This document shows positions 1 through 64,000 of a stretch of 64,000 nt of DNA, one piece after another. This DNA is from Sphaerisporangium album (GTDB taxonomy: Bacteria > Actinomycetota > Actinomycetes > Streptosporangiales > Streptosporangiaceae), in NCBI RefSeq assembly GCF_003323745.1, contig NZ_QOIL01000019.1, forward strand, positions 1-64,000, written 5' to 3'. The notes below the pieces were generated by a model. That model ran no database searches. It saw only the letters and a program-made list of their open reading frames with translations, and was not told where the DNA came from. The translations under genes and the position numbers were made by a program. The first letter of the stretch is position 1; each line of letters begins with the position of its first letter.

Positions 1-1
1 A

Positions 2-118
2 CGCGCGAACGCCCAGTTGAAGGCCTGGCGCATCCTGCGAAAGCTCCGCTGCTGCCCACTTCGCGCAGGTCAGATCGTCAAAGCAATCCTCGTCCTACAA
101 CTCCGGGAAGCCCGCTGA
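2..118 (+). pseudogene. IS5-family transposase, C-terminal fragment
   Basis: The frame starting at base 2 is open from the window edge to a TGA at 116-118 and encodes 38 residues. It begins RANAQLKAWRILRKLRCC, the usual C-terminal block of IS5-type DDE transposases of actinomycetes. The rest of the gene lies left of the window, so it cannot be seen whether the whole element is intact. It ends 10 bases before the first ATG of a cupin gene that lacks its N-terminal part, which suggests that this insertion cut the cupin gene. The family call rests on motif recognition only. Confidence 0.7.
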
Positions 119-128
119 AATAGGCTCC

Positions 129-689
129 ATGAAGCTGAACCAGTTGGAGGACTGGCACCGGCCCATCCGTGACCTTCTCCGGGAGATCGAGGCCCGCGTT
201 CCGGCCGAACTGAAGGCGTACGTGTTCTACACCCCGTGTGACAACACCGGCATGCTCCCCCACCGGGACGGTTCACACGTGCTGGCCCTACAAGTCGCGG
301 GCGCCAAAGAGTGGCGGATCTACGACTCCCCTGGCGACATCGACGCACGACCCGGCCTTGTGGACCTTGACGTGGACAGCCATTCCCACTCTTTCGTCAT
401 GGAGCCCGGCGATGTGCTCTACCTGCCCCATGGGTATCCGCACGTCGCGTCCGCCCGGGGCGGCACCTCCCTTCACCTGACCCTCACCATCACCGAACCG
501 ACACCGCTGGACCTGATCGAGTCGCTGATGAACACATTCGCCCCCACGGCGACCCCGGCGACGGACCGGATGTCACCCGAGGAGAAGACGGACGTCATGA
601 TCGGGGAGTTGCTGCGGCATCTTCATTCCGTCGAGGCGCGAACCCTGGTGGACACGGCGGTGGCCCGGATGAGGGACAGGACGGAGTAA
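129..689 (+). CDS. JmjC/cupin-4 dioxygenase-like protein, N-terminally truncated
   Basis: The 186-residue product carries a JmjC-type double-stranded beta-helix. His45 and Asp47 (PHRDG) and His105 (GYPHVA) form the HxD...H triad that binds Fe(II) in 2-oxoglutarate oxygenases, so the metal site is intact. Aligned to the next gene it starts at that protein's residue ~90 (KLNQLEDWH versus TLNQVDHWH), so about 90 N-terminal residues are missing. The frame is open upstream only back to base 21, with no good start, and no convincing ribosome-binding site precedes ATG 129. Immediately upstream is an IS5-type transposase tail, which explains the truncation. It heads the operon with the second cupin, peptidase, YcaO and TfuA, where JmjC proteins would hydroxylate a peptide. 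It may be a non-functional remnant or a short translated domain. Confidence 0.65.
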   Translation: MKLNQLEDWHRPIRDLLREIEARVPAELKAYVFYTPCDNTGMLPHRDGSHVLALQVAGAKEWRIYDSPGDIDARPGLVDLDVDSHSHSFVMEPGDVLYLPHGYPHVASARGGTSLHLTLTITEPTPLDLIESLMNTFAPTATPATDRMSPEEKTDVMIGELLRHLHSVEARTLVDTAVARMRDRTE

Positions 690-693
690 GCCG

Positions 694-1476
694 ATGACGA
701 GCGTCATCACCACCATGCCCCTCGCGGACTCCTGGGGCCTTCGCCCGAAGGTGTTCCGCTGGAGCGGCCCGCCGGCGCTGACCCCGGCGGAGATCTGGGA
801 CCTCCTCGACTGTGGGCTTCTGGTCAGCCCATACTTCGAGGTCCGTCCTGAGGTCGCTCCCGCGCCCGCCACGGTGACGCGTATCGTGCAGACAAAGCCC
901 AGACCTGGCTACGCGGATGGCCGGGCCATCCGGGAGCACTACGCCGCGGGCGCCGTCCTCACGCTGAACCAGGTCGATCACTGGCATGCCGGGATCAAGG
1001 CGACGGCCGAGTGGCTGCGAACGGAACTGCGGGCGGACGTACGTTCGTCGGTCGTGCTCCGCCCAAAAGGCACTTCCCCGCCGTCCCCGGCCCTGGATGG
1101 GGCGCACGTGCTGATCCTGCAGGTTACGGGGCACACGGTGTGGCGGCCGGGCGGTGACCCGGTCACGCTCCAGCCGGGGGACGCCCTGTACGTCCCACCC
1201 GACCATCTGCGTCAGACGGCCGATCCGGGTGATGAGTCTTTGCATGTCGCCTTCACCATCCGACAGCCCGGCATCACCGACCTTGCCGAACTCGCCCTTG
1301 CGAACTTTCTGAGCGACTCCAGGGCCGAGGCAATCGCGGCGACGCACCACTTCATGTCTCCCGATGAGAAGGTCGCGTGGTTACGTGCCGAGCTGAGCGC
1401 GTACCTGAAAGAGCTCGACTCCGGCGCGTTGGCAGAGCAGGCGGTGCGGATCGCGCGGCGTGGTGGCCAGGCGTGA
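694..1476 (+). CDS. JmjC/cupin-like protein lacking metal ligands
   Basis: This 260-residue protein is a paralogue of the preceding truncated cupin and has the same fold order, with an N-terminal arm of about 90 residues (WGLRPKVFRWSG) that the neighbour has lost. At the metal site the HxD pair is replaced by Ala133-Leu-Asp135 and the distal His by Arg173. Two of three Fe ligands are therefore gone and it is probably not an oxygenase. A role as a partner or substrate-binding subunit for one of the other JmjC proteins is inferred. ATG 694 lies 4 bases after the upstream stop. The 3' end overlaps the S9 peptidase start by 4 bases, indicating translational coupling. Confidence 0.75.
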   Translation: MTSVITTMPLADSWGLRPKVFRWSGPPALTPAEIWDLLDCGLLVSPYFEVRPEVAPAPATVTRIVQTKPRPGYADGRAIREHYAAGAVLTLNQVDHWHAGIKATAEWLRTELRADVRSSVVLRPKGTSPPSPALDGAHVLILQVTGHTVWRPGGDPVTLQPGDALYVPPDHLRQTADPGDESLHVAFTIRQPGITDLAELALANFLSDSRAEAIAATHHFMSPDEKVAWLRAELSAYLKELDSGALAEQAVRIARRGGQA

Positions 1477-3458
1477 GCGTGATGACAGCCGAAGGCCCGG
1501 GCGTGCGGCTGATCGAACTGACGCTGGGCCAGTCCCGGGTGCTGAGGGCCCATCGGCGGGGTGACGAGCTGATCGTCGAAGCCATGCTCAGGCGTGATGG
1601 GCGGCCCTTCCTGGTACCTTTCGTGCTCTGCTACGCGCCGGCGCCCTCCGGTGGATGGGCATTGCGAAACGCTTACGCGGGTGCCTCGGCTGTGACGACG
1701 CTCGATGACGGTCACTTGATCCTCTCTGACCGGCCTTCCGAGCAGAAGGCCACGCGTGGGCACTCCGGCCGCGCGCTGTGGCGGCATCGGCCGGAGGAGG
1801 GCCTGCGCCTGGTCCTGAGCACACCACGTGACGTCGTCTCCTATTACGCCGTGGCTTCTGTGATCGTTGCCGCCGTCTGGATGCACGCCGAGGCGCGCAC
1901 GACGCGGGAAGACGCGGAACTGCGGGAAGAGCTGGCGCGGAGCGGGCTGAGCGCCACCATGGTGCACGGTGATCTCTGGCCAGAGTCCAGCTATCAGATG
2001 CGGGCCGAAACGCTCCGCCTGGTTCGGATCGACCCTGACCACTCAGACCCCGAAATCCTTCCCCTGCCTCTGCCCTCGCATACGCGGTTGACGGGCGAAC
2101 TCGCCATGACCCCGGACGGTGGGCGCTGCGCGGCGGGCGTGGTGCGCTTCCTCCCCGGCGGCCACCGCCGCCATGGCCTGCTGCTGTTCGCCCCCACCGA
2201 CCCGAGGGGAGCCAGCTCCTTCTGGCACGAAGATGACCTCACCGCGCCCGTGGCCTCGCCAGACGGCGCCTGGTTCGCCTGCACGGCCGAGCGAGTGGCC
2301 GTACCGGGCAGGGGCCCGCGCCAGGGCGTGGTTCTCGTCGCGGCCGACAGCTCCCGGTCGGTCCGGGTCGCCCGGCTCCATCCCGACTGGTTGCAACCGG
2401 CCGCCTGGGCTGCTCCGGACGTTCTGCTCTGCACTGGGGAGCAGAACGGCCTGCGCCGCCTGTGGCGGGTACATCTGGAAGGTGGCCGGCCCGAGCCTGT
2501 CGAGCTGGGAGGCTCTGTCGACGAGGTGACCGTAACGGCGGGTGAGGCGCTCGTGGTGCGCTCGCGTGTCGACCTGCCGTCCGAAGTCGTCGCGCTCCGG
2601 GCGGACCGTCCGGCGTCGGTTCCCGAACCGCTGATCGCACCCGCCTCGGCCGTCGCCCCGGCCGGGCGGGTGGAACGGCTCACCCACCACGCCCCGGACG
2701 GGTCTAAATGGCATAGCCGCCTCTGTCTGCCGGCCCATGATCCGGGACACGCTCTGCCCGTGCTCATCTGGTGCCACGGCGGCCCACTCCTAAGCTGGAC
2801 AAACTGGTCATGGCGATGGAACCCCTGGCCGTTCGTCACGGAGGGATACGCCGTACTGATGCTCGACCCCCCGCTGTCGCTGGGGTACGGGCAGGATGCG
2901 GTGGAACGGGGCTGGGGCCGCTGGACGTCCGGCGTGGCCGCCGTCGCGGCCGGACAGGTCAGGGACGCGCTGAACCATCCCGCCCTGGACGGGAACCGGG
3001 TCGCTGCCATGGGCGGCAGTTTCGGTGGCTATCTCGCGCTGGCCCTGGGCACGCTGCTACCCGAGATCCATCTGATCGCCGCCCACTGCGGCTGGGCCGA
3101 CTTCGCCGCTGTTGCGCGCGCCTGCGACCTGCACTGGCACTGGCTTCGGGAGTACGGCCCAATCGAGACTTCCCCCACGTACCGGAGGGAGAGCCTCGAC
3201 CTGACCCGGATCGATCCCGGCGTGACGGTGTTGTTGTCCCACGGCTGTGGTGACACCCACGTGCCCGTGGGCGAAACCCGGGCGATGTACCGGTCACTCG
3301 AGAGCCGGGGAGTGGACGTGCGGCTCATGCTGCTCCCCGACGAGCGGCACAGCATCGAGAAGCCGGCGAACGTGGCAGCCTGGTACCGGTGGGTGCTGGA
3401 GGCGTGCCGGACCGCCCTCGCACCACGACCGGCGAGGAAGGAGCAGTTCCTCCGGTGA
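1473..3458 (+). CDS. S9 family (prolyl oligopeptidase-type) serine peptidase
   Basis: The 661-residue protein has a beta-propeller-like N-terminal two-thirds and a C-terminal alpha/beta-hydrolase domain. The catalytic triad is visible: Ser516 in GGSFGG, Asp594 in HGCGDTH and His626 in DERHSIE. The family cleaves short peptides, often after Pro or Ala. No signal peptide is present, so it is cytoplasmic. In a YcaO/TfuA operon the natural role is removal of a leader peptide or trimming of the modified core, which is inference. GTG 1473 is chosen because it overlaps the upstream TGA (GTGA). ATG 1482 in the same frame is the alternative. Its own stop overlaps the YcaO start. Confidence 0.88.
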   Translation: MSVMTAEGPGVRLIELTLGQSRVLRAHRRGDELIVEAMLRRDGRPFLVPFVLCYAPAPSGGWALRNAYAGASAVTTLDDGHLILSDRPSEQKATRGHSGRALWRHRPEEGLRLVLSTPRDVVSYYAVASVIVAAVWMHAEARTTREDAELREELARSGLSATMVHGDLWPESSYQMRAETLRLVRIDPDHSDPEILPLPLPSHTRLTGELAMTPDGGRCAAGVVRFLPGGHRRHGLLLFAPTDPRGASSFWHEDDLTAPVASPDGAWFACTAERVAVPGRGPRQGVVLVAADSSRSVRVARLHPDWLQPAAWAAPDVLLCTGEQNGLRRLWRVHLEGGRPEPVELGGSVDEVTVTAGEALVVRSRVDLPSEVVALRADRPASVPEPLIAPASAVAPAGRVERLTHHAPDGSKWHSRLCLPAHDPGHALPVLIWCHGGPLLSWTNWSWRWNPWPFVTEGYAVLMLDPPLSLGYGQDAVERGWGRWTSGVAAVAAGQVRDALNHPALDGNRVAAMGGSFGGYLALALGTLLPEIHLIAAHCGWADFAAVARACDLHWHWLREYGPIETSPTYRRESLDLTRIDPGVTVLLSHGCGDTHVPVGETRAMYRSLESRGVDVRLMLLPDERHSIEKPANVAAWYRWVLEACRTALAPRPARKEQFLR

Positions 3459-4732
3459 CCGACACGACATTGAGCATGCCGGCGAGCGCCGGTAGGAGCC
3501 ACTGGTTCCCGCCGGGAGACCGCGCGCCCGCCACCGCATGCGGCACCTCGCTGCGCACCCGCCCACTCGAGGAGACCGAGGCGCTGGCCACGGCGTTCCT
3601 ATCCCGCTGCGGTATCACCCGAATCTCCGACATCACGGACCTCGATGTCCTCGGCATCCCCGTCTTCCACAGCACCCGTCCCGGCGCGGCTGCCGGGCTC
3701 AACACGGTGACCAGCGGAAAAGGCGTAACCAGGCGCGCGGCGAAGGTGTCGGCGATGATGGAGGCGATCGAGCGTACCTGGTGCGAGCCGCCTACGGGCC
3801 GGCAACCCCGCCGCGCGTCCTACGCGGAGCTCCGCCGGGAGGACATCCCCGTACTCGACCCCCGGCGGCTCATCCTGCGACGCGGTCACACCTGGCACGA
3901 GGACGCGGTCCTCGGCTGGTGGCCGACCCGGGAGTTGTCCTCCGACATCGAAGTCTTGGTCCCGGCGCTCGCGATCTTCACTCCTTATCCCCCAGAATGT
4001 GACATGTTCCGGTCGAACACCATCGGCCTGGCCATCGGCAACAGCCCTCAGGAGGCGCTGTTACACGGCCTGCTCGAGGCCGTCGAGCAGGACTGCACGG
4101 CGTTCGGGGAAACCCTTAAACGGGGCGGCCGCATCCGCCCCGGATCCCTGCCCGACGGGCCCGCGAAACTCGCCGCCCGGTTCCGGGAGATGGGGGTGAA
4201 CGTCCAGCTGTTCGGCTACGTTAACGAAATCGGCGTGCCGACGGTCTTCGCCACCGCCGACGACACCCACGCCGAGGACGGCATGCTCATCAACGGCGGT
4301 GCCGGATGCCACCTCGACCCGGTGGTGGCGGCCACCCGCGCGCTTACCGAGGCGGCCCAGTCCCGGCTGAATGTGATCGGAGGCGCCCGCGAGGACCTCG
4401 ACAGCCAGGCCTACCGCCGCCATGCCTCCTACGAAGCCATGCGGGACATGCTCAGGGTCTGGAGTGACGGCCGACCCGAAATGGACTTCGCCGAACTCCC
4501 CAGTGCCGGCACGGGACGAATCGACGGCGATCTTGACGTGGTACTTTCGGGTCTGCGCGGAATCGGCCTCGACCTGGTCCTTGCCACCGAACTCGCACCG
4601 CACGACCTGCCGTTCTCAGTCACCAAGGTCGTAGTCCCAGGCCTGGAGAACTACCACAACGATCCTCTCAGGTTGGGTGCCCGGTTGCGGCGGGAGATGG
4701 TCCGCGACGGATTGGTGAGGTCCCTGTCGTGA
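3455..4732 (+). CDS. YcaO cyclodehydratase/thioamide synthase
   Basis: This 425-residue YcaO-family enzyme uses ATP to activate backbone amides of a peptide. Visible family blocks are SAMMEAIE (residues 99-106), EALLHGLLEAVEQD in the middle and the downstream ALTEAAQSRL block, which together hold the ATP/Mg-binding acidic residues. The C-terminus ends with a GLENY segment, as in TfuA-paired members. Partnered with the adjacent TfuA it is expected to install thioamides (thioviridamide, thiovarsolin and McrA-type chemistry). Azoline formation cannot be excluded, although no E1-like or dehydrogenase partner is present. GTG 3455 has a good Shine-Dalgarno (GAAGGAG, ending at 3442) and overlaps the upstream stop by 4 bases. 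An upstream in-frame extension to 3389 is rejected because it runs inside the peptidase gene. Confidence 0.9.
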   Translation: MTDTTLSMPASAGRSHWFPPGDRAPATACGTSLRTRPLEETEALATAFLSRCGITRISDITDLDVLGIPVFHSTRPGAAAGLNTVTSGKGVTRRAAKVSAMMEAIERTWCEPPTGRQPRRASYAELRREDIPVLDPRRLILRRGHTWHEDAVLGWWPTRELSSDIEVLVPALAIFTPYPPECDMFRSNTIGLAIGNSPQEALLHGLLEAVEQDCTAFGETLKRGGRIRPGSLPDGPAKLAARFREMGVNVQLFGYVNEIGVPTVFATADDTHAEDGMLINGGAGCHLDPVVAATRALTEAAQSRLNVIGGAREDLDSQAYRRHASYEAMRDMLRVWSDGRPEMDFAELPSAGTGRIDGDLDVVLSGLRGIGLDLVLATELAPHDLPFSVTKVVVPGLENYHNDPLRLGARLRREMVRDGLVRSLS

Positions 4733-5430
4733 CCACATCCCGTGACGTGATTGTCTTCGCCGGCCCCTCCTTCCGCCCCGCTGACCTGGCCCGGCTTCGC
4801 GAGCTGGCGGTGACCATGGGCCGGACGCTGGAGGTCCGGCCTCCCGTCCGCCGCGGGGACCTGCTCGACCTGGCCGACGGTCCGAAACGCACGGCTGTCA
4901 TTATCGACGGCGAGTTCGGCCAGCGGCTCGCCGTCAGCATCGCCGAGGTGCGCGCTGTACTGGCTACCGGCCAACCGCTGACCGGTGCCTCCTCGATGGG
5001 TGCCCTCCGGGCCGTCGAGTGCCGCACGCTCGGCATGACCGGCACCGGCTGGATCTACCGGCAGTACCTGGACGGCACGATCGACTCCGACGGTGACGTC
5101 GCCCTGCTCTACGACCCGGAGGATTTTGCTCCGGTGACGATCCCGCTGGTCAACGTGCGCTGGTTGCTGAAACGCACAGGCCTTCCCGAAGGCCCGGCCG
5201 AGGCGGCCCTCCGGATCGCCCATGGCGTGCACTTCCGGGACCGCCGGCCGTCGGTGCTGCTGCGTGCTTGGGAACGGCACCTTCCCGAGGGGGTCAGCGC
5301 AGTGCTCTTAGCGGAATTGTCCCCTGACCGGCGGGACGCCTGGGACCGCAAGCGCCTCGACGCGCTCGCCGCAGTGCGGATGGCACTGGGACTCCACGGG
5401 ACCGACGCGCGACCTTCGGAGCTGACATGA
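4729..5430 (+). CDS. TfuA-like protein, YcaO partner
   Basis: The 233-residue protein matches the TfuA-like core: VFAGPSF near the N-terminus, AVIIDGEFGQ at about 57-66, GASSMGALRA at 86-95 and GMTGTGWIY at 102-110. TfuA proteins accompany YcaO enzymes in thioamidation, where they are thought to provide or deliver sulfide. This one lacks any extra ThiF- or rhodanese-like domain, so sulfur must come from elsewhere. The GTG start overlaps the YcaO stop (GTGA) and GGTGAGG lies just upstream. The stop overlaps the next ATG, so YcaO, TfuA and cupin are translated as a coupled block. Confidence 0.9.
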   Translation: MTTSRDVIVFAGPSFRPADLARLRELAVTMGRTLEVRPPVRRGDLLDLADGPKRTAVIIDGEFGQRLAVSIAEVRAVLATGQPLTGASSMGALRAVECRTLGMTGTGWIYRQYLDGTIDSDGDVALLYDPEDFAPVTIPLVNVRWLLKRTGLPEGPAEAALRIAHGVHFRDRRPSVLLRAWERHLPEGVSAVLLAELSPDRRDAWDRKRLDALAAVRMALGLHGTDARPSELT

Positions 5431-6590
5431 ACGTGACCCCATCTGGGCGGGTTTTGCCCCTCCTCGGCGACCCGCGGTTGTTCGACAGCTCCTGGCCGGA
5501 CAGGCCGTATCACAGCGCGCGGACCGCAATGGGCCTGCGGGAGGCATTCACCTGGTCGTCCCTCGACGGCCTGCTGAACGACCAGGCCATCCGGCTGCCC
5601 GCTTTCCGCATGGCCAGAGACAACCGGCTGGTTCCCGCGCCATCCATCACCCGATCGGATCGCGCAGAATCAGCTGCGGGCAAAGAGTTGGCCGATCCCG
5701 TTCGGATGACGGCCGAACTGGGGCGGGGCGCCACCCTGGTCCTTCAGGGCGTGCACCGACGATGCCTCCCACTGCGCGATCTCACGCGACGGCTGGCCAC
5801 CGAGATCGGTCACGCGGTCTCCGTCAACGCGTACCTGACTCCGCCGTCCGCACAGGGATTCGGAGCGCATTTCGACCCCACCCATGCCTGGCTGACGCAG
5901 CTCGAAGGCACTAAGAAGTGGCGACTCTGGGAATATGGAAGGCGGCCCGCCACCGATGCTCCCGACCTGGAGTTAGTGCTCTCCGAGGGGGATGTGCTGT
6001 GGATTCCTCGAGGCTGGTGGCACGAGGGAGCCAGTGGAGAACGCCCCAGCCTCCATCTGACCTTCGCCGTGGTCGCCACGACACTGGCCGACGTGCTTGA
6101 GGCGGTGGTGGGAGACCTTGCCCAGCACGCCGCACTCGCCGGAGAACTGCCACCGAAGTCGCTCAGTGACCGCGAACGCGCCCAGACCACCGTGATGGAC
6201 GCCACCATGGAGATCGGCCGCTTGCTCGCGAACCTGGACGTGGAGGCGCTGACGGAGCGCGTCGTCACACGACGTCTGGATCCCTTCGACCCGCTGCCTG
6301 CCCGGCCACTGGCCGAGGTGCTAGGAACCGGCCGGGACGGGACTGTCCACACGCACCCGGAAGGCGTGCTGTACAGCTCCGCCGACGACACGCACGTCCA
6401 CCTGATGACCGCCGACGCGGATCTGGCCATTCCGGCTGAGCTGGCCTCTGACCTCGGCGACCTGCTGACCAGGACCGGGTCCTTCTCCCTGGAGGAGATC
6501 GGGGAGCCGCTCTCCGGGAAAGTGCTCGACCAGCTCGTGGAGGCGCGCCTGGTGTGTTCTGCGGGCTGTCCGGAAGCGAGCGTACGATAG
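5427..6590 (+). CDS. JmjC/cupin-4 (ROXA-like) oxygenase
   Basis: This 387-residue protein has a full JmjC/cupin-4 fold. His148 and Asp150 (GAHFDPTHAW) and His199 (IPRGWWHEG) give an intact HxD...H Fe(II) triad. Trp165 and the adjacent KKW segment fit the family's core. The helical and winged-helix-like C-terminal region (about residues 225-387) is typical of ROXA-like ribosomal oxygenases and of peptide-hydroxylating cupins. In this operon it is the best candidate for hydroxylating a residue of the peptide substrate. The substrate is unknown. ATG 5427 overlaps the TfuA stop (ATGA). It is the only full-length, catalytically complete member of the three cupins here. Confidence 0.85.
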   Translation: MNVTPSGRVLPLLGDPRLFDSSWPDRPYHSARTAMGLREAFTWSSLDGLLNDQAIRLPAFRMARDNRLVPAPSITRSDRAESAAGKELADPVRMTAELGRGATLVLQGVHRRCLPLRDLTRRLATEIGHAVSVNAYLTPPSAQGFGAHFDPTHAWLTQLEGTKKWRLWEYGRRPATDAPDLELVLSEGDVLWIPRGWWHEGASGERPSLHLTFAVVATTLADVLEAVVGDLAQHAALAGELPPKSLSDRERAQTTVMDATMEIGRLLANLDVEALTERVVTRRLDPFDPLPARPLAEVLGTGRDGTVHTHPEGVLYSSADDTHVHLMTADADLAIPAELASDLGDLLTRTGSFSLEEIGEPLSGKVLDQLVEARLVCSAGCPEASVR

Positions 6591-6620
6591 CAGCTCCCGC
6601 TTCCAGATCAGGAGACCCGC

Positions 6621-7133
6621 TTGATTCAAGTGACGTTACGGCCGGTCGTCGAGAGCGATCTGACAGTCTTCGACCGCGAGTTGCACAGCCCTGAGGGTCG
6701 GGGGGACTTCCAGTGGTTCGGTTACCGGTCCGGCCTACATGACCGGCGGGCGTTGGAGGCGAACGGCCTGCTCACTGACGACGGCGGCACGCTCACCGTC
6801 TGCGCCGATGGCGAAGTGGCAGGGCGGGTGCAGTGGGGCAAGGCCATCTGGGGTCCCCCGGCCACGTCGTGGTGCTGGACCATCGGCATCCTCATCCGAC
6901 CGGCCCTCCAGGGCCGGGGCATCGGTACGGAAGCGCAACGGGGGCTCGCCAGGTACCTGTTCGACCACAGCTGGGCCAACCGGATCGAAGCCTCCACCGA
7001 CATCCGGAACATCGCCGAACGGAAAGCCTTGGAGAAGGCGGGTTTCACGCGTGAGGGTGTCCTTCGGGGTGCCCTCTGGCGTGGGGGGCAATGGCATGAC
7101 CAGGTGCTCTACTCACTCCTCCGCGCCGACTGA
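6621..7133 (+). CDS. GNAT family N-acetyltransferase (RimJ-like)
   Basis: The 170-residue protein is a single GNAT domain. The acetyl-CoA-binding block reads LQGRGIGTEA, and the C-terminal part (NIAERKALEKAGFTREGVLRG) is typical of the RimJ/RimL branch that acetylates amino termini or small amines. The start is a TTG at 6621 preceded by CAGGAGA at 6609-6615. It follows the cupin by 30 bases and ends shortly before a strong hairpin, so it is probably the last gene of the operon. It could acetylate the peptide product or give self-protection, but nothing in the sequence decides this. Confidence 0.8.
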   Translation: MIQVTLRPVVESDLTVFDRELHSPEGRGDFQWFGYRSGLHDRRALEANGLLTDDGGTLTVCADGEVAGRVQWGKAIWGPPATSWCWTIGILIRPALQGRGIGTEAQRGLARYLFDHSWANRIEASTDIRNIAERKALEKAGFTREGVLRGALWRGGQWHDQVLYSLLRAD

Positions 7134-7171
7134 GGCGAGGCCTAGACCGCGCGCACGCAGGTCGCGGGCAC

Positions 7172-7285
7172 GTGGTGACCCGGGGCCAGTCGTACCCGTC
7201 CCGCCCGCACTTCGTGTACCCGGAACCGTTGGGGTGCCCGCGGTACGCTCAGAGGGGTGCGCTGACCTGGTCGAACACGGACTGA
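7172..7285 (+). CDS. Possible 37-residue peptide, weak candidate RiPP precursor
   Basis: A GTG-initiated frame (GTG also at 7175) runs to TGA 7283-7285 and would encode a short peptide rich in Pro, Tyr and Arg (SYPSRPHFVYPEPLG). It lies between the acetyltransferase gene and the operon's hairpin, where small precursor genes are sometimes found. Its ribosome-binding site is weak (GGTCGCGGG) and codon use is not diagnostic. It may be chance. It is listed only because no other precursor gene is visible next to the YcaO/TfuA pair. Confidence 0.15.
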   Translation: MVTRGQSYPSRPHFVYPEPLGCPRYAQRGALTWSNTD

Positions 7286-7305
7286 CCGATCGCCAGCGGG
7301 GAACC

Positions 7306-7336
7306 AGAGAGCCCTCCTCGGTTAGGAGGGCTCTCT
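7306..7336. terminator. Bidirectional terminator hairpin
   Basis: A perfect 13-bp stem (AGAGAGCCCTCCT pairing with AGGAGGGCTCTCT) encloses a 5-base loop. It lies between the convergent acetyltransferase operon and the DUF397 gene. There is no long T-run, which is normal in high-G+C actinomycetes. Confidence 0.8.
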
Positions 7337-7360
7337 CGTCCTGGTGCTGTCGCCGGGGGA

Positions 7361-7558
7361 TCAGGTGTTGAGGGTGCCGGTCTTGAGTCCGGTCAGGAAC
7401 GCGGACCACTCGGCCGGGGGGAGGAGCACCGGCGTGGTCGGGGTCTTGCTGTCTCTGACCGCGATGAGGCCTGGGAGGTTCGCCGCGACCTCGACACAGT
7501 TGCCGTTGTGGGTGCTATAGGTGCTCTTGCGCCACTTTGCGCCCTGGAGGTCACCCAC
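7361..7558 (-). CDS. DUF397 family protein
   Basis: The 65-residue protein has the DUF397 signature: W-R-K-S-T-Y-S near the N-terminus, NCVEVA, VRDSK and a closing WSAFL. Such small proteins are encoded next to WhiJ-like XRE regulators in actinomycetes and act as their antagonists or partners (AbaA/BldB-associated systems). The start lies inside the 3' end of the XRE gene (8-base overlap), so the two are co-translated. Confidence 0.92.
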   Translation of the reverse strand: MGDLQGAKWRKSTYSTHNGNCVEVAANLPGLIAVRDSKTPTTPVLLPPAEWSAFLTGLKTGTLNT

Positions 7559-8372
7559 TTTGGTTCACCACTTCCTGTATGAGGCGGAGTGACTGTTTGA
7601 ATGGTAGGACTTCAGCGCGAACCGCGTCATACGTGGCGGTGAGTTCCGCGAGGATCTGCCGGTTCTGTATCGTCCGCCCGTTCGGTTGCGCGTCCGTATA
7701 GGCGGCATAGGCGGTCCCGTTCCGCTCGGCGATGATGAACCCGCCCGCCAACCCGCAGTGCTCTCCGGCGTCGTAGGGCACGATCTGGATGGTCACGTTG
7801 GGATGCTGGGCGATCTCCAGCAGGAGCCTCAGCTGTTCGCGCATGACCGCCGCGCTCCCTATGCGGCGCCGGATCACGGCCTCGTCCATGAGGAAGGTGA
7901 CCGTCGGGGGCCTGTCCCTGTGCAGAAGCGACTGTCGTCGCATGCGGCTCGTCAGCCGGTCCTCGACTTCCTCCGGAGTGATGCCGGGGGCCGTTGCGAT
8001 CAGCGCACGTGCGTACGCCTCGGCTTGGAGAAGGCCGGGGATGAGGGTGGGCTCCCAACTGCGGAGCGCTTCGGCGTCTTCCTCCTCTTCGAGCCAGGGC
8101 CTGAGGTGCTCACTGGCCTTGTCCCACGTCATGGCGATGTAGAGCCGCACCATGGTGCCGTCCAGCCCGAGAGCCTTGTCGCACGCCCTGGCGAAGTCGT
8201 CGGTCGGGGGACGTCGGAGGGTTTCGACCATGGCGACCAGCGACTCCGAGAAGCCCATGCGCGAGGCCAGTGCCCGCTGGGAGAGCCTGGCCGCCTCGCG
8301 GTACCGCCGCAGCTCGGCGGCGAAGAAGGTGCGCGGGGATTCGCTTGGGTCCGTGTCCTTGATGGGGGGCAT
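7551..8372 (-). CDS. XRE helix-turn-helix regulator with DUF5753 (WhiJ-like)
   Basis: This 273-residue protein has an N-terminal XRE-type HTH (LSQRALASRMGFSESLVAMVE, residues about 29-49) and a C-terminal DUF5753 domain with the typical LIPGLLQTEAYARA-type block, read here as TLIPGLLQAEAYARA. These regulators control development or antibiotic production with a DUF397 partner. The gene is followed with overlap by DUF397 and is divergent from an anti-sigma-like ATPase 170 bases away, the usual three-gene arrangement. The promoters of both transcripts must lie in 8373-8543. Confidence 0.93.
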   Translation of the reverse strand: MPPIKDTDPSESPRTFFAAELRRYREAARLSQRALASRMGFSESLVAMVETLRRPPTDDFARACDKALGLDGTMVRLYIAMTWDKASEHLRPWLEEEEDAEALRSWEPTLIPGLLQAEAYARALIATAPGITPEEVEDRLTSRMRRQSLLHRDRPPTVTFLMDEAVIRRRIGSAAVMREQLRLLLEIAQHPNVTIQIVPYDAGEHCGLAGGFIIAERNGTAYAAYTDAQPNGRTIQNRQILAELTATYDAVRAEVLPFKQSLRLIQEVVNQSG

Positions 8373-8543
8373 ATCGCTCCTTTCTATCCGAATTTCGACG
8401 ATATTGAAGTGCTCACCGGCTCCTCACAGAAATGTGACCCTATGTGCGGGGCAATCGCTCCCGATCGTAGCTCTCCGTCGCCACTCTGATAGGGCGAAGT
8501 CTCCAACAAGCGCGTTCCTCGCGTCGGACGAAAAGGCGAGCGC

Positions 8544-9152
8544 ATGCGAATGGGAAGATTGCTGGGCGTCATCGAGTTGGCCGGCGAGCCCAGGTCGGCC
8601 GGAATGGCCCGTGAGTTCGTACGGGAGAAACTGGGCGACGATCATCCGGCGCTGGACACCGTGACACTCCTGGTGTCCGAGGTGGTCACCAACGCGGTGG
8701 TCCATTCGAATTCCAGGAATGGCGGAAAAGTCACCCTGGCGCTCGCCGACTGCCACGACTTCGTTCACGCCGACGTCATCGACGCGGGCGGTGAAGAGGT
8801 TCCACGGGTGCGTGACGACGAATCAGGCGAGGGTGGGCGGGGTCTCCACATCGTCCAAGCGCTCGCCTCTGGCTGGGGTGTACGCCAGGACCTCACCAGC
8901 AGGACCGTGTGGTTTCAGGTGGCGTACGCGTACGAGCGGGGGGCCCATCCGGTCTTGCCCCGGCAGCGCGAATCCCCGGACGGCGGCGAGACCGCCTTAC
9001 GCCGGACCGCCAGGCGCGCGGCCCCGGCGGTCACCGAAAGCCGTGCTCCGGAAAGGGTTCATTCTCGGCGTTTCGCGGGGCGCTGGAGCCGTGCCCGGGA
9101 CGGATTCGGCGGGGAATCCGGCTCACCCGGCGTCGATCCGTTCCTGTACTAA
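8544..9152 (+). CDS. ATP-binding anti-sigma-factor-like protein (HATPase_c)
   Basis: The N-terminal ~135 residues form a GHKL ATPase of the SpoIIAB/RsbW type, with the N-box VSEVVTNAVVHS and the glycine box GEGGRGLHIVQ. The last ~65 residues are Arg/Pro-rich with no recognised domain. Proteins of this type phosphorylate or bind anti-anti-sigma factors and pair with XRE/DUF397 modules. No sigma or antagonist gene is adjacent. ATG 8544 is preceded by AAAAGGCGAG. ATG 8550 is an alternative. Confidence 0.88.
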   Translation: MRMGRLLGVIELAGEPRSAGMAREFVREKLGDDHPALDTVTLLVSEVVTNAVVHSNSRNGGKVTLALADCHDFVHADVIDAGGEEVPRVRDDESGEGGRGLHIVQALASGWGVRQDLTSRTVWFQVAYAYERGAHPVLPRQRESPDGGETALRRTARRAAPAVTESRAPERVHSRRFAGRWSRARDGFGGESGSPGVDPFLY

Positions 9153-9260
9153 GTCTTTCCGCGGCGTTCGTCCGCCTGGCCGGACCGGGACGAGCAGACC
9201 TTATTGGATGGGCGGGTGGTTGCTTCCTCGTGGTTCAGGAGCACCGTAGCCTGCCCAGTC

Positions 9261-9300
9261 TCATGCGGGTCCGGACCGTTACCGTCGGGAGCCCGCATGA
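9261..9300. terminator. Terminator hairpin between convergent genes
   Basis: TCATGCGGG at 9261-9269 pairs perfectly with CCCGCATGA at 9292-9300. The stem continues inward with one mismatch and one bulge to a loop near 9277-9283. It separates the anti-sigma-like gene (+) from the 3' end of the PKS operon (-). The rest of 9153-9371 shows no gene. Confidence 0.7.
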
Positions 9301-9371
9301 AACCGCGCAGGTCACGGCCATTTCGGCACCTGCTGGAACATCGCGGCTGGTCTGGGGCGGTGCTGTCCCGG

Positions 9372-12300
9372 CTACGCCGGGGTTGCCGCCTCATGGTTGG
9401 GGGTGGCTATTCGTATTATGGCGCCGAGCCGACGCACCGTCGGCTGCTCGACGAGAGCGGTGACCGGGAGTCGCACGCCGAGGGCCGACCCGATCCGGCT
9501 GGCGAGCTGGATGGCGATCAGCGAGTGACCGCCCAGCTCGAAGAAGTCGTCGTCGATGCCGACCGTTTCCAGACCGAGGACGGCGGCCCAGATATCGGCG
9601 ATCGCGGCTTCCGTCTCGTCGGCCGGTTCGGCGTAGGGGGTCATGAGGTCGGGTCGTGGATACCGCTCGCGGTCGTCGTCCACTGTGCCGGGCGCGGCGA
9701 GGTCGCCGGTGACCCACTGGGCGATCCGGTCGGCCAGCGGACCGGTGGAGATCACGGCGTGTCCCACATGGTCGACGGCGGCGAGCGCCCGCTCGAACAC
9801 GGCGATGCCCTCCTCGGGCGTCATCGCGAAGGTGCCGGCCGTGGGGCCTTGCGCCAGCCGGGCAGGGTCGATGGCCCAGGTGTCCCAATCCACGGTGATC
9901 CATGGTGTGCCGCGGAGCCGTGCGGTCCGGACGTAGGCGTCGAGGGCGGCGTTCGCCGCCGAGTAGGGGCCGAGCGCGATGCCGCCGAGAACAGCGGACA
10001 GCGACGACAGGGTGATGAGCCGGTGCGGCCGCCGGCCGGCCGGCAGTATCGAAAGGGCCGCCTCGAGCGCGAGGAACCCGGCCGCCTTCGCCCGTAGGTG
10101 CGCTTGGCAGGCGGCCCGGTCCATCCGGTGCGCCAGGTCGAAGAACTGCTCGTTCTGGACGCCGGCGCCGTGGACCACCACGTCAACGCCGCCGAAGACA
10201 CTGTCCGCGGCCCGCACCACCTCTCGCATCGCCTCGGCGTCGGCTGCGTCGGCCGAGACGGCCAGCACCTGAGCGCCCCGGGCCTCCAGGTCGAGGACGT
10301 TCCTGATATGCCGGGCCGTCCGGTCGGCGCCCTCGGGGACGGCGGCGAGGAAGGCCGGCCACTCCTCCCGCGGGGGCAGCGGGCTCCGGACGGTGAGCAC
10401 CAGCCGGCAGTCGCGGCCCGCGGCCAAGTGCCGGGCCAGCACGAGGCCGACGTCACCGAGGCCGCCGGTGATGAGCACGGTGTCGCCGCTGCGGATCGGG
10501 CCGGTCTCCGGGGCGGCCAGTGGCAGGGACCGGTAGCCGCGCAGCCAGGCCTCGCCGGCCCGGACAGCCACCGGGCCCTCGAAGGGGGCGATCATGGCCG
10601 CGAGCGTCCGGTCCACATCTGCCGGAGCGGTGACATCGCCCACGTCGACGGTGCGGCAGCGCAGGTGTGGGTTCTCCTGGCTCAGGCTGGGTGCCAGGCC
10701 GACCAGGGTCGCATGCTCGGGATCCGTCAGATCGGGGCCGACCACGCCGACCGCGCCGCCGGTGAGCAGGATCAGTTCGGTCGGTTCGGCACCGGGGTCG
10801 GTGGCCAGGGCGGCGGCCAGCGCGAGGGCGGAGTAGAAGCCGTACTCCTGCGCCGCCTCGAAGGTGTCGATGGCATCGGCGGCGGATCCGGTGCCGCGTA
10901 ACGCGAAGCCATGAATGATCGTCCTCGGGGGGACCTGGCTGCGGAGCAGGTCCTCGTGATCGCTCGGCTCGCCGGGCCGGACGGCGAACTCGCCGGAGTC
11001 GGTGGCGTCGAACGTCGCCCCCGGCCGTACGGTGGTCACCTCCGCTCCGGCGTCGCGGAGCCGTTGGACCAAGGCATCTCCGCGCGGGTCGGCAGTGAAC
11101 ACCAGCCATGGGCCGGCGGCTCGCAGCCGGGCGTCCAGGTCGGTGAGCGGCAGCGGGTGCTCGAACCAGGTCGGCAGGTAGGTCCACCGCGACGGATCGG
11201 CGCACCGGCCTGTGGCCTGGGCGTCCCGGTCTGCCGGGGCGGCCTTGACCCAGTAGTGGCGGCGCTGGAAGGGGTAGGTGGGCAGCTCGACGCGGCGGCC
11301 CATCCCATGGTGTAGCGCCGCCCAATCGATCGTCGCGCCGGCCAGCCACAGCCGGGCGAGCGTGCCCGCCAGCCAATCCACGGCCGGTGCGCCGTCCGGG
11401 GAGAGCGCGACCTCCACGGCGTCCGGCGTCGAGCCGATCCGGATACCGAGCCGCGTCAGGCCGTCCGTCACGGCCGCGGCCGCCCCCACCCCGGTGGGCG
11501 GCACGCCGGCCACGGCTGCCCCGAGCAACTCACCGGCGGCCGAGACAAGCTCGGCGCACCAGTCGGCGGGCGGATCGGCCGGGGTCACCAGGTGAAGCCG
11601 CGGGTCGCGGCGGTCGGTCCGGCCGTCGATCCAGCGGGCCGGATCGGCGAGTGCCGCGACGGCGTCGTCGAGATCGGCGCACACGACCGCCCGGCGCAGT
11701 GCGAAGTAGCCGCGGGACTCCTGCAGAGTGAAGGCGACGTCGGCCAGGTCGGTGTCCTGGTGCGCGGTCAGGTGGTCGCGCAGCCTGGCGGTCAGCTCGT
11801 CCAGCGCGGCCGGGTCGGCGGCCGACATGGTGAGCAGGTGGGGTCCGGTCCGGGGGACTCCGGCCTGCCGGGGCGGTGCCTCCTGCAGGACCACGTGTGC
11901 GTTCGTCCCACCAAGGCCGAAGGAGCTGACCCCGGCGCGCCGCGGATCCGTCCCGGCCGGCCACGGCTGATCGCCGGCCAGCACGGTGAACCTGTCACCG
12001 GCGGCGGCGAGCACTGGGTTCGGCTTGGTGTGGTGCGGCGTGCCGGGCAGCACGCGGTGTTCCAGCGCGAGCGTCGCCCGGATCAGTCCGGCGACACCGG
12101 CGGCGCGGTCCAGGTGGCCGAGCATCGGTTTGATGGTGCCGAGTACGCACGGGGTCCGCGGATCCGGGCCGAACACCCGGTTCATCGCGGCCAGCTCGAT
12201 CGAGTCGCCGAGCATGGTTCCGGTCGCGTGGCACTCCACGTAGCCGACGGAGTCGGGGTTGACGTCGGCCGCCGCCAGCGCCGACTCGATCACTCGTGCC

Positions 12301-13169
12301 TGGCCGTCGACGCCGGGCGCCGTGTAGCCGACGCGGTCCCTGCCGTCGTTGGAGACCGCCGACCCGAGGATCACCGCATGAATCACGTCTCCGTCGGCCA
12401 GTGCGTCGTTCATCCGCTTGAGGGCGACGACTCCCACACCCGGGGCCATGACCGTGCCGTTCGCCTTGGCGTCGAAGCTGCGCACGATCCCGTCCGGCGA
12501 CAGGATGCCGCCCTCGGTGTAGAGGTAGCCGGCGGGCTGGGGAAGCGGCAGAAAGGCGCCGCCCGCCAGGGCCATGTCGCAGTCGTAGGTGAGCAGGCCC
12601 TGGCAGGCCAGGTGCACGGCCACCAGAGAGGTGGAGCAGAACGACTGCACGGTCATCGAAGGGCCGGTCAGGCCGAGCTTGTAGGACACGAACGAGGTGA
12701 GCGAGTCGCGTTCGTTGCCCACGGCGAGCAGCAGGACGCCGCCGGGCTCGCCGATCAGGCCGCTCACGTTCTGGACCATGTAGTCGGGGAACGCGCAGCC
12801 GCCGTACACCCCGACCTGGCCCGGCACGTCGACGGGGCAGTAGCCGGCTGCCTCAAGGGCCTCCCACGAGCATTCCAGGAACAGCCGGTGCTGGGGATCC
12901 ATCGTCTCGGCCTCGCGCGGGTTCAGGCCGAACATGGTCGCGTCGAACCGGTCGATGTCCGGGACCGCGCCGCCTACGCGGACATAGCCCGGGTCTCCAC
13001 TCAGCTCCGACGGCACGCCGGCGTCGGCGAGCTCGTCATGGGTGATCTCGCGCAGGCCGGGGACTCCGGTGCGCAGGTTGTGCCACAGCTCCGCGACGGT
13101 CGCCGCGCCGGGGAACCGGCCGGACATGCCGATCAGTGCGACAGCCGTATCGAACGCGGACTCACTCAC
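9372..13169 (-). CDS. Type I PKS module KS-(AT core absent)-KR-ACP
   Basis: The 1265-residue protein has a KS at about 8-430 with active-site Cys178 (SFCSTSL) and both catalytic His blocks (ECHATGT and the GHLDRAAG block). Next comes a shortened linker at about 430-640 where an acyltransferase would normally sit. No GHSxGE nucleophile or HAFH-type motif occurs there, only a post-AT segment ending PTYPFQRRHYW. A KR follows at about 890-1150 (TGGLGDVG; Ser/Tyr/Asn in LSSLSAV and YSAANA; Lys in RAKAAG), then an ACP with Ser1216 in LGGHSL. There is no thioesterase. The extender unit must come from an AT in trans or by another route. GTG 13169 is preceded by GGAGGG. It is the last gene of the operon and probably performs the final extension. 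Confidence 0.92.
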   Translation of the reverse strand: MSESAFDTAVALIGMSGRFPGAATVAELWHNLRTGVPGLREITHDELADAGVPSELSGDPGYVRVGGAVPDIDRFDATMFGLNPREAETMDPQHRLFLECSWEALEAAGYCPVDVPGQVGVYGGCAFPDYMVQNVSGLIGEPGGVLLLAVGNERDSLTSFVSYKLGLTGPSMTVQSFCSTSLVAVHLACQGLLTYDCDMALAGGAFLPLPQPAGYLYTEGGILSPDGIVRSFDAKANGTVMAPGVGVVALKRMNDALADGDVIHAVILGSAVSNDGRDRVGYTAPGVDGQARVIESALAAADVNPDSVGYVECHATGTMLGDSIELAAMNRVFGPDPRTPCVLGTIKPMLGHLDRAAGVAGLIRATLALEHRVLPGTPHHTKPNPVLAAAGDRFTVLAGDQPWPAGTDPRRAGVSSFGLGGTNAHVVLQEAPPRQAGVPRTGPHLLTMSAADPAALDELTARLRDHLTAHQDTDLADVAFTLQESRGYFALRRAVVCADLDDAVAALADPARWIDGRTDRRDPRLHLVTPADPPADWCAELVSAAGELLGAAVAGVPPTGVGAAAAVTDGLTRLGIRIGSTPDAVEVALSPDGAPAVDWLAGTLARLWLAGATIDWAALHHGMGRRVELPTYPFQRRHYWVKAAPADRDAQATGRCADPSRWTYLPTWFEHPLPLTDLDARLRAAGPWLVFTADPRGDALVQRLRDAGAEVTTVRPGATFDATDSGEFAVRPGEPSDHEDLLRSQVPPRTIIHGFALRGTGSAADAIDTFEAAQEYGFYSALALAAALATDPGAEPTELILLTGGAVGVVGPDLTDPEHATLVGLAPSLSQENPHLRCRTVDVGDVTAPADVDRTLAAMIAPFEGPVAVRAGEAWLRGYRSLPLAAPETGPIRSGDTVLITGGLGDVGLVLARHLAAGRDCRLVLTVRSPLPPREEWPAFLAAVPEGADRTARHIRNVLDLEARGAQVLAVSADAADAEAMREVVRAADSVFGGVDVVVHGAGVQNEQFFDLAHRMDRAACQAHLRAKAAGFLALEAALSILPAGRRPHRLITLSSLSAVLGGIALGPYSAANAALDAYVRTARLRGTPWITVDWDTWAIDPARLAQGPTAGTFAMTPEEGIAVFERALAAVDHVGHAVISTGPLADRIAQWVTGDLAAPGTVDDDRERYPRPDLMTPYAEPADETEAAIADIWAAVLGLETVGIDDDFFELGGHSLIAIQLASRIGSALGVRLPVTALVEQPTVRRLGAIIRIATPNHEAATPA

Positions 13170-13211
13170 AATTACCCTCCGGGAAATGCTGGTCAGCCTG
13201 AGCCGCCGGCG

Positions 13212-13967
13212 TCACATCAGTCGGCCGCGGCCGAAGCCATGGGCAAGCCGGTAGGTGGCGAATGTGCCGGCCACCAGTGCGATCGCCAGGCATACCAAGG
13301 CGGGTCGGACCAGGTGCGCGGGTTGGCCACGCAGTGCCGCTTGGAACATGTCAACCCCCCAGTAGCCGGGGGAGAACGGGGCCACGTGGCGGGCCCAGCT
13401 CGGCATCAGGGAGACAGGCAGAAGGGCGCCGCCAAAGGCACTGACCATCATGGTCCCGAGATCGGAGACCATCCCCATCTCCCCGCGGCTGCGCACGATC
13501 GTCGCGAGCGCGGCACCAATGGCCAGCAGCATGACGCCCCAGATCAGGATGGCCGGCACGACGTAGCCGATCGTGTCCGGGAGAGGGATGCCGGTCAGCG
13601 CGCAGCCGAAGAGGACCACGACGAGCTGCTGGGTGATGAGGATCGCCATGATGGGCAGCGTTTTTCCCAGCAGGAGCTCGGCGCGGTGCGCCCGGCTGAC
13701 CCGCAGCTGGTCCCAGGTGCGCCACTCCCGCTCGATGAGGATCGAGTTGCCGACGATCGCCAGTGTGAAAATCGAGAACATCACGAGTGGTCCGCTGATG
13801 ATCTGGTAATTGGCGCCCTGGACGGCCTTCTCGTACAACGGCTTGAACACCGTCATGAGGATTATCGGCAGCACGATGTAACTGATCATTTGGCCCGGGT
13901 CGCGCAGCCGCACAAGCACGTTGTGCCGAACCAGGACGCCGATGCGGCGCAGGGATTCAGTGAGCAT
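13212..13967 (-). CDS. ABC-2 type transporter permease
   Basis: The 251-residue integral membrane protein has about six hydrophobic segments (for example MISYIVLPIILMTV near the N-terminus and LVCLAIALVAGTF near the C-terminus) and the ABC-2 family layout. It overlaps the upstream ATPase gene by 11 bases. Together they form a drug/lipid exporter of the DrrA/DrrB kind, most likely for export of the polyketide product or self-resistance. Confidence 0.9.
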   Translation of the reverse strand: MLTESLRRIGVLVRHNVLVRLRDPGQMISYIVLPIILMTVFKPLYEKAVQGANYQIISGPLVMFSIFTLAIVGNSILIEREWRTWDQLRVSRAHRAELLLGKTLPIMAILITQQLVVVLFGCALTGIPLPDTIGYVVPAILIWGVMLLAIGAALATIVRSRGEMGMVSDLGTMMVSAFGGALLPVSLMPSWARHVAPFSPGYWGVDMFQAALRGQPAHLVRPALVCLAIALVAGTFATYRLAHGFGRGRLM

Positions 13968-14790
13968 AGGAAACCGTCAGCGATCGGTAGAGGTCGTCGA
14001 GTGAGGGCTTGCGCAGGTCGACGGCGATCGGCGGCCGCCCGGCGTCGCGGAGGATCTCCAGGAGGGTCCCCGTCGGGTCGGTGGTCGACACGTGGACCTC
14101 GGCGTCGGCGAACGTGACCAGGACCTCGCCGGGCAGCCCGTCGAGCAGGTCGGCCGCGCTGCCGCGGGCGATGACCGCGCCGGCCCTGGCCACGGCGATC
14201 GTGGCCGCGAGCTCGGTGAGCTCGGGCAGATAATGCGTGGTGTAGATGACGGCGGCCCCCTCACTGGCGCGCTGCTTCACCACGTCCAGCAGCGCCTGCC
14301 GGGTCTCGGGGTCGGCGCCCGCGGTGGGTTCGTCCATCAACAGCAGCGACGGCCGGTTGATCAGCGCCACCGCGGCCTGAGTGCGGCGCTGCTGGCCGCC
14401 GGACAGGACGCCGACCGGCCGGTCCATGAAGGAGGTCAGCTTCAGGCTTTCAGCCAGATCGTCGATCTCGGCCCGCAGCGCCGTCCTGCGCAACCCGGCG
14501 AGCCCGCCGAACAGCCGGAGATGCTCGCGTACCGTCGTGGACAAGTAGAGGCCTATCTGCTGCGGGCAGACGCCGGTGATGCCCCGGACCCGTGCGGGAT
14601 CCTGCCCGTTCACCGTGACCCGGCCGCCGTCCGGCCGGATCAGCCCGGTGGCCGTCTCGATGAACGTCGTCTTGCCTGCGCCGTTATGGCCGACGAGACC
14701 TACGATCTCCCCTGCGGCGACCTCGAGGCTGAACCCGGCAAGCGCCTGGACCCGTCCGTAGCGCTTTGTTAGATTCTCGGCTTTCAACAT
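13957..14790 (-). CDS. ABC transporter ATP-binding protein (DrrA-type)
   Basis: The 277-residue ATPase has Walker A (GHNGAGKTT), a Q-loop (CPQQIG), the signature LSGGQQRR, Walker B (LLLMDEPTAG) and a switch His (TTHYLPE). The C-terminal extension of about 60 residues resembles DrrA-type subunits. ATG 14790 has GGAAG 6 bases upstream. Longer upstream frames lack a better site. A 172-base gap separates it from the thioesterase gene, so a second promoter is possible there. Confidence 0.9.
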   Translation of the reverse strand: MLKAENLTKRYGRVQALAGFSLEVAAGEIVGLVGHNGAGKTTFIETATGLIRPDGGRVTVNGQDPARVRGITGVCPQQIGLYLSTTVREHLRLFGGLAGLRRTALRAEIDDLAESLKLTSFMDRPVGVLSGGQQRRTQAAVALINRPSLLLMDEPTAGADPETRQALLDVVKQRASEGAAVIYTTHYLPELTELAATIAVARAGAVIARGSAADLLDGLPGEVLVTFADAEVHVSTTDPTGTLLEILRDAGRPPIAVDLRKPSLDDLYRSLTVSYAH

Positions 14791-14962
14791 AGATCTTCCG
14801 CGGTGAGCGCGACCCTTCCGATGGGCGGTCATTGTCGGGTAATGCGGTTTTGCCAAGATCGGTGATTCAGTCCTTCGCCTGCCGCAGCCCGCCGGTAGAG
14901 GGGCGCGGCGTCGTCGCGAAACCGAGCGGCCTCGTGCGGTCACTCGAAGATCAGCGGCGGGA

Positions 14963-15721
14963 TCAGACCGGCAAGCTGAGCGCCTCGCAGAGGATCTGCC
15001 GGGTGCGCTCCCACTGTTCCAGAACGGCGAAGTGCCCGCCGGGCAGCGTGTGCGCGGTGAACGGTCCGTTGGTCTGCGCCCGCCAGCCGCGCATCGAGGC
15101 GCCGTCGGCGCGCGGATCGGCGGTGGCGCAGACAGCGGTGATCGGCACGTCCAGCGGCGGCAGCTCGGTATATCTGTACGACTCCTTGATCTCGAAGTCC
15201 GCCCGGAACGGCGGCAGGATCATCGCCAGCATGTCCGGGTCGGCCAGGAGCCACTCCGGCGTCCCGCCCAGCCTGCGCAGCATGCCGACGATCTGGGCGT
15301 CGGTCGCCCCGCCGACCCGCGGCCCATCGTCGAACGGGACCTGCGGCGCCGCGCAGCCGGACACGACGAGATGCGTCGCCGCCGGGCCGCCGAGGCGGCG
15401 GATCTCGCGCAGTGCCTCGAAGCCGACCAGCGCCCCGAGGCTGTGCCCGTAGACGGCGTAAGGGCCGTCCGCGGTGGCCAGGATCATCTCGGCGAGCTCG
15501 GCCGCCGACTCGGCCATCCGCCGGTGCGGCACCTCCCTGAGCCGCCCCTCCCGGCCCGCGGGCTGCACCGGGCAGACCGCGACTCCCGGCAGCCGGTCCA
15601 CCCACGACCGGTAGGTGGAGGCGGCCCCGCCGGCGTGCGGCAGGCAGTACAGCCGGAGCGCCCCGGACCGGCGGCCGAACGGCAGCCGCCGGTCGATCGC
15701 CGCCGACTCCAGCGGGCTCAC
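14963..15721 (-). CDS. Type II thioesterase (alpha/beta hydrolase)
   Basis: This 252-residue discrete thioesterase is of the RifR/GrsT family. The nucleophile is Ser94 in YGHSLGA, and the C-terminal His lies in PGGHFAVLE. Such enzymes normally clear stalled acyl groups from carrier proteins. Here neither PKS carries a TE domain, so it might also release the finished chain (inference). GTG 15721 overlaps the FkbH-like stop (GTGA), so it is translationally coupled to the extender-unit genes. Confidence 0.9.
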   Translation of the reverse strand: MSPLESAAIDRRLPFGRRSGALRLYCLPHAGGAASTYRSWVDRLPGVAVCPVQPAGREGRLREVPHRRMAESAAELAEMILATADGPYAVYGHSLGALVGFEALREIRRLGGPAATHLVVSGCAAPQVPFDDGPRVGGATDAQIVGMLRRLGGTPEWLLADPDMLAMILPPFRADFEIKESYRYTELPPLDVPITAVCATADPRADGASMRGWRAQTNGPFTAHTLPGGHFAVLEQWERTRQILCEALSLPV

Positions 15722-16785
15722 CGGGTGACCTCCAGCCGCACATAACCGGGAGGCGCCTGGAGCGCGTCCAGGTCCGCCGCCAGCACGACGTGGGCGCCGT
15801 CTCTGGCCACCTCCCGGAACCCGCTGAACGCGTAGGTGATCTGCATCATCCGGTTGCGGCCCGTCTCCACGAAGTCGGCCCGGAGCCCGGCACCCGCCTC
15901 CCTGGCCAGCCGCATGACGTGGTTGAGCAGCACCATGCCCACCCCGCGGGACATCACCCGGCAGGACATCAGCATCATCCGCAGCCACCAGTCGTCCGCA
16001 CCCTTTTCCACAAGCGCCAGGCCGATCTTCCCGTAGGAGCCGAACCGGTCGGTCAAGGAGGCGACCAGCAGAAGATGGCCGGGCGACTCTCGCAGCGCGT
16101 CGAGTTCGTCGTAGGAGTAGGTGCGGCCGGTCGCGTTGAGCTGATTGGTGCGGATGGTCAGTTCCTCGGCGCGCTGCAGGTCCTCCCGGCGGGCCGGCGC
16201 GATCGTGAAGGTCATGCCGAGATCGGCGAGGAACGCCTCGTTGGTGCCGACGAAGTCGCGCTCGAGAGCATCCCTGGTCAGCTGTGCCTGGTACATGAGC
16301 CTGCGCTTCGCCGACTCGTCGGTGACGAACCGCGGCCGGAACTCCGGCCCGGCCAGGGCCGAGTCGACGTCGCATGCGTCCACGCAGGCCACCTCCGGCA
16401 GCGCCGCGGCGACTTCGAACCGTTCGAACGGCTGGTCGTCGATGAACGCGAAAGCGTCCAGGCCCAGGTTGAGCACCCCGGCCAGGTGCCGGATCGAGTC
16501 GGACTTGGCGTTCCAGTTGATCTGGGGGGCCAGGAACATCTTGGTAAGGCCGAACTCGGCCAGCTTGGCCATCGCCGCCTCATGGTCGTTCCTGCTGGCG
16601 ATGGAGTTCAGCACGCCCATGCGGTCCAGCCGGTGGATGTGATCCACCACCGTCCTGCGGAGCGTCACCTCGCCGTCCTCGAGCAACACCCCGTCCCACA
16701 AGGTGTTGTCCAAGTCCCACACGACGCACTTGATCCGGCCCTGCTTCGGCGTGCCCGGCAGCACCGCACCGGTGGCAGGATTCAT
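15718..16785 (-). CDS. FkbH-like HAD protein, glyceryl-ACP synthase
   Basis: The 355-residue protein has an N-terminal HAD domain with Asp24, Asp26 and Thr28 (WDLDNTLWDG) and a C-terminal GNAT-like half (for example NQLNATGRTYS and a later ETGRN segment). FkbH/OzmB/ZmaN enzymes dephosphorylate 1,3-bisphosphoglycerate and load a glyceryl group onto a dedicated ACP, the first step to methoxymalonyl- or hydroxymalonyl-ACP. ATG 16785 overlaps the dehydrogenase stop (ATGA) and has GGGGAGGG upstream. It sits in one coupled block with the dehydrogenase, ACP and thioesterase. Confidence 0.9.
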   Translation of the reverse strand: MNPATGAVLPGTPKQGRIKCVVWDLDNTLWDGVLLEDGEVTLRRTVVDHIHRLDRMGVLNSIASRNDHEAAMAKLAEFGLTKMFLAPQINWNAKSDSIRHLAGVLNLGLDAFAFIDDQPFERFEVAAALPEVACVDACDVDSALAGPEFRPRFVTDESAKRRLMYQAQLTRDALERDFVGTNEAFLADLGMTFTIAPARREDLQRAEELTIRTNQLNATGRTYSYDELDALRESPGHLLLVASLTDRFGSYGKIGLALVEKGADDWWLRMMLMSCRVMSRGVGMVLLNHVMRLAREAGAGLRADFVETGRNRMMQITYAFSGFREVARDGAHVVLAADLDALQAPPGYVRLEVTR

Positions 16786-17954
16786 GCCGCCCTCCCCTGG
16801 TAGGCGGCGGCCGCGATGGTGAGCCGCTGGATCTCGTTGCTGCCCTCGATGATCTCCATCACCTTGCTGTCCCGGTAGAGCCGGGCGACCGGATGTCTGG
16901 GACTGCACCCGCCGGCACCGTGCACCTGGACCGCCTCGCCGGCGTGCCGGGCCGCAGCAGTGGAGGCGAAGTACTTCGCCACCCAGGTCGCCATGATGGT
17001 GTCGGCGTCGCCGGCGTCCTTGAGCCGACCGGCCTCCTCGACCAGCATCCGAGCCGCCCGGACGTCGGTGACCATGTCGCTGATCTTCGCTTGGATGAGC
17101 GGCAGGTGCCGCAGTTGCGTGCCGCCCACGGTCCGGGTCGCCGTGTAGGCGGCACAGGCATCCAGGCAGGCCTGGATGATGCCCACCGAGCCGGCGGCGA
17201 CGCTGTAGCGGCCGAGATCCAGGGTCCCGGTGAGCACCATGCCCGCGGTGAATCCGCTCGGTCCGAGCAGCGCGTCGGCGTCCAGCAGTACGTCCCTGAA
17301 TGTGATCTCGGCCAGCATCGAGGCGCGGGTGCCGAGCATGTCGTCGATCGGCTGCACCGACACCCCTGAAGTCGACCTTGGGACCAGGAACGCGCCGATG
17401 CTGGTCGCCGTCCGGGCGAACACCAAGAACAGCTCCGCCCGCTGGCCACCTGTGACCCACGTCTTGGTGCCGTTGAGCCGCCACCCGCCGCGGTGGTCCA
17501 CCGCGGTGGTCACGATCCCGGCCGCGTCACTGCCGGCACCCGGCTCGGAAAGGCAGAAGGCCCCGAGGGTCCGGCCGGCCGCCACCTCGGGCAGCCACCG
17601 CTCGCGCTGGGCCGGACTGCCCCAGCGCTGCACCGCCCAGGCCAGCATGGTGTGCACGGTGAGCAGGCTGCGGACCGAGGAGCACCCGCGGCCGACCTCT
17701 TCGTGCACCCGGCCCAGCGTGACCATGTCCAGCCCGGCGCCGCCGACCTCGGCGGACAGGAACGGTGCCCAGAGGCCCGCCTCCGCGATCCGGTCCAGCA
17801 ACTCGTCGGGAATGCGGCCCAGCCGGTCGTACATATCAGCGAACGGCACGATGTGGCGATCCACGAACTCGCGGACCGCACCACGATCGAACGATCGGAG
17901 GTGAGACCGCCCTGCGGCCTCTTCCTCACTTGTGACCTCATATGCGGTGCTCAT
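16782..17954 (-). CDS. FkbI-like acyl-CoA/acyl-ACP dehydrogenase
   Basis: This 390-residue flavoprotein has the acyl-CoA dehydrogenase fold: a LSEPGAGSDAAG block, TKTWVTGG, and a C-terminal GSNEIQR motif near the end. In methoxymalonyl/hydroxymalonyl-ACP pathways (FkbI, ZmaG) it oxidises the glyceryl-derived ACP intermediate. Its position between the ACP and FkbH-like genes, with 4-base overlaps on both sides, supports that role rather than fatty-acid degradation. Confidence 0.9.
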   Translation of the reverse strand: MSTAYEVTSEEEAAGRSHLRSFDRGAVREFVDRHIVPFADMYDRLGRIPDELLDRIAEAGLWAPFLSAEVGGAGLDMVTLGRVHEEVGRGCSSVRSLLTVHTMLAWAVQRWGSPAQRERWLPEVAAGRTLGAFCLSEPGAGSDAAGIVTTAVDHRGGWRLNGTKTWVTGGQRAELFLVFARTATSIGAFLVPRSTSGVSVQPIDDMLGTRASMLAEITFRDVLLDADALLGPSGFTAGMVLTGTLDLGRYSVAAGSVGIIQACLDACAAYTATRTVGGTQLRHLPLIQAKISDMVTDVRAARMLVEEAGRLKDAGDADTIMATWVAKYFASTAAARHAGEAVQVHGAGGCSPRHPVARLYRDSKVMEIIEGSNEIQRLTIAAAAYQGRAA

Positions 17955-18211
17955 GGAGCTATCCCCACCGCGTCGGCCGACCGCCGGCCGATCAGGTCGG
18001 CCATCGCCAACGCGGTCCTGAAGTTGTCGATCCGCAGCTCCTCGTTCGGGATCGTGATCTCGAACGTCTTCTCCAGGAACATCACCAGCTCCATCGCGAA
18101 CAGCGAGTTGACGTAGCCGAGCGAGAAGATGTCCTCGGACTCGGTGACCTCGGCCTGCGGGAACCGGCTGACGATGAACGCCAGGACCTCGGACGTGACG
18201 TCACGTGACAT
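17951..18211 (-). CDS. FkbJ-like discrete acyl carrier protein
   Basis: The 86-residue ACP has its phosphopantetheine site at Ser36 (GYVNSLFAMELV), with acidic residues following. It is the carrier on which the glyceryl group is loaded and oxidised to the malonyl-type extender. ATG 18211 is chosen because GAGGAG lies just upstream and the product has normal ACP length. A longer in-frame extension upstream is unlike any carrier protein. Confidence 0.9.
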   Translation of the reverse strand: MSRDVTSEVLAFIVSRFPQAEVTESEDIFSLGYVNSLFAMELVMFLEKTFEITIPNEELRIDNFRTALAMADLIGRRSADAVGIAP

Positions 18212-18282
18212 GATCAGATCTCCTCGTATTCCCCGGAGCTCCTCCGGGCGCCCTGGTGGCGATTCGATCGGCGGCAAGCCGG

Positions 18283-19149
18283 TCAGCCGGCATAGGTGTG
18301 GAAACCGCGGCCGGACTTGCGGCCGTGCAGTCCCGCGTCGGTCATCTGCTTCAGCAGCGGGCACGGGCGGTACTTGCTGTCGGCGTAGTGCTCGTAGAGC
18401 ACCTCCATGCTGTAGAGGATGGTGTCAACGCCGATCAGGTCGGCGGTTTCGAGCGGACCCATGGGATGCCCGAAGCAGCCGCGGAACACCTCGTCCACGG
18501 ATTCGGCGGTGGCCACCCCTTCATGCACGAGGTAGGCGGCCTCGTTCACGGTGAGCATCAGCACCCGATTGGACACGAACCCGCAGGCGTCCTTGACGTC
18601 CACTGCGCGTTTGCCCATGCCGCGCAGCAGGTCCCGGGTCCGCCGCACGGTCTCGGCGGAGGTGTGGAATCCGGGGATCAGCTCCACGACCGGCTTGACC
18701 GGCACAGGGTTCATGAAATGCACGCCCACCACTCGCTCGGGGTGGCGGCCGACGGCACCGACCTTGGTGATCGGAATCGCGGACGTGTTGACGATGATGA
18801 CGGTCTCGGCCGGGCAGATCTCGTCCAGTCGCTCGTGTACAGCACGTTTGATCTCGACGTTCTCGGTCACGTTCTCGATGACGACCTCGGCCTTGGCCAC
18901 CTCGTCCAGACTGGTGCTGGTGGCGATCCTGGAGAGGATCTCGGCGGCGTCCAGTGCCGGGCCGCCCATCAGCGCGCTCATCCGGCAATGGCCGGCGATC
19001 GCCGCCCTGGCCGCTGCCAGGATCTCCTCCCCGGTGTCGACCAGTACGACGTCGTAGCCGAACTGCGCGAGGTTCTGGGCGACGCCGATGCCCATCACGC
19101 CGGCCCCGATCACGCCGATCGTGGAGGCGCCATTTCTCATGTCTGTCAT
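18283..19149 (-). CDS. FkbK-like 3-hydroxyacyl dehydrogenase
   Basis: This 288-residue NAD-dependent dehydrogenase has an N-terminal Rossmann motif (GVIGAGVMG, residues 12-20), the 3-hydroxyacyl-CoA dehydrogenase core (NTSAIPITK; HFMNPVPVKP) and the C-terminal helical domain. In extender pathways FkbK/ZmaE oxidises the 2,3-hydroxyl of glyceryl-ACP. ATG 19149 is preceded by GAAGGGA. It begins 32 bases after the large PKS gene and is followed by the ACP gene, so it belongs to the same operon. Confidence 0.9.
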   Translation of the reverse strand: MTDMRNGASTIGVIGAGVMGIGVAQNLAQFGYDVVLVDTGEEILAAARAAIAGHCRMSALMGGPALDAAEILSRIATSTSLDEVAKAEVVIENVTENVEIKRAVHERLDEICPAETVIIVNTSAIPITKVGAVGRHPERVVGVHFMNPVPVKPVVELIPGFHTSAETVRRTRDLLRGMGKRAVDVKDACGFVSNRVLMLTVNEAAYLVHEGVATAESVDEVFRGCFGHPMGPLETADLIGVDTILYSMEVLYEHYADSKYRPCPLLKQMTDAGLHGRKSGRGFHTYAG

Positions 19150-19180
19150 GCCGGTGTCCCTTCGGTCGCCAGTTCGTCGG

Positions 19181-22100
19181 TCAACGCTCATCGGTACTGA
19201 CCTGGTTTCCGGGGAGGGCCTGCCTTCCGGAAACGACCTGGCCCGCGACGGGCTGCGGTCTGCCGCCTGCGTTGGGCCTCCCCTCCGTCCTGCGGCGGTG
19301 AGCGGCCTCGATCCCGGACCGGCGCAGCTGCGCCTTGGCGCGGCTGTCGTCCCGGCGGGTACCAGGCTCGCCATCCGAGTCGATGTACCTCGCCATGGCG
19401 GCGACGGTCGGTGCCTCGTAGAGGATGTGCGGGGCCAGGCGCGCGCCGGGGAAGGCTTTTCGCAGCACAGACACGATCGACACCCCGATCAGTGAGTTAC
19501 CGCCGAGCTCGAAGAAGTTGTCCGCACTGCCGATCCGCTCGAGCTTGAGCGACTCCCGCCAGACCCCGGCGACCGCCTCCTGCGTCGGGCCGGTCGGCTC
19601 CTGGTAGGGGGTGAGCAGTTCGGGCCTGGGATGCCGGGTGGTGTCGGCCCTGGTGCTCTGCTCGACCACGTCGAGGGTGAACGCCGCGCTGAGCCGGGCC
19701 ACGGTCGGCAGGTCCTGAGTGGACACCACCACCTGTGGGACGCCGGCGGCCAGCACGCGGCGCAGTACCCGCCAGCCCTCTTCGATGGCGATGCCGAATT
19801 CGGCACGGTGCCACCGGAAGAAATCCGCGAGCGCCTCGTCGTAGCCGCCGAGTCCGGCCTCCCAGGCGTTCCACACCCACTCGCCCCAGTCGATGGTCAC
19901 AACTCGCCGGCCGGTGCCGGTCTGCTGGTGGGCGTAGCCGTCGAGGAAGGCGTTGGCCGCGCAGTAGTCGACCTGCCCCGGACCGCCGCCGGTCGCGCTG
20001 GCGATGGAGCCGAACAGGACCAGGAAGTCAAGCGGCACCTCGTCCGGCTCGCCGATCCGCAGCGCCTGCGCGATCGCCTGAGTGCCCGCGATCTTCGGGG
20101 CGAGCACGTCGGCGCCATCCTCGGGCAGTTTGAACTGGATGAGCCCGGTGCCCGGGACACCGGCGGTGTGCAGGACGCCGTGCAGCGCTCCGAAGGTCTC
20201 CTTCGCCATCAGGATCGCACGGCGGACGGCGGCCGGATCGGCGACGTCCCCGGTGACGACCTCGACCCGGCCGCCGAGCGCCTCGATCTCCATGACCGCG
20301 GCGATCCGCCGGCGGGTGACTTCGTCGGCGCCGTCGTCGGTCAGTACGGCCGGCCAGCGGTCCCTGGCCGGGAGCCCATTGCGGCCGAGTAGCACCAGCC
20401 GGGCCCGGTGGTCGCGGGCCAGGTGGCCGGCCAGGCCGAGGGCGATGCCGCCGAGCCCACCGGTGATCAGGTAAACGCCCTCGTCCCTGAAGGTGCTGCC
20501 CGGTCCGAGGTCGGCCGCCCCCTCAAGCACCTCATATCCCTGCAGCCAGCGCCGGCCGCGACGCAGAGCGACCGTCGGATCGGTCCGGGGCCGCCGAAGC
20601 TCGGCGACGATGTCCGCTCCAGGGGTCTCGGGCCCGGCGTCGATGAGCCGGGTGGTCACCCCGGGGTACTCCAGCGGAATGACGAGGCAGGGCCCGGTCA
20701 CGGTCGCCGCGGCCGGCCTGGCCTCACCGCCCAGTACGTCATGCGCGCCGGCCGAGACCACGTCGAGCGTCCAGCCGTCGGCGCCGGATTCGCCCGCTGC
20801 CCGGGCCAATGCGACCAGCGTGTGCAGGCCCGCGGGCACCGTCTCGACGTCGGGGCAGTCCAGCGTCCAGAGGTGGACGACCCGCTCGAGGCGGCGGCCG
20901 CTCGCCCGCATGCCGCGCAGCAGCGCCAGCGTGTCCGCCAGGTTGCCGGGGCGTACGGTGTACTCCTCGCCTGAACAGGCGTAGCCGGTCCCCGGCGTGA
21001 CGACGGTGATCGTCACGCCGTCGGCTGGCACTGCGGCCCGCAGCGCGGCGAGCACCTCTTGGGCCCGGCCCTCCCTGGCGTAGACGAGCCAGGAACCCGG
21101 CTGGTCCGGTGCCGGGCCGGTCGCCGCCGCCTGCCGCCAGACCGGCTGGGAGAGCCATCGCTCCTCGGGCAGCCGGGGCAGGTCGCTGAATTCCTCCGGG
21201 AGGGCCTGCCCGGCCGGGGCCTCCCTGCCGGCCGGCGCCGCGGGGCGAACGGCGGACCGCTCGATCCAGTACCGCTTCCTCTGGAACGGATAGGTCGGGA
21301 GTGGGATCCGGCCGGGCCGTCCGCCCGAGTAGACGTGCGGATCACCGTCGCCGCGGCCGTGGACGGCCGGCCAGTCCACGTCGGCCCCGCACAGCCACAG
21401 CCGGGCCAGGCAGTCGGCCAGTGCCGCGTCCGCGGGCCGGGAGTCGGCCGCGGCCGGCAGCGTCGTCGCGATCAGCGGCCACCGCTCGGGCGGGCAGCCC
21501 GCGGAACGGATCAGCGCGCCAAGGGACGGGCCGGGCCCGATCTCCACGATCGCCAGATCCGGGTCGGTGAGCAGTGCGGTGGCACAGTCGGCGAACTGGA
21601 CCGTGCGGCACATGTGGCGCCCCCAGTAGCCCGGGTCGGTCGCCTCCTCGTCGGTGATCGGCCGGCCCGTCACGTTCGACAAGTAGCGCACCGCCGGCGG
21701 CTTGAGTGTCACATTCGCGGCGACCCACGCGGTGAGGTCGTCGGCCAGGGGGGCGAGCATCCGGGAGTGGAAGGCGTGCGTGGTCTGCAGCGGCCGGCAG
21801 GGGATCTCGGCCCTCCGAAGCTCATCGGCCAGCGTCTCGGCGGCGACGGCAGGCCCCGCGATGACGGTCATCTGCGAACCGTTGACCGCCGCCACGTCCA
21901 AGCCGCGCTGGTCGATCCGGTACCGGCCGGCCAACTCGCCGACCGGCAGCGGCACCGCCAGCATCGCGCCGGTCGGTGCGCTTGCGATGAGCCGCGCCCG
22001 GTAGGCGACCAGGGCCAGCGCGTCCGTCAGGCTGAGCACCCCGGCCAAGCAGGCGGCGACGTACTCGCCGAGGCTGTAGCCGAGCATCGCCCGCGGTCGC

Positions 22101-25100
22101 ACCCCCCAAGCGATCAAGGTGGTGGCCAGGGCGTAGTCGACGGCGAACATGAGCGGCTGGGCGATCTCGGTGCGCTGAATCAGTGCGGCCCGCTCGTCAG
22201 GGCCGGCGGCTCGGCCGAGTAGCGCGGCGAGATCCGGCCCGCCGCCGCGCGGCCCGGTCAGCAGGTCGTGCAGGTCGGTGCCGGGGAGCTCGTCGGCCAG
22301 CACGGTGAGGCACTCGTCCAGCGCGGCGCGGAACACCGGCTCCCGCCGATACAGCTCGCCCACCATCCCGGGGTACTGCTCGCCCACCCCGGCCAGCAGG
22401 AAGGCGACAGGTCGGTCGAGTACCGCTTCGACGCGCCCTGCGGGCTGGGGACCGCTGCCCGTGAACACCGCCGACGCATCCGCGATCGAGGAGACAACGG
22501 CGACCCGGCGGTGCTCAAAGGTCTTTCTGCCGGCCTGCAGGGTGAAGGCGAGGTCGGCCAGGCCGGTGTCGGGCTGGCCGGCCAGCGCCTCGCCCAGCCG
22601 GGCACAGGCCTCATCGGCGGCGGTGGCGGTCCGGGCCGACACCGGAAGCACCTGGTACCGGCGGCCGGTCTCGGCGTGGACCGGAGGCATGGCCGCCCGG
22701 GCCGGCGGCTCTTCCACGACCACGTGCACGTTGGTGCCGCCCATACCGAGGGAGTTCAGCCCGGCGATCCGCGGCCGATTCCGCACTGGCCACGGCGTGT
22801 GCGCCGCGTTGACCACGAACGGGCCGCCCTCGAAGTCGATCTCCGGATTGGGTGTGGTGTAGTGCAGGGTCGCCGGGACGACGCCTTCGTTCACCACCAG
22901 GGCCGTTTTGATCAGACCGGCGACGCCGGCCGCCCGGTCCAGATGGCCGATATTCGTCTTCACCGACCCGACCCGGACCGAGGCGGCCGGCAGCGGCCCG
23001 AACGCCCGGGTGAGCGCGGCCATCTCGATCGGGTCGCCGAGCTCGGTCGCGGTGCCGTGCGCCTCCACATAGCCGACGTCGGCGGCGGTGACGCCCGCGT
23101 CGGCGAGCGCGTCGGACACGACCCGGGCCTGGCCGATCACGCTGGGCGCGGCGTAGCCGACCTTGAGCGCCCCGTCGTTGTTCAGCGCCGAGCCGCGGAT
23201 CACCGCGAACACGTGGTCGCCGTCGCGCAGCGCGTCGCGGAGCCGCTTGAGCGCGACGACAGCGGCGCCGTCCCCGAATACGCTGCCGCGGGCGGCGGCG
23301 TCGAAGGTGCGTACGTGCCCGTCGGGCGATTCCTGCCCGCCCGCGGCGAACCGGTGACCGACGCGGTCGGGTACCCGGATCGAAACGCCGCCTGCGAGCG
23401 CCATTTCGCACTCGCCTGCGCGCAGGCTGCGGATCGCGGTGTGCACGGCGGCCAGCGATGTGGAGCAGAACGTTTGCACCGCCATGCTCGGGCCGCGCAG
23501 GTCGAGCGCGTAGGACACGGTCGTGGTAAGCGCGTCCTTGTCGTTGCCCATGATGACCTCGTAGTTGCTGACGTCCGCATCGGCGGTCAGCTGATCGGTC
23601 ATGCCGAGCAGGTAAGTGCTGATGTTCGCGCCGCCGAACACGCCCACGCGCCCCCGGTCGCCGGGCTCGGGGTAGCCTGCCTGCTCCAGGGCCTCCCAGC
23701 AGACCTCCAGGAACAGCCGCTGCTGGGGATCGGTGATCGCCGCCATCCGGGGACTGATGCCGAAGAAGGCGGCGTCGAATCCGGCGATGTCCTCGAGTAC
23801 CGCCCGGGCCGGCACGTAGGAGGGGTCCTCGAATTCGGCCGGGTCGACGCCCGCCTCGCGCAGCTCCTCGGGGGTGAAAAAGGTGATCGACTCGACGCCG
23901 TCGCACAGGTTCCGCCAGAACGCCGCCACGTCCTCGGCTCCGGGGAACCGGCCGGCCATGCCGACGATCGCGATCCGCTGGTCCTCCTCTGACGGGGTCC
24001 GGGCCGGCGCCGCGGGCAACGCGACCCCTTCGGTGATCGACGCGGACGACGTCGCGCGCTCATCTTCGGTGATCGAGGCGGACGGTGCCACGCGCTCATC
24101 CAGGCGGGCGGCCAGCGCCTGTACGGTCGGTGCCTCGAAGAGCGTCACGCTCGGCACGCTCACCCCGAACCGTTTACCGGCCAGTGCGAGCATCTGCAGG
24201 CCGATCAGCGAGTTTCCGCCGAGGTCGAAAAAGTTGTCGCGAGCGCCGACCGAGTCGATGCCCAGCAGATCCGACCACAGACCGGCCAGCGCCCGCTCGG
24301 TCGCGGTTCGCGGCGGGGCGTAGGGCTGGGCGAGATCCGGCCGCGGGAACCGCGGACCGGCGGTCGCCCGGTCCGGCCCGCCCGAGCCGGTGGGCAGCCG
24401 ATCGGCCAACCCGCCCGCGGCCACGATCACGTCCGGCCGGCCGAGCCGGAGCACGTCGTCGACGGCCGCGAGCGCCTCGGCGTCGGTCATCGCGTGCGCG
24501 GTCATGGTGGCGCCGAGGGCACCGAGCCGGTCCAGGGTGACCGACCAGGTGTCGAAGGAGGCGGCCAGCCACCGGGTCGGGCCCGCCGCACTCGCGGCGA
24601 CCGCCGTCAGCGCCGCGTTCGCCGCGGCATAGCCGCCGAAGGTGAGTCCGCCGAGCAGCGCCGAGGTGGACGAGAACGCCAGGCACCAGTCCGGCGCCAG
24701 GCCGGGCTCCAGGTCGGCGAACAGCGCGGCAAGCACCTGGGCTCCACCGGCTTTGGCGTCGTAGCTGCGGGCGGCGAGAGCGGTGTCCAGGTCTCGCAGG
24801 GGCACGAACGTGTCCGGTCCGATGGCCGCCGCGGCGTGCAGCACGCCGTCGATCCGGCGACCGGTGAACAGCGCCCGCATCGCGGCCGTATCGGTGACAT
24901 CTGCGACGGCCACCTCGATGGTGGCACCGGTTCGCGCGGCCTGGGCGCGCAACCGGTCCACGGCGGCGGCGCGTGGATCGGCCGGGTCCGCGGACAACTC
25001 GGTGCGGCCGGTCAGCACGATCCGACCGGCGCCGCGGCGGAGCAGGTGGCCGGCCAGCACCGGGCCGATACTGCCGAGCCCGCCGGTGATCAGATAACCA

Positions 25101-28100
25101 CCACCGGGGCGGACGGCGTAGCCGTCGGCCGCGGCGCCGGCTTGTACGTACTCGGGCAGGTACCAGCGGCCGAGCCGGTGCCCGGCCAGCCGGACCGGTG
25201 GGGCGTCCCGGACCGCGGCGGCCAGCACGGCGGCCATCTCCGCGGGGTGGCCCGCCGGATCCAGGTCGAGTACCTGGCAGTTCAGGTTCAGGTACTCCTG
25301 GTTCGCCACCACAGGCAGCACCCCCGCCGCGGCCTGAGCCGGGTCGGCCGGCTCGCCGTCCAGGATGCCGAACGCGCCACGGGTGGCGACCAGCACCCGG
25401 GTGATGCCAGTGGCGTGCTCGCCCCAGGCGGCCAGAGTCGCGGCGGTGGCCGCCACAGCGGCCGACGGCTCGGGGCGTTCGAGGGCGCCCAGCACGACGA
25501 GCGTGACCGGGCCGGTGGCTGCCGCCGTCGCGCGCGCGGCGACCGCGGCCAACTCGGACGCGCCGGCCGTCAGGACGGTCTCGTGGCCTCCCAGTCGCGC
25601 GGCCAGCTCTGTCGCCATCTCGCCGGCGATGTCGTCTCCGGCCAAGACGGTCACCCCATGGGGCCGGGTGGATCCGGCGTCCTGCCAGGTGTCCTCGCAC
25701 GGGGTCCACCGCCGGGTCATCAGCTGCACATGGCCGGCCGGTGCGGCCGCCGGCTCTACGGCCGCGGGGTCGCCGGCAGTGATCCGCGCGCCGTCCGGCG
25801 AGGTCGAGACCTCGGCGACCGGCAGCGGTGCGGGGCCGGGCCAGAATCGCTGATGCTCGAAGGGGTATGTCGGCAGCGAGACCTGAGCGTGCGTGTAGGG
25901 GCTGTGCAAGGCAGGCCAGCTGATCCGGACCCCCGCGACCCACAGCTGTGTGGAGGTCCGCACCAGGTGCTCCTCCTCGCCGACGCCGCGGTGTGGCGAC
26001 GGCAAGGCGGAGAGAGCGACCAGTCCCCGCTCCGATGCGCCGGCCGCGCAGATCTGGTTGGCAAGACTCGACAACTGCCCGGAGCCGGCCTCCAGCAGCA
26101 CTCCGCCGACTTCCTCCGCTATGAAACGGATACCCGCATCGAAGCGAACCGTGTGGCACATTTGGTCGGCCCAATACCGCGGATCCACCGCCTGAGCCGC
26201 AGTGAGGGGTTCGCCGGTGAGATTGGACACGACCGGCACCTGTGGCGGCCGAAGCTCGGCGTCGCCAAGGAGCGCGACAAGTTGCTCGCGTAGGGGTTCC
26301 AGCTGGGCCGAGTGCATCGCGTGCGAGTTCGGCAATCGGCGACAAGCCGTTTCCTGCGCTTCCAGCCGCAGTTCCAGACGCCTGATCGCTTCTTCGGATC
26401 CGGATACGACCGAGGCCATCGGTCCGTTCGCCGCGGCAAGACCCAGCTCCCCATCGAGGAGGTGGGCCGTCGCCGTGGCCTCCAGTGCCACGGCCAGCAT
26501 CGCCCCTGCCGGGGCGGATCGGATCAGCCGAGCCCGATGAATGACGACGCGCACCGCATCCTCCACGCTGAGCACTCCGGCCAGGCAGGCGGCCGCGTAC
26601 TCGCCGAGGGAGTATCCGATCAGCGTGGCCGGCCGAATCCCGAGCGACTCGAACAACATGGCGCATGCGTAATCCACGGCGAGGACCGCCGCGTGGGACA
26701 CCTCGATCGACGATGTCAGGTCTGTGGAGGCCACGGCTTCGCGGCCGAGCATCGCCGGCAGGTCCATGCCCGCCGACTCGATGGGCCTTTCCGGGTACAG
26801 CGCTGAGAGGATGTCCACACCATGGGCGGCGGCGGCAGCGGCACAGCGCTCCAGCGCTGCCCGGAACACCGGGTGCCGCTCATACAATTCCCGGCCCATG
26901 CCGGGATACTGATCACCGGTTCCCGGCAGCAGGAGGGAGACCGGGGTACCGCCACCGCCCGGATTCCGAACGCGCCGACCCTTGATTCGGCCATCGGCCA
27001 CCTCGCGCAACCGCGCCACGGTGTCCTCGAGTCCGTCTGCCACCACGGCGACACGAATGTCGAGCGCACTGCGTCCGGTTTGCGTGGTCCACGCAACTTC
27101 GGGGAGTTCGAGGTCGCCGCGACCCAGCCGGTCGAGCAGGTTGGATGCCGCCTTCGCCAGGGCCGGCGGGGACTTCGCAGAGAGTAGAACGGCGTGCCAC
27201 GTCGAGACGGATTCGGCGCGAGGCGAGGGCTCCGGCGCCTGTTCCAGCACGACGTGGGCGTTGCTGCCCGACCATCCGAACGAGCTCACGCCGGCGAGTC
27301 GCGACTGGTAGCCGTCAGGCCAGGGGAGAGGGCGATCAGGCAGCAGCATGGGGAAGGCCTGCCAGTCCACGGCCTGGCTCGGCTCCGACAGATGCAAATT
27401 GGCCGGGACGCGGCCGTGCTTGAGGACCAGTACCGTCTTGATCAGGCCGGCCATGCCTGCCGCCCCGATCAGGTGGCCGATGTTCGTCTTGACCGCGCCG
27501 AGGATCAGCGGGCGGCTTGCGTCGCGGTTCCGTGCGAACACCTCTCGCAGGCCGGCGATCTCTATCGCGTCGCCCAACGCCGTGCCGGAGCCATGCGTCT
27601 CGACGTACCCGATGTCGGTCGGCGCGGCCCCGGCCCGCCCCAATGCCTCACGTATGACCGCTGTCTGCGCCTGTCGGCTTGGCGCTGTCAAGCCATTGCT
27701 GGCGCCGTCCTGATTCGTGGCGGTTCCGCGCACCACGGCCAGTACCTGGTGGCCCCGCAGGGTGGCCTCGCTGAGCCGTTCGACGACGACGACGCCGCAG
27801 CCCTCGCCCAAGAGGAAGCCATCGGCGGCCGCGTCGAAGGTCTTGCATCGTCCGTCCGCGGCCAGCATCCGCATCTTGCAGGCCTGGCGGAACGCATCAG
27901 GGTGTGATGTGGCGCTCACACCGCCGACGAGAGCGCGGTCGCAATCTCCGCGCTCCAGGCTCTCGACGGCCAGGTGCAATGCCACCAAGGAGGAGGAACA
28001 GGCTGTGTCGACGGTCAGGCTCGGTCCGCGCAGGTCGAAGAGATAGGAGATTCGACCGGCGGCCACGCTGGAGGCGGATCCGACGCCGTAGTGTGGATCG

Positions 28101-28849
28101 TCCAGGCAGTCCTTGCCGTGATCTTTCTGTAACGAGGCGTACTGGTCGCCGGCCATCATGCCGATGAACACGCCAGTGCGACTGCCCCGCAGTTGCTCCG
28201 GCGGAAGCCCGGCGTCTTCGAGCGCCTCCCAGCTCACCTCAAGCAACTGTCGTTGTTGCGGATCCATGCGGAGGGCCTCCCGAGGGGAGAGGCCGAAGAA
28301 CGCGGCGTCGAATCCAGCCAGATCCTCGACGAAGGCGCCCCGAGTGGTGTAGGCCGTGCCGGGCGCGTCAGGATCCTTGTTGAAACGCGCCGCGGCGTCC
28401 CACCGGTCCATCGGCACCTCCGCGGAGGCGTCCGCTCCGGCGAGAAGGCCGGCCCAGAACTCGCTCGGATCATCGGCGCCGGGGAAGCGGCAGGCCATGC
28501 CCACCAGGCAGATCGGATCCGCAGCGGACGACGACGGCGCGGCCAGGGCCTCGAACTCGTGAGAGGCTCCGCTGTCCGGTTCCGCCGGCTCGGCGAGGGC
28601 GCACGCCAGGTCGGCGATAGTGCAGTGCTCGTAGAGGAGCGCCTGAGACAGGCGGCGACCCAGCAATTCTTCGAGTTCCCCGGAAATGCTCACCGCTTCG
28701 GTCGAGCCGATGCCCAACGTCTCGAAGGCGCTGTCTGACCCGATCGCGGTGGGAGGAGCGCCTATCGCCTGCGCGATTCGATCGACCAGCCATCTCTCGA
28801 TGTCCCCCGCGCGAATACCGCTCGTTTGGCCATCGTCCTTCTCCGCCAT
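19181..28849 (-). CDS. Type I PKS: ACP-KS-AT-KR-ACP-KS-AT-KR-ACP
   Basis: The 3222-residue protein carries two full modules behind an N-terminal ACP (Ser49, LGIGSTEAV). KS1 spans about 112-535 (Cys284, TACSSSL). AT1 has Ser747 (GYSLGEY) and HAMH at 843-846. KR1 begins near 1245 and ACP1 has Ser1547. KS2 has Cys1795 (TFCSTSL). AT2 has Ser2259 and HAFH at 2358-2361 (malonyl-type). KR2 begins near 2785 and ACP2 has Ser3119. The KRs keep Lys, Ser, Tyr and Asn. No DH, ER or TE is present. The N-terminal ACP is the expected acceptor for the acyl group activated by the FAAL encoded divergently. The last ~75 residues are Arg-rich and may be a docking tail. ATG 28849 has AGGAG upstream. Confidence 0.95.
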   Translation of the reverse strand: MAEKDDGQTSGIRAGDIERWLVDRIAQAIGAPPTAIGSDSAFETLGIGSTEAVSISGELEELLGRRLSQALLYEHCTIADLACALAEPAEPDSGASHEFEALAAPSSSAADPICLVGMACRFPGADDPSEFWAGLLAGADASAEVPMDRWDAAARFNKDPDAPGTAYTTRGAFVEDLAGFDAAFFGLSPREALRMDPQQRQLLEVSWEALEDAGLPPEQLRGSRTGVFIGMMAGDQYASLQKDHGKDCLDDPHYGVGSASSVAAGRISYLFDLRGPSLTVDTACSSSLVALHLAVESLERGDCDRALVGGVSATSHPDAFRQACKMRMLAADGRCKTFDAAADGFLLGEGCGVVVVERLSEATLRGHQVLAVVRGTATNQDGASNGLTAPSRQAQTAVIREALGRAGAAPTDIGYVETHGSGTALGDAIEIAGLREVFARNRDASRPLILGAVKTNIGHLIGAAGMAGLIKTVLVLKHGRVPANLHLSEPSQAVDWQAFPMLLPDRPLPWPDGYQSRLAGVSSFGWSGSNAHVVLEQAPEPSPRAESVSTWHAVLLSAKSPPALAKAASNLLDRLGRGDLELPEVAWTTQTGRSALDIRVAVVADGLEDTVARLREVADGRIKGRRVRNPGGGGTPVSLLLPGTGDQYPGMGRELYERHPVFRAALERCAAAAAAHGVDILSALYPERPIESAGMDLPAMLGREAVASTDLTSSIEVSHAAVLAVDYACAMLFESLGIRPATLIGYSLGEYAAACLAGVLSVEDAVRVVIHRARLIRSAPAGAMLAVALEATATAHLLDGELGLAAANGPMASVVSGSEEAIRRLELRLEAQETACRRLPNSHAMHSAQLEPLREQLVALLGDAELRPPQVPVVSNLTGEPLTAAQAVDPRYWADQMCHTVRFDAGIRFIAEEVGGVLLEAGSGQLSSLANQICAAGASERGLVALSALPSPHRGVGEEEHLVRTSTQLWVAGVRISWPALHSPYTHAQVSLPTYPFEHQRFWPGPAPLPVAEVSTSPDGARITAGDPAAVEPAAAPAGHVQLMTRRWTPCEDTWQDAGSTRPHGVTVLAGDDIAGEMATELAARLGGHETVLTAGASELAAVAARATAAATGPVTLVVLGALERPEPSAAVAATAATLAAWGEHATGITRVLVATRGAFGILDGEPADPAQAAAGVLPVVANQEYLNLNCQVLDLDPAGHPAEMAAVLAAAVRDAPPVRLAGHRLGRWYLPEYVQAGAAADGYAVRPGGGYLITGGLGSIGPVLAGHLLRRGAGRIVLTGRTELSADPADPRAAAVDRLRAQAARTGATIEVAVADVTDTAAMRALFTGRRIDGVLHAAAAIGPDTFVPLRDLDTALAARSYDAKAGGAQVLAALFADLEPGLAPDWCLAFSSTSALLGGLTFGGYAAANAALTAVAASAAGPTRWLAASFDTWSVTLDRLGALGATMTAHAMTDAEALAAVDDVLRLGRPDVIVAAGGLADRLPTGSGGPDRATAGPRFPRPDLAQPYAPPRTATERALAGLWSDLLGIDSVGARDNFFDLGGNSLIGLQMLALAGKRFGVSVPSVTLFEAPTVQALAARLDERVAPSASITEDERATSSASITEGVALPAAPARTPSEEDQRIAIVGMAGRFPGAEDVAAFWRNLCDGVESITFFTPEELREAGVDPAEFEDPSYVPARAVLEDIAGFDAAFFGISPRMAAITDPQQRLFLEVCWEALEQAGYPEPGDRGRVGVFGGANISTYLLGMTDQLTADADVSNYEVIMGNDKDALTTTVSYALDLRGPSMAVQTFCSTSLAAVHTAIRSLRAGECEMALAGGVSIRVPDRVGHRFAAGGQESPDGHVRTFDAAARGSVFGDGAAVVALKRLRDALRDGDHVFAVIRGSALNNDGALKVGYAAPSVIGQARVVSDALADAGVTAADVGYVEAHGTATELGDPIEMAALTRAFGPLPAASVRVGSVKTNIGHLDRAAGVAGLIKTALVVNEGVVPATLHYTTPNPEIDFEGGPFVVNAAHTPWPVRNRPRIAGLNSLGMGGTNVHVVVEEPPARAAMPPVHAETGRRYQVLPVSARTATAADEACARLGEALAGQPDTGLADLAFTLQAGRKTFEHRRVAVVSSIADASAVFTGSGPQPAGRVEAVLDRPVAFLLAGVGEQYPGMVGELYRREPVFRAALDECLTVLADELPGTDLHDLLTGPRGGGPDLAALLGRAAGPDERAALIQRTEIAQPLMFAVDYALATTLIAWGVRPRAMLGYSLGEYVAACLAGVLSLTDALALVAYRARLIASAPTGAMLAVPLPVGELAGRYRIDQRGLDVAAVNGSQMTVIAGPAVAAETLADELRRAEIPCRPLQTTHAFHSRMLAPLADDLTAWVAANVTLKPPAVRYLSNVTGRPITDEEATDPGYWGRHMCRTVQFADCATALLTDPDLAIVEIGPGPSLGALIRSAGCPPERWPLIATTLPAAADSRPADAALADCLARLWLCGADVDWPAVHGRGDGDPHVYSGGRPGRIPLPTYPFQRKRYWIERSAVRPAAPAGREAPAGQALPEEFSDLPRLPEERWLSQPVWRQAAATGPAPDQPGSWLVYAREGRAQEVLAALRAAVPADGVTITVVTPGTGYACSGEEYTVRPGNLADTLALLRGMRASGRRLERVVHLWTLDCPDVETVPAGLHTLVALARAAGESGADGWTLDVVSAGAHDVLGGEARPAAATVTGPCLVIPLEYPGVTTRLIDAGPETPGADIVAELRRPRTDPTVALRRGRRWLQGYEVLEGAADLGPGSTFRDEGVYLITGGLGGIALGLAGHLARDHRARLVLLGRNGLPARDRWPAVLTDDGADEVTRRRIAAVMEIEALGGRVEVVTGDVADPAAVRRAILMAKETFGALHGVLHTAGVPGTGLIQFKLPEDGADVLAPKIAGTQAIAQALRIGEPDEVPLDFLVLFGSIASATGGGPGQVDYCAANAFLDGYAHQQTGTGRRVVTIDWGEWVWNAWEAGLGGYDEALADFFRWHRAEFGIAIEEGWRVLRRVLAAGVPQVVVSTQDLPTVARLSAAFTLDVVEQSTRADTTRHPRPELLTPYQEPTGPTQEAVAGVWRESLKLERIGSADNFFELGGNSLIGVSIVSVLRKAFPGARLAPHILYEAPTVAAMARYIDSDGEPGTRRDDSRAKAQLRRSGIEAAHRRRTEGRPNAGGRPQPVAGQVVSGRQALPGNQVSTDER

Positions 28850-29396
28850 GTCACTACTCCTGGTACGCGGGGCACTATCGAGTCTGGTCGGGTTCGCAAC
28901 CGCGACGGTAACGGCCTTTTGTCTCGGCTACATCAGCTGATCGAGGGAGATCGGTCTAGGAATTCAGGGGATGCCTTCGTCGGCCGACCGGATAATGGCT
29001 CACTCCGACCTCCGGTGGATCCGGAACCAGACCCCCGGCCAGTGACAATGCTCATTAGGGTCGGTAGCCTCTCCCCTTGACTTCCGGATTTATGGAGGGC
29101 TCTGTCGTGACACCGTTCATCGCCGGGGTCATAGCTTCATGGGCATACGATCCGGGTGACCTTCAGCCGGCAGCCGACCTGCGCATCGTCCGCGGTCGCG
29201 AAGAACGCGAACGCCGCGGCGCACCCCGTGGAGCATCGATCGGCCTCATCCACATCGATGAAGCGTTCCTCGGTCTTCGCGAACGAGTGATCCCGGCGGC
29301 CAAGCCCGGCGAGCCCGGCCGCTGACCGATTCTTCCCGGGCATCCGCCGCTCGGCCTGGACCACCCACCGTTTCCTGACACCCATGGGGTCGAAGA
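28850..29396. promoter_or_regulatory. Divergent promoter region of PKS operon and FAAL gene
   Basis: These 547 bases separate the PKS operon (-) and the FAAL gene (+) and must hold both promoters. No confident -35/-10 pair could be assigned. A TTG-started 82-codon frame (29077-29325, +) and an overlapping minus frame exist, but neither has convincing codon bias or family features, so no gene is called. Confidence 0.5.
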
Positions 29397-31196
29397 ATGC
29401 CTGATCTCGCAGGGCGAACCGCCCAAACGCTCGTCCACCTGCTGCGCACGCGCGCCGCGGATCGGCCGGAGCACATACCTCACGTCTATTCCGAGTACGG
29501 CGACAAGCAGAACGTCGAGCTTTCATATCAAAGGCTTGATCAGAACGCCCGGGCGGTGGCCGCCCGGCTGGCGGGGCTCTGCTCACCCGGCGACCGCGTG
29601 CTGCTGCTGTACCCGCCGGGTCTGGAGTTCAATGCCGGGTTCTGGGGGTGCCTCTACGCCGGGGTCATCGGGGTGCCTGTCGCGCCCCCGCAGCTGAGCA
29701 AGCTGGAAGCCGGGGTCGCTCGGATGCGGGCGATCGCGGCCAATTCCGACGCGCGCGTTCTGCTGACCGACTCCCCGACCGCTGAACGCCTACGGGAGGC
29801 CCTGCCGTTGATCGGCGGCTTCGAGCACGTGCGGATTCTCGCGACCGACGACCTCCAGGACGGCGAAGCGGAGGAGTGGCGGCCGGTCTCGGTCTCTGGG
29901 AATACGGTTGCCTACCTCCAGTACTCGTCGGGTTCTACCGGCGCACCTAAGGGAGTCGCCCTGACACACGCCAGCGTGCTGGCCAATCTGCGTGTGATCG
30001 GCACCGCCGTCGGGATCACCGAGGAATCGCGGGTCGTCAGTTGGCTGCCCACGTTCCACGACATGGGTCTGATCTCCGCCGTCCTGCTCCCGATCTCGGC
30101 TGACATCACTACGTTTCAGATGGCGCCCCTTGCCTTCGTCCAGCGGCCACACCGCTGGTTGCGCATGATCGCGGAGGTGGGAGCCACGACAAGCGTCGCA
30201 CCGAACTTCGCCTACGACCTTTGCGTTCGGCGGATCACGGAGCCGCAGATGTCGGAACTCGACCTGTCTGGTTGGGACGCGGCCATGTGCGGAGCCGAGC
30301 CGATCCGGCCGGCCACACTGGACCGCTTCGCCGACATGTTCGCCGTGTGCGGGTTCCGGCGGCAGGCCCTCTATCCGTGCTACGGCCTTGCGGAGACGAC
30401 ACTCATGGTCACCGGCGGACCTCTCGGCACCGGAATGCGCACCGCATGGGCGGACCCCGACGCGCTCGCATCGGATCGATTCCGTCGAGATGTGGATCCT
30501 CGGCACGGGCGCCTCTTGGCCTCCAGCGGCGGGATGCTGGCGGGCATGCAGGTACGCATCGCCGATGCCGAGAGCCTCGAGGTTCTGCCGGACGGACGGA
30601 TCGGCGGGATCTTCGTATCCGGTGACAGCGTGGCCCAGGGATATTGGAACAACCCTGAGGCCACCGCGGACTGCTTCAACGTGCGCCTGAACGGGGCTGA
30701 GGGGCTCTTCCTGAGCACCGGGGACCTTGGCTTTCTGCAGGACGGACAGCTCTGGGTCACCGGTCGACGCAAGGATCTGATCATCGTCGACGGCGGCAAC
30801 CACTATCCGCAGGACATCGAGGCCACTGCCGCCGCCAGCCACCCAGCGGTTCAGCCCAACGGCTGCGCCGCCTTCCAATTCGAGGACGGAGCGCTCGGCC
30901 TGGTCGTCGAGGTCAATCGGCGTTACCGAGTCGCCACCCACTTGCAGCCCGCGGCGGACGGCGGATCGGTGGTCCTCTCCGCGGAGCTTGAGCAGGCGAT
31001 TCGGCAGTCGGTCAGCGTCGCGCACAACCTTAGGGTCGACCGGCTCTACCTGGTGAGGCCGCGTACCATCCCTCTGACCTCAAGCGGCAAGATCCAGCGG
31101 AACCTGTGCCGGACGCTGGCCCTTGATGGCGCCCTGGAGGAAAGATCAGCGGTCGCCGAACAGCGCGCGGCGGCGGATCCGGTCGGCCGGTTATGA
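29397..31196 (+). CDS. Fatty-acyl-AMP ligase (FAAL)
   Basis: This 599-residue adenylating enzyme of the FadD32/FAAL branch has the P-loop YSSGSTGAPKG, the LPTFHDMGL segment and YGLAETTL. The C-terminal subdomain contains GRRKDLIIVDGGNHYPQDIE and ends with TSSGKIQR. The features of the FAAL rather than FACL branch are VAPPQL near residue 100 and the YPQDIE signature. FAALs make acyl-adenylates and transfer the acyl group to an ACP. The obvious acceptor is the N-terminal ACP of the divergently encoded PKS. Chain length cannot be read from sequence. Confidence 0.92.
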   Translation: MPDLAGRTAQTLVHLLRTRAADRPEHIPHVYSEYGDKQNVELSYQRLDQNARAVAARLAGLCSPGDRVLLLYPPGLEFNAGFWGCLYAGVIGVPVAPPQLSKLEAGVARMRAIAANSDARVLLTDSPTAERLREALPLIGGFEHVRILATDDLQDGEAEEWRPVSVSGNTVAYLQYSSGSTGAPKGVALTHASVLANLRVIGTAVGITEESRVVSWLPTFHDMGLISAVLLPISADITTFQMAPLAFVQRPHRWLRMIAEVGATTSVAPNFAYDLCVRRITEPQMSELDLSGWDAAMCGAEPIRPATLDRFADMFAVCGFRRQALYPCYGLAETTLMVTGGPLGTGMRTAWADPDALASDRFRRDVDPRHGRLLASSGGMLAGMQVRIADAESLEVLPDGRIGGIFVSGDSVAQGYWNNPEATADCFNVRLNGAEGLFLSTGDLGFLQDGQLWVTGRRKDLIIVDGGNHYPQDIEATAAASHPAVQPNGCAAFQFEDGALGLVVEVNRRYRVATHLQPAADGGSVVLSAELEQAIRQSVSVAHNLRVDRLYLVRPRTIPLTSSGKIQRNLCRTLALDGALEERSAVAEQRAAADPVGRL

Positions 31197-31228
31197 AGCC
31201 CAGGGCACCTTCGTTGGCCCTCAGGGCT
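31197..31228. terminator. Hairpin between FAAL and PPTase genes
   Basis: AGCCC-AGGGC at 31197-31206 pairs with GCCCT and GGGCT at 31217-31228, with a 2-base bulge. It fills the 31-base gap between two convergent stop codons. Confidence 0.55.
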
Positions 31229-32058
31229 CACCGCTCGGCGAGCAGGCCGGGATCGGCCGGCGGATAGCCCGGCAGCTCGGCGGGGTCGCCTACCACGATC
31301 GCCGTCACCGGCACGGTCGACGCGAGCGAGACACTGTGCCAGGGCGGCCCCTGTAGCTGATCGAGGTCCACGTCGTACAGCCAGACCGGACTGCTCGGCC
31401 AACCCGGCACCGACTCGACCGTCGCGGTCGATCCCCGAACATCGAGCTGGTCCGGGCCGACGCGCAGCCCCAGACCGGACACCTTCATCGCCGCCTCCTT
31501 GCGCGTCCACACCTGGAAGAACCACCGGGTCCGGCCAGGTTCGGTCATCCGGTTGAAGGCGGCGGTCTCGTCAGGGGTCAGTGTCCGCCGGGCGAACCCC
31601 TCGACGTCCCGCAACGAGTGGTGGCTCTCGATGTCGACCCCGATGCGGCCCCGGCCGATGACGGCGACCAGCATCCAGTCCGCGGTGTGTGAGACCGAGT
31701 AATCGAACGGAGCGCCGGGGAACCGCGGTCGGCCGAGGTCGGCCTTGCCACAGTGTTCACAGGTTCGTTCGATCGTCAGCGACTCCGGCGGCCGGCGGAG
31801 GTATCGGGCGCCGACCAGGCGCTGAACCACCCGCGATGTGATGAACGTCAACCGGGTTTGCTCGACGACGAAATTCGCCGCCTGGACCTGCTCAGCCTCG
31901 TCGAGCAGGTCCGGCCAGTCGATATTCGGCCGGACGGGGACCAGCCACAATTCGGCGGTGCCGTCCGTCGTGACCGCTCTCGCCTGGGGCCCGGAGGTGG
32001 ATGGATTGGTCGCCACGGCATGGCCGGTGGCCGCTTCCGGTCCCTTCGAGGTCCGCAT
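31228..32058 (-). CDS. 4'-phosphopantetheinyl transferase (Sfp-type)
   Basis: The 276-residue protein has the Sfp-type motifs: an ADLGRPRF block, FDYSVSHT, GVDIE (Mg-binding Asp/Glu) and WTRKEAAMK. It transfers phosphopantetheine from CoA to carrier proteins, here the four ACP/PCP-like sites of the PKSs and the discrete ACP. ATG 32058 overlaps the stop of the gamma-carbonic-anhydrase-like gene (ATGA). It converges on the FAAL gene. Confidence 0.93.
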   Translation of the reverse strand: MRTSKGPEAATGHAVATNPSTSGPQARAVTTDGTAELWLVPVRPNIDWPDLLDEAEQVQAANFVVEQTRLTFITSRVVQRLVGARYLRRPPESLTIERTCEHCGKADLGRPRFPGAPFDYSVSHTADWMLVAVIGRGRIGVDIESHHSLRDVEGFARRTLTPDETAAFNRMTEPGRTRWFFQVWTRKEAAMKVSGLGLRVGPDQLDVRGSTATVESVPGWPSSPVWLYDVDLDQLQGPPWHSVSLASTVPVTAIVVGDPAELPGYPPADPGLLAER

Positions 32059-32597
32059 CAGGGGTGGGAGGTCGAGAGGAGGTCATCCCACTTTGCCGCC
32101 TGGTGACGTCTCGCCAGCTCCACGTAGCTGTCCGCCGTGCCGGTCAGCACGGCGCGGTCACCGTCGGTCAGTTTGCGGACGACCCTTCCGGGCGCCCCGG
32201 CCACCAGAACGCCGGGCGGGATCGCCATCCTCGGGCCGACGAGTGCACCTGCGGCGATCATCGACCCGGCCCCGATCCGTGCTCCGCCGAGCACGATCGC
32301 GCCGATGCCGATCAGTGATCCCGCGGCTACATGGGCGCCGTGCACCACCGCCTTATGCCCGATGCTCACCCGGTCCTCGATGATGCAGGGTTGGCCCCGG
32401 TCGGCGTGCAGACAGCACATGTCCTGGACGTTGCACTCCTCACCCACGACGATCGCGTCGTCGTCGCCGCGTAGTACGCTCCCGTACCACACACTGGTTC
32501 CCCGGCCGATCGTGACGTTCCCGACCACGATCGCGCCGGGCGCCAGCCAGGCCCGTGGATCGATCCTAGGGACGTTTTCCTCAAGCGTGCCCCGCAT
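32058..32597 (-). CDS. Gamma-carbonic anhydrase-like hexapeptide-repeat protein
   Basis: This 179-residue left-handed beta-helix protein has hexapeptide repeats such as VIGRGTSVWYG-type turns. The zinc ligands of the gamma-CA family are visible as His in CLHAD and in IGHKAVVHGAHV. It may be a carbonic anhydrase or an acyl/metal-binding member of the family. It is coupled to the PPTase by a 4-base overlap. A supply of bicarbonate for malonyl-CoA synthesis would fit the context but is speculation. Confidence 0.88.
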   Translation of the reverse strand: MRGTLEENVPRIDPRAWLAPGAIVVGNVTIGRGTSVWYGSVLRGDDDAIVVGEECNVQDMCCLHADRGQPCIIEDRVSIGHKAVVHGAHVAAGSLIGIGAIVLGGARIGAGSMIAAGALVGPRMAIPPGVLVAGAPGRVVRKLTDGDRAVLTGTADSYVELARRHQAAKWDDLLSTSHP

Positions 32598-32809
32598 GTC
32601 GCGCTCCCCTCTCCGGACCGTCTCTCCTGTCCGGCCCGGCCATGACTCTTATGAAACTTCGGAACCCTCGGCAATCAGGAACTGGACCGACGAATCTCAG
32701 GACCACCCTTCGCCGCCCGTCATGACCGGCCTCCCAGGCACGCCGGTGGCGCGCCGAGCAGTTGAGGAGAGATCCATCCGATGCTTTCGATCGGAGGGAG
32801 GCGAGAGGT

Positions 32810-33514
32810 TCATGGTCCGGCCACGCGAAGATCATCCCGCCATTCGGGGCCGGGGTTGCTTCCATCCCCTGCGGTCGAGACCCCGGCGAGGCGCGCGACC
32901 AGTGCGGCGCCCAAGCGATCGCGAACATCGAGTTTCACGAAGATGTTGGACACGTGGCACTTCACCGTCGCCACCGAGACATGCATGCTCCGTGCGATTT
33001 CCTGATTGTTCTCCCCGATTGCCAGGCGGAGGAGCACATCACGCTCGCGCGGGCTCAGGTTCTCCAGTGCGGCAACCTGCGAGGAGCCGACCGCTTGGCC
33101 GAGCATGCGGAGGCGATCGAACAGTATCGTGGCGATCACAGGATCGATCACCGTCAGCCCTGCCGCAACCTTTCGCACGGCGTACACCAGTTCGCCCGCG
33201 TCTGCGCCGCGCACCAACATGCCGGTAACGCCGGCGGATATGGCCTCATAAACGAACTGGTAACTGTGGTCTCCAACGAGGATCAGGACACGCGTGTGTG
33301 GGCAGTCGCGGGCGATCCCCGCGGCCAATCCAAGGCCCACCTTCGCACGCAGGCCGATCAGAACCACGTCGGGCCCTTGCGCGATAACGTTGGGCAGTGA
33401 TTGACCCGTGAATCTGGATTCCGCGATCACAGATATGTCGTGCACTTCTTGTAATACCGTGGACATCCCTCTTCGGGATATATCCTCGTCGTCCACCAAC
33501 AGAACCTTAATCAC
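32810..33514 (-). CDS. LuxR-family response regulator lacking phospho-acceptor Asp
   Basis: The 234-residue protein has an N-terminal receiver domain and a C-terminal LuxR HTH (LSPRERDVLLRLAIGENNQEIA and VKCHVSNIF). The receiver keeps the acidic pair (VDDED, residues 8-12) but has Gly54 where the phosphorylated Asp should be (VVLIGLRA). The conserved Lys is replaced by Arg or absent in GMLVRGAD. It is therefore an atypical regulator that is not expected to be switched by phosphorylation. It lies at the edge of the polyketide cluster and may be its pathway-specific regulator. GTG 33514 has GAGGCAGG upstream. Confidence 0.9.
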   Translation of the reverse strand: MIKVLLVDDEDISRRGMSTVLQEVHDISVIAESRFTGQSLPNVIAQGPDVVLIGLRAKVGLGLAAGIARDCPHTRVLILVGDHSYQFVYEAISAGVTGMLVRGADAGELVYAVRKVAAGLTVIDPVIATILFDRLRMLGQAVGSSQVAALENLSPRERDVLLRLAIGENNQEIARSMHVSVATVKCHVSNIFVKLDVRDRLGAALVARLAGVSTAGDGSNPGPEWRDDLRVAGP

Positions 33515-34513
33515 ACTACCTGCCTCGATTAGATAGTGGTGTAAGGAGCACCACGGAGGTATCGGGCCGCCTGGAGTCGGAGTATTGGGGCCAGTGGAAT
33601 ACCTTGAACCAGGCTTGGCCCAGTATTCATCAATTGCGGAGCTCGCCCGACGGGTTCGCCTGAGTGCTCCAGATGGATCCTCGACCAGAGCGGCGGTCGA
33701 TCACTGCCGGCTGAACCGACCGGTATTCAGGTTCACCGGGATGACGCGGCGGCGTCGCCCACCTCGAGGTGATCCGCACCCTATCCGGTTCCCGCCCCGG
33801 ATGGAACTCCTGCCATTTATCCAAGCGGCCGTTTCGAGACTTTGAGAAACGAGATCGGCGACATGGACCACGCGGTCGAGATGGGCATCGACGTGGCCCA
33901 CCGGGTGGTGAACGGAACACACGAGGAACTCTTCCGCCCCGGCGGTCTGACCGCGACTGCTTCGTCCTCTGCGGAGGCCTGGCATGATGGGCCGCCGAGC
34001 GCTCATGCGTGTCCAGTTCGCTGAACGCCCTCCAAGGCGTTCCTCGTGATGCGCCTCGTGCTCGTTCTAGTAATCACAGGATGACTTCCCCCTTGTGAAA
34101 TCCTCCGGCTCCGCACTGCACCCGTGGAGAGGTCCCCCGACATCTTGAAAAGTGCGTCCTTAAGCCCCGCAGGACGCATTATGCAAGATCCGGGGTTCGG
34201 CAGCAATAGCCTTGATCAGTCACGCGTGATGCGTGAGGGAGTATCGCCGACATGAAGCCGATCCTCGGCCATCCTGTCAATCCCGTTGTCAAGCTGCCGG
34301 GCAGCGTGTCCGCCCGGCTCTCGCGCCGGGTGGGCGTCGGTCCACGGGGCCGATGCGGCGATTCGTCTGGGGGCTGGGGTCAAGGGGCAGGTTGCGCGTC
34401 AGTGCTCTCGCGGACGAACGGCTCGGCACCCCGTGCGGGGTTCCGTCAGGTGCCCTGATCATTTCGGACACGGACCCAAGTAGGGTTACGGTCAAGTCCA
34501 GAAGGAAGAGTGC
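33515..34513. other. Low-coding region with structured repeats, probable insertion boundary
   Basis: About 1 kb without a convincing gene. Short frames on both strands (for example 33585-33845 and 33842-34024, +) show no family features. G+C is visibly lower than around it. It contains a 48-nt imperfect inverted repeat (34142-34189) and a perfect 10-bp palindrome TCACGCGTGA at 34220-34229. It runs into an IS3 orfA remnant. It looks like decayed mobile-element DNA at the edge of the biosynthetic region. Confidence 0.6.
34142..34189. repeat. 48-nt imperfect inverted repeat
   Basis: An outer 6-bp arm (ATCTTG / CAAGAT) and an inner 10-bp arm (AGTGCGTCCT / AGGACGCATT, one G-T pair) are separated by symmetric 3-base internal loops and closed by a 10-base loop. 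It is not next to any gene end on a suitable strand. It may be a mobile-element end, a recombination site or a terminator from lost genes. Confidence 0.55.
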
Positions 34514-34780
34514 GTGGGTAGGAAATCTCGCATCTATTCCCTTGGGCTGCGGGCAGAAGTGGTCCAGGCGGTCATCGACAGCGGCGGCAACTGTGCGCAG
34601 GCCGCTCGCGCCTTCGTCCTGGTGCCGGAAACGGTTCGCACATGGGTCCGAGCCGCCGAGAAGAAGCGGCAGGAAATACGCCCGAGGCGCGCGATGCGTT
34701 CGACCGTGCCGAGCGTGCGGTGATGGAACGCCGCATTCGGCGACTTGAAGCCGAGAACGCTTTCTAAAGAAAGGTGAAGG
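34514..34780 (+). pseudogene. IS3-family transposase OrfA, frameshifted remnant
   Basis: The GTG at 34514 starts an OrfA-like HTH protein (MGRKSRIYSLGLRAEVVQAV, then ARAFVLVPETVRTWV). The frame is lost near 34670-34695. In the next frame it resumes as AERAVMERRIRRLEAENAF, the usual leucine-zipper end of OrfA, and is then broken again by TAA near 34765. At least two frameshifts show that it is dead. No OrfB follows, so only the left part of the element remains. Confidence 0.75.
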
Positions 34781-34802
34781 CGATGCCGCGTGGGCGGTGG
34801 AG

Positions 34803-34837
34803 AGCCCGGCACCGGGCGGAGAGCCTGGTGCCGGGCT
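34803..34837. terminator. Terminator of lipase gene
   Basis: A perfect 11-bp stem (AGCCCGGCACC / GGTGCCGGGCT) encloses a 13-base loop 53 bases downstream of the minus-strand lipase stop. Confidence 0.65.
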
Positions 34838-34889
34838 GCGGTCGAAGCCGGGTGGTGTTTCCGGCGCCGGCGGAGAACGTGGTCGGGTG

Positions 34890-36203
34890 TCAGTCGCCGA
34901 ACTCGTTCTGCACCCCGGCCGGCGTCAGCGCCGAGACGTAGTGCTGCGGCAGGTGGTCGTCGATCGAGTAGACCGCCGGCAACGAGCGGGTCGCCTCGAA
35001 CTTGCGCGCGGCGTACGCCATCGCCGACATCGGTATGCCGAGCAGGCCCGGCATCTGCCCCGTCGGCCGCCTCCGCGCCTCCCAACGTCCCTTGCGGGCC
35101 TGCGAGGCGCAGCGCGAGGTGGCGATCATGGACATGAGGCTGTTGACCAGGTGCGGCACGCGGTAGTGCATCTCGCGGCCGAAGTGCCGGAACGGGCCGG
35201 ACGCGGTGGACGGCATGTGCGGCACGACGTCGCTGTCGTACACGTACCGGATGACGTTCTCGCGGAGGAACTCGTCGCTCTGGCAGGCATCGGCGAAGTT
35301 CGGGTCGCCGATCATGGGCTGGCCGAACGTGTAGACCGCGCGCAGCCGGTCGGCGAGCGCGTCGTGGTACTTGCGCTCGTGCCTGATCATGACGCCCATG
35401 AGCGCGGCCATCGCGCCGCCCTGGCTGTGCCCGGTGATGTAGAGCGCCTCCAGCTCGCCTTCGCTCCGCGGGCCGTCGGCCTCGTAGTGGTCGCCGCCGG
35501 CGGAGGGGCCGCCGGTCGCCTGGCGGTCACCGCACGCGCGCCGCAGCGCGTTCATGATCTCGTAGCGGGTGGCCCGCACGTTGCGGTAGACGCCCGCGTG
35601 CACCGTGGCGCAGGGGTCGCTGATCTGGTAGCCCATCCGCTCGGGCTCGACATCGATGTCGCTCATCCAGTTGATGAAGTTCAGCGGCTCGGTGCCCCGG
35701 TAACACAGGATGCCGACCCGGCCGCTTCTGCTGAGAATGAGAAACGCGGTCGAGGAAATCAGCATCGCGTCGACCGAGGACTGGATCATCTGGCAGTGAT
35801 TGTCCTCGAGGCCCATTCTGGCCATGATCATGGAGAGCGTTTCCGGGTCGGAGTAGGCGTACGCCGCGCACGTCGCCATCAGGTGCGCGATTTCCGGGTC
35901 CGGCTGCTCGACGGCGTTGAGAAGCTTTCGCTCCAGGTTCTTGTAGACCGGGAACCCCGCGGTCTCGCGGTGGCCGAACGGCCGGAGCTCGTCGTAGGAG
36001 GGGGCCTGCACGCCGCGCCTGCGCAGCCCTCCCGCCTGCAGGATGTCGCGCATCCGCGCCTCGAAGGAGTCTTCGGAGGCCGTCATCGGTTTCCTGTTGC
36101 CGCTCACCACCTTCCCGGCGTTCGGCTGGCCGACGGTGGCCGTAACAGGTTTATCCGACTGGCGACTGTTTCTGGTGGTATCCACGCTTGCCACGCCATA
36201 CAC
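34890..36203 (-). CDS. Class 3 lipase family protein
   Basis: The 437-residue protein has a Lipase_3 alpha/beta-hydrolase domain in its C-terminal half: the oxyanion strand CYRGTEPLN, the nucleophile elbow ITGHSQGGAMAAL and a following QPMIGD block typical of class 3 lipases. No clear signal peptide is seen, so it may act in the cytoplasm or leave by another route. ATG 36203 gives the longest product, with GGAAGG only 3 bases upstream. The internal ATG at residue 40 (MTASED) has AGGA at better spacing and is a real alternative. Confidence 0.8.
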   Translation of the reverse strand: MYGVASVDTTRNSRQSDKPVTATVGQPNAGKVVSGNRKPMTASEDSFEARMRDILQAGGLRRRGVQAPSYDELRPFGHRETAGFPVYKNLERKLLNAVEQPDPEIAHLMATCAAYAYSDPETLSMIMARMGLEDNHCQMIQSSVDAMLISSTAFLILSRSGRVGILCYRGTEPLNFINWMSDIDVEPERMGYQISDPCATVHAGVYRNVRATRYEIMNALRRACGDRQATGGPSAGGDHYEADGPRSEGELEALYITGHSQGGAMAALMGVMIRHERKYHDALADRLRAVYTFGQPMIGDPNFADACQSDEFLRENVIRYVYDSDVVPHMPSTASGPFRHFGREMHYRVPHLVNSLMSMIATSRCASQARKGRWEARRRPTGQMPGLLGIPMSAMAYAARKFEATRSLPAVYSIDDHLPQHYVSALTPAGVQNEFGD

Positions 36204-36471
36204 CTTCCGGTAAGCGACGGTGCTTTCGACTGTTCCGCGGCCTCAACGATGAGCAGGACAGCATCTTCAACGATCGTAAGCATCGCTTAACGCGCACCCC
36301 GAGATCCGCCTGTCCCTGACAATTTCCTGGACATCCCGGGTTAAATCCCATGTATCGGCAAACTCATTTCCCGGGTGCCCATTTTCGCCCAGGGGTGGCC
36401 CGCCGGGGACGGGTGGCCAGGTCCGGGCCGCGCCGCGCCGGGAAGGCGGCCGGCCGCGCCGCGCCCGGAGG

Positions 36472-37959
36472 CTAGCGCCGGGAGAACGCGGCGAGCGTGA
36501 GCGCGGTGCCGGTGGGGCGCGCCGGCGCGTCGTCCCCGGTGGCGGACGCGGCGAGCGGCAGGCGCAGGACGAACCGCGCCCCGCCGGCGTGGGACGTGCC
36601 GACCTCGATCGTCCCGTCGTGCGCGCGGGCGATGTCCCGGACGATCGCGAGCCCGAGGCCCGTGCCGCCCTTGTCGCGGCAGCGGGAGGCGTCCAGCCGG
36701 GTGAAGCGCTCGAAGATCCGCTCCCGGTCCGCCTCGGCGATGCCGTCCCCGTCGTCGGTGACGATCAGCTCGGCGTGGGTCTCGTCCCGGCACACCTCGA
36801 CCAGCACCAGGCGCTTGGCGTGCCGCTGGGCGTTGTCGAGCAGGTTGGTCAGCACACGGGCGATCTGGGTGTCGACGGCCTTGACGACGACGCCCGGCGC
36901 GAGCCGCAACTGGGTGGGAAGCCGGTCCTTGCGCCGGGAGACCTCCATGTGGACCGACTCCGCCAGGTCGACGTCGTCCCTCGCCCTGGGCTCGCCCCCG
37001 CCGACCCGGGCCAGCAGCAGCAGGTCGGAGATGATGGCCTGGAGCCGGTCGACGTCGCGCAGCGAGTGGTCGACCAGTTCGCGCAGGTCGGTCTCCTCGG
37101 GGTACATGCGCGCCTCCTCAAGCTGCACGCGGAGCCCCGCGACCGGGGTGCGCAGCTCGTGCGAGGCGTCGGAGGCGAACCGCCGCTGCTGGGCGAGGAC
37201 CTCCTCCATCCGTCCCCGCGCGTTCTCCAGGCGCTCCAGCGTGCTGTTGACCGTCCGGGCGAGCCGGGCGATCTCGTCGTCGCCGACGGGCTCGGGCAGG
37301 CGGCTGCTCAGGTCGCTGAGGTTGGTGGCGGCCAGCTCGGCGCGGATGGCCTCGACGGGCCGCAGCGTCCGCCCGGTGATCTTCCAGGTGGCGAAGACGG
37401 CGACGGAGATCAGCGCCGCCACCTGGACGGCGAAGATCAGGTCGAACGCGCCCGCGGAGATGCCCCCGCGGTCGGGGCCGGCCGCGTACACGACGTGGGA
37501 GCCGGGGGAGGTGTCGACCCGCACCGCGGCCAGGCGCAGGCAGCCCAGGTTCTTGTTGGCGCAGGTCTGCACGTCACGGCGCGGCTCCAGGGGCTCGGGG
37601 CGGACGTCGGAGAGCGGCGGCAGCCCGCGGGCGTCGGGCGAGGCGGCCACGAGGCGCTGGTCGGCGTCCACGACCTGGATCAGGTCCGCGCCCGGGAAGC
37701 CGGTCGTGATCTCCGGGCCGACGACCCGCCCGGCACGGTCCGCAGCGGCCACCGCGCTCGCCGCGTACCGCGCGTCGAGCCATGCGGCGTTGGTGAGCTC
37801 CTGGCGTGCGAGTATCCCGGCGAGCACTCCGGCCGGGACGAGCAGGAGCATGGCGAGGCCGGCGACCAGGGCGGTGACCCGTCCCCGGATGGACCGGGGG
37901 CGCCACAGCTTCAGGGCGCGCCTCGGCGGGCGTGGTGAAGCGGGGAGTCCGAGCGGCAA
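36472..37959 (-). CDS. Membrane sensor histidine kinase, orphan
   Basis: The 495-residue kinase has TM1 near residues 30-52 (ALVAGLAMLLLVPAGVL), an extracytoplasmic sensor of about 130 residues containing two Cys (TCANKNLGC), TM2, HAMP (GRTLRPVEAI), a DHp with the phospho-His in DASHELRTP and a HATPase with N-box NLLDNAQRH, DDGDGI and GTGLGLAI. The start is taken as TTG 37959 because GGAGGA precedes it at ideal spacing. The longer frame to 38292 is Pro/Arg-rich and lacks a site. No response regulator is adjacent. It is closely similar to the kinase at 58611-60125. Confidence 0.85.
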   Translation of the reverse strand: MPLGLPASPRPPRRALKLWRPRSIRGRVTALVAGLAMLLLVPAGVLAGILARQELTNAAWLDARYAASAVAAADRAGRVVGPEITTGFPGADLIQVVDADQRLVAASPDARGLPPLSDVRPEPLEPRRDVQTCANKNLGCLRLAAVRVDTSPGSHVVYAAGPDRGGISAGAFDLIFAVQVAALISVAVFATWKITGRTLRPVEAIRAELAATNLSDLSSRLPEPVGDDEIARLARTVNSTLERLENARGRMEEVLAQQRRFASDASHELRTPVAGLRVQLEEARMYPEETDLRELVDHSLRDVDRLQAIISDLLLLARVGGGEPRARDDVDLAESVHMEVSRRKDRLPTQLRLAPGVVVKAVDTQIARVLTNLLDNAQRHAKRLVLVEVCRDETHAELIVTDDGDGIAEADRERIFERFTRLDASRCRDKGGTGLGLAIVRDIARAHDGTIEVGTSHAGGARFVLRLPLAASATGDDAPARPTGTALTLAAFSRR

Positions 37960-38456
37960 GCGGGTCCTCCAGGTGGCGCGGTCTGCGGTCGTGGGTGCGG
38001 TGTGGGAGCCGGTGTTCCGGGCCTCGCGGGCCCGGAGGGCGTCCGGCCGATGTGGTGTCCGCCGGGCGGACGCGCGGCGGGCGAGGATCTTCGCCGTCCC
38101 CTCGGAGCGGTCCGGCGAGGACGGCGCGGACGCGGGCGCCCTGTGGGCGCGGGAGGGAGGCGCGGTGGGTCTGACACCACCGGGTGGGTGCCGGCGCGGT
38201 GGGCACAGGGCGCGAACGACCGCGCACCTAGAGCGATCCACTAGGGCAAAACCCACCCTAGCAGCAACCCCAAAATGGTGCAAACCAGACAAAAGACTAC
38301 TTCAAAGAGGTCACAGCGGGATAAAGCTCCGGGCCCCCGGACGGAAAGAAACCCGGCAGAGGACGGGAGCACCGTGCCCGGCCGGGTAAGGCGAACGGCC
38401 CCCGGCGAGGCGGTCGCGGTGCCCGCTCCCGCCCGCCGGGGGCCGTCAGACGTTCC
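37960..38456. other. Upstream region of histidine kinase gene
   Basis: This stretch lies between the kinase start and the terminator of the GH99-like gene, both on the minus strand. No gene is supported. The A+T-richer part at about 38262-38330 is the likely promoter zone of the kinase gene, but no hexamers could be assigned with confidence. Confidence 0.4.
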
Positions 38457-38488
38457 GCGGGCCCCGGCGTTGTCACGCCGGGGCCCGC
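38457..38488. terminator. Terminator of GH99-like gene
   Basis: A perfect 13-bp stem (GCGGGCCCCGGCG / CGCCGGGGCCCGC) with a 6-base loop lies just 3' of the minus-strand stop at 38497. Confidence 0.8.
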
Positions 38489-38496
38489 GCCGCCGT

Positions 38497-40005
38497 CTAC
38501 TGGCGGTAGACCTGGAACTCCGAGACCTGGCCCGCGGGCCAGCCGGTGTTGGCGGTGATGTTCAGGCGCAGGTAGCGCTGCGTCGTCGCCGGGAAGGTGA
38601 TCGTCACGGTGTTGCCCGTGGACGGGCTGAACGTGTACGACCGCGAGGGCACCAGCGTCGTGGTGGGCGTGCCGCTCGTGCCGCCCAGCACCGACAATGT
38701 CTGGGTCCTCGCGCCCCACGACGGCGGCAGGGTCAGCACGATCTTGCTCACGTCGCTCGCCGCGCCGAGGTCGACGGTGATCGACTGCGGGAACGCGTGG
38801 TTGGCGCTCTCCCAGTAGCTGCCGGTGTTCCCGTCCACCGCGTTGGCGGGGACGTAGTTCTGGGTGTGGCTGCTCGCCGTGATCGACTTGCGCAGCGCGA
38901 GGTTCGGGTTCTGCGGCGGGACCGTCGTGCCGGTGAACTGGCCCACCCAGTAGCGGGTCCGGTCCAGGTACGCCGTCTCGGCGGCGGCGCCGGTCTTGCC
39001 GTAGGCGCCGTTGAAGGTCTGGTAACCGATCCCGGCGGGCGGGGTGGAGGACGCCGGCTCGATCACCGACCCCTCGTGCCACTCGTTGAACGAGGTGACC
39101 GAGACCCAGGTGGGCGAGCCGCCGATGGTCGGTGACAGGGCGTTCTGCCACTCCTTGTCGTAGGACGCGCCGTTGTCACGCGCCACCGTCGGGCTGGTGT
39201 TGCCGGGCACGGCCCGGTCGTCGATGTACCCGGGGGCCACCGACGGCGACCAGACCAGGCCGTTGGCCTTGCAGTAGTCCCCGGCGTTCTTCCAGCCCGG
39301 CGCCGTCATGCCCGCGATGCCGTCGTAGGTGTACATGCCGCCGAAGTGGGCGACCTTGCTGGTGTCGGTCGTCTGGGCGAGGACGATACTGGTGGAGCTC
39401 ACCTGGTCCAGCGCCGACCAGTCGGTGACGTCCAGGCTGTTGAAGACGTAGAACGCCCCCCGGTTGCCGTGCGCGGCGTCGCGGTAGAAGGCCGGGCTGC
39501 TCCCGTAGCGGGAGTTGATGTAGTTGATGTCGGCGACCGTCGAGGCGGCGGTCCGCCCGCTGTACGGCTCCAGGTGCCAGGCGACCTTGATCCCGTAGCG
39601 CGCGGCCGTGGCCAGCACGCCGGCGGCGAGGCCGTCCTCGTAGGAGCCCTGGCCCCACCAGCTGTAGACGATCGTGCCCGCGCCGGACTGCTGGATCCAC
39701 CGCATGTGCTGGGCCACCGCGCCGTTCTGGTCGCCGGAGTCGTAGGCGCCGAGCTTCGGGTACAGGTCGGCGCCGATGTCGTCCGGCGGGGTGTGACCGC
39801 CCTGCTGCCAGTGCCGGTAGCTCCCGTACACCGACGGGCTGCCGTACCAGGGGTAGTAGAACAGGTGGACGTCGGTCGCGGTGGGCGCGGCGGCCGCGGC
39901 GGCGGCCGCCTTGCCCGAGGCGAGGGCGGGCCCCGCGGGGACCGACATGAGTCCGGAGGTCACGAGCAGGACGGCAGCGGCTGTCACGCTGCGCCACTTA
40001 GGCAT
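38497..40005 (-). CDS. Secreted GH99-like glycosidase with discoidin/CBM32-like domain
   Basis: This 502-residue secreted protein has a signal peptide at residues 1-29 (AAAVLLVTSGLMSV, cut near ALAS-GK) and then an Ala-rich stretch. A GH99-type (endo-alpha-mannosidase-like) catalytic domain follows at about 45-355, marked by FYYPWYGSP, GTIVYSWWGQGSYEDG, AWHLEPYSGR and TSFNEWHEGS, the last holding the acidic residues conserved in the family. The C-terminal 130 residues (NLALRKSITASSHT to FQVYRQ) form an F5/8 type C-like carbohydrate-binding domain. The substrate is probably mannan or a mannose-containing glycan. It is divergent from a ROK regulator that could control it. ATG 40005 has GAGGAG upstream. 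Confidence 0.87.
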   Translation of the reverse strand: MPKWRSVTAAAVLLVTSGLMSVPAGPALASGKAAAAAAAAPTATDVHLFYYPWYGSPSVYGSYRHWQQGGHTPPDDIGADLYPKLGAYDSGDQNGAVAQHMRWIQQSGAGTIVYSWWGQGSYEDGLAAGVLATAARYGIKVAWHLEPYSGRTAASTVADINYINSRYGSSPAFYRDAAHGNRGAFYVFNSLDVTDWSALDQVSSTSIVLAQTTDTSKVAHFGGMYTYDGIAGMTAPGWKNAGDYCKANGLVWSPSVAPGYIDDRAVPGNTSPTVARDNGASYDKEWQNALSPTIGGSPTWVSVTSFNEWHEGSVIEPASSTPPAGIGYQTFNGAYGKTGAAAETAYLDRTRYWVGQFTGTTVPPQNPNLALRKSITASSHTQNYVPANAVDGNTGSYWESANHAFPQSITVDLGAASDVSKIVLTLPPSWGARTQTLSVLGGTSGTPTTTLVPSRSYTFSPSTGNTVTITFPATTQRYLRLNITANTGWPAGQVSEFQVYRQ

Positions 40006-40554
40006 GGATGCTGACTCCTCACGTCGAGTGGGGGGTGCGCGCCGGTGCCGCGGTCACGCGCCGTCCGCCGGGCGGGCTCTGTCGTGCCGGCGGCCGCGTG
40101 GAGCCCGGCCGGCCGCAGGGGTCCAGGGCCTCCTGCGGCCGGCCGGGAGAAGGGCCCGTCCGTCCGGCCGATTCGAGCGGCACCACCGCGGCGCAGCCGA
40201 AGTCGGCGGGAACGGCTCCGCCGCGGGTCTTGTCGGCCGGACGGACGGGAGCATCAGCGAGGTCAGGGAAGTACTCGCCCCGCCCTCAAAAATTTGCAGA
40301 GATCGCTAAGTAATTTGCGGTTTCAACCAATGGATTTGACAGGGCTTGTCGAATTAAAGACCGCGCCTGGGGGCTGTGCCAAGACCTCCGACCACTTGGC
40401 TTTTGTAACGCTTCCGTAACGTGGGATGCCACCGAGCCGTGACCTGCGACTGTGCCACGGATGCCAAGTCGTTACCTGATCAGGGTGTTTACGTCCAGAT
40501 CTCGCCGTGTTAGAACTCGGTTAATTGTTCTTCGATACATACAAACTTGGTCGG
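40006..40554. promoter_or_regulatory. Divergent intergenic region with two large inverted repeats
   Basis: This region separates the GH99-like gene (-) and the ROK regulator (+). A 16-bp perfect hairpin (40104-40119 with 40132-40147, 12-base loop) is followed by a 17-bp perfect inverted repeat (40155-40171 with 40233-40249, 61-base spacer), both G+C-rich. From about 40285 it turns A+T-rich. AGAAC (40512-40516) and GTTCT (40527-40531) form a 10-spaced dyad just before the ROK start that could be its own operator. No gene is supported. Confidence 0.6.
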
Positions 40555-41850
40555 GTGATCGATGTGGCGCAGAGACGGCCGGCGGCGCCGGCCGGCGGGG
40601 GCGCCCAGGCGGTGGGACACGCCTCCCTCCGCCGGGCCAACCTCGCCCTGGTCCTGCGCCACCTACGCGAGGAGGGCTCCTGCTCGCGCTCCGACATCGC
40701 CGACGCCACGGGCCTGCACCGGGCCACCGTGTCCAACCTCATGGCCGAGCTGCTCGGCCGGGGCCTGGTACGCGAGGTCGGCATCGAGCACATCGGGGCG
40801 GTCGGCCGCCCGCGCAGGGCGGTCGCCCTGGACGGCTCGCACGTCGGGGTGCTCGGCACCGAGATCAACGTCGACTACGTCGCCGTCTACGGCACCGACC
40901 TGGCCGGACGCGTACTGGTCGAGCGGCGCGTCGGCTTCGACGCCATGGGCATGGGCCCGGACCGCTCGCTGAAGGAGCTCGGCCGGGTCGCCAAGGAGGC
41001 GCTGGACGACCTGACCGCCTCCGGAGCCGTCCCGGCCGGCATCGGCGTCGCCGTCCCCGGCCTGGTGGACGTCGCCCGCGGCGCGGTCTCGTTCGCGCCC
41101 AACCTCGGCTGGCGTGACCTGCCGCTGGCCGAGCGGCTGCAGGCCGAGATCGGCGACGGCCGGGCGCCCGTGATGGTGGACAACGACGCCAACCTGGCCG
41201 CGCTCGCCGAGTTCACGGGCGGGGTGGCGGCCGGCACGCCGGACATGGTCTACCTCACCGGCGAGGTCGGCGTCGGCGGCGGCATCATCGTCGCCGGGGC
41301 GTTGCTGCGCGGCGCGGACGGGTTCTCCGGCGAGGTCGGGCACATGCCCGTCGACCCGACGGGAAGCCGCTGCGGCTGCGGGCGCGTCGGCTGCTGGGAG
41401 ACCAAGGTCGGCCTCGCCGCGCTGGTCAGCTCGGCGACGCCCGAGCGGGCCTACGGCCTCGGGCCGGCGCCCGATCCCGAGGAGCGCGTGGCCGAGATCG
41501 CCCAGGGCCTCGCGGCGGGCGACCCGCGCGTGATGGCCGCGGTCGCCGAGGTCGGACGCTGGCTCGGGCTCGGCGGCTCGATCCTGGTCAACCTGTTCAA
41601 CCCCCGCGCCATCGTGCTCGGCGGATACTTCGCGAAGCTGGCGGAGCGGCTGATCCCGCCCGCCCAGGCGGAGCTGGAGCGGCTGGTCATCGCAGGTCCG
41701 GCCGCCCGCTGCCGGTTCCTCGCCTCAGGCCTCGGCTTCGGCGCCGCCTCCCGGGGCGCCGCCAGCATGGTGGTCGAGCAGGTCATCAACGACCCCACGG
41801 CGATCGGTTCGGCCCCGATCGCCTCGACGACAAACCTGGCAGGCAGATGA
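40555..41850 (+). CDS. ROK family transcriptional regulator
   Basis: This ~431-residue protein has an N-terminal winged HTH (SRSDIADATGLHRATVSNLMAEL) and a ROK/sugar-kinase-like C-terminal domain with VDNDANLAALAE, GVGGGI and the zinc-type motif CGCGRVGCWE. ROK repressors respond to sugars or sugar phosphates. Neighbours are a secreted glycosidase and a secreted sugar dehydrogenase, which are plausible targets. The start is uncertain: GTG 40555 or GTG 40564, and TTG 40525 is also in frame. None has a strong ribosome-binding site. Confidence 0.88.
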   Translation: MIDVAQRRPAAPAGGGAQAVGHASLRRANLALVLRHLREEGSCSRSDIADATGLHRATVSNLMAELLGRGLVREVGIEHIGAVGRPRRAVALDGSHVGVLGTEINVDYVAVYGTDLAGRVLVERRVGFDAMGMGPDRSLKELGRVAKEALDDLTASGAVPAGIGVAVPGLVDVARGAVSFAPNLGWRDLPLAERLQAEIGDGRAPVMVDNDANLAALAEFTGGVAAGTPDMVYLTGEVGVGGGIIVAGALLRGADGFSGEVGHMPVDPTGSRCGCGRVGCWETKVGLAALVSSATPERAYGLGPAPDPEERVAEIAQGLAAGDPRVMAAVAEVGRWLGLGGSILVNLFNPRAIVLGGYFAKLAERLIPPAQAELERLVIAGPAARCRFLASGLGFGAASRGAASMVVEQVINDPTAIGSAPIASTTNLAGR

Positions 41851-41890
41851 CTCCTTCTTTCAATAGTTGATACGCTTTTTGCGGAGTCAT
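41847..41890. promoter_or_regulatory. Inverted repeat around A+T-rich spacer at ROK 3' end
   Basis: ATGACTCC at 41847-41854, overlapping the ROK stop, is the exact reverse complement of GGAGTCAT at 41883-41890. The 28-base spacer is A+T-rich and contains TTGATA. It could be an operator or promoter for the downstream sugar-dehydrogenase gene, or a weak terminator. The stretch to 42068 shows no gene. Confidence 0.35.
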
Positions 41891-42068
41891 GTTCTGTCCG
41901 GCCTAGGCACCGGACCCCCTGGAGGTGGCACCCTTCCAGGCGCACCGCGGCACAGCGCAGCACCACCCGCACCATCCCGGCACACAGCACCACGCACCAC
42001 CCCCCGGCAACAAGCGCGGCGGCGCGCGCCTTGCCTGACTGACCCCCCAAGTCAGGAAAGGACCCCCC

Positions 42069-44900
42069 ATGTCACCACGTCCTCGGCCGTGGACCCGGCT
42101 TCTCGCCACGTTCGCCCTCGTACTTTCGGGCGGCATGGCGGCCGTGACGGCCTCAGGACCGGCGGCCAACGCCTCGGTCATCCCCGCGTCCGACTACCAG
42201 CAGGTACAGCTGGCCGTCGGCGGCGCCGAGCTCGGCGAGGCCATGTCCCTCGCGGTGCTCCCCAACCGCTCCGTGCTGCACACCGCGCGCGACGGAACGA
42301 TCCGCGTCACCGACGCGGCCGGCAACACCAAGGTGGCCGGAAAGCTCAGCGTCTACACGCATGACGAAGAGGGCCTCCAGGGCATCGCCGCGGACCCGAA
42401 CTTCGCCTCCAACCGGTACATCTACGTGTACTACTCGCCCCCGCTGAGCACGCCCGGCGGCGACGCGCCGACCACCGGCACCCAGGCGCAGTTCGACCAG
42501 TGGAAGGGCGAGCTGTACCTCTCGCGCTTCACGCTCAACGCCGACGAGACCGTCAACCTGGGCAGCGAGAAGATCGTCCTGCGGGTGCCCAACGACCGCG
42601 GCCAGTGCTGCCACGTCGGCGGTGACATCGACTTCGACGCGGCCGGGAACCTGTACCTGACCACGGGCGACGACACCAACCCGTTCGAGTCGAGCGGGTA
42701 CTCGCCCCTGGACGAGCGCACCGACCGCAACCCGCAGTTCGACGCCCAGCGCTCCTCGGGCAACACCAACGACCTGCGCGGCAAGGTCCTGCGCATCAAG
42801 CCCCAGGCGGACGGCACCTACACGATCCCCTCGGGCAACCTCTTCGCGCCGGGCACGGCCAAGACCCGTCCCGAGATCTACGCGATGGGCTTCCGCAACC
42901 CGTTCCGCATGTCGGTGGACAAGGCGACGGGCATCGTCTACCTCGGCGACTACGGCCCCGACGCGGGCGGCACCGACCCCAACCGCGGCCCCGGCGGCCA
43001 GGTGGAGTTCAACCGGATCACCAGCGCGGGCAACTACGGCTGGCCGTACTGCACCGGCACCAACACCACCAACGAGACCTACAACGAGTACACCTTCCCG
43101 AGCGGCCCGTCCCAGGCCAAGTACAACTGCGCGGGCGGCCCGACCAACAACTCGTTCCGCAACACCGGCCTCACCACGCTGCCCGCGGCCAGGCCGGCCT
43201 GGATCCGCTACGGCGGCGACGCCGGCTCCCCGCCCGACTTCGGCGGCGGCTCCGAGTCCCCGATGGGCGGCCCGGTCTACCGGTACAACGCCTCGCTGAA
43301 CTCCGCGGTCAAGTTCCCGCAGTCGCTCGACGGCCGCTACTTCGCCGGCGAGTACGGCCGCAGGTGGATCAAGGCCATCCAGGTCAACGCCGACGGCACC
43401 CCCGGTGACATCGGCGCCTTCCCCTGGACCGGCACCCAGGTGATGGACATGGCCTTCGGCCCCGACGGCGCGCTGTACGTCCTGGACTACGGCACCGGTT
43501 CCAACAACCAGGCCCTGTACCGGATCGAGTACATCGGCGCGGCGAACCGCAACCCGATCGCCAAGGCGGCCGCCGACAAGACCTCCGGCCCGGCGCCGCT
43601 GACGGTGAACTTCTCCTCGGCGGGCAGCTCCGACCCCGAGGGCGGCGCGCTGACCTACTCGTGGAACTTCGGCGACGGCACCACCTCCACCGCCGCCAAC
43701 CCCACGAAGACCTACACCACCAACGGCACCTACACCCCGACCCTGACCGTCAGGGACCCGCAGGGCCTGACCGGCACCGCCAGCCTGGTCGTCTCCGTCG
43801 GCAACACCGCGCCGACCGTGAACCTGACCACGCCCGGCGACGGCCAGCTGTTCTCCTACGGCGACACCGTGCCGTTCACGGTGACCGGCAGCGACCCGGA
43901 GGACGGGGCGCTGGACTGCACCAAGGTGACCGTGACCTACTTCCTCGGCCACGACAGCCACCGCCACCAGATCACCTCCAAGACCGGCTGCTCCGGCTCG
44001 ATCACCATCCCGACCGACGGTGAGCACGACGCCGCGGCCAACATCTACGGGGTCTTCGAGGCGTCCTACACCGACAAGGGCGGCCTCACCTCCACCAGCA
44101 CCCGCACCCTGCAGCCCCGGCACCGCCAGGCCGAGCACTACGGCGCCATGCAGGGCATCCAGCTCGCCACGCACGGCCCGGCCGAGGGCGCCACGACCGT
44201 CGGCTTCACCGACAACGGCGACTGGATCTCCTTCACGCCCTACAACGTGAGCAACGCCGTCAGCATCACCGCCCGGGTCTCCTCGGGTGGCGTCGGCGGC
44301 ACGCTGGAGGTCCGCGCGGGCTCGGCGACCGGCACGCTGCTCGGCACGGCGACCGTCGCCAACACCGGCGGATGGGAGACCTTCGTCGACGTCAACGCCA
44401 ACCTGACCAACAAGCCCGCCGGGGCGACCACGCTGTACCTGGTGTTCAAGGGCGTCACCGGCCAGGGCAACCTGTTCGACCTGGACGCCTTCACGCTGAA
44501 CACCTCCACCGGCGGCACGAACACGACGACCGAGGGCGAGGCCTACACCTCCAACTTCGGCGTCCAGCCGGCCTCGCACGCGGGCGCCAGCGGCGGCACG
44601 ACCATGGGGTACATCGACAACGGTGACTGGGCCGGGTACTCCCAGGTGAACACCCAGGGCGCCAAGACCTTCACCGCGCGGGTCTCCTCGGGCGGCCCCG
44701 GCGGGACGATCACGATCCGCTCGGGCTCGCAGACCGGGACGGTCCTCGGCACGGTGAACGTCGCCAACACCGGGAGCTGGGACACCTTCGCCAACGTCTC
44801 CACGAACCTCACCGGCTCGGCGACCGGCCCCTTGTTCCTCACCTTCACCGGCGGCTCGGGCTCGCTGCTCGACGTCGACACCTTCACCATCACCCGCTGA
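42069..44900 (+). CDS. Secreted PQQ-type sugar dehydrogenase with PKD and CBM6 domains
   Basis: The 943-residue protein has a signal peptide (residues 1-36, cut near ANA-SV). A soluble-glucose-dehydrogenase-type beta-propeller follows at about 40-490, marked by DEEGLQGIAADPNF, CCHVGGDIDFDAAGNLY, EIYAMGFRNPFRM and GPDGALYVLDYG. A PKD domain lies at about 500-580 (SWNFGDGTTS). After a further beta-rich stretch, two CBM6-type modules occupy about 690-815 and 820-943. It would oxidise sugars outside the cell while bound to polysaccharide. The PQQ-dependence is inferred from the family, and no PQQ biosynthesis genes are here. AGGAAAGGA precedes ATG 42069. The second CBM6 is nearly identical to those of the next gene. 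Confidence 0.88.
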   Translation: MSPRPRPWTRLLATFALVLSGGMAAVTASGPAANASVIPASDYQQVQLAVGGAELGEAMSLAVLPNRSVLHTARDGTIRVTDAAGNTKVAGKLSVYTHDEEGLQGIAADPNFASNRYIYVYYSPPLSTPGGDAPTTGTQAQFDQWKGELYLSRFTLNADETVNLGSEKIVLRVPNDRGQCCHVGGDIDFDAAGNLYLTTGDDTNPFESSGYSPLDERTDRNPQFDAQRSSGNTNDLRGKVLRIKPQADGTYTIPSGNLFAPGTAKTRPEIYAMGFRNPFRMSVDKATGIVYLGDYGPDAGGTDPNRGPGGQVEFNRITSAGNYGWPYCTGTNTTNETYNEYTFPSGPSQAKYNCAGGPTNNSFRNTGLTTLPAARPAWIRYGGDAGSPPDFGGGSESPMGGPVYRYNASLNSAVKFPQSLDGRYFAGEYGRRWIKAIQVNADGTPGDIGAFPWTGTQVMDMAFGPDGALYVLDYGTGSNNQALYRIEYIGAANRNPIAKAAADKTSGPAPLTVNFSSAGSSDPEGGALTYSWNFGDGTTSTAANPTKTYTTNGTYTPTLTVRDPQGLTGTASLVVSVGNTAPTVNLTTPGDGQLFSYGDTVPFTVTGSDPEDGALDCTKVTVTYFLGHDSHRHQITSKTGCSGSITIPTDGEHDAAANIYGVFEASYTDKGGLTSTSTRTLQPRHRQAEHYGAMQGIQLATHGPAEGATTVGFTDNGDWISFTPYNVSNAVSITARVSSGGVGGTLEVRAGSATGTLLGTATVANTGGWETFVDVNANLTNKPAGATTLYLVFKGVTGQGNLFDLDAFTLNTSTGGTNTTTEGEAYTSNFGVQPASHAGASGGTTMGYIDNGDWAGYSQVNTQGAKTFTARVSSGGPGGTITIRSGSQTGTVLGTVNVANTGSWDTFANVSTNLTGSATGPLFLTFTGGSGSLLDVDTFTITR

Positions 44901-46584
44901 CGGCACGTCCGGCACGGCGCCCTCCTCGGACGGGCCGCCGCGCCGGACGGGCCTCCGGTCCCGCGCGAGAGCATCCACTCGCGCGGGACCGGAGCCCTTC
45001 AGACGAAAGGACAGCCATGTTCGCCCTCACCAAGGTGATGCGCGGCGGTCTGGCGCTTGTCGCCGCAGCGCTGGTCGCCACGCAGTTCGCCCCCACCGCC
45101 GCCCACGCGGCCGACCCCGCCTACAAGGTGCTGGTCTTCTCCAAGACCGCCGGGTTCCGCCACGACTCGATCCCCGCCGGCATCCAGGCCATCCGTGACC
45201 TCGGCGCCGCCAACAACTTCACCGTCACCGCGACCGAGGACGCCACCGCCTTCAACACGGCCAACCTGGCCCAGTTCAAGGCGGTCGTCTTCCTCAGCAC
45301 CACCGGTGACGTGCTCGACGCCGGCCAGCAGACCGCGTTCCAGTCCTACGTGGACGGTGGCGGCGGGTACGTCGGCGTCCACGCCGCCGCGGACACCGAG
45401 TACGACTGGGCCTACTACGGCACGCTCGTCGGCGCCTACTTCAAGAGCCACCCGGCGCAGCAGAACGCCGTGGTCAAGAACGAGGACCGCACCCACCCGG
45501 CGACCGCCCACCTGGGCGCGACCTGGACGCGGTACGACGAGTGGTACAACTACCGCACCAACCCGCGCTCGACCGTGCGCGTCCTGCAGAGCTTGGACGA
45601 GAGCAGCTACACCGGCGGCGAGATGAGCGGCGATCACCCGATCACCTGGTGCCACGCCCAGGCCTCCGGCCGGTCCTTCTACACCGGCCTCGGCCACACG
45701 ATCGAGTCGTTCGCCGACGGGAACTACCGTCAGCTGCTGCTCGGCGGCATCCGGTACGCGGCCGGCATGGTCACGGCCGACTGCCGCCCGGCGAGCGGCC
45801 CGCCGCCCGGCAACACCACCACCGTCGAGGGCGAGGCGTACACCTCGAACTTCGGCGTGCAGCCGGCCGGCCACGCGGGCGCCAGCGGCGGCACCACGAT
45901 GGGGTACATCGACAACGGCGACTGGGCCGGCTACTCCTCGGTGAGCACCTCCGGGGCGACCGGCTTCTCGGCCCGCGTCTCCTCCGGCGGCGCCGGCGGG
46001 ACGATCACGGTCCGCTCGGGGTCGCAGACCGGACCGGTCCTCGGCTCGGTGAGCGTCGCCAACACCGGGAGCTGGGACACCTTCACCACGGTGTCCACCA
46101 CGCTCAACGGCACGGGCACGGGCGCGCTGTTCGTGACCTTCAGCGGCGGCGCGGGTTCCCTGTTCGACATCGACACGCTCACCGTGACCCGGAACACCAC
46201 TCCGCCCCCGGCCGCGACCGAGGGCGAGGCGTACACCTCGCAGTCGGGCGTCCAGCCGGCGAGCCACGCCGGCGCGAGCGGCGGGCGGACGCTGGGCTTC
46301 ATCGACAACGGCGACTGGGCCGGCTACTCCTCGGTGAGCACGGCGGGCGCCACCAAGTTCTCGGCGCGCGTCTCCTCGGGCGGCCCCGGCGGGACGATCA
46401 CGGTCCGCTCGGGCTCGCAGACCGGATCGGTCCTCGGCTCGGTGAGCGTCGCCAACACCGGGAGCTGGGACACCTTCACCACCGTCAACACCACGCTCAA
46501 CGGCACGGGCACCGGCCCGGTGTTCCTGATCTTCAGTGGCGGCGCGGGTTCCCTGTTCGATATTGACACCTTCACCGTCTCCAA
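44524..46584 (+). repeat. Three near-identical CBM6-coding repeats
   Basis: Segments at about 44524-44897, 45826-46191 and 46219-46584 encode the same ~123-residue CBM6 module (starting EGEAYTS, containing YIDNGDWAGYS or FIDNGDWAGYS, ending FDIDTxTVxx-like). They are highly similar at DNA level as well. They lie in two adjacent genes and could recombine or be gene-converted. Only the coarse limits of each copy are given. Confidence 0.8.
44953..44994. terminator. Strong terminator hairpin
   Basis: A perfect 17-bp stem (CTCCGGTCCCGCGCGAG and its complement) with an 8-base loop lies between the sugar-dehydrogenase and ThuA genes, so the two are probably separate or attenuated transcripts. Confidence 0.85.
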
Positions 46585-46588
46585 GTGA
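45017..46588 (+). CDS. Secreted ThuA-domain protein with two CBM6 domains
   Basis: The 523-residue protein has a signal peptide (residues 1-32, cut near AHA-AD). A ThuA-like domain follows at about 35-250, with VLVFSKTAGFRHDSI, GGGGYVGVHAAADTEYDW and GDHPITWCHAQ, then two CBM6 modules at about 270-390 and 405-523. ThuA domains are related to class I glutamine-amidotransferase folds and are linked to disaccharide (trehalose, sucrose) use. The exact reaction is unknown. Pairing with a PQQ-type dehydrogenase is common in actinomycetes. AAAGGA precedes ATG 45017. Confidence 0.88.
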   Translation: MFALTKVMRGGLALVAAALVATQFAPTAAHAADPAYKVLVFSKTAGFRHDSIPAGIQAIRDLGAANNFTVTATEDATAFNTANLAQFKAVVFLSTTGDVLDAGQQTAFQSYVDGGGGYVGVHAAADTEYDWAYYGTLVGAYFKSHPAQQNAVVKNEDRTHPATAHLGATWTRYDEWYNYRTNPRSTVRVLQSLDESSYTGGEMSGDHPITWCHAQASGRSFYTGLGHTIESFADGNYRQLLLGGIRYAAGMVTADCRPASGPPPGNTTTVEGEAYTSNFGVQPAGHAGASGGTTMGYIDNGDWAGYSSVSTSGATGFSARVSSGGAGGTITVRSGSQTGPVLGSVSVANTGSWDTFTTVSTTLNGTGTGALFVTFSGGAGSLFDIDTLTVTRNTTPPPAATEGEAYTSQSGVQPASHAGASGGRTLGFIDNGDWAGYSSVSTAGATKFSARVSSGGPGGTITVRSGSQTGSVLGSVSVANTGSWDTFTTVNTTLNGTGTGPVFLIFSGGAGSLFDIDTFTVSK

Positions 46589-46632
46589 CCCTTCATCACC
46601 CGATCGAATGACCGATCGGCACGGAGATCCAT

Positions 46633-46665
46633 CGCCCGGGACGTCCACTTCGGATGTCCCGGGCG
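46633..46665. terminator. Terminator after ThuA gene
   Basis: A 14-bp stem with one G-T pair (CGCCCGGGACGTCC against GGATGTCCCGGGCG) and a 5-base loop lies 45 bases downstream of the ThuA stop. Confidence 0.8.
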
Positions 46666-46804
46666 CACGGGTGTCCGCGCGCATGCCCCCCGGAGCCCCC
46701 GCGGACGGGGCCCGGGGCATCGGGCAGGCGCGCGGCGCCCACTGCTGTATCGCGAGAAGGCGAGCCCGGCGGGGGCCCGCCCGTAAAAGTAAAAGGAGTA
46801 GGCG

Positions 46805-47947
46805 ATGGACGTCGGGGTGTGGCTCGTAGGAGCACGAGGATCGGTCGCGACCACGGTGATCACGGGCGCGGCCGCGCTGCGCGCCGGGCTCGCGGCGCCC
46901 ATAGGGTGCGTAACCGAGCAGCCCGGATTCGCCGAGGCGGGCCTGCCGCCGATCCGCGGCCTGGTGTTCGGCGGCCATGACATCGCCGGCACGCCGCTGC
47001 CCAAGCGCGCGGAGGAGCTCGCCCTCGCCGGGGTCGTCCCGGCCCGGCTGCCCGAGCTCGTGCGCCAGGACCTGGAGGAGGCCGACGCCGAGATCCGTCC
47101 CGGCGTCACGCCCGGACCCGCGGGCACCCAGGCCGAGCAGGCGCGCCGGCTGGCCGATGACATCACCGGCTTCCGCGAGCGCAGGGGACTGGCCCGCGTC
47201 GTCGTCGTCCATGTGGCCTCCACCGAGCCGCCCGTGCCCGCGCACCCGGCCCACGGCGACCTCGCGGCGCTGACCGAGGCCCTCGAACGGCCCGGCGACG
47301 TGCTGCCCCCGAGCTCGCTGTACGCGTACGCCGCGCTGCGCGCCGGGTGCGCCTACGTCGACTTCACCCCGTCCACCGGCGTGTCGCTGCCCGCCCTGGA
47401 CGAGCTGGCCCGGGCGCAGGGCGTGCCGTACGCGGGCCGCGACGCCAAGACGGGGGAGACCCTGGTCAAGACCGCGCTCGCGCCGATGTTCGCCGACCGG
47501 GCGCTGGCCGTGCGCTCGTGGTCGGGGACGAACCTGCTCGGCGGGGGAGACGGCGCCACGCTGGCCGACCCGGCGGCGGGGGAGAGCAAGAAGATCTCCA
47601 AGGACCGCGCCCTGCCCGGCATCCTCGGCCACCCGGTGGAGGGGCAGACGCACATCGACCACGTCTCCCACCTCGGCGACTGGAAGACCGCCTGGGACCA
47701 CATCACCTTCGAGGGCTTCCTCGGCGTCCGCATGACGATGCAGTTCACCTGGCAGGGGTGCGACTCGGCCCTCGCGGCGCCGCTCGTGCTCGACCTCGTC
47801 CGGCTGATCGCCCGCGCGCACGAGCGGGGGCACGCCGGGGCGGTCCCCGAGCTGGGCTTCTTCTTCAAGGACCCGATCGGGCAGGAGGAGCACCGCCTGC
47901 ACGCCCAGTACGACCTGCTGCGCGCCTGGGCCCGGACCCTCGCGTGA
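46805..47947 (+). CDS. Inositol-3-phosphate synthase-like protein
   Basis: The 380-residue protein of the myo-inositol-1-phosphate synthase family has an N-terminal NAD motif WLVGARGSVATTV, a central DGKTGETLVKT-like block read here as DAKTGETLVKT, and SWSGTNLLGGGDG. It would convert glucose-6-phosphate to inositol-3-phosphate using NAD. This actinobacterial branch commonly heads ebo-type operons rather than mycothiol or phosphatidylinositol synthesis. AAAAGGAG precedes ATG 46805 (46793-46800). 145 bases separate it from the next gene. Confidence 0.88.
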   Translation: MDVGVWLVGARGSVATTVITGAAALRAGLAAPIGCVTEQPGFAEAGLPPIRGLVFGGHDIAGTPLPKRAEELALAGVVPARLPELVRQDLEEADAEIRPGVTPGPAGTQAEQARRLADDITGFRERRGLARVVVVHVASTEPPVPAHPAHGDLAALTEALERPGDVLPPSSLYAYAALRAGCAYVDFTPSTGVSLPALDELARAQGVPYAGRDAKTGETLVKTALAPMFADRALAVRSWSGTNLLGGGDGATLADPAAGESKKISKDRALPGILGHPVEGQTHIDHVSHLGDWKTAWDHITFEGFLGVRMTMQFTWQGCDSALAAPLVLDLVRLIARAHERGHAGAVPELGFFFKDPIGQEEHRLHAQYDLLRAWARTLA

Positions 47948-48043
47948 GCACCTCCCGTCGTCCGTCCGGGGAGCGGCGTACGCTCCCCGCCGGTGTGCCC
48001 GTCCGGCGGCCCGTCCCGGCAGAGGTCTTGCTTTGCACGCCCG

Positions 48044-48072
48044 ATACCGTTAAGCCCGAAATATCACGGTAT
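48044..48072. promoter_or_regulatory. Operator-like dyad upstream of isomerase gene
   Basis: ATACCG (48044-48049) and CGGTAT (48067-48072) are perfect complements flanking an A+T-rich 17-base spacer, 21 bases before the next start codon. It may be a regulatory site for an internal promoter. Confidence 0.3.
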
Positions 48073-48092
48073 AGCGGGAAAGGCGGCCAGGC

Positions 48093-48974
48093 ATGAGGTT
48101 CGGGTATGGAACCAACGGGTTCACGAACCACCGCCTGGACGAGGCGCTCGACGTCCTGGCCGACCTCGGCTACGACGGCGTCGCGCTCACCCTGGACTCC
48201 GGCCACCTCGACCCGTACGCTCCCGGGATCGCCCGCGACGTCGGCCACGTCGCCAAACGACTCGGCGAGCTGGGCCTCGCCGTGGTGATCGAGACCGGCG
48301 GCCGCTACGTCCTGGACCCGTACCGCAAACACCACCCGACCCTGCTCCACCCCCCCGAGGCGGCGGCCCGCCGGATCGACCTGCTCCGCCGCGCCGTGCG
48401 CATCGGCGCCGACCTCGGCGCGGAGGCCGTCTCCTTCTGGAGCGGCGTCATCCCGCCCGAGGTCGACGAGGGGCAGGCCTGGGACAACCTGCTGTCCGGG
48501 GTCGCCGCCGTCCTGGAGGAGGCCGAGGAACGCCAGGTCACGCTCGGCTTCGAACCCGAACCGGGCATGCTCGTGGACACGATCGCCGCGTTCGAGCGCC
48601 TCCACGCGCTGGCCGGCGCGCCCCCGCGGCTCGGCATGACCCTCGACATCGGGCACTGCCGCGCCGTGGAGCCCGAACCGGTCCCCGACTGCGTCCGCCG
48701 CGCCGGGCCGCACCTGGTGAACATCCAGATCGAGGACATGCGGCGCGGCGTGCACGAGCACCTGGAGTTCGGCGAGGGCGAGATCGACTTCCCGCCCGTG
48801 CTCGCGGCCCTGGAGCTGACCGGGTACCGCGGCCTGGTCAGCGTCGAGCTGCCCCGGCACAGCCACGCCGCCCCCATGATCGCCGAACGGTCGCTGCGCT
48901 TCCTGCGCGAGGCGGCCCCCACCCCCTCCATCCCGTCCCGCGCCCACCCCACCAGGGGCGTGAGGCAGCGATGA
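48093..48974 (+). CDS. Xylose isomerase-like TIM barrel protein (EboE-like)
   Basis: The 293-residue sugar phosphate isomerase/epimerase family protein is an AP-endonuclease-2-type TIM barrel. Metal-site segments are visible: GFEPEPGM (Glu), LDIGHCRAVE (Asp/His), NIQIEDMRRGVHEH (Glu/His) and SVELPRHSHAAP (Glu). Its place between an inositol-phosphate synthase and eboA matches the ebo operon member of this family. The substrate is unknown. GGAAAGGCGG precedes ATG 48093. Confidence 0.85.
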   Translation: MRFGYGTNGFTNHRLDEALDVLADLGYDGVALTLDSGHLDPYAPGIARDVGHVAKRLGELGLAVVIETGGRYVLDPYRKHHPTLLHPPEAAARRIDLLRRAVRIGADLGAEAVSFWSGVIPPEVDEGQAWDNLLSGVAAVLEEAEERQVTLGFEPEPGMLVDTIAAFERLHALAGAPPRLGMTLDIGHCRAVEPEPVPDCVRRAGPHLVNIQIEDMRRGVHEHLEFGEGEIDFPPVLAALELTGYRGLVSVELPRHSHAAPMIAERSLRFLREAAPTPSIPSRAHPTRGVRQR

Positions 48975-49002
48975 CCGCCCGTACCGGAAGGACGAGCCAA
49001 CG

Positions 49003-49710
49003 ATGAGCACGACCCACGACCCAGGCCCGGCGCTCTCCCTCGGCCTCGGCGAGGAGGCCGCCCGCTGGCTGGCGGACGCCGCCGGGCGGATCGGCGCCGA
49101 CCCCCGGGCGCTCGCGAGCCTGTTCCCCGCCGCCGGGCGGGTCTGCGGCCGAGGGCCGGTCGCCGCCATGCCCGGCTGGACCGTCGACCAGGCGGTCCGC
49201 GTGGAACTCCTGCGGGCACTGCCCCTGACCGGCGCCGATCTCGGCGAGACCCTCTTCGACCTGTACACCCACGGGGACGCCGCCGAGCGCCTCGCCGTCC
49301 TCAAGGGCCTGCCCGCCCTGGAGGAGGACCGGGGGCTCGGCGACGCGGGCCTGCCCGTCGTCCGCGACGCCCTGCGCACCAACGACGCCCGCCTCGTCCG
49401 CGCGGCGCTCGGGCCGTACGGGGCGCGCCACCTGCCCGACCACTCCTACCGGCAGGCCATCCTGAAGTGCGTCTTCATCGGGGTGCCGCTGGCCGAGGTG
49501 TCCGGCCTCGACACGCGCGCGGACGAGGAACTGGCCCGCATGATGGCCGACTTCGCCCAGGAACGCCTGCTCGCCGGCCGCGAGGTCCCCGCCGACATCT
49601 GGCCCGTCGTCGAGCGGTACCCCTCCCTGCTGACCAAGGTCCGCGCCCTGCTGGCCGAGGGCGATCCGCACGCCGCGGCCGGGTCCGACGCCCCACGCGA
49701 CCTGGCCTGA
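49003..49710 (+). CDS. eboA: EboA domain-containing protein
   Basis: The 235-residue all-helical protein is recognisable as EboA from the conserved C-terminal half: DALRTNDARLV, ALGPYGARHLPDHSYRQAILKCVF and ARMMADFAQERLLAGR. EboA has no known enzymatic activity. In cyanobacteria the ebo cluster is needed for export or maturation of the scytonemin monomer and is found widely in other bacteria. It follows the isomerase gene by 28 bases and precedes the TatD-like gene, the usual neighbours. Confidence 0.85.
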   Translation: MSTTHDPGPALSLGLGEEAARWLADAAGRIGADPRALASLFPAAGRVCGRGPVAAMPGWTVDQAVRVELLRALPLTGADLGETLFDLYTHGDAAERLAVLKGLPALEEDRGLGDAGLPVVRDALRTNDARLVRAALGPYGARHLPDHSYRQAILKCVFIGVPLAEVSGLDTRADEELARMMADFAQERLLAGREVPADIWPVVERYPSLLTKVRALLAEGDPHAAAGSDAPRDLA

Positions 49711-49750
49711 GCCCTGCCGAGATCGCCCGACCGAGAGGAATCCCACCCCC

Positions 49751-50608
49751 ATGCGCATCTTCGACCCCCACATCCACATGACCTCGCGCACGACCGACGA
49801 CTACGAGCGCATGTACGCGGCCGGGGTCCGCGCCATCGTCGAGCCGGCCTTCTGGCTGGGCCAGCCGCGCACGTCCCCCGGCACGTTCGCCGACTACTTC
49901 GACGGCCTGCTCGGCTGGGAGCCCTACCGCGCCGCGCAGTTCGGCATCGTGCACCACTGCACGATCGCGCTGAACCCCAAGGAGTCCAACGACCCGCGCC
50001 TGCGCCCCGTCCTGGACCTGCTGCCGCGCTACCTGGCCAAGGACCGCGTGGTCGCCGTCGGCGAGGTCGGCTACGACGACGTCACCCCCGCCGAGGACGA
50101 GGCCCTGGCCCGCCAGCTCGAACTCGCCGCCGAGCACGGCCTGCCCGTCCTCGTCCACACCCCGCACCGCGACAAGGCCGCCGGCACCCGCCGCACGCTG
50201 GACGTCGTCCGCGAGTCCGGCCTGCCGCCCGAGCGCGTGCTGATCGACCACCTCAACGAGATGACGGTCGGCATGGTCGCCGAGAGCGGCTGCTGGATGG
50301 GCTTCTCGGTCTACCCCGACACCAAGATGGACGAGGACCGGATGGTCGCGATCCTCAAGGACTACGGCTCGGACCGCATGCTGGTCAACTCGGCCGCCGA
50401 CTGGGGCCGCAGCGACCCGCTGAAGACCCGCGCCGTCGCCGACGCCATGCTCAGCAGCGGTTTCTCCGACGCCGAGGTCGAGACCGTCCTGTGGGACAAC
50501 CCCGTCGCCTTCTACGCCCAGAGCGGCCGCCTGGACCTCTCCGACGTCAAGCCGGGCGACACCTACGCGGGCAACAGCATCCAGCGCGGCGCCCCCCGCG
50601 ACCGCTGA
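49751..50608 (+). CDS. eboB: TatD-family metal-dependent hydrolase (EboB-like)
   Basis: This 285-residue amidohydrolase-type TIM barrel begins with the metal motif FDPHIHMTSR. It continues with AVGEVGYDD (Glu), VLVHTPHRDK (His), IDHLNE (His) and the terminal Asp region NSAADWGRSD. TatD-like proteins are hydrolases or nucleases. In ebo clusters this member is EboB, with unknown substrate. GAGAGGA precedes ATG 49751. Confidence 0.87.
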   Translation: MRIFDPHIHMTSRTTDDYERMYAAGVRAIVEPAFWLGQPRTSPGTFADYFDGLLGWEPYRAAQFGIVHHCTIALNPKESNDPRLRPVLDLLPRYLAKDRVVAVGEVGYDDVTPAEDEALARQLELAAEHGLPVLVHTPHRDKAAGTRRTLDVVRESGLPPERVLIDHLNEMTVGMVAESGCWMGFSVYPDTKMDEDRMVAILKDYGSDRMLVNSAADWGRSDPLKTRAVADAMLSSGFSDAEVETVLWDNPVAFYAQSGRLDLSDVKPGDTYAGNSIQRGAPRDR

Positions 50609-50628
50609 CCCCGGCGCCCCAAGAGCTC

Positions 50629-50671
50629 CCCGCCCCGGGGGCCATCCCCACGGCCCCGGCCCCGGGGCGGG
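50629..50671. terminator. Bidirectional terminator
   Basis: A perfect 12-bp stem (CCCGCCCCGGGG / CCCCGGGGCGGG) with a 19-base loop lies between the convergent TatD-like gene and the following ATPase gene. Confidence 0.75.
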
Positions 50672-50680
50672 ACGCGGCGC

Positions 50681-51313
50681 CTACGACAGGACTCGGGCCC
50701 GGCGACGGCCGAGGCGGAGCAACGGAGGGCAGGTCAGCCGGGTGCCCGACCGCGTGGGGAGCGCGAACGCGACGGCCTTGGCCGGCTCGCCGGTGGCGAA
50801 CGTCGTCGTCGGGTAGGCGCGGCAGTGGCCCTCCGACAGCACGCGCACCAGCATCAGGCCGCGCCCGCCCTCCGCGTACAGGTCCACCACGGTCTGGACG
50901 CGCGGCCGGTCCAGGACGGCCGGGATCCACCCGAGGTCGGGGTCGCCGTCGACCACCTCGCACCAGGCGGGCGCGCCGCCCAGTGTGAATACCCGCACCT
51001 CGTACGGCGGACGGCCGTGCCGCTCGGCGTTCGCGGCCAGTTCCCCGGCCGCCGTCTCGGCGTCGGAGATCTCGTCCTCGGATACCCCTTCGCCCTGAAG
51101 TGCCTCACGAACCAGTGCGCGGGCCCGGCGCGAGGCCGACCCGGGATGCAGAAACGCCACCAGCATGCCGACCTCGGCACGGGCCTCGTCCGAGGCCAGG
51201 TCGGCGGGGGTCTCCTCTGAGGCGCCCTCCGCACGGGTCTCGTCCGAGGGGATCTCGGCCTTCGGCGTACCGGGGGCGGGGTCGTGCTGCTGGTTCCGGG
51301 GGGTGGGCTTCAT
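50681..51313 (-). CDS. ATP-binding anti-sigma-factor-like protein (HATPase_c)
   Basis: The 210-residue protein has an acidic, low-complexity N-terminal ~45 residues (EGASEETPADLASDEAR) and then a GHKL ATPase domain with N-box ETAAGELAANAERHG and GGRGLMLVR. It is of the RsbW type. No partner sigma factor is adjacent. ATG 51313 is chosen over an in-frame start 45 bases upstream because GAGGAG precedes it. It is divergent from the next XRE gene. Confidence 0.85.
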   Translation of the reverse strand: MKPTPRNQQHDPAPGTPKAEIPSDETRAEGASEETPADLASDEARAEVGMLVAFLHPGSASRRARALVREALQGEGVSEDEISDAETAAGELAANAERHGRPPYEVRVFTLGGAPAWCEVVDGDPDLGWIPAVLDRPRVQTVVDLYAEGGRGLMLVRVLSEGHCRAYPTTTFATGEPAKAVAFALPTRSGTRLTCPPLLRLGRRRARVLS

Positions 51314-51564
51314 GGGGACTCCTCGCTCTCGCTGGCAGTGCTCAGCAGGAGACGCCATCTACTGGCTCATCCGGCAGGTCCGGACGCGGGCGTCGCGCTG
51401 CACCGCGTAGATCGACCGGCACGCCCGATGGGGCGCCGCCGTCCATAGGGATCACCACGCCGGGTGGTCGTTTCCCCGTCGTTTCCACGGACGCACGTGG
51501 CCGCACCAGAACAGATATTGACAATGAGTAGCTGATTGATGACTCATTGTTTCCGGGGGTGGTC

Positions 51565-52935
51565 ATGAGCGAACAGGGCAAGGGACGTCCGGAGCTGGCG
51601 CGGGCGCGCAAGCGGCTGGGCATGAGCCAGGACGAGATCGCGGAGGCGCTGTGGGTGTCGCCCACGACCTGGAGCCGCTGGGAGCGCGGCAAGCAGAAGA
51701 TCCGGCCGGTCTACCGGGCACGGATGGCGGAGGTATTCGGGGTAGACCCGATCGAGGTCGAGCGGTGGGTGGATGGCGGACAGCCGGTCGATACGGAAGC
51801 CTGGCTATGTCCGGACTTCAGCGACTTGTCGCTCCCCGCTACCGTCGAGGCGGCCGGACGACTGTGGAGGTGCGACGTGGATCCGGAACGGCGTCATCTG
51901 CTGGCCACGCTGCCGTTCGTACCCGCCGCCCTCGGAGGCTGGCTGTCCGCGTGGAGCTATGGCGCTCCGGTCACGTCGGCGGCACGCCAGGCGTCCGGGC
52001 CGCTCGTCGGTCTCTCCGACGTCCAGCGGATCGTCGAAGCCCGTCAGGCGTTCGGGCAGATGGACCACCAGTTCGGAGCGGGGCTGGTGCGCCCTGCCGT
52101 GGTGGACTACCTGAACACCGTCGTCGCTCCGCTCCTACGAGGCCGCTACAACGACAAGGTCGGGGCCGAGTTGATGACGGCGGCTGCGTCGATGACCCAG
52201 ATGGCCGGGTGGACAGCCTTCGATCTTGGCCGCCATGGGCTGGCACAGCACTACTTCGGCCAGGCGCTGAAGTTGTCCAAGGCCAGTAGCGACGCGCTTA
52301 CGGGCGTCTGGGTTTTGACGAGCATGACGCAGCAGGCGATTTGGCTGGAACACCCCTCGCAGGCGGTCTGGCTCGCCCGTGCAGCGGTCGATGCCGCCCG
52401 CCGGGCGCAGGCGCCGCCGCGTGTCCTGGCTCCGTTGCTGGTCAGAGAGGCATGGACCACGGCGCTCCTGGCGAGACAGGCCGACACGTTGGACACACAT
52501 GCCGCCAAGCAAGTCGAACAGCTGCTAGCCGGAGCCGAACAAGCGTATGCCCAAGGCAGCACGGACCGCGATCCGGTTTGGACGACGTGGTGTGACGAAC
52601 CGGAGCTGGGCTCCGAGATCGGCCTCTGCTGGGAACTGCTCGGCAAGTACGACAGGGCGGCTCACCTGGCGGACTTCGCGGTACGCGAGTTCTTGGAGAG
52701 GCGTCCTAGATCGGCTCAGATCAATCGGATGAACGCGGCGGATGCCTACCTCGGTATGGGTGAGGTGGAGCAGGCCATCGATTCCGCCCGAGCCGCGATA
52801 CCGATGGCCAGGTCACTCACGTCCGTCCGATCCGTCGAACGCGTCAGGAAGTTCTCCGACCGCCTTGAGCCCTACGCCGCGACCATCCACGTCAAGGAAT
52901 TCCGCGCCTACCTGAACAGCGAACTCGCCTCCTGA
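51565..52935 (+). CDS. XRE helix-turn-helix regulator with TPR-like C-terminus
   Basis: This 456-residue protein has an N-terminal XRE HTH (LGMSQDEIAEALWVSPTTWSRWE, residues about 18-40) followed by a long helical, TPR-like region. It is of the actinomycete type in which a Cro/C1 HTH is joined to helical repeats. ATG 51565 is preceded by GGGGGTGG. An in-frame TTG at 51547 is less likely. Divergence from the HATPase gene suggests a regulatory pair. Confidence 0.85.
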   Translation: MSEQGKGRPELARARKRLGMSQDEIAEALWVSPTTWSRWERGKQKIRPVYRARMAEVFGVDPIEVERWVDGGQPVDTEAWLCPDFSDLSLPATVEAAGRLWRCDVDPERRHLLATLPFVPAALGGWLSAWSYGAPVTSAARQASGPLVGLSDVQRIVEARQAFGQMDHQFGAGLVRPAVVDYLNTVVAPLLRGRYNDKVGAELMTAAASMTQMAGWTAFDLGRHGLAQHYFGQALKLSKASSDALTGVWVLTSMTQQAIWLEHPSQAVWLARAAVDAARRAQAPPRVLAPLLVREAWTTALLARQADTLDTHAAKQVEQLLAGAEQAYAQGSTDRDPVWTTWCDEPELGSEIGLCWELLGKYDRAAHLADFAVREFLERRPRSAQINRMNAADAYLGMGEVEQAIDSARAAIPMARSLTSVRSVERVRKFSDRLEPYAATIHVKEFRAYLNSELAS

Positions 52936-52983
52936 CTCGACACCGTACGCAGCAGGGCGGGCCTGACGATCCGGGGCAGGCGT

Positions 52984-54291
52984 TCACAGCAGAATGCGTC
53001 GCCGGGCCGAGGGATCCGGGGGCAGATGGAGCATGGCGAGTTCCCGCAGGGCGCGCGCGGCCCCGGTCCGGCGGGCGAGGGCCAGCGCCTCTCGCGCCAG
53101 TGCCGCCGCCCGGTCGCGCTGCTCATGGGCCTCCGCGTACGCGTGGGCCATGCGGGCGGTCGCGAACGCGGTGGCATAACCGGGTTCCGGGCCGTAGGGG
53201 CCGCCTTCACCGACCGGCCCGCGTCCCTCCTCGACACGCTCCGGCCCGCCGGCCCCCTCGCGAAGGGCGGAGCCGGCCCCGGACGCGGCGGTCCGCAGTT
53301 CGAAGATCTCGACGGCTCCGGCGGGACGGCCCAGGTCGACCAGGCAGCCGGCGCACAGGACGGCCTCCGGCTCGGCGGGAACGTCCAGGCGGTATCGCAC
53401 GTCCTCCCCCTGCTCCCGCTGTTCCGGCGGCGACGCCGACTCCTCCAGGCACCGGTGGCACAGGTCCTCCTCGCCCGCGATGGCGTGGCCGCGGGCCTCG
53501 TACCGCCGCGACGCCGCCGCCATCCCGGCCGTGATGCGACCGCGTTCCCTGGCGGAGAGGGCGGCCTCGACCGCCTCCCGGGGGCCGGTCGCGTCGACCA
53601 GCCCCGCCCGCTGGACGAGGGCGTAGGTCTCCAGCAACGTGTCGGCGCCCTCCCGTGCCTCGCCGATGGCGCGGTCGGACCACTCCCGCGCTCCGCGGGC
53701 GTTCCCGGCCTCGTGCTGCATGCGGCTGATCAGCTCCGCGTCCCGCGAGGCGAGCGCGAGCAGCGACCGCCGCACGGCCGGCCGGGCGTCCCGGCGGAAC
53801 CCCTCGATCGCCGCGAAGACCGGGCGCAGGGCGGCGACCAGGGCGGACGGCGCCCGATCGATCCGGGAAACGGCGTCGGCGAGCGCCTCGAAGTAACGGG
53901 CCGTGGCCTCGTCCACGCGGTCGGGCCGCTCGATCGCCCGTCCGGTCCGCTCCTCCTCGTCCTCGTCCTCGGAGACCAACCCCGGTACGAGCGGGATCCG
54001 GGTGAGGTGGTGCCAGAGGGTCGTGCCGGACCGCTCGCCGGCGAACAGGCCGCGCTCGGGCATGCCGAAGGCCCGGCACAACAGGTCCGCCTCGGCCTCA
54101 CCCGGCCGTCGCTCGCCGTCCTCCCACTGGCGGACGTCCTCCGCGAGCACGGCGGGCGACGGCAGTCGGTCGCGCTCGTCCTCGGCCGCCACCTGCCGGA
54201 GCCGTCGTCCCAGCCCCTCGCGGCTCCACAGGCGGCTCTCGCGCAGCACGCGCAGCCGGGCGGCCCAGATCGGAACATCTATGGTGATCAT
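52984..54291 (-). CDS. Helix-turn-helix/TPR-like regulator of unknown function
   Basis: The 435-residue protein has an N-terminal region like an XRE HTH (LWSREGLGRRLRQVAAEDERDR...VRQWEDGERRP), then an acidic segment (SEDEDEEERTGR) and a long Ala/Arg-rich helical region with TPR character. A CxxCL pair near the middle (LCHRCLEE) and AVLCAGCLVDLG might bind a metal. ATG 54291 is chosen. An upstream extension is Arg/Pro-rich and unlikely. It converges on the preceding XRE gene with a 48-base gap. Confidence 0.75.
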   Translation of the reverse strand: MITIDVPIWAARLRVLRESRLWSREGLGRRLRQVAAEDERDRLPSPAVLAEDVRQWEDGERRPGEAEADLLCRAFGMPERGLFAGERSGTTLWHHLTRIPLVPGLVSEDEDEEERTGRAIERPDRVDEATARYFEALADAVSRIDRAPSALVAALRPVFAAIEGFRRDARPAVRRSLLALASRDAELISRMQHEAGNARGAREWSDRAIGEAREGADTLLETYALVQRAGLVDATGPREAVEAALSARERGRITAGMAAASRRYEARGHAIAGEEDLCHRCLEESASPPEQREQGEDVRYRLDVPAEPEAVLCAGCLVDLGRPAGAVEIFELRTAASGAGSALREGAGGPERVEEGRGPVGEGGPYGPEPGYATAFATARMAHAYAEAHEQRDRAAALAREALALARRTGAARALRELAMLHLPPDPSARRRILL

Positions 54292-54371
54292 GACGCATCC
54301 CCGTTCCCCTCTCTCATCATCCGCCTTCAGGCGGGCGGGCCGTGCACGTGGGATCGCCGGCCGGCGGCGGT

Positions 54372-54402
54372 GTGGCGCGGCGGTCCTGGGCCGCCGCGCC
54401 AC
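54372..54402. terminator. Terminator of xylanase operon
   Basis: A perfect 12-bp stem (GTGGCGCGGCGG / CCGCCGCGCCAC) with a 7-base loop lies 27 bases 3' of the minus-strand xylanase stop. Confidence 0.75.
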
Positions 54403-54429
54403 GGGTGCGGTGTTCCGGGGGTCCGGGTC

Positions 54430-55422
54430 TCAGCCGGCGCTGCAGGAGACCGACGGCCACGTCCAGTTGCCGTTGGGCTGGATCGTCACACCCCAGTTGT
54501 TGCCGTTGCCGTTGGGCCTGGCGGTCAGCACCTGGGCACTGGGGTAGCTCGCGCTGATGTTCCAGGTGGCGATGATCTTGGCGGGGGACGGCACGTTCAT
54601 CGTCACGGTCCAGTTGGCCGAGCCGCTGACCGAGACGTTGAGGTTGTACCGGTCGCTCCACTGCTGGCCCGCGGACAGCGATGCGGTGCAACCGCCACCG
54701 CCACCGCCTCCACCGCCGCCGCCACCACCGGAGGTGGAGTCCACCGTGATGTTGGAGTTCCCGCTGCTCTGATATCCCTCTGTGGCGAGGATCATGTAAG
54801 CGTGGCTGCCCAGATTCATCCCGTAACGGGCCCATGCGTCGAAGTGGTTACCGGTGGTTATGGTTCCGCCGGTCTTCTTCGACTGCCGGACGCTCCAGTA
54901 CTGATTGAAGGTTCTGGTGCCGTCGATGGAGGGGGCGTTGGTTCGCGTCGTCTGGTAGACGTCGTACGTGCCGCCATCGGTGGTGACCGTGCCCTTGTAC
55001 GTTCCCGTGGGCCGGTAGGTGCCCCAGTTGTCGACGACGTAATATTCCACGAGCGGGTTTCTCGTCCACCCGTACAGAGCCAGATAGGCGTTGCCGGACG
55101 GGTTGAAGCTGCCCGAATAGTTCACGGCCCTGCGTCCGCCGGTGCTCCAGCCCTTCCCGGCGACGAAATTGCCGCTGTTGCTCCACGAGGTGCTGTAATT
55201 GCCTCCGGATCCCAGCTCCATGGAGACAGACCCGCCGCCATCGGTCCAGAACGAATAGAAGTAGCCGTTGTTGGTGCCGGTTTGGTTGGTGGTTATGGCC
55301 GCGTGGGCGACGCCGGGCAGCATCGCCACGACCATGGCCAGCGCCAAGGCGAAGGCGCGGCCGATGAGCGGCCTGGCGTGGCCGCGTCCTCGGCTCTTCG
55401 GGTGGGCGGGGACGTCGTTCAT
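54430..55422 (-). CDS. GH11 endo-1,4-beta-xylanase with CBM2
   Basis: The 330-residue secreted enzyme has a signal peptide ending near VAHA-AI (residue 41). The GH11 beta-jelly-roll spans about 45-225, with the nucleophile Glu126 (PLVEYYVV) and acid/base Glu215 ([10 protein letters not shown]). A Gly-only linker of about 13 residues leads to a C-terminal CBM2-type cellulose/xylan-binding domain (about 245-330, with paired Cys and surface Trp). It hydrolyses xylan outside the cell. It lies 58 bases downstream of a deacetylase gene on the same strand, with GGAGGAGGA upstream of its start, so the pair forms an operon for acetylated xylan. Confidence 0.95.
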
Positions 55423-55480
55423 GTGCGTGTTTCCTCCTCCTGGTGAAGGCCGGGCGGTGTGTCAGGCGGGCCGGGCAGGG

Positions 55481-56515
55481 TCAGCCGACCCGGCAGGAGA
55501 CCGCCGGCCACTGCGTGTTGCCGTTGCTCTGGACGGTGAACCCGAAGGTGTTGCCGCTGCCGTTGGGCCGCATCGTCATGACGTTGCCACTGCCGTCCCA
55601 GCTCGGGCTGCCGTTCCACGTGGCGATGATCTTCTGGGGGCTGCGCACGGTGACCGTGACGATCCAGGAGTTGGTCCCCGAGACCGTGACCGAGAGGTTG
55701 AACCGGTCGCTCCACGACTGGCCGGGCGAGACCGCGGCCGTGCAACTGCCGCCACCGGGCGGAGGGCTGGACGGAGGCGGGGTGCCGCCGCCCCCGTCGG
55801 CAGGCGCGACGGCCCGGCCGGTGGAGGGGGAGATCATGCCGGCGCACAGGTTGCGGCTCCGCAGGTTCGCGGCGATCTGCGGGATCGCCTGGACCGTGGT
55901 CGCGTACTGGTCGTGCATGAGGATGATCTGGCCGTTCTGCAGCCGGCCCGCGGCCTGCACGATCTGGGCAGTGCTCGCGCCGTTCCAGTCCTGGGAGTCG
56001 ACGTCCCAGAGGATCTCGGTGAGGCCGAGCTGCTGCTCGACCGACTTCAGCGTGGAGTTGGTCTCCCCGTACGGTGGGCGGAACAGCTTCGGCGCGGTCC
56101 CGGTCGCCTGCTGGATGGCCTGCTGCGTGCGCTGCAGCTCGGACTGCATCTGCGAGCCGCTCAGCTGGGGCAGGTGCGGATGGGTGTAGCTGTGGTTGCC
56201 GATCCACATGCCGGCGTCCTGCTGGGCCCGGACCAGCGCCTGGTTGTTCTGCGCGTTCTGCCCGATGTTGAAGAGCGTCGCCCGCAGGCCGTTGGATTTG
56301 AGGGCGTTCAGCAGGGTGCTGGTGTTGCCGGGGTTGGGTCCGTCGTCGTAGGTGAGGCCGACGTAGCCGGCGCTGCAGTCGGCGGCGCTGGCCGAGGACG
56401 ACAGCCCCACGAGGAAGCTCGCGCCAAGGACGCCGGCGACGCCGGCGACGAGGGCCTTGCGGACGGCGGAAAGACGCTTCCGGGTCCTGCCGTGGGGGAT
56501 GGCACTGTCGATCAT
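55481..56515 (-). CDS. Polysaccharide deacetylase (CE4) with CBM2
   Basis: The 344-residue secreted enzyme has a signal peptide ending near ASA-AD (residue 45). The NodB/CE4 domain spans about 46-245, with catalytic and metal residues Asp57-Asp58 (TYDDGP), His108 and His112 (HSYTH), RPPYG, and a later IILMHD. A Pro/Gly linker and a C-terminal CBM2 follow. The family removes acetyl groups from xylan or chitin. Acetyl-xylan esterase is favoured because the xylanase gene follows. GGAGGAA precedes ATG 56515. Confidence 0.93.
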   Translation of the reverse strand: MIDSAIPHGRTRKRLSAVRKALVAGVAGVLGASFLVGLSSSASAADCSAGYVGLTYDDGPNPGNTSTLLNALKSNGLRATLFNIGQNAQNNQALVRAQQDAGMWIGNHSYTHPHLPQLSGSQMQSELQRTQQAIQQATGTAPKLFRPPYGETNSTLKSVEQQLGLTEILWDVDSQDWNGASTAQIVQAAGRLQNGQIILMHDQYATTVQAIPQIAANLRSRNLCAGMISPSTGRAVAPADGGGGTPPPSSPPPGGGSCTAAVSPGQSWSDRFNLSVTVSGTNSWIVTVTVRSPQKIIATWNGSPSWDGSGNVMTMRPNGSGNTFGFTVQSNGNTQWPAVSCRVG

Positions 56516-56595
56516 CTCTGTTCCTCCAGTGGAACGCTGATCGTCGAGATGGCATGTGTGCGGCGGCCGGCCTGCGCGTAATTCTGCGGAGATCC

Positions 56596-56696
56596 CCGAA
56601 ACATGTCAATGAGATGAAGAAATGTTTCAGACGGATGAACCGGTTAAGACGGTTATGACCTCGTAAGACGCGAATGAAAGTCCCGAAACATTTCGG
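56596..56696. promoter_or_regulatory. Repeated GAAACAT operator elements
   Basis: Three related elements precede the deacetylase-xylanase operon: CCGAAACAT (56596-56604, +), CTGAAACATT (56630-56621, -) and the perfect palindrome CCGAAACATTTCGG (56683-56696). The spacing and dyad form suggest binding by a LacI/ROK-type regulator. They resemble the CGAAA-N-TTTCG element described upstream of Streptomyces xylanase genes but have a 2-base centre. The A+T-rich setting also marks the promoter. Confidence 0.55.
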
Positions 56697-56809
56697 AGGT
56701 GAGGCCGCAGCCCGCCCCGGAGAGGTCGTCGCGCCGGGGACCCGTCCGGCGGAGTTGCGTTGTTAGGGTGGGCGGAACGGTGTGAACGCGCAGGTGAGGA
56801 GCGTCGGCG

Positions 56810-57691
56810 ATGGAATCGGTCGTACGGGTCGCGAGGGACGGCGACATGCCGGGCGTACGGGAGGTCGCCGCGCACTACGAGCTTCTGGACGACTGGACGG
56901 GCACGCCGGACTTCCTGGACGCCGAGCGGGCGTTCGGGACGCTGGTCGTGGGCGAGGTCGACGGGCGGATCGCGGGGTTCGGCGGAGTGCTCCGCCGGGG
57001 GCCGGTGGCCCACCTGGGCGACCTGTTCGTCCTGCCGGAGCACCAGTCCTCCGGGATCGGCCGGGCGATCCTGGGCCGCCTGCTGCCGCCCGGCACGCCG
57101 GCGGTCACGTTCGCGTCCGACGACCCGAGGGCTCTCGCGTTGTACATCAGGCAGGGGATGCGCCCCATGTGCCCGCTGCTCTACCTGACCGCCTCGCCCG
57201 AGGCCGTCAGGCCGCCCGGATTCGTCGCACGGGACGGGGAGGCGTTCCCCGCGCCGTCCGTACGAGGACCGGTGGACGCGCCTCGGCCGGAGACGGGAGA
57301 GCGGCCCGGCGTGCGGGAGGCCGCGATCCTGGACGCCCCGCTCAGCGGCGGCGACCGGACCGGGGCCCTGGCCTGGTACGCGGACCTGCCCGGGGTGACG
57401 CTGCACGTCACCGGCACGGGGTACGCGTTCGCCCGGGTGACCGGCGGCGAGGACCTCGAAGTGGGCCCGGTGGGCGGCGACACGCCGCAGGACTGCGCCG
57501 CCGCCCTGTACGCGGCGGTCGCCGCGCACCCGGACGTCGACGAGATCCAGGTGGCGGTCCCCGGCGTCCACCCCGTGCTGCCCCGCCTGCTGGAGTCCGG
57601 CTGGCAGATCGACGACCTGGACACGTTCATGGCGACCGACCCCGGAGCGATCCGCCTGGACCGCTACCTCCCGCACACCGACCTGGGATAG
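56810..57691 (+). CDS. GNAT-fold N-acetyltransferase, two-domain
   Basis: This 293-residue protein has a clear GNAT domain at about 5-125 (GDLFVLPEHQSSGIGRAIL, then LALYIRQGMRPM). The second half (about 150-293) has the length and pattern of a degenerate second GNAT domain, without a clear acetyl-CoA loop. The substrate is unknown. AGGTGAGGAG precedes ATG 56810. Confidence 0.8.
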   Translation: MESVVRVARDGDMPGVREVAAHYELLDDWTGTPDFLDAERAFGTLVVGEVDGRIAGFGGVLRRGPVAHLGDLFVLPEHQSSGIGRAILGRLLPPGTPAVTFASDDPRALALYIRQGMRPMCPLLYLTASPEAVRPPGFVARDGEAFPAPSVRGPVDAPRPETGERPGVREAAILDAPLSGGDRTGALAWYADLPGVTLHVTGTGYAFARVTGGEDLEVGPVGGDTPQDCAAALYAAVAAHPDVDEIQVAVPGVHPVLPRLLESGWQIDDLDTFMATDPGAIRLDRYLPHTDLG

Positions 57692-57960
57692 CGCGGAGGT
57701 CCCGCCCGGACGCCGGTCGCGCCAGGGGGATCGGGCCGCCGGGGCGACCCGATGGACGTGGACCGCCTACATCGGCCCCCGGCCGCACGCGAGCGCGGCG
57801 CAGAGCCCTGGTGTCCGTTATCAACATGAGTCGTATGAGTCCGGCGCGATCACGATCACCCCGCCCGCCGGAAGCGGGCCACTCGGTGGTGCGTGCCGCC
57901 CGGTCCACGTGGGCAGGGAATGGATGACCACATGCCAGGCGATAGGTCACGGGGGTCGTC

Positions 57961-58497
57961 ATGGACGGTCAGCGGATCGCCGCTGTGAGCCGGCCTGTCA
58001 CGCGGTACGAGATCGAGATCGAGGAGGCGTTCGACGACTTCCGCGACCGGTTCGAGCAGGCCGTGCCGCCCTACCCGGAAGAGCGGTTCGCCGCGCTGGT
58101 GCGGCGCGGAGCCGGGTGGGACGAGGTGCTCGCGCTGGCGCGAGAGGCCGCGCCGCACGACTTCATGATCTACTGGAGGTACGACGCCGGCTCGATGATG
58201 GGGCTGGCGGGCGACTACTTCCGCTGCACGGAGTATCTGATGGGCAACCACACCATCGCCGAGCGGATGTTCCGCCACAACCCCGGCATCTTGCTGTACG
58301 CGCCGCTGCGCATGGCCATCACCGAGGGCGCCGACGGGGTCACCCGGTTCTGCTTCGACCGGCCCGCCGACGGCTTCGGCAGCTTCGGCGACGACGCCAT
58401 CACCGCCGTGGGCGCGGACCTCGACCACAAGGTCGCCTCCCTGCTGCGCCACCTGTCCGTCCCGGTTCCCGCCGCGCTGGAGGACGGCGCCTACTGA
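57961..58497 (+). CDS. DUF302-like protein
   Basis: The 178-residue protein's C-terminal half resembles DUF302 (NPGILLYAPLRMAITEGADG, then DRPADGFGSFGDD and a final helix DLDHKVASLLRHL). The N-terminal helix region is less typical. No signal peptide or membrane segment is seen. DUF302 members are small proteins of uncertain role, sometimes binding metals or haem. No functional link to neighbours is visible. Confidence 0.7.
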   Translation: MDGQRIAAVSRPVTRYEIEIEEAFDDFRDRFEQAVPPYPEERFAALVRRGAGWDEVLALAREAAPHDFMIYWRYDAGSMMGLAGDYFRCTEYLMGNHTIAERMFRHNPGILLYAPLRMAITEGADGVTRFCFDRPADGFGSFGDDAITAVGADLDHKVASLLRHLSVPVPAALEDGAY

Positions 58498-58566
58498 CGG
58501 CTTGATCGTCCGGGCGCCCCGGCTTCCGGCGTGAGGGACCGGCCATGGTGTGGCGCCATGGGCTCA

Positions 58567-58603
58567 CGCCCGGCCGTCCACCGGCCAACGGGACGGCCGG
58601 GCG
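58567..58603. terminator. Bidirectional terminator
   Basis: A perfect 13-bp stem (58567-58579 with 58591-58603, containing CCGGCCGTCC / GGACGGCCGG) and an 11-base loop lie between the convergent DUF302 and kinase genes. Confidence 0.75.
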
Positions 58604-58610
58604 GGCCCGG

Positions 58611-60125
58611 TCAGGGGCCGGCGCGGAAGTTCCGGGCATCCGTGCCGGGGGCAGGGCATCGGCCGTCGTCGTGGAGGCGCTGGGCCGGGAGCGGTGGGTG
58701 GCCGGCCAGGGGCAGGCGGACGAGGAAGCGCGCGCCGCCCTCGGGCGAGTCGCCCGCCTCGATGGAGCCGCCGTGCGCCAGGACGATGTCGCGGGCGATG
58801 GCGAGGCCCAGGCCCGTGCCGCCCCGGTCGCGGCTGCGGGCCGCGTCGAGCCGGGTGAACCGTTCGAAGACGCGTTCCCGGTCGGCCGGGGCGATGCCGT
58901 CCCCGTCGTCGTCGACGACGAGCTCGGCGTGCGTGGAGTTCCTGCGGACCTCGACGCTCACGTTCCGCCGGGCGTGACGCCCGGCGTTGTCCAGCAGGTT
59001 GGCGACCACGCGGCCGAGCCGGCCCTGGACGGCTTCCACGGGCACGTCGGAGGCCAGTGCCATCCGTATGTGGAGATCGTGGGCCTGCCGCGTCAGCTCC
59101 GAGCGGACGATCGCGGACAGGTCCGCCTGCTCCCGTCGCTGGGCGTGGTCGGCGCAGATCCTCTCCAGGAGGAGCAGGTCGGAGATGATCGCCTGGAGCC
59201 GGTCGACGTCCTTCAGCGCGAGCCGCAGCAGTTCGCCGAGGTCGGTCTCCTCGGGATGGAGCTGGGCCTCCTCGAGGTTCGCGCGAAGCCCCGCGAGCGG
59301 GGTGCGCAGCTCGTGGGAGGCGTCGGCGGCGAACTGCCGCTGCCGGCTGAGAGCCCGGTCCGTCTTCGATTTGGCTCCCTCCAGCCTCGACAGCGTGGCG
59401 TTGATGGTCCGTGCCAGCCGGGCGATCTCGTCGTCGCCCGGCGGCTGCGGGACCCTGCCGCTGAGGTCGTTCAGGTTGATCTTGGCCAGCTCGTCGCGGA
59501 TGGACTCCACCGGGCGCAGGGTGCGGCCGGTCACCTTCCAGGTGGTCGCGACCGCGAGCGCGATGAGCACGGCCCCCTGGGCGGCGAAGACGGAGTCGAT
59601 GAGCCCGGTGGACGCCTCCATGGGCGCCCGTGTGCCCGCGTACACCACCGGCGAGTCCGCCGAGGAGCTCACCCTCAGCGCCGCCACCCTGACGCAGCCC
59701 ACATCGTGGTGGGAGCAGGAGCTCACGTCCTCCTCGGGTGCCCGGGGCCCCGGCCACACGGTGGTCATCGGGGCGAGCCTCCGCGCGTGGGGGGAGGCGG
59801 CGATCACATGGTGGCCCGGCGCCACGACCTGCACCAGGTCGATGCCGGGCACGTCCGACCTGATCGGCGGGCCGGCCGGGTGTCCCGAGCGGTAGGACGC
59901 GGCGACGAGCCCCGCCTCCTGCCGCGCGTCCAGCCCGATCGTGTTCATGAGCGAGCGGTGCGCGACCACGCCGGCCGCGAGCCCGGCAGGTACCAGCAGG
60001 AGTATCGCCAGAAACCCGACCAGCAGCGTGAGCCGGCCCCGGACCGATGCCGGGTACGGGGCCACGCGCGGCAGGAACGCCGGTGGCGGCGTGTCGGGCA
60101 CGTGTTCCTCTGCGAACATCATCAT
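58611..60125 (-). CDS. Membrane sensor histidine kinase, orphan, paralogue
   Basis: The 504-residue kinase has TM1 near 33-55 (LLVGFLAILLLVPAGL), a sensor domain of ~130 residues with a Cys pair (SCSHHDVGC), TM2, HAMP (GRTLRPVESI), the DHp motif DASHELRTP, N-box NLLDNAGRH, DDDGDGI and GTGLGLAI. Nearly every block matches the kinase at 36472-37959, including the position of the sensor Cys pair. No response regulator is adjacent. Three in-frame ATGs (60125, 60122, 60119) are possible starts. Confidence 0.9.
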   Translation of the reverse strand: MMMFAEEHVPDTPPPAFLPRVAPYPASVRGRLTLLVGFLAILLLVPAGLAAGVVAHRSLMNTIGLDARQEAGLVAASYRSGHPAGPPIRSDVPGIDLVQVVAPGHHVIAASPHARRLAPMTTVWPGPRAPEEDVSSCSHHDVGCVRVAALRVSSSADSPVVYAGTRAPMEASTGLIDSVFAAQGAVLIALAVATTWKVTGRTLRPVESIRDELAKINLNDLSGRVPQPPGDDEIARLARTINATLSRLEGAKSKTDRALSRQRQFAADASHELRTPLAGLRANLEEAQLHPEETDLGELLRLALKDVDRLQAIISDLLLLERICADHAQRREQADLSAIVRSELTRQAHDLHIRMALASDVPVEAVQGRLGRVVANLLDNAGRHARRNVSVEVRRNSTHAELVVDDDGDGIAPADRERVFERFTRLDAARSRDRGGTGLGLAIARDIVLAHGGSIEAGDSPEGGARFLVRLPLAGHPPLPAQRLHDDGRCPAPGTDARNFRAGP

Positions 60126-60666
60126 CGTCCAAACCGGCGATCGCCGAAGCGAGACTGTCGTCGGGCTCCGCGGGGACGCCTGTCGCGGCGCTCCACGCGA
60201 AGCGTTCCGGCCCCTGCCGCGGTCCGCGGCGGCCGTGACGTGGGACGCCGCACGGTCGCGCGAGAGCCGGGCGGATCAGGCAACCACTACGGCGGTGAGC
60301 GCCATCTGGCCGTGGATAGCGCTTTCCGCTGTCGGCGATTCCAATATGGGTCTTGTGATCTGTAAAAGTCGCGAAAGGTGGCCGGTCGCTCGCGCCGAGC
60401 GCACCTGGCCGGACGTATGGGCGGGCCCTCTGACCGGGGCGCCGCGGCGGTCCGCGTCCGGCGGGCCGTGCCCGGAGACGGTCTGTGCCGTCACGAGAAG
60501 AATTATCTGGAAAGACTCAAGTTATCACGGTACGTGAGGCTCTCGGGGGATTCTGTAGTCCCTTGGGGGAACGCTTGACCACTATTGGAGCGCCGGTACC
60601 TGACGGCCGGAAGGCTTCGCCCGCGCTGTACGCGTTCCAGAGACGCCCGTGTCGCGGACGTGGCCT
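60126..60666. other. Intergenic region upstream of histidine kinase
   Basis: These 541 bases lie between the kinase start and the stop of the FAD oxidoreductase, both minus strand. The short frames present lack codon bias and family features. The A+T-richer parts near 60340-60375 and 60500-60540 may hold promoters, but none could be assigned. Confidence 0.4.
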
Positions 60667-61827
60667 TCACCCGGCCTTCGGGGTGAGGACGTCGCCCGCC
60701 CCGCGCTCGTCGGGGCGGGCCGAGTACGGCGAGATGTCCAGTGGTGGCCGCTCACCGAGGGCCAGGCACGCGGCGACCATCCCGGCGTACGGCCCCGCCG
60801 TGAGGCCGTAGGCGCCGAGCCCGGTCGCGACGACGACATTGCGGGTCCCGCCGGTCCCGCCGCCGTTCCAGCCGTGCCCGCCGATCGGGCCGAGCAGCGG
60901 CCGCCCGTCGGCCGTGACCGGGCGCAGCCCCGACCGGGTCTCGATGACCGTGGCGCCGGCGAGGCCAGGGGCGATCCGCACCCCGCCGGACAGCACCTCG
61001 GCGACGCCGCCCACGGTCGCGCGCGGGTCGAACCCGGCGTCCTCCACGGTGGTGCCGAGCACCACGCGCGACCCGGGGAAGCCCAGCAGGTACGGCCCCC
61101 GCCGGGGAAGGACGATCGGCCAGCCCTCCGCGTCCGCGCCGGGAAGCTCGGCGTGGACGATCTGCCCGCGCCGGGGGCCCACAGGCACGGCCAGGCCCAT
61201 GGGCCGGCACACCTCGCCCGTCCAGGCCCCGGCGGCCACGATCACCGCGTCGGCGTCCAGCACCGTGCCGTCCAGCAGCGGCGTGCCCGTGGAGGTGAGG
61301 GCGGCCGCGCCCCCGCGCACCCGGGCGCCGCGTCCCACGGCGGCCCGCTCCAGCGCGTCACGGACGACGCGGCCGTCGACCCGGGCCGCCCCCTCCACGC
61401 GCAGGGCCGCGAGGCCGGGGTCCAGGGGCGGGAACAGATCGGCGGGCCGGTCGACCGCGGAGACGTCCCCCATGTCGGGCGCGGACGGCCGTCTGCGGCG
61501 CAGCAGCGCCTCGACCGGCGCGAGCCGGGCGGGGTCCTCGTCGACGACCAGCGCTCCCACCGGGGCGTAACTCGTGTCGGGCTCGCCGTCCTCGGCGAGC
61601 AGCCCGGCGAGCGTGGCGTAGTAGCGGGCGCCCTCCAGCGCGAGCCGGTACCAGGCGTCGTCCCCGTCGTGGTCCACCCACGGGCAGATGATGCCGGCCC
61701 CGGCGTCGGTGGCCCGCCCGGCGCGCGGCCGGTCGATCACGGTCACCGACGCGCCCCGCAGGGTGAGGTGGTAGGCGGCGCTCGCCCCGACGATCCCGTT
61801 CCCGATCACGGCGACCCGAATGCTCAT
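60667..61827 (-). CDS. FAD-dependent glycine/D-amino-acid oxidase-like protein
   Basis: The 386-residue DAO-superfamily flavoprotein has an N-terminal dinucleotide motif VIGNGIVGASAAYHL. It continues with AGAGIICPW, a central VIVAAGAWTGEVCRPMG and the C-terminal TRSGLRPVTADGRPL and ATGLGAYGLT blocks of the ThiO/SoxA-type oxidases. The substrate is probably a small amine or amino acid. ATG 61827 is chosen because the Rossmann motif begins 5 residues later. A long in-frame upstream extension is not coding. It lies 155 bases downstream of the amine oxidase gene on the same strand. Confidence 0.88.
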   Translation of the reverse strand: MSIRVAVIGNGIVGASAAYHLTLRGASVTVIDRPRAGRATDAGAGIICPWVDHDGDDAWYRLALEGARYYATLAGLLAEDGEPDTSYAPVGALVVDEDPARLAPVEALLRRRRPSAPDMGDVSAVDRPADLFPPLDPGLAALRVEGAARVDGRVVRDALERAAVGRGARVRGGAAALTSTGTPLLDGTVLDADAVIVAAGAWTGEVCRPMGLAVPVGPRRGQIVHAELPGADAEGWPIVLPRRGPYLLGFPGSRVVLGTTVEDAGFDPRATVGGVAEVLSGGVRIAPGLAGATVIETRSGLRPVTADGRPLLGPIGGHGWNGGGTGGTRNVVVATGLGAYGLTAGPYAGMVAACLALGERPPLDISPYSARPDERGAGDVLTPKAG

Positions 61828-61982
61828 TGCTGCATGATGACAGCAGCGGTCAGACCGCCCGATTCGGGGGGGTATCGCATAGATCTGATCGCCGCCGTGC
61901 CCGTCGCAAAGCGCCTGGCGGCGGTCCCGGTGCACGTCAGCGCGTCGGGGCCGCCGCCAGGCGAGGGGGAGGTGCGGGACGG

Positions 61983-63851
61983 TCAGGCGTTGACCTCCAG
62001 GGCAGCGCGGACCGCGGACTCCAGGGACCCCTCGATCCAGGCGTGCTTCAGCGAGGTGTGCTCGCCCGCGAAGTGCAGGGGCCCCTCGGGGACGGCGACG
62101 GCCGGGTGGATCTCGGTCATCTGGCCGGGGGTGAAGACCGCGGCCTCCCCGAAGGCGTACCGGTTGCGCAGCCAGCTCTGCGTCTGCCCGTGGCCGGTGT
62201 AGAACTCGGTGATCCGGTCGCCGTGCACCTCCGCGAGGCCCCGCAGCGCGTAGCCGTACCGTTCGCGGTCGTCCATCGAGTCCCAGCGCGCGGCGTCGTC
62301 GGCCCACACGTAGCTGGCCAGCACGACGCCGCCCTCGCTGCCCGGCACCGCGTGGGAGGGGTAGTAGGTGAACCGGTTGGCGTTGTCCGCCACCGAGCCC
62401 CCGCCGGTCACGTGGGTCACCCGGCCCGGACGGTAGCGCGGGCCGAGCTCCCGCTTCCAGTCCTGCTCGTCGAACTCCCACCAGCGCCTGCGGAACTCCA
62501 GCAGCACCTTGGTCGCCGAGTCGTAGTGCAGCTCTATGATCGCGCGGCGCTTGGCGTACGACAGCGCGGGGGTGATCTCGACGTGGCGCAGCGCCGGGAA
62601 CGGGATCGTGACGATCGCGACGTCGCCGTGGAAGGTCTCGGCGGGCCGCTGCGGCGCCGAGGACGACTCGTCGCTGCCCCGCTCGCTGACGGTGTCGACG
62701 CGCACGCCCCCGCCGGAGGTCGTGATGCGCACGGCCCGCCGGTCCATGCGGATGTTCCCGCGCAGGCCGGGCTCCAGCCGGTACGGCAGCATGCGGCTGC
62801 CGCCCGTCATCTCCCAGTAGGTGGCCGACGGGTTCACCAGGCTGCGCGTGAGGAAGGTGTGCATGAAGGCCAGCGGGAGCCGCGAGGTGAGGTTCTCGAT
62901 CGTGCCGATGGCGTCGATCGCCGCGTCGCTCAACCCCGCGTGCTCGGTGAGGAAGCGGTTCATGGAGTGGCCGTCGAACTCGCGCAGGACGCGCGCCCAG
63001 CCCCTGATCAGCTCGGGGAGCGGCTTGTCGACGCGCTGGGAGCCGTGGAGCACCGAGATGTGGTCGCGCACCGGGTCGAGCGCCTCGTCCAGGATCTGGG
63101 CGGTCGTCCTGCGGTCCTTCAGGCCGAAGGAGGCGTTGATCCTGCGCGGGTCGGCGGCGTACTCGTCGCGGCGCTGGACGATGCCGTTGACGCGGATCCA
63201 GGTGTGGTTGAGCCGCGCGGGCGCCTCGTACTTCCCCTTCACCGGCCCCGACCGCCAGACGTGCCCGCCGCGCGAGGTGTAGGTGACGGGCGGGATCGGT
63301 CCGCTCGGCGCCGCGCCGGGCCGCACGTCCACGTTGTAGAACGGGCGGCGGGGGATGCCGAGCTTGTCGATCAGCGCCATCGTGAGCGGATGGAAGTCGG
63401 GGATGCGCATCGCGCCCGCCTCGGCGTACTGCGCGTGGTCGGCGAACCCGGACGTGAAGGTCTTGATGCGGCCTCCGATGCGGTTGCCGTTGGCCTCGAT
63501 CACCGTGACCTGGTGGCCCGCCCGCTTGAGCAGCGTGGCGGCCACCAGACCGGCGATGCCCGCCCCGATGACGAGCACCTTCTTCGGCGAGCGCGCCTTC
63601 GGCAGTCCGTGGTCGATGAGCACGCGCAGGTAGCGCAGCTTGAGGTCCGCGTTGTGCTCGTCGACGAGCAGCAGGTCGCGGGCGACCTTCTCGCAGGTTT
63701 CCCGGCTCGGGGCCGCCGCCCCGCGCGAGGGCGCCGAGGCGGGGGCCGCCGAGGCGGGTACGGCGGGGGCCGCGCCCGCCACGCCGGCGAGGGAGCCGAC
63801 GGCGCCGAGCCCGGCGAGCCGGGCGAATCCTCGGCGGTCGATGGTCGTCAT
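61983..63851 (-). CDS. Tat-exported flavin amine oxidase (L-amino acid oxidase-like)
   Basis: This 622-residue protein has a Tat signal ([10 protein letters not shown], then a hydrophobic Ala/Gly core, cut near residue 35). The FAD motif is [15 protein letters not shown], the amine-oxidase block is [10 protein letters not shown] and the C-terminal FAD-binding segment is [21 protein letters not shown]. It resembles secreted bacterial L-amino acid oxidases that release H2O2 and ammonia. ATG 63851 is preceded by GGAGGA and places the twin Arg at residues 6-7. An in-frame upstream extension is rejected. The remaining bases to the window end show no further gene. Confidence 0.9.
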
Positions 63852-64000
63852 TGATGTCCTCCGTGTGAGACGAACACTCTGGGTCGGGATATGACCACGG
63901 AAAGTCTCGACATGGAGGGGACATCGGTCGTCTCGGCACGCCATGCCAGATGAGCTGGCATTCCAACCGATGAGGAAGGGGCTTTCCTTTCGGGGGCCTT

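Follow-up and report, generated by a model that had tools for sequence, protein, structure and literature searches.

A likely thioamidated and probably hydroxylated family of RiPPs whose cluster, with an unusual pair of transketolase genes, is apparently split by an insertion sequence in Sphaerisporangium album

The window analysed in this study, the first 64,000 nucleotides of contig NZ_QOIL01000019.1 of Sphaerisporangium album, carries at its left end genes that, judging from their sequences and those of their relatives, are likely to belong to a rare family of thioamidated, probably hydroxylated RiPPs with an unusual transketolase pair. These genes are the 3′ half of the likely RiPP cluster, and the sequences place its 5′ half on another contig of the same genome, C36.

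The operon in the window runs on the forward strand in the order cupin 1 (5′-truncated), cupin 2, S9 peptidase, YcaO, TfuA and cupin 3. Cupin 1, a JmjC_2 protein, is represented by its 3′ part (129..689, 186 amino acids, metal triad present). It is followed by the JmjC_2-like cupin 2 (694..1476), which has an incomplete metal triad and is likely a non-catalytic partner, by a serine peptidase of the Peptidase_S9 family (1473..3458, with a GTG start at 1473) that is a candidate leader peptidase, by YcaO (3455..4732, family match of 236 bits) and TfuA (4729..5430, 99 bits), and by cupin 3 (5427..6590), a JmjC_2 protein with a C-terminal extension and an intact triad. The first-pass annotation of this stretch had named the YcaO, TfuA, S9 peptidase and cupin genes, and the family matches confirm them. 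It had also described them as tightly coupled by 4-base overlaps, which holds for four of the five operon junctions (GTGA or ATGA at cupin 2/S9, S9/YcaO, YcaO/TfuA and TfuA/cupin 3) but not for cupin 1/cupin 2, with a gap of 4 nt, nor for the 30-nt gap between cupin 3 and a downstream GNAT acetyltransferase gene (6621..7133, forward strand). Membership of the latter gene in the operon is doubtful: the L016 and L020 operons also have GNAT neighbours, and these are 55% alike, but the product of the S. album gene shares only 26-27% identity with them. It was rejected as a conserved member.

On sequence grounds, bases 1-127 of the window belong to a repeated insertion sequence, of which they form the right end, and this element interrupts cupin 1. 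This end lies on the forward strand, contains the C-terminal end of a putative transposase-like frame and has its inner end at the contig edge; bases 1-127 are identical at five contig ends of the S. album genome, with divergence after GGCTC. The 5′ part of cupin 1 is found on the reverse strand of contig C36 of the same genome (G000, about 128-429), and both broken edges of the gene carry insertion-sequence ends. Contig C36 holds an aldo-keto reductase (AKR), an MFS transporter, the N-terminal and C-terminal halves of a transketolase, a 41-amino acid candidate precursor and the beginning of cupin 1. The N-terminal part of cupin 1 encoded there is 60% identical to its counterpart in the L016 operon, which is an intact relative in Streptomyces sp. 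NBC_00249, and the C-terminal transketolase half (TkC) is 72% identical to that of L016. The precursor gene would thus be on a separate contig because a mobile element split the cluster at the window edge.

The candidate precursor of S. album reads MSVIRKLQATDEEQLIAAADDELSELSDHSRPMLVNNINEA. A precursor gene is present in seven of the eight known operons of this type. In all seven it immediately precedes cupin 1, and its start codon follows a purine-rich segment. The eighth operon, L018, is without the precursor, but it is also missing the first two cupins, the transketolase genes and a portion of the S9 gene. All seven precursors end in INEA, and none contains Cys. Among the six copies of 41 residues dN is lower than dS in 15 of 15 pairs, and the precursor of genome G177 is only 37% identical to that of S. 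album. The first-pass annotation had recognised no precursor in the window and had placed the substrate to the left of it or at an unlinked site. This agrees with what we found: the 64-kb window contains no INEA-coding match, which rules out a precursor of this kind within it, because the candidate gene sits upstream of cupin 1 on the broken-off contig C36. The same annotation had proposed a thioamidated and hydroxylated RiPP or a modified host protein and held that orthologous operons lacking any small peptide gene would speak against this; the conserved gene in seven operons and on contig C36 is the opposite outcome and supports the proposal, in which thioamidation and hydroxylation are the predicted chemistry.

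In a class sample of 394 genomes a YcaO orthologue occurs in at least two and a strong precursor match in the same two, the next-best precursor match having an E value of 0.016; in a genus sample of 392 genomes that includes Streptomyces, a YcaO orthologue occurs in at least three and a strong precursor match in the same three, with the next-best at E 0.0068. The YcaO counts are lower bounds, as four to five first-look candidates were scored per genome. Strong matches in the YcaO-bearing genomes arise by construction because the precursor profile was built from the copies in those operons; the informative part is therefore that the remaining 392 genomes of the class sample and 389 of the genus sample gave no strong match. 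The cluster type is rare and patchy. The cupin, S9 and transketolase genes mark the type, since none of them had a match at E 1e-6 around 38 other YcaO loci with flanks of uneven length. Absences around those 38 loci are weak evidence, and so are absences in several operon loci that end at contig edges (L015, L017 and L020). Cupin 3 was not found in two of the eight operons (L015 and L020), which counts against the reading of a uniform gene set. Plasmid relatives were also considered and set aside, the 26 records containing distant YcaOs only (best 40%).

The YcaO of the window passes the general YcaO-type domain model TIGR00702 (188 bits against a cut-off of 76) and stays below the cut-off of the SagD-type cyclodehydratase model TIGR03604 (116 against 219 bits). 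Its best-scoring specific models are those for McrA thioamidation, below their cut-offs (TIGR03266, 269 against 365 bits; NF033432, 131 against 235 bits), its nearest solved relative in the PDB is MJ1094, and archaeal YcaO loci are 34-40% identical to it. The ycaO gene adjoins tfuA, and the cluster has a precursor gene, both being features of thioamidated RiPPs. Because the seven precursors are without Cys, thioamidation of the backbone is what YcaO and TfuA most likely carry out, and thiazole formation is disfavoured; oxazoline formation is still conceivable because six of the seven have Ser or Thr among the last 15 residues (counts of 2, 1, 2, 2, 2, 3 and 0). Azoline and amidine formation are known reactions of other YcaO enzymes. 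An amidine RiPP has been reported (PMC8442711) and the Ser/Thr residues are there in six precursors, but a product of either kind in place of a thioamide seems unlikely to us given the adjacent TfuA, the preference for McrA thioamidation over SagD-type models even below cut-off, the missing Cys, and the presence of Ser within the last nine residues in the L020 precursor only.

It is less likely still that the 41-residue protein is a regulator or small partner and that the true substrate lies elsewhere. The peptide matches no known precursor family, as such a role might lead one to expect, but it has a precursor-like length, an acidic N-terminus, an invariant C-terminus and the position of a precursor, the systematic search for small conserved genes having covered the region immediately 5′ of cupin 1. 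Most improbable of these alternatives is that YcaO-TfuA and the JmjC cupins have a host protein as their substrate. The precedent (PMC13063428) is uL16 in E. coli, in which neighbouring residues are modified by the same two enzyme kinds, YcaO forming a thioamide at Met82 and RoxA hydroxylating Arg81. The present case differs from the E. coli pair in its likely substrate, a linked 41-residue peptide, in having TfuA and in the grouping of the enzyme genes in one operon. We set a host-protein substrate so low because a conserved peptide gene is linked to, and co-occurs with, the enzymes; the rare, patchy occurrence of the cluster and its linked transporter and peptidase genes argue in the same direction.

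Full-length orthologues of cupin 1 have 282-290 amino acids in six relatives. The iron-binding triad of JmjC hydroxylases (HxD...H) is intact in all aligned sequences of cupin 1 (7/7) and cupin 3 (5/5), and both proteins combine these ligands with the PF08007 domain, as expected of JmjC_2 proteins resembling ribosomal oxygenases. Cupin 3 of S. album and cupin 1 of L016 match the histidyl hydroxylases NO66 and MINA, and the latter cupin also matches the L16 arginine hydroxylase. Cupin 2 is recognised by PF08007 (33.6 bits), but its iron ligands are incomplete, none of seven aligned sequences having all three: that of L019 has the distal His and is missing the acidic ligand, and that of L015 keeps HxD and is missing the distal His. 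Since cupin 2 is without a complete triad, it does not look like an active oxygenase as the other two cupins do, and the earlier view of the cupins as JmjC-like oxygenases stands for cupins 1 and 3 but not for cupin 2. The product is probably hydroxylated by cupins.

The Ser-Asp-His triad of the S9 peptidase is kept in four of four aligned sequences. That it cuts after Pro is speculative, because the enzyme is nearest to acylaminoacyl-releasing enzymes and not to prolyl oligopeptidases. The transketolase is a split pair, with the ThDP-binding and pyrimidine-binding domains matching PF00456 (94.8 bits) and PF02779 (94.9 bits) and the C-terminal domain PF02780 just below its cut-off (23.6 against 25.9 bits); the nearest PDB entry to TkC is also a split transketolase. 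A self-resistance copy of transketolase was considered but seems less likely, as the pair stands within the operon and has diverged, sharing 33% identity with the next transketolase-like site of the genome; among the papers listed, a literature search on such copies led only to the glycolic-acid precedents given below. The carbonyl reductase varies, being an AKR in some operons and an F420-type LLM protein in others. It is possible, though we hold it only tentatively, that the pair acts on the thioamidated and hydroxylated nonapeptide or on a group attached to it: a carbonyl borne by the peptide or made by an oxygenase would accept a two-carbon ketol unit, and the interchangeable AKR or F420-LLM would then reduce the ketol-bearing product. 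The literature searched did not show transketolase chemistry in a RiPP; if true, this could be the first such case. Two-gene transketolases that supply glycolic-acid or hydroxyethyl units are described in PMC6335953 and PMC7570522 (SclQ2/Q3, QncN/L, NapB/D and DinU/S) and are likewise two-gene ThDP enzymes within natural-product clusters. An acyl carrier protein belongs to each of the Scl, Qnc, Nap and Din clusters, and a lipoyl/acyltransferase part to scl and qnc, whereas neither was seen among the cluster genes scanned here.

Thioamitides require a Cys-containing core for their S-vinyl macrocycle. The Cys-free precursors of the present family set it apart from these thioviridamide-like compounds, and its low SagD-type score from azole RiPPs (TOMM, LAP and thiopeptides). 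With the methanogen YcaO/TfuA that acts on a glycine of McrA it shares the best specific NCBIfam models, the nearest PDB structure and the archaeal similarity, but both curated cut-offs are missed and the setting is RiPP-like. TfuA-YcaO clusters for thioamidated RiPPs in Actinobacteria, including thiovarsolins and thioamitides, have been surveyed (PMC6511847, PMC8120280). Like these, the cluster described here has adjacent ycaO and tfuA and a short precursor gene; unlike them, it has precursors without Cys or repeats, its transketolase is split, and two of its JmjC_2 oxygenases look active. The main texts of both surveys make no mention of cupin, JmjC or transketolase. The key to Figure 5 of PMC8120280 lists Peptidase S9 and phytanoyl-CoA dioxygenase, and the L015 operon contains both, so that this figure could already show a member; the family may be a cluster in that figure or correspond to a network among the 74 peptide networks that PMC6511847 describes. 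A JmjC-type RiPP tailoring enzyme is also known from the biphenomycin cluster, where the hydroxylase BipG acts; unlike ours, that operon is described in the relevant passage of PMC12707348 with MNIO and radical SAM proteins but without YcaO-TfuA.

A pathway consistent with these genes can be outlined, in which we infer the product chemistry, the cleavage site and the role of the transketolase. The acidic N-terminal part of the 41-residue peptide would be the leader. YcaO would activate a backbone amide in the C-terminal core with ATP, TfuA would supply sulfide to form the thioamide, and cupins 1 and 3, with cupin 2 as a non-catalytic partner, would hydroxylate core residues. The S9 peptidase might then free the core. 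If it cut behind the Pro or Ala at position -10, the result would be a nonapeptide of the pattern [M/F][V/L]xxxINEA, which the MFS protein would export. The transketolase pair and the carbonyl reductase would probably add or supply a two-carbon ketol-derived unit, which is the least certain step.

In S. album itself the cluster may no longer work because of the insertion. The chances seem to us evenly balanced that it is dead or dying, the insertion splitting cupin 1 and cutting off the genes upstream of it, with the result that no product is made. The split is accompanied by an apparent 3-bp target duplication, CAT, and L018 is a second, decaying copy; but the 3′ part of cupin 1 retains an in-frame ATG at 129 and the catalytic core, the remaining genes are open, promoters inside the element could drive the 3′ half, and the sequence joining the two contigs is absent from the assembly. 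A dead cluster in this strain is compatible with a RiPP function of the family in other genomes.

The lesson of this locus is that a RiPP operon can appear to be without a precursor through an insertion sequence at a contig end. This likely thioamide-peptide family now has a specific short precursor to work with and a list of nearly all its genes, which could be tested in a standard host. YcaO and JmjC_2, enzyme kinds known from uL16 in E. coli, are here paired on what appears to be a dedicated peptide.

The operon in the window comprises, by family search, genes for three JmjC_2 cupins (cupin 1 at 129-689, cupin 2 at 694-1476 and cupin 3 at 5427-6590), a Peptidase_S9 protein (1473-3458), a YcaO protein (3455-4732), a TfuA protein (4729-5430) and, as a doubtful member, a GNAT protein (6621-7133). 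All the YcaO, TfuA, S9 peptidase and cupin genes named in the first-pass annotation are present. The stretch from cupin 1 to cupin 3 has five junctions, and the coupling by 4-base overlaps (GTGA or ATGA) that the annotation described holds at four of them, the exception being a 4-nt gap between cupins 1 and 2. Just 3′ of the operon (7361-9152) is a DUF5753/HTH regulator gene that overlaps a short ORF, together with a divergent gene for an anti-sigma-like ATPase; this trio is common in actinobacteria. The large ORFs at 9372-28849 look by eye like a region encoding a type I polyketide synthase and ABC transporters; nothing links it to the YcaO operon.

Covering bases 1-64000 of contig C11, the window starts at a contig edge. 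Its first 127 bases recur at five contig ends of the S. album genome (C11, C37, C15, C7 and C6), where the copies are identical as far as GGCTC and then diverge, which marks them as one end of an insertion sequence present in several copies. A stop codon precedes the cupin 1 frame, which begins at the JmjC core. A genome search matched contig C36 at 124-390 (minus strand) to the N-terminal 110 residues of cupin 1 of Streptomyces sp. NBC_00249 (L016; 60% identity) and at 796-1686 (minus strand) to its transketolase C-half (TkC; 72% identity). Between these lies a 41-aa ORF, C36:534-659 (minus strand), MSVIRKLQATDEEQLIAAADDELSELSDHSRPMLVNNINEA, and farther upstream on C36 are genes for TkC, the transketolase N-half (TkN), an MFS protein and an aldo-keto reductase. 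By eye, the C36 cupin frame continues into GAGCCCATTTCA, the mirror of the window's TGAAATAGGCTC end in 11 of 12 bases, and at each broken end CAT stands on the side of the cupin. The cluster is split by an insertion sequence in the S. album assembly, and probably in the genome itself. It had been suggested that the substrate may be encoded to the left of the window or be unlinked; a candidate, the 41-aa ORF, does exist, on the other contig, and none was seen in the window.

Orthologous operons had been proposed as the place to look for a conserved small gene, and one is found in seven of eight. The encoded peptide has 41 residues in six copies and 54 in that of genome G177, ends in INEA in all seven, and carries Arg at position -11 and Pro (six) or Ala (one) at -10, counted from the C-terminus. 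A purine-rich stretch stands just 5′ of every start. Each of the 15 pairwise comparisons among the six 41-aa genes gives a dN lower than dS (for example 0.26/0.50 for S. album and L016, and 0.02/0.38 for L016 and L019). No meaningful match was found in NCBIfam (two copies), PHROGs (three) or Pfam (five of the seven). A precursor profile gave strong matches solely in the two genomes of a 394-genome sample that carry the YcaO (3e-23 and 3e-25; the next eight at E 0.016-0.097) and in the same three genomes as YcaO in a 392-genome sample (1e-21 or better; one further match, E 0.0068). The strong matches arise by construction, because the profile includes copies from those operons; the evidence lies in the lack of strong matches in other genomes. 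The peptide gene is conserved, co-occurs with the YcaO gene and is linked to others that encode modifying enzymes, a peptidase and a transporter.

A YcaO pattern scan of an 84,980-species genome collection gave 44 loci, six of them at 68-73% identity: Streptomyces beijiangensis (L015), four Streptomyces sp. (L016-L019) and Streptantibioticus silvisoli (L020). With S. album and G177 (61% identity, added from the genome samples), eight operons are known. At E 1e-80 the orthologue occurs in at least 2 of 341 genomes of the family, at least 2 of 394 of the class sample and at least 3 of 392 of the Streptomyces-containing genus of genome G473, with only 4-5 candidates scored per genome in these three, and in 1 of 54 of the genus of G177; the samples overlap one another and the 84,980-species scan. 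Within the genus of S. album, 2 of 11 genomes matched at E 1e-40, S. album and one distant match (38% identity, E 5.5e-43) with one internal stop.

Within the DNA examined at each locus, YcaO, TfuA and S9 are present in all eight operons, cupin 1, cupin 2, the precursor and TkC in all except L018, and TkN in six, L017 also being without it (about 50 bases of its contig precede TkC). Cupin 3 is present in six (divergent in G177); it was found neither in L020 nor in L015, where a PhyH-type oxygenase is encoded. S. album, L015 and L020 have an aldo-keto reductase (AKR), and L016, L018 (partial), L019 and G177 an LLM-type F420 oxidoreductase; in the DNA examined no operon has both and L017 has neither. 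MFS genes occur in S. album, L015, L016, L019 and L020. L018:8900-14500, from Streptomyces sp. AC1-42W, is a decaying copy in which S9 is a fragment without its 5′ end, the cupin 1, cupin 2, transketolase and precursor genes were not found and cupin 3 is interrupted by about 1.4 kb. The other 38 of the 44 YcaO loci include 24 with a TfuA match and none with a cupin, S9, transketolase, AKR or MFS match at E 1e-6.

The nearest solved relative of YcaO is MJ1094, and McrA-type models score below cut-off. TfuA has one PDB relative and keeps the stretch GASSMG(A/V)LRAVEC in 6/6 aligned; a section of PMC13185837 describes TfuA as hydrolysing ThiS thiocarboxylate, with a Ser-Lys pair. Since TfuA is present and the seven precursors lack Cys and are poor in Ser/Thr, YcaO-TfuA would form a thioamide in the peptide. 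S. album cupin 3 and L016 cupin 1 both match NO66 and MINA; the former also matches other hydroxylases, and the latter the L16 arginine hydroxylase. By eye, HxD and the distal His are intact in cupin 1 (7/7) and cupin 3 (5/5 aligned), and none of seven aligned cupin 2 proteins keeps all three metal ligands; cupins 1 and 3 would hydroxylate, with cupin 2 a putative partner. The S9 peptidase is most similar to acylaminoacyl-releasing enzymes and dipeptidyl peptidases, and its triad is present in 4/4 aligned. Cleavage may fall after Pro/Ala -10, and the MFS protein would serve in export. TkC is nearest to a split transketolase. That some operons have AKR and others LLM in its place points to a carbonyl in need of reduction, in keeping with a transketolase product. 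Known two-gene transketolases of natural-product clusters work with a carrier protein to make glycolic-acid or hydroxyethyl units (PMC6335953 and PMC7570522); no carrier protein was seen among the genes scanned here.

The S. album genome has other YcaO loci. Contig C62 carries a second TfuA-YcaO pair (L078:7011-9538, minus strand); at a distance of about 5 kb it also encodes a radical SAM/SPASM protein (L078:621-2081). On C61 (L075:8650-11795, minus strand) YcaO and a JmjC_2 protein lie less than 2 kb apart, with an alpha/beta hydrolase nearby (L075:4540-6051) and no TfuA match in the 20 kb of the locus; this is possibly another YcaO-oxygenase peptide locus. C60 (L077:4593-10145, minus strand) combines YcaO with a nitroreductase-like protein; a small ORF there, whose end contains Ser/Cys, resembles an azole peptide precursor by eye. 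C20 (L076:3164-10733, minus strand), where YcaO accompanies a lantibiotic-dehydratase C-terminal protein, is an azole or thiopeptide-like cluster.

Literature searches returned nothing joining transketolase, YcaO and RiPP, only matches unrelated by their listings for transketolase, precursor peptide and RiPP, and no split transketolase in a natural-product context. The sole match for cupin, YcaO and TfuA was a sponge microbiome survey with cupin-4 beside NHLP-type clusters. Excerpts of PMC12710340 place bacterial homologues of PF08007-fused RRE proteins in RiPP-like contexts, and part of PMC13063428 has uL16 thioamidated by YcaO beside RoxA hydroxylation. A member of the family may already be drawn in Figure 5 of PMC8120280, because the figure key names Peptidase S9 and phytanoyl-CoA dioxygenase. 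This is a real, rare and patchily distributed RiPP cluster, of the thioamide type as we infer, with an uncommon enzyme set; it is known in kind and, as far as the literature searches reach, new in composition.
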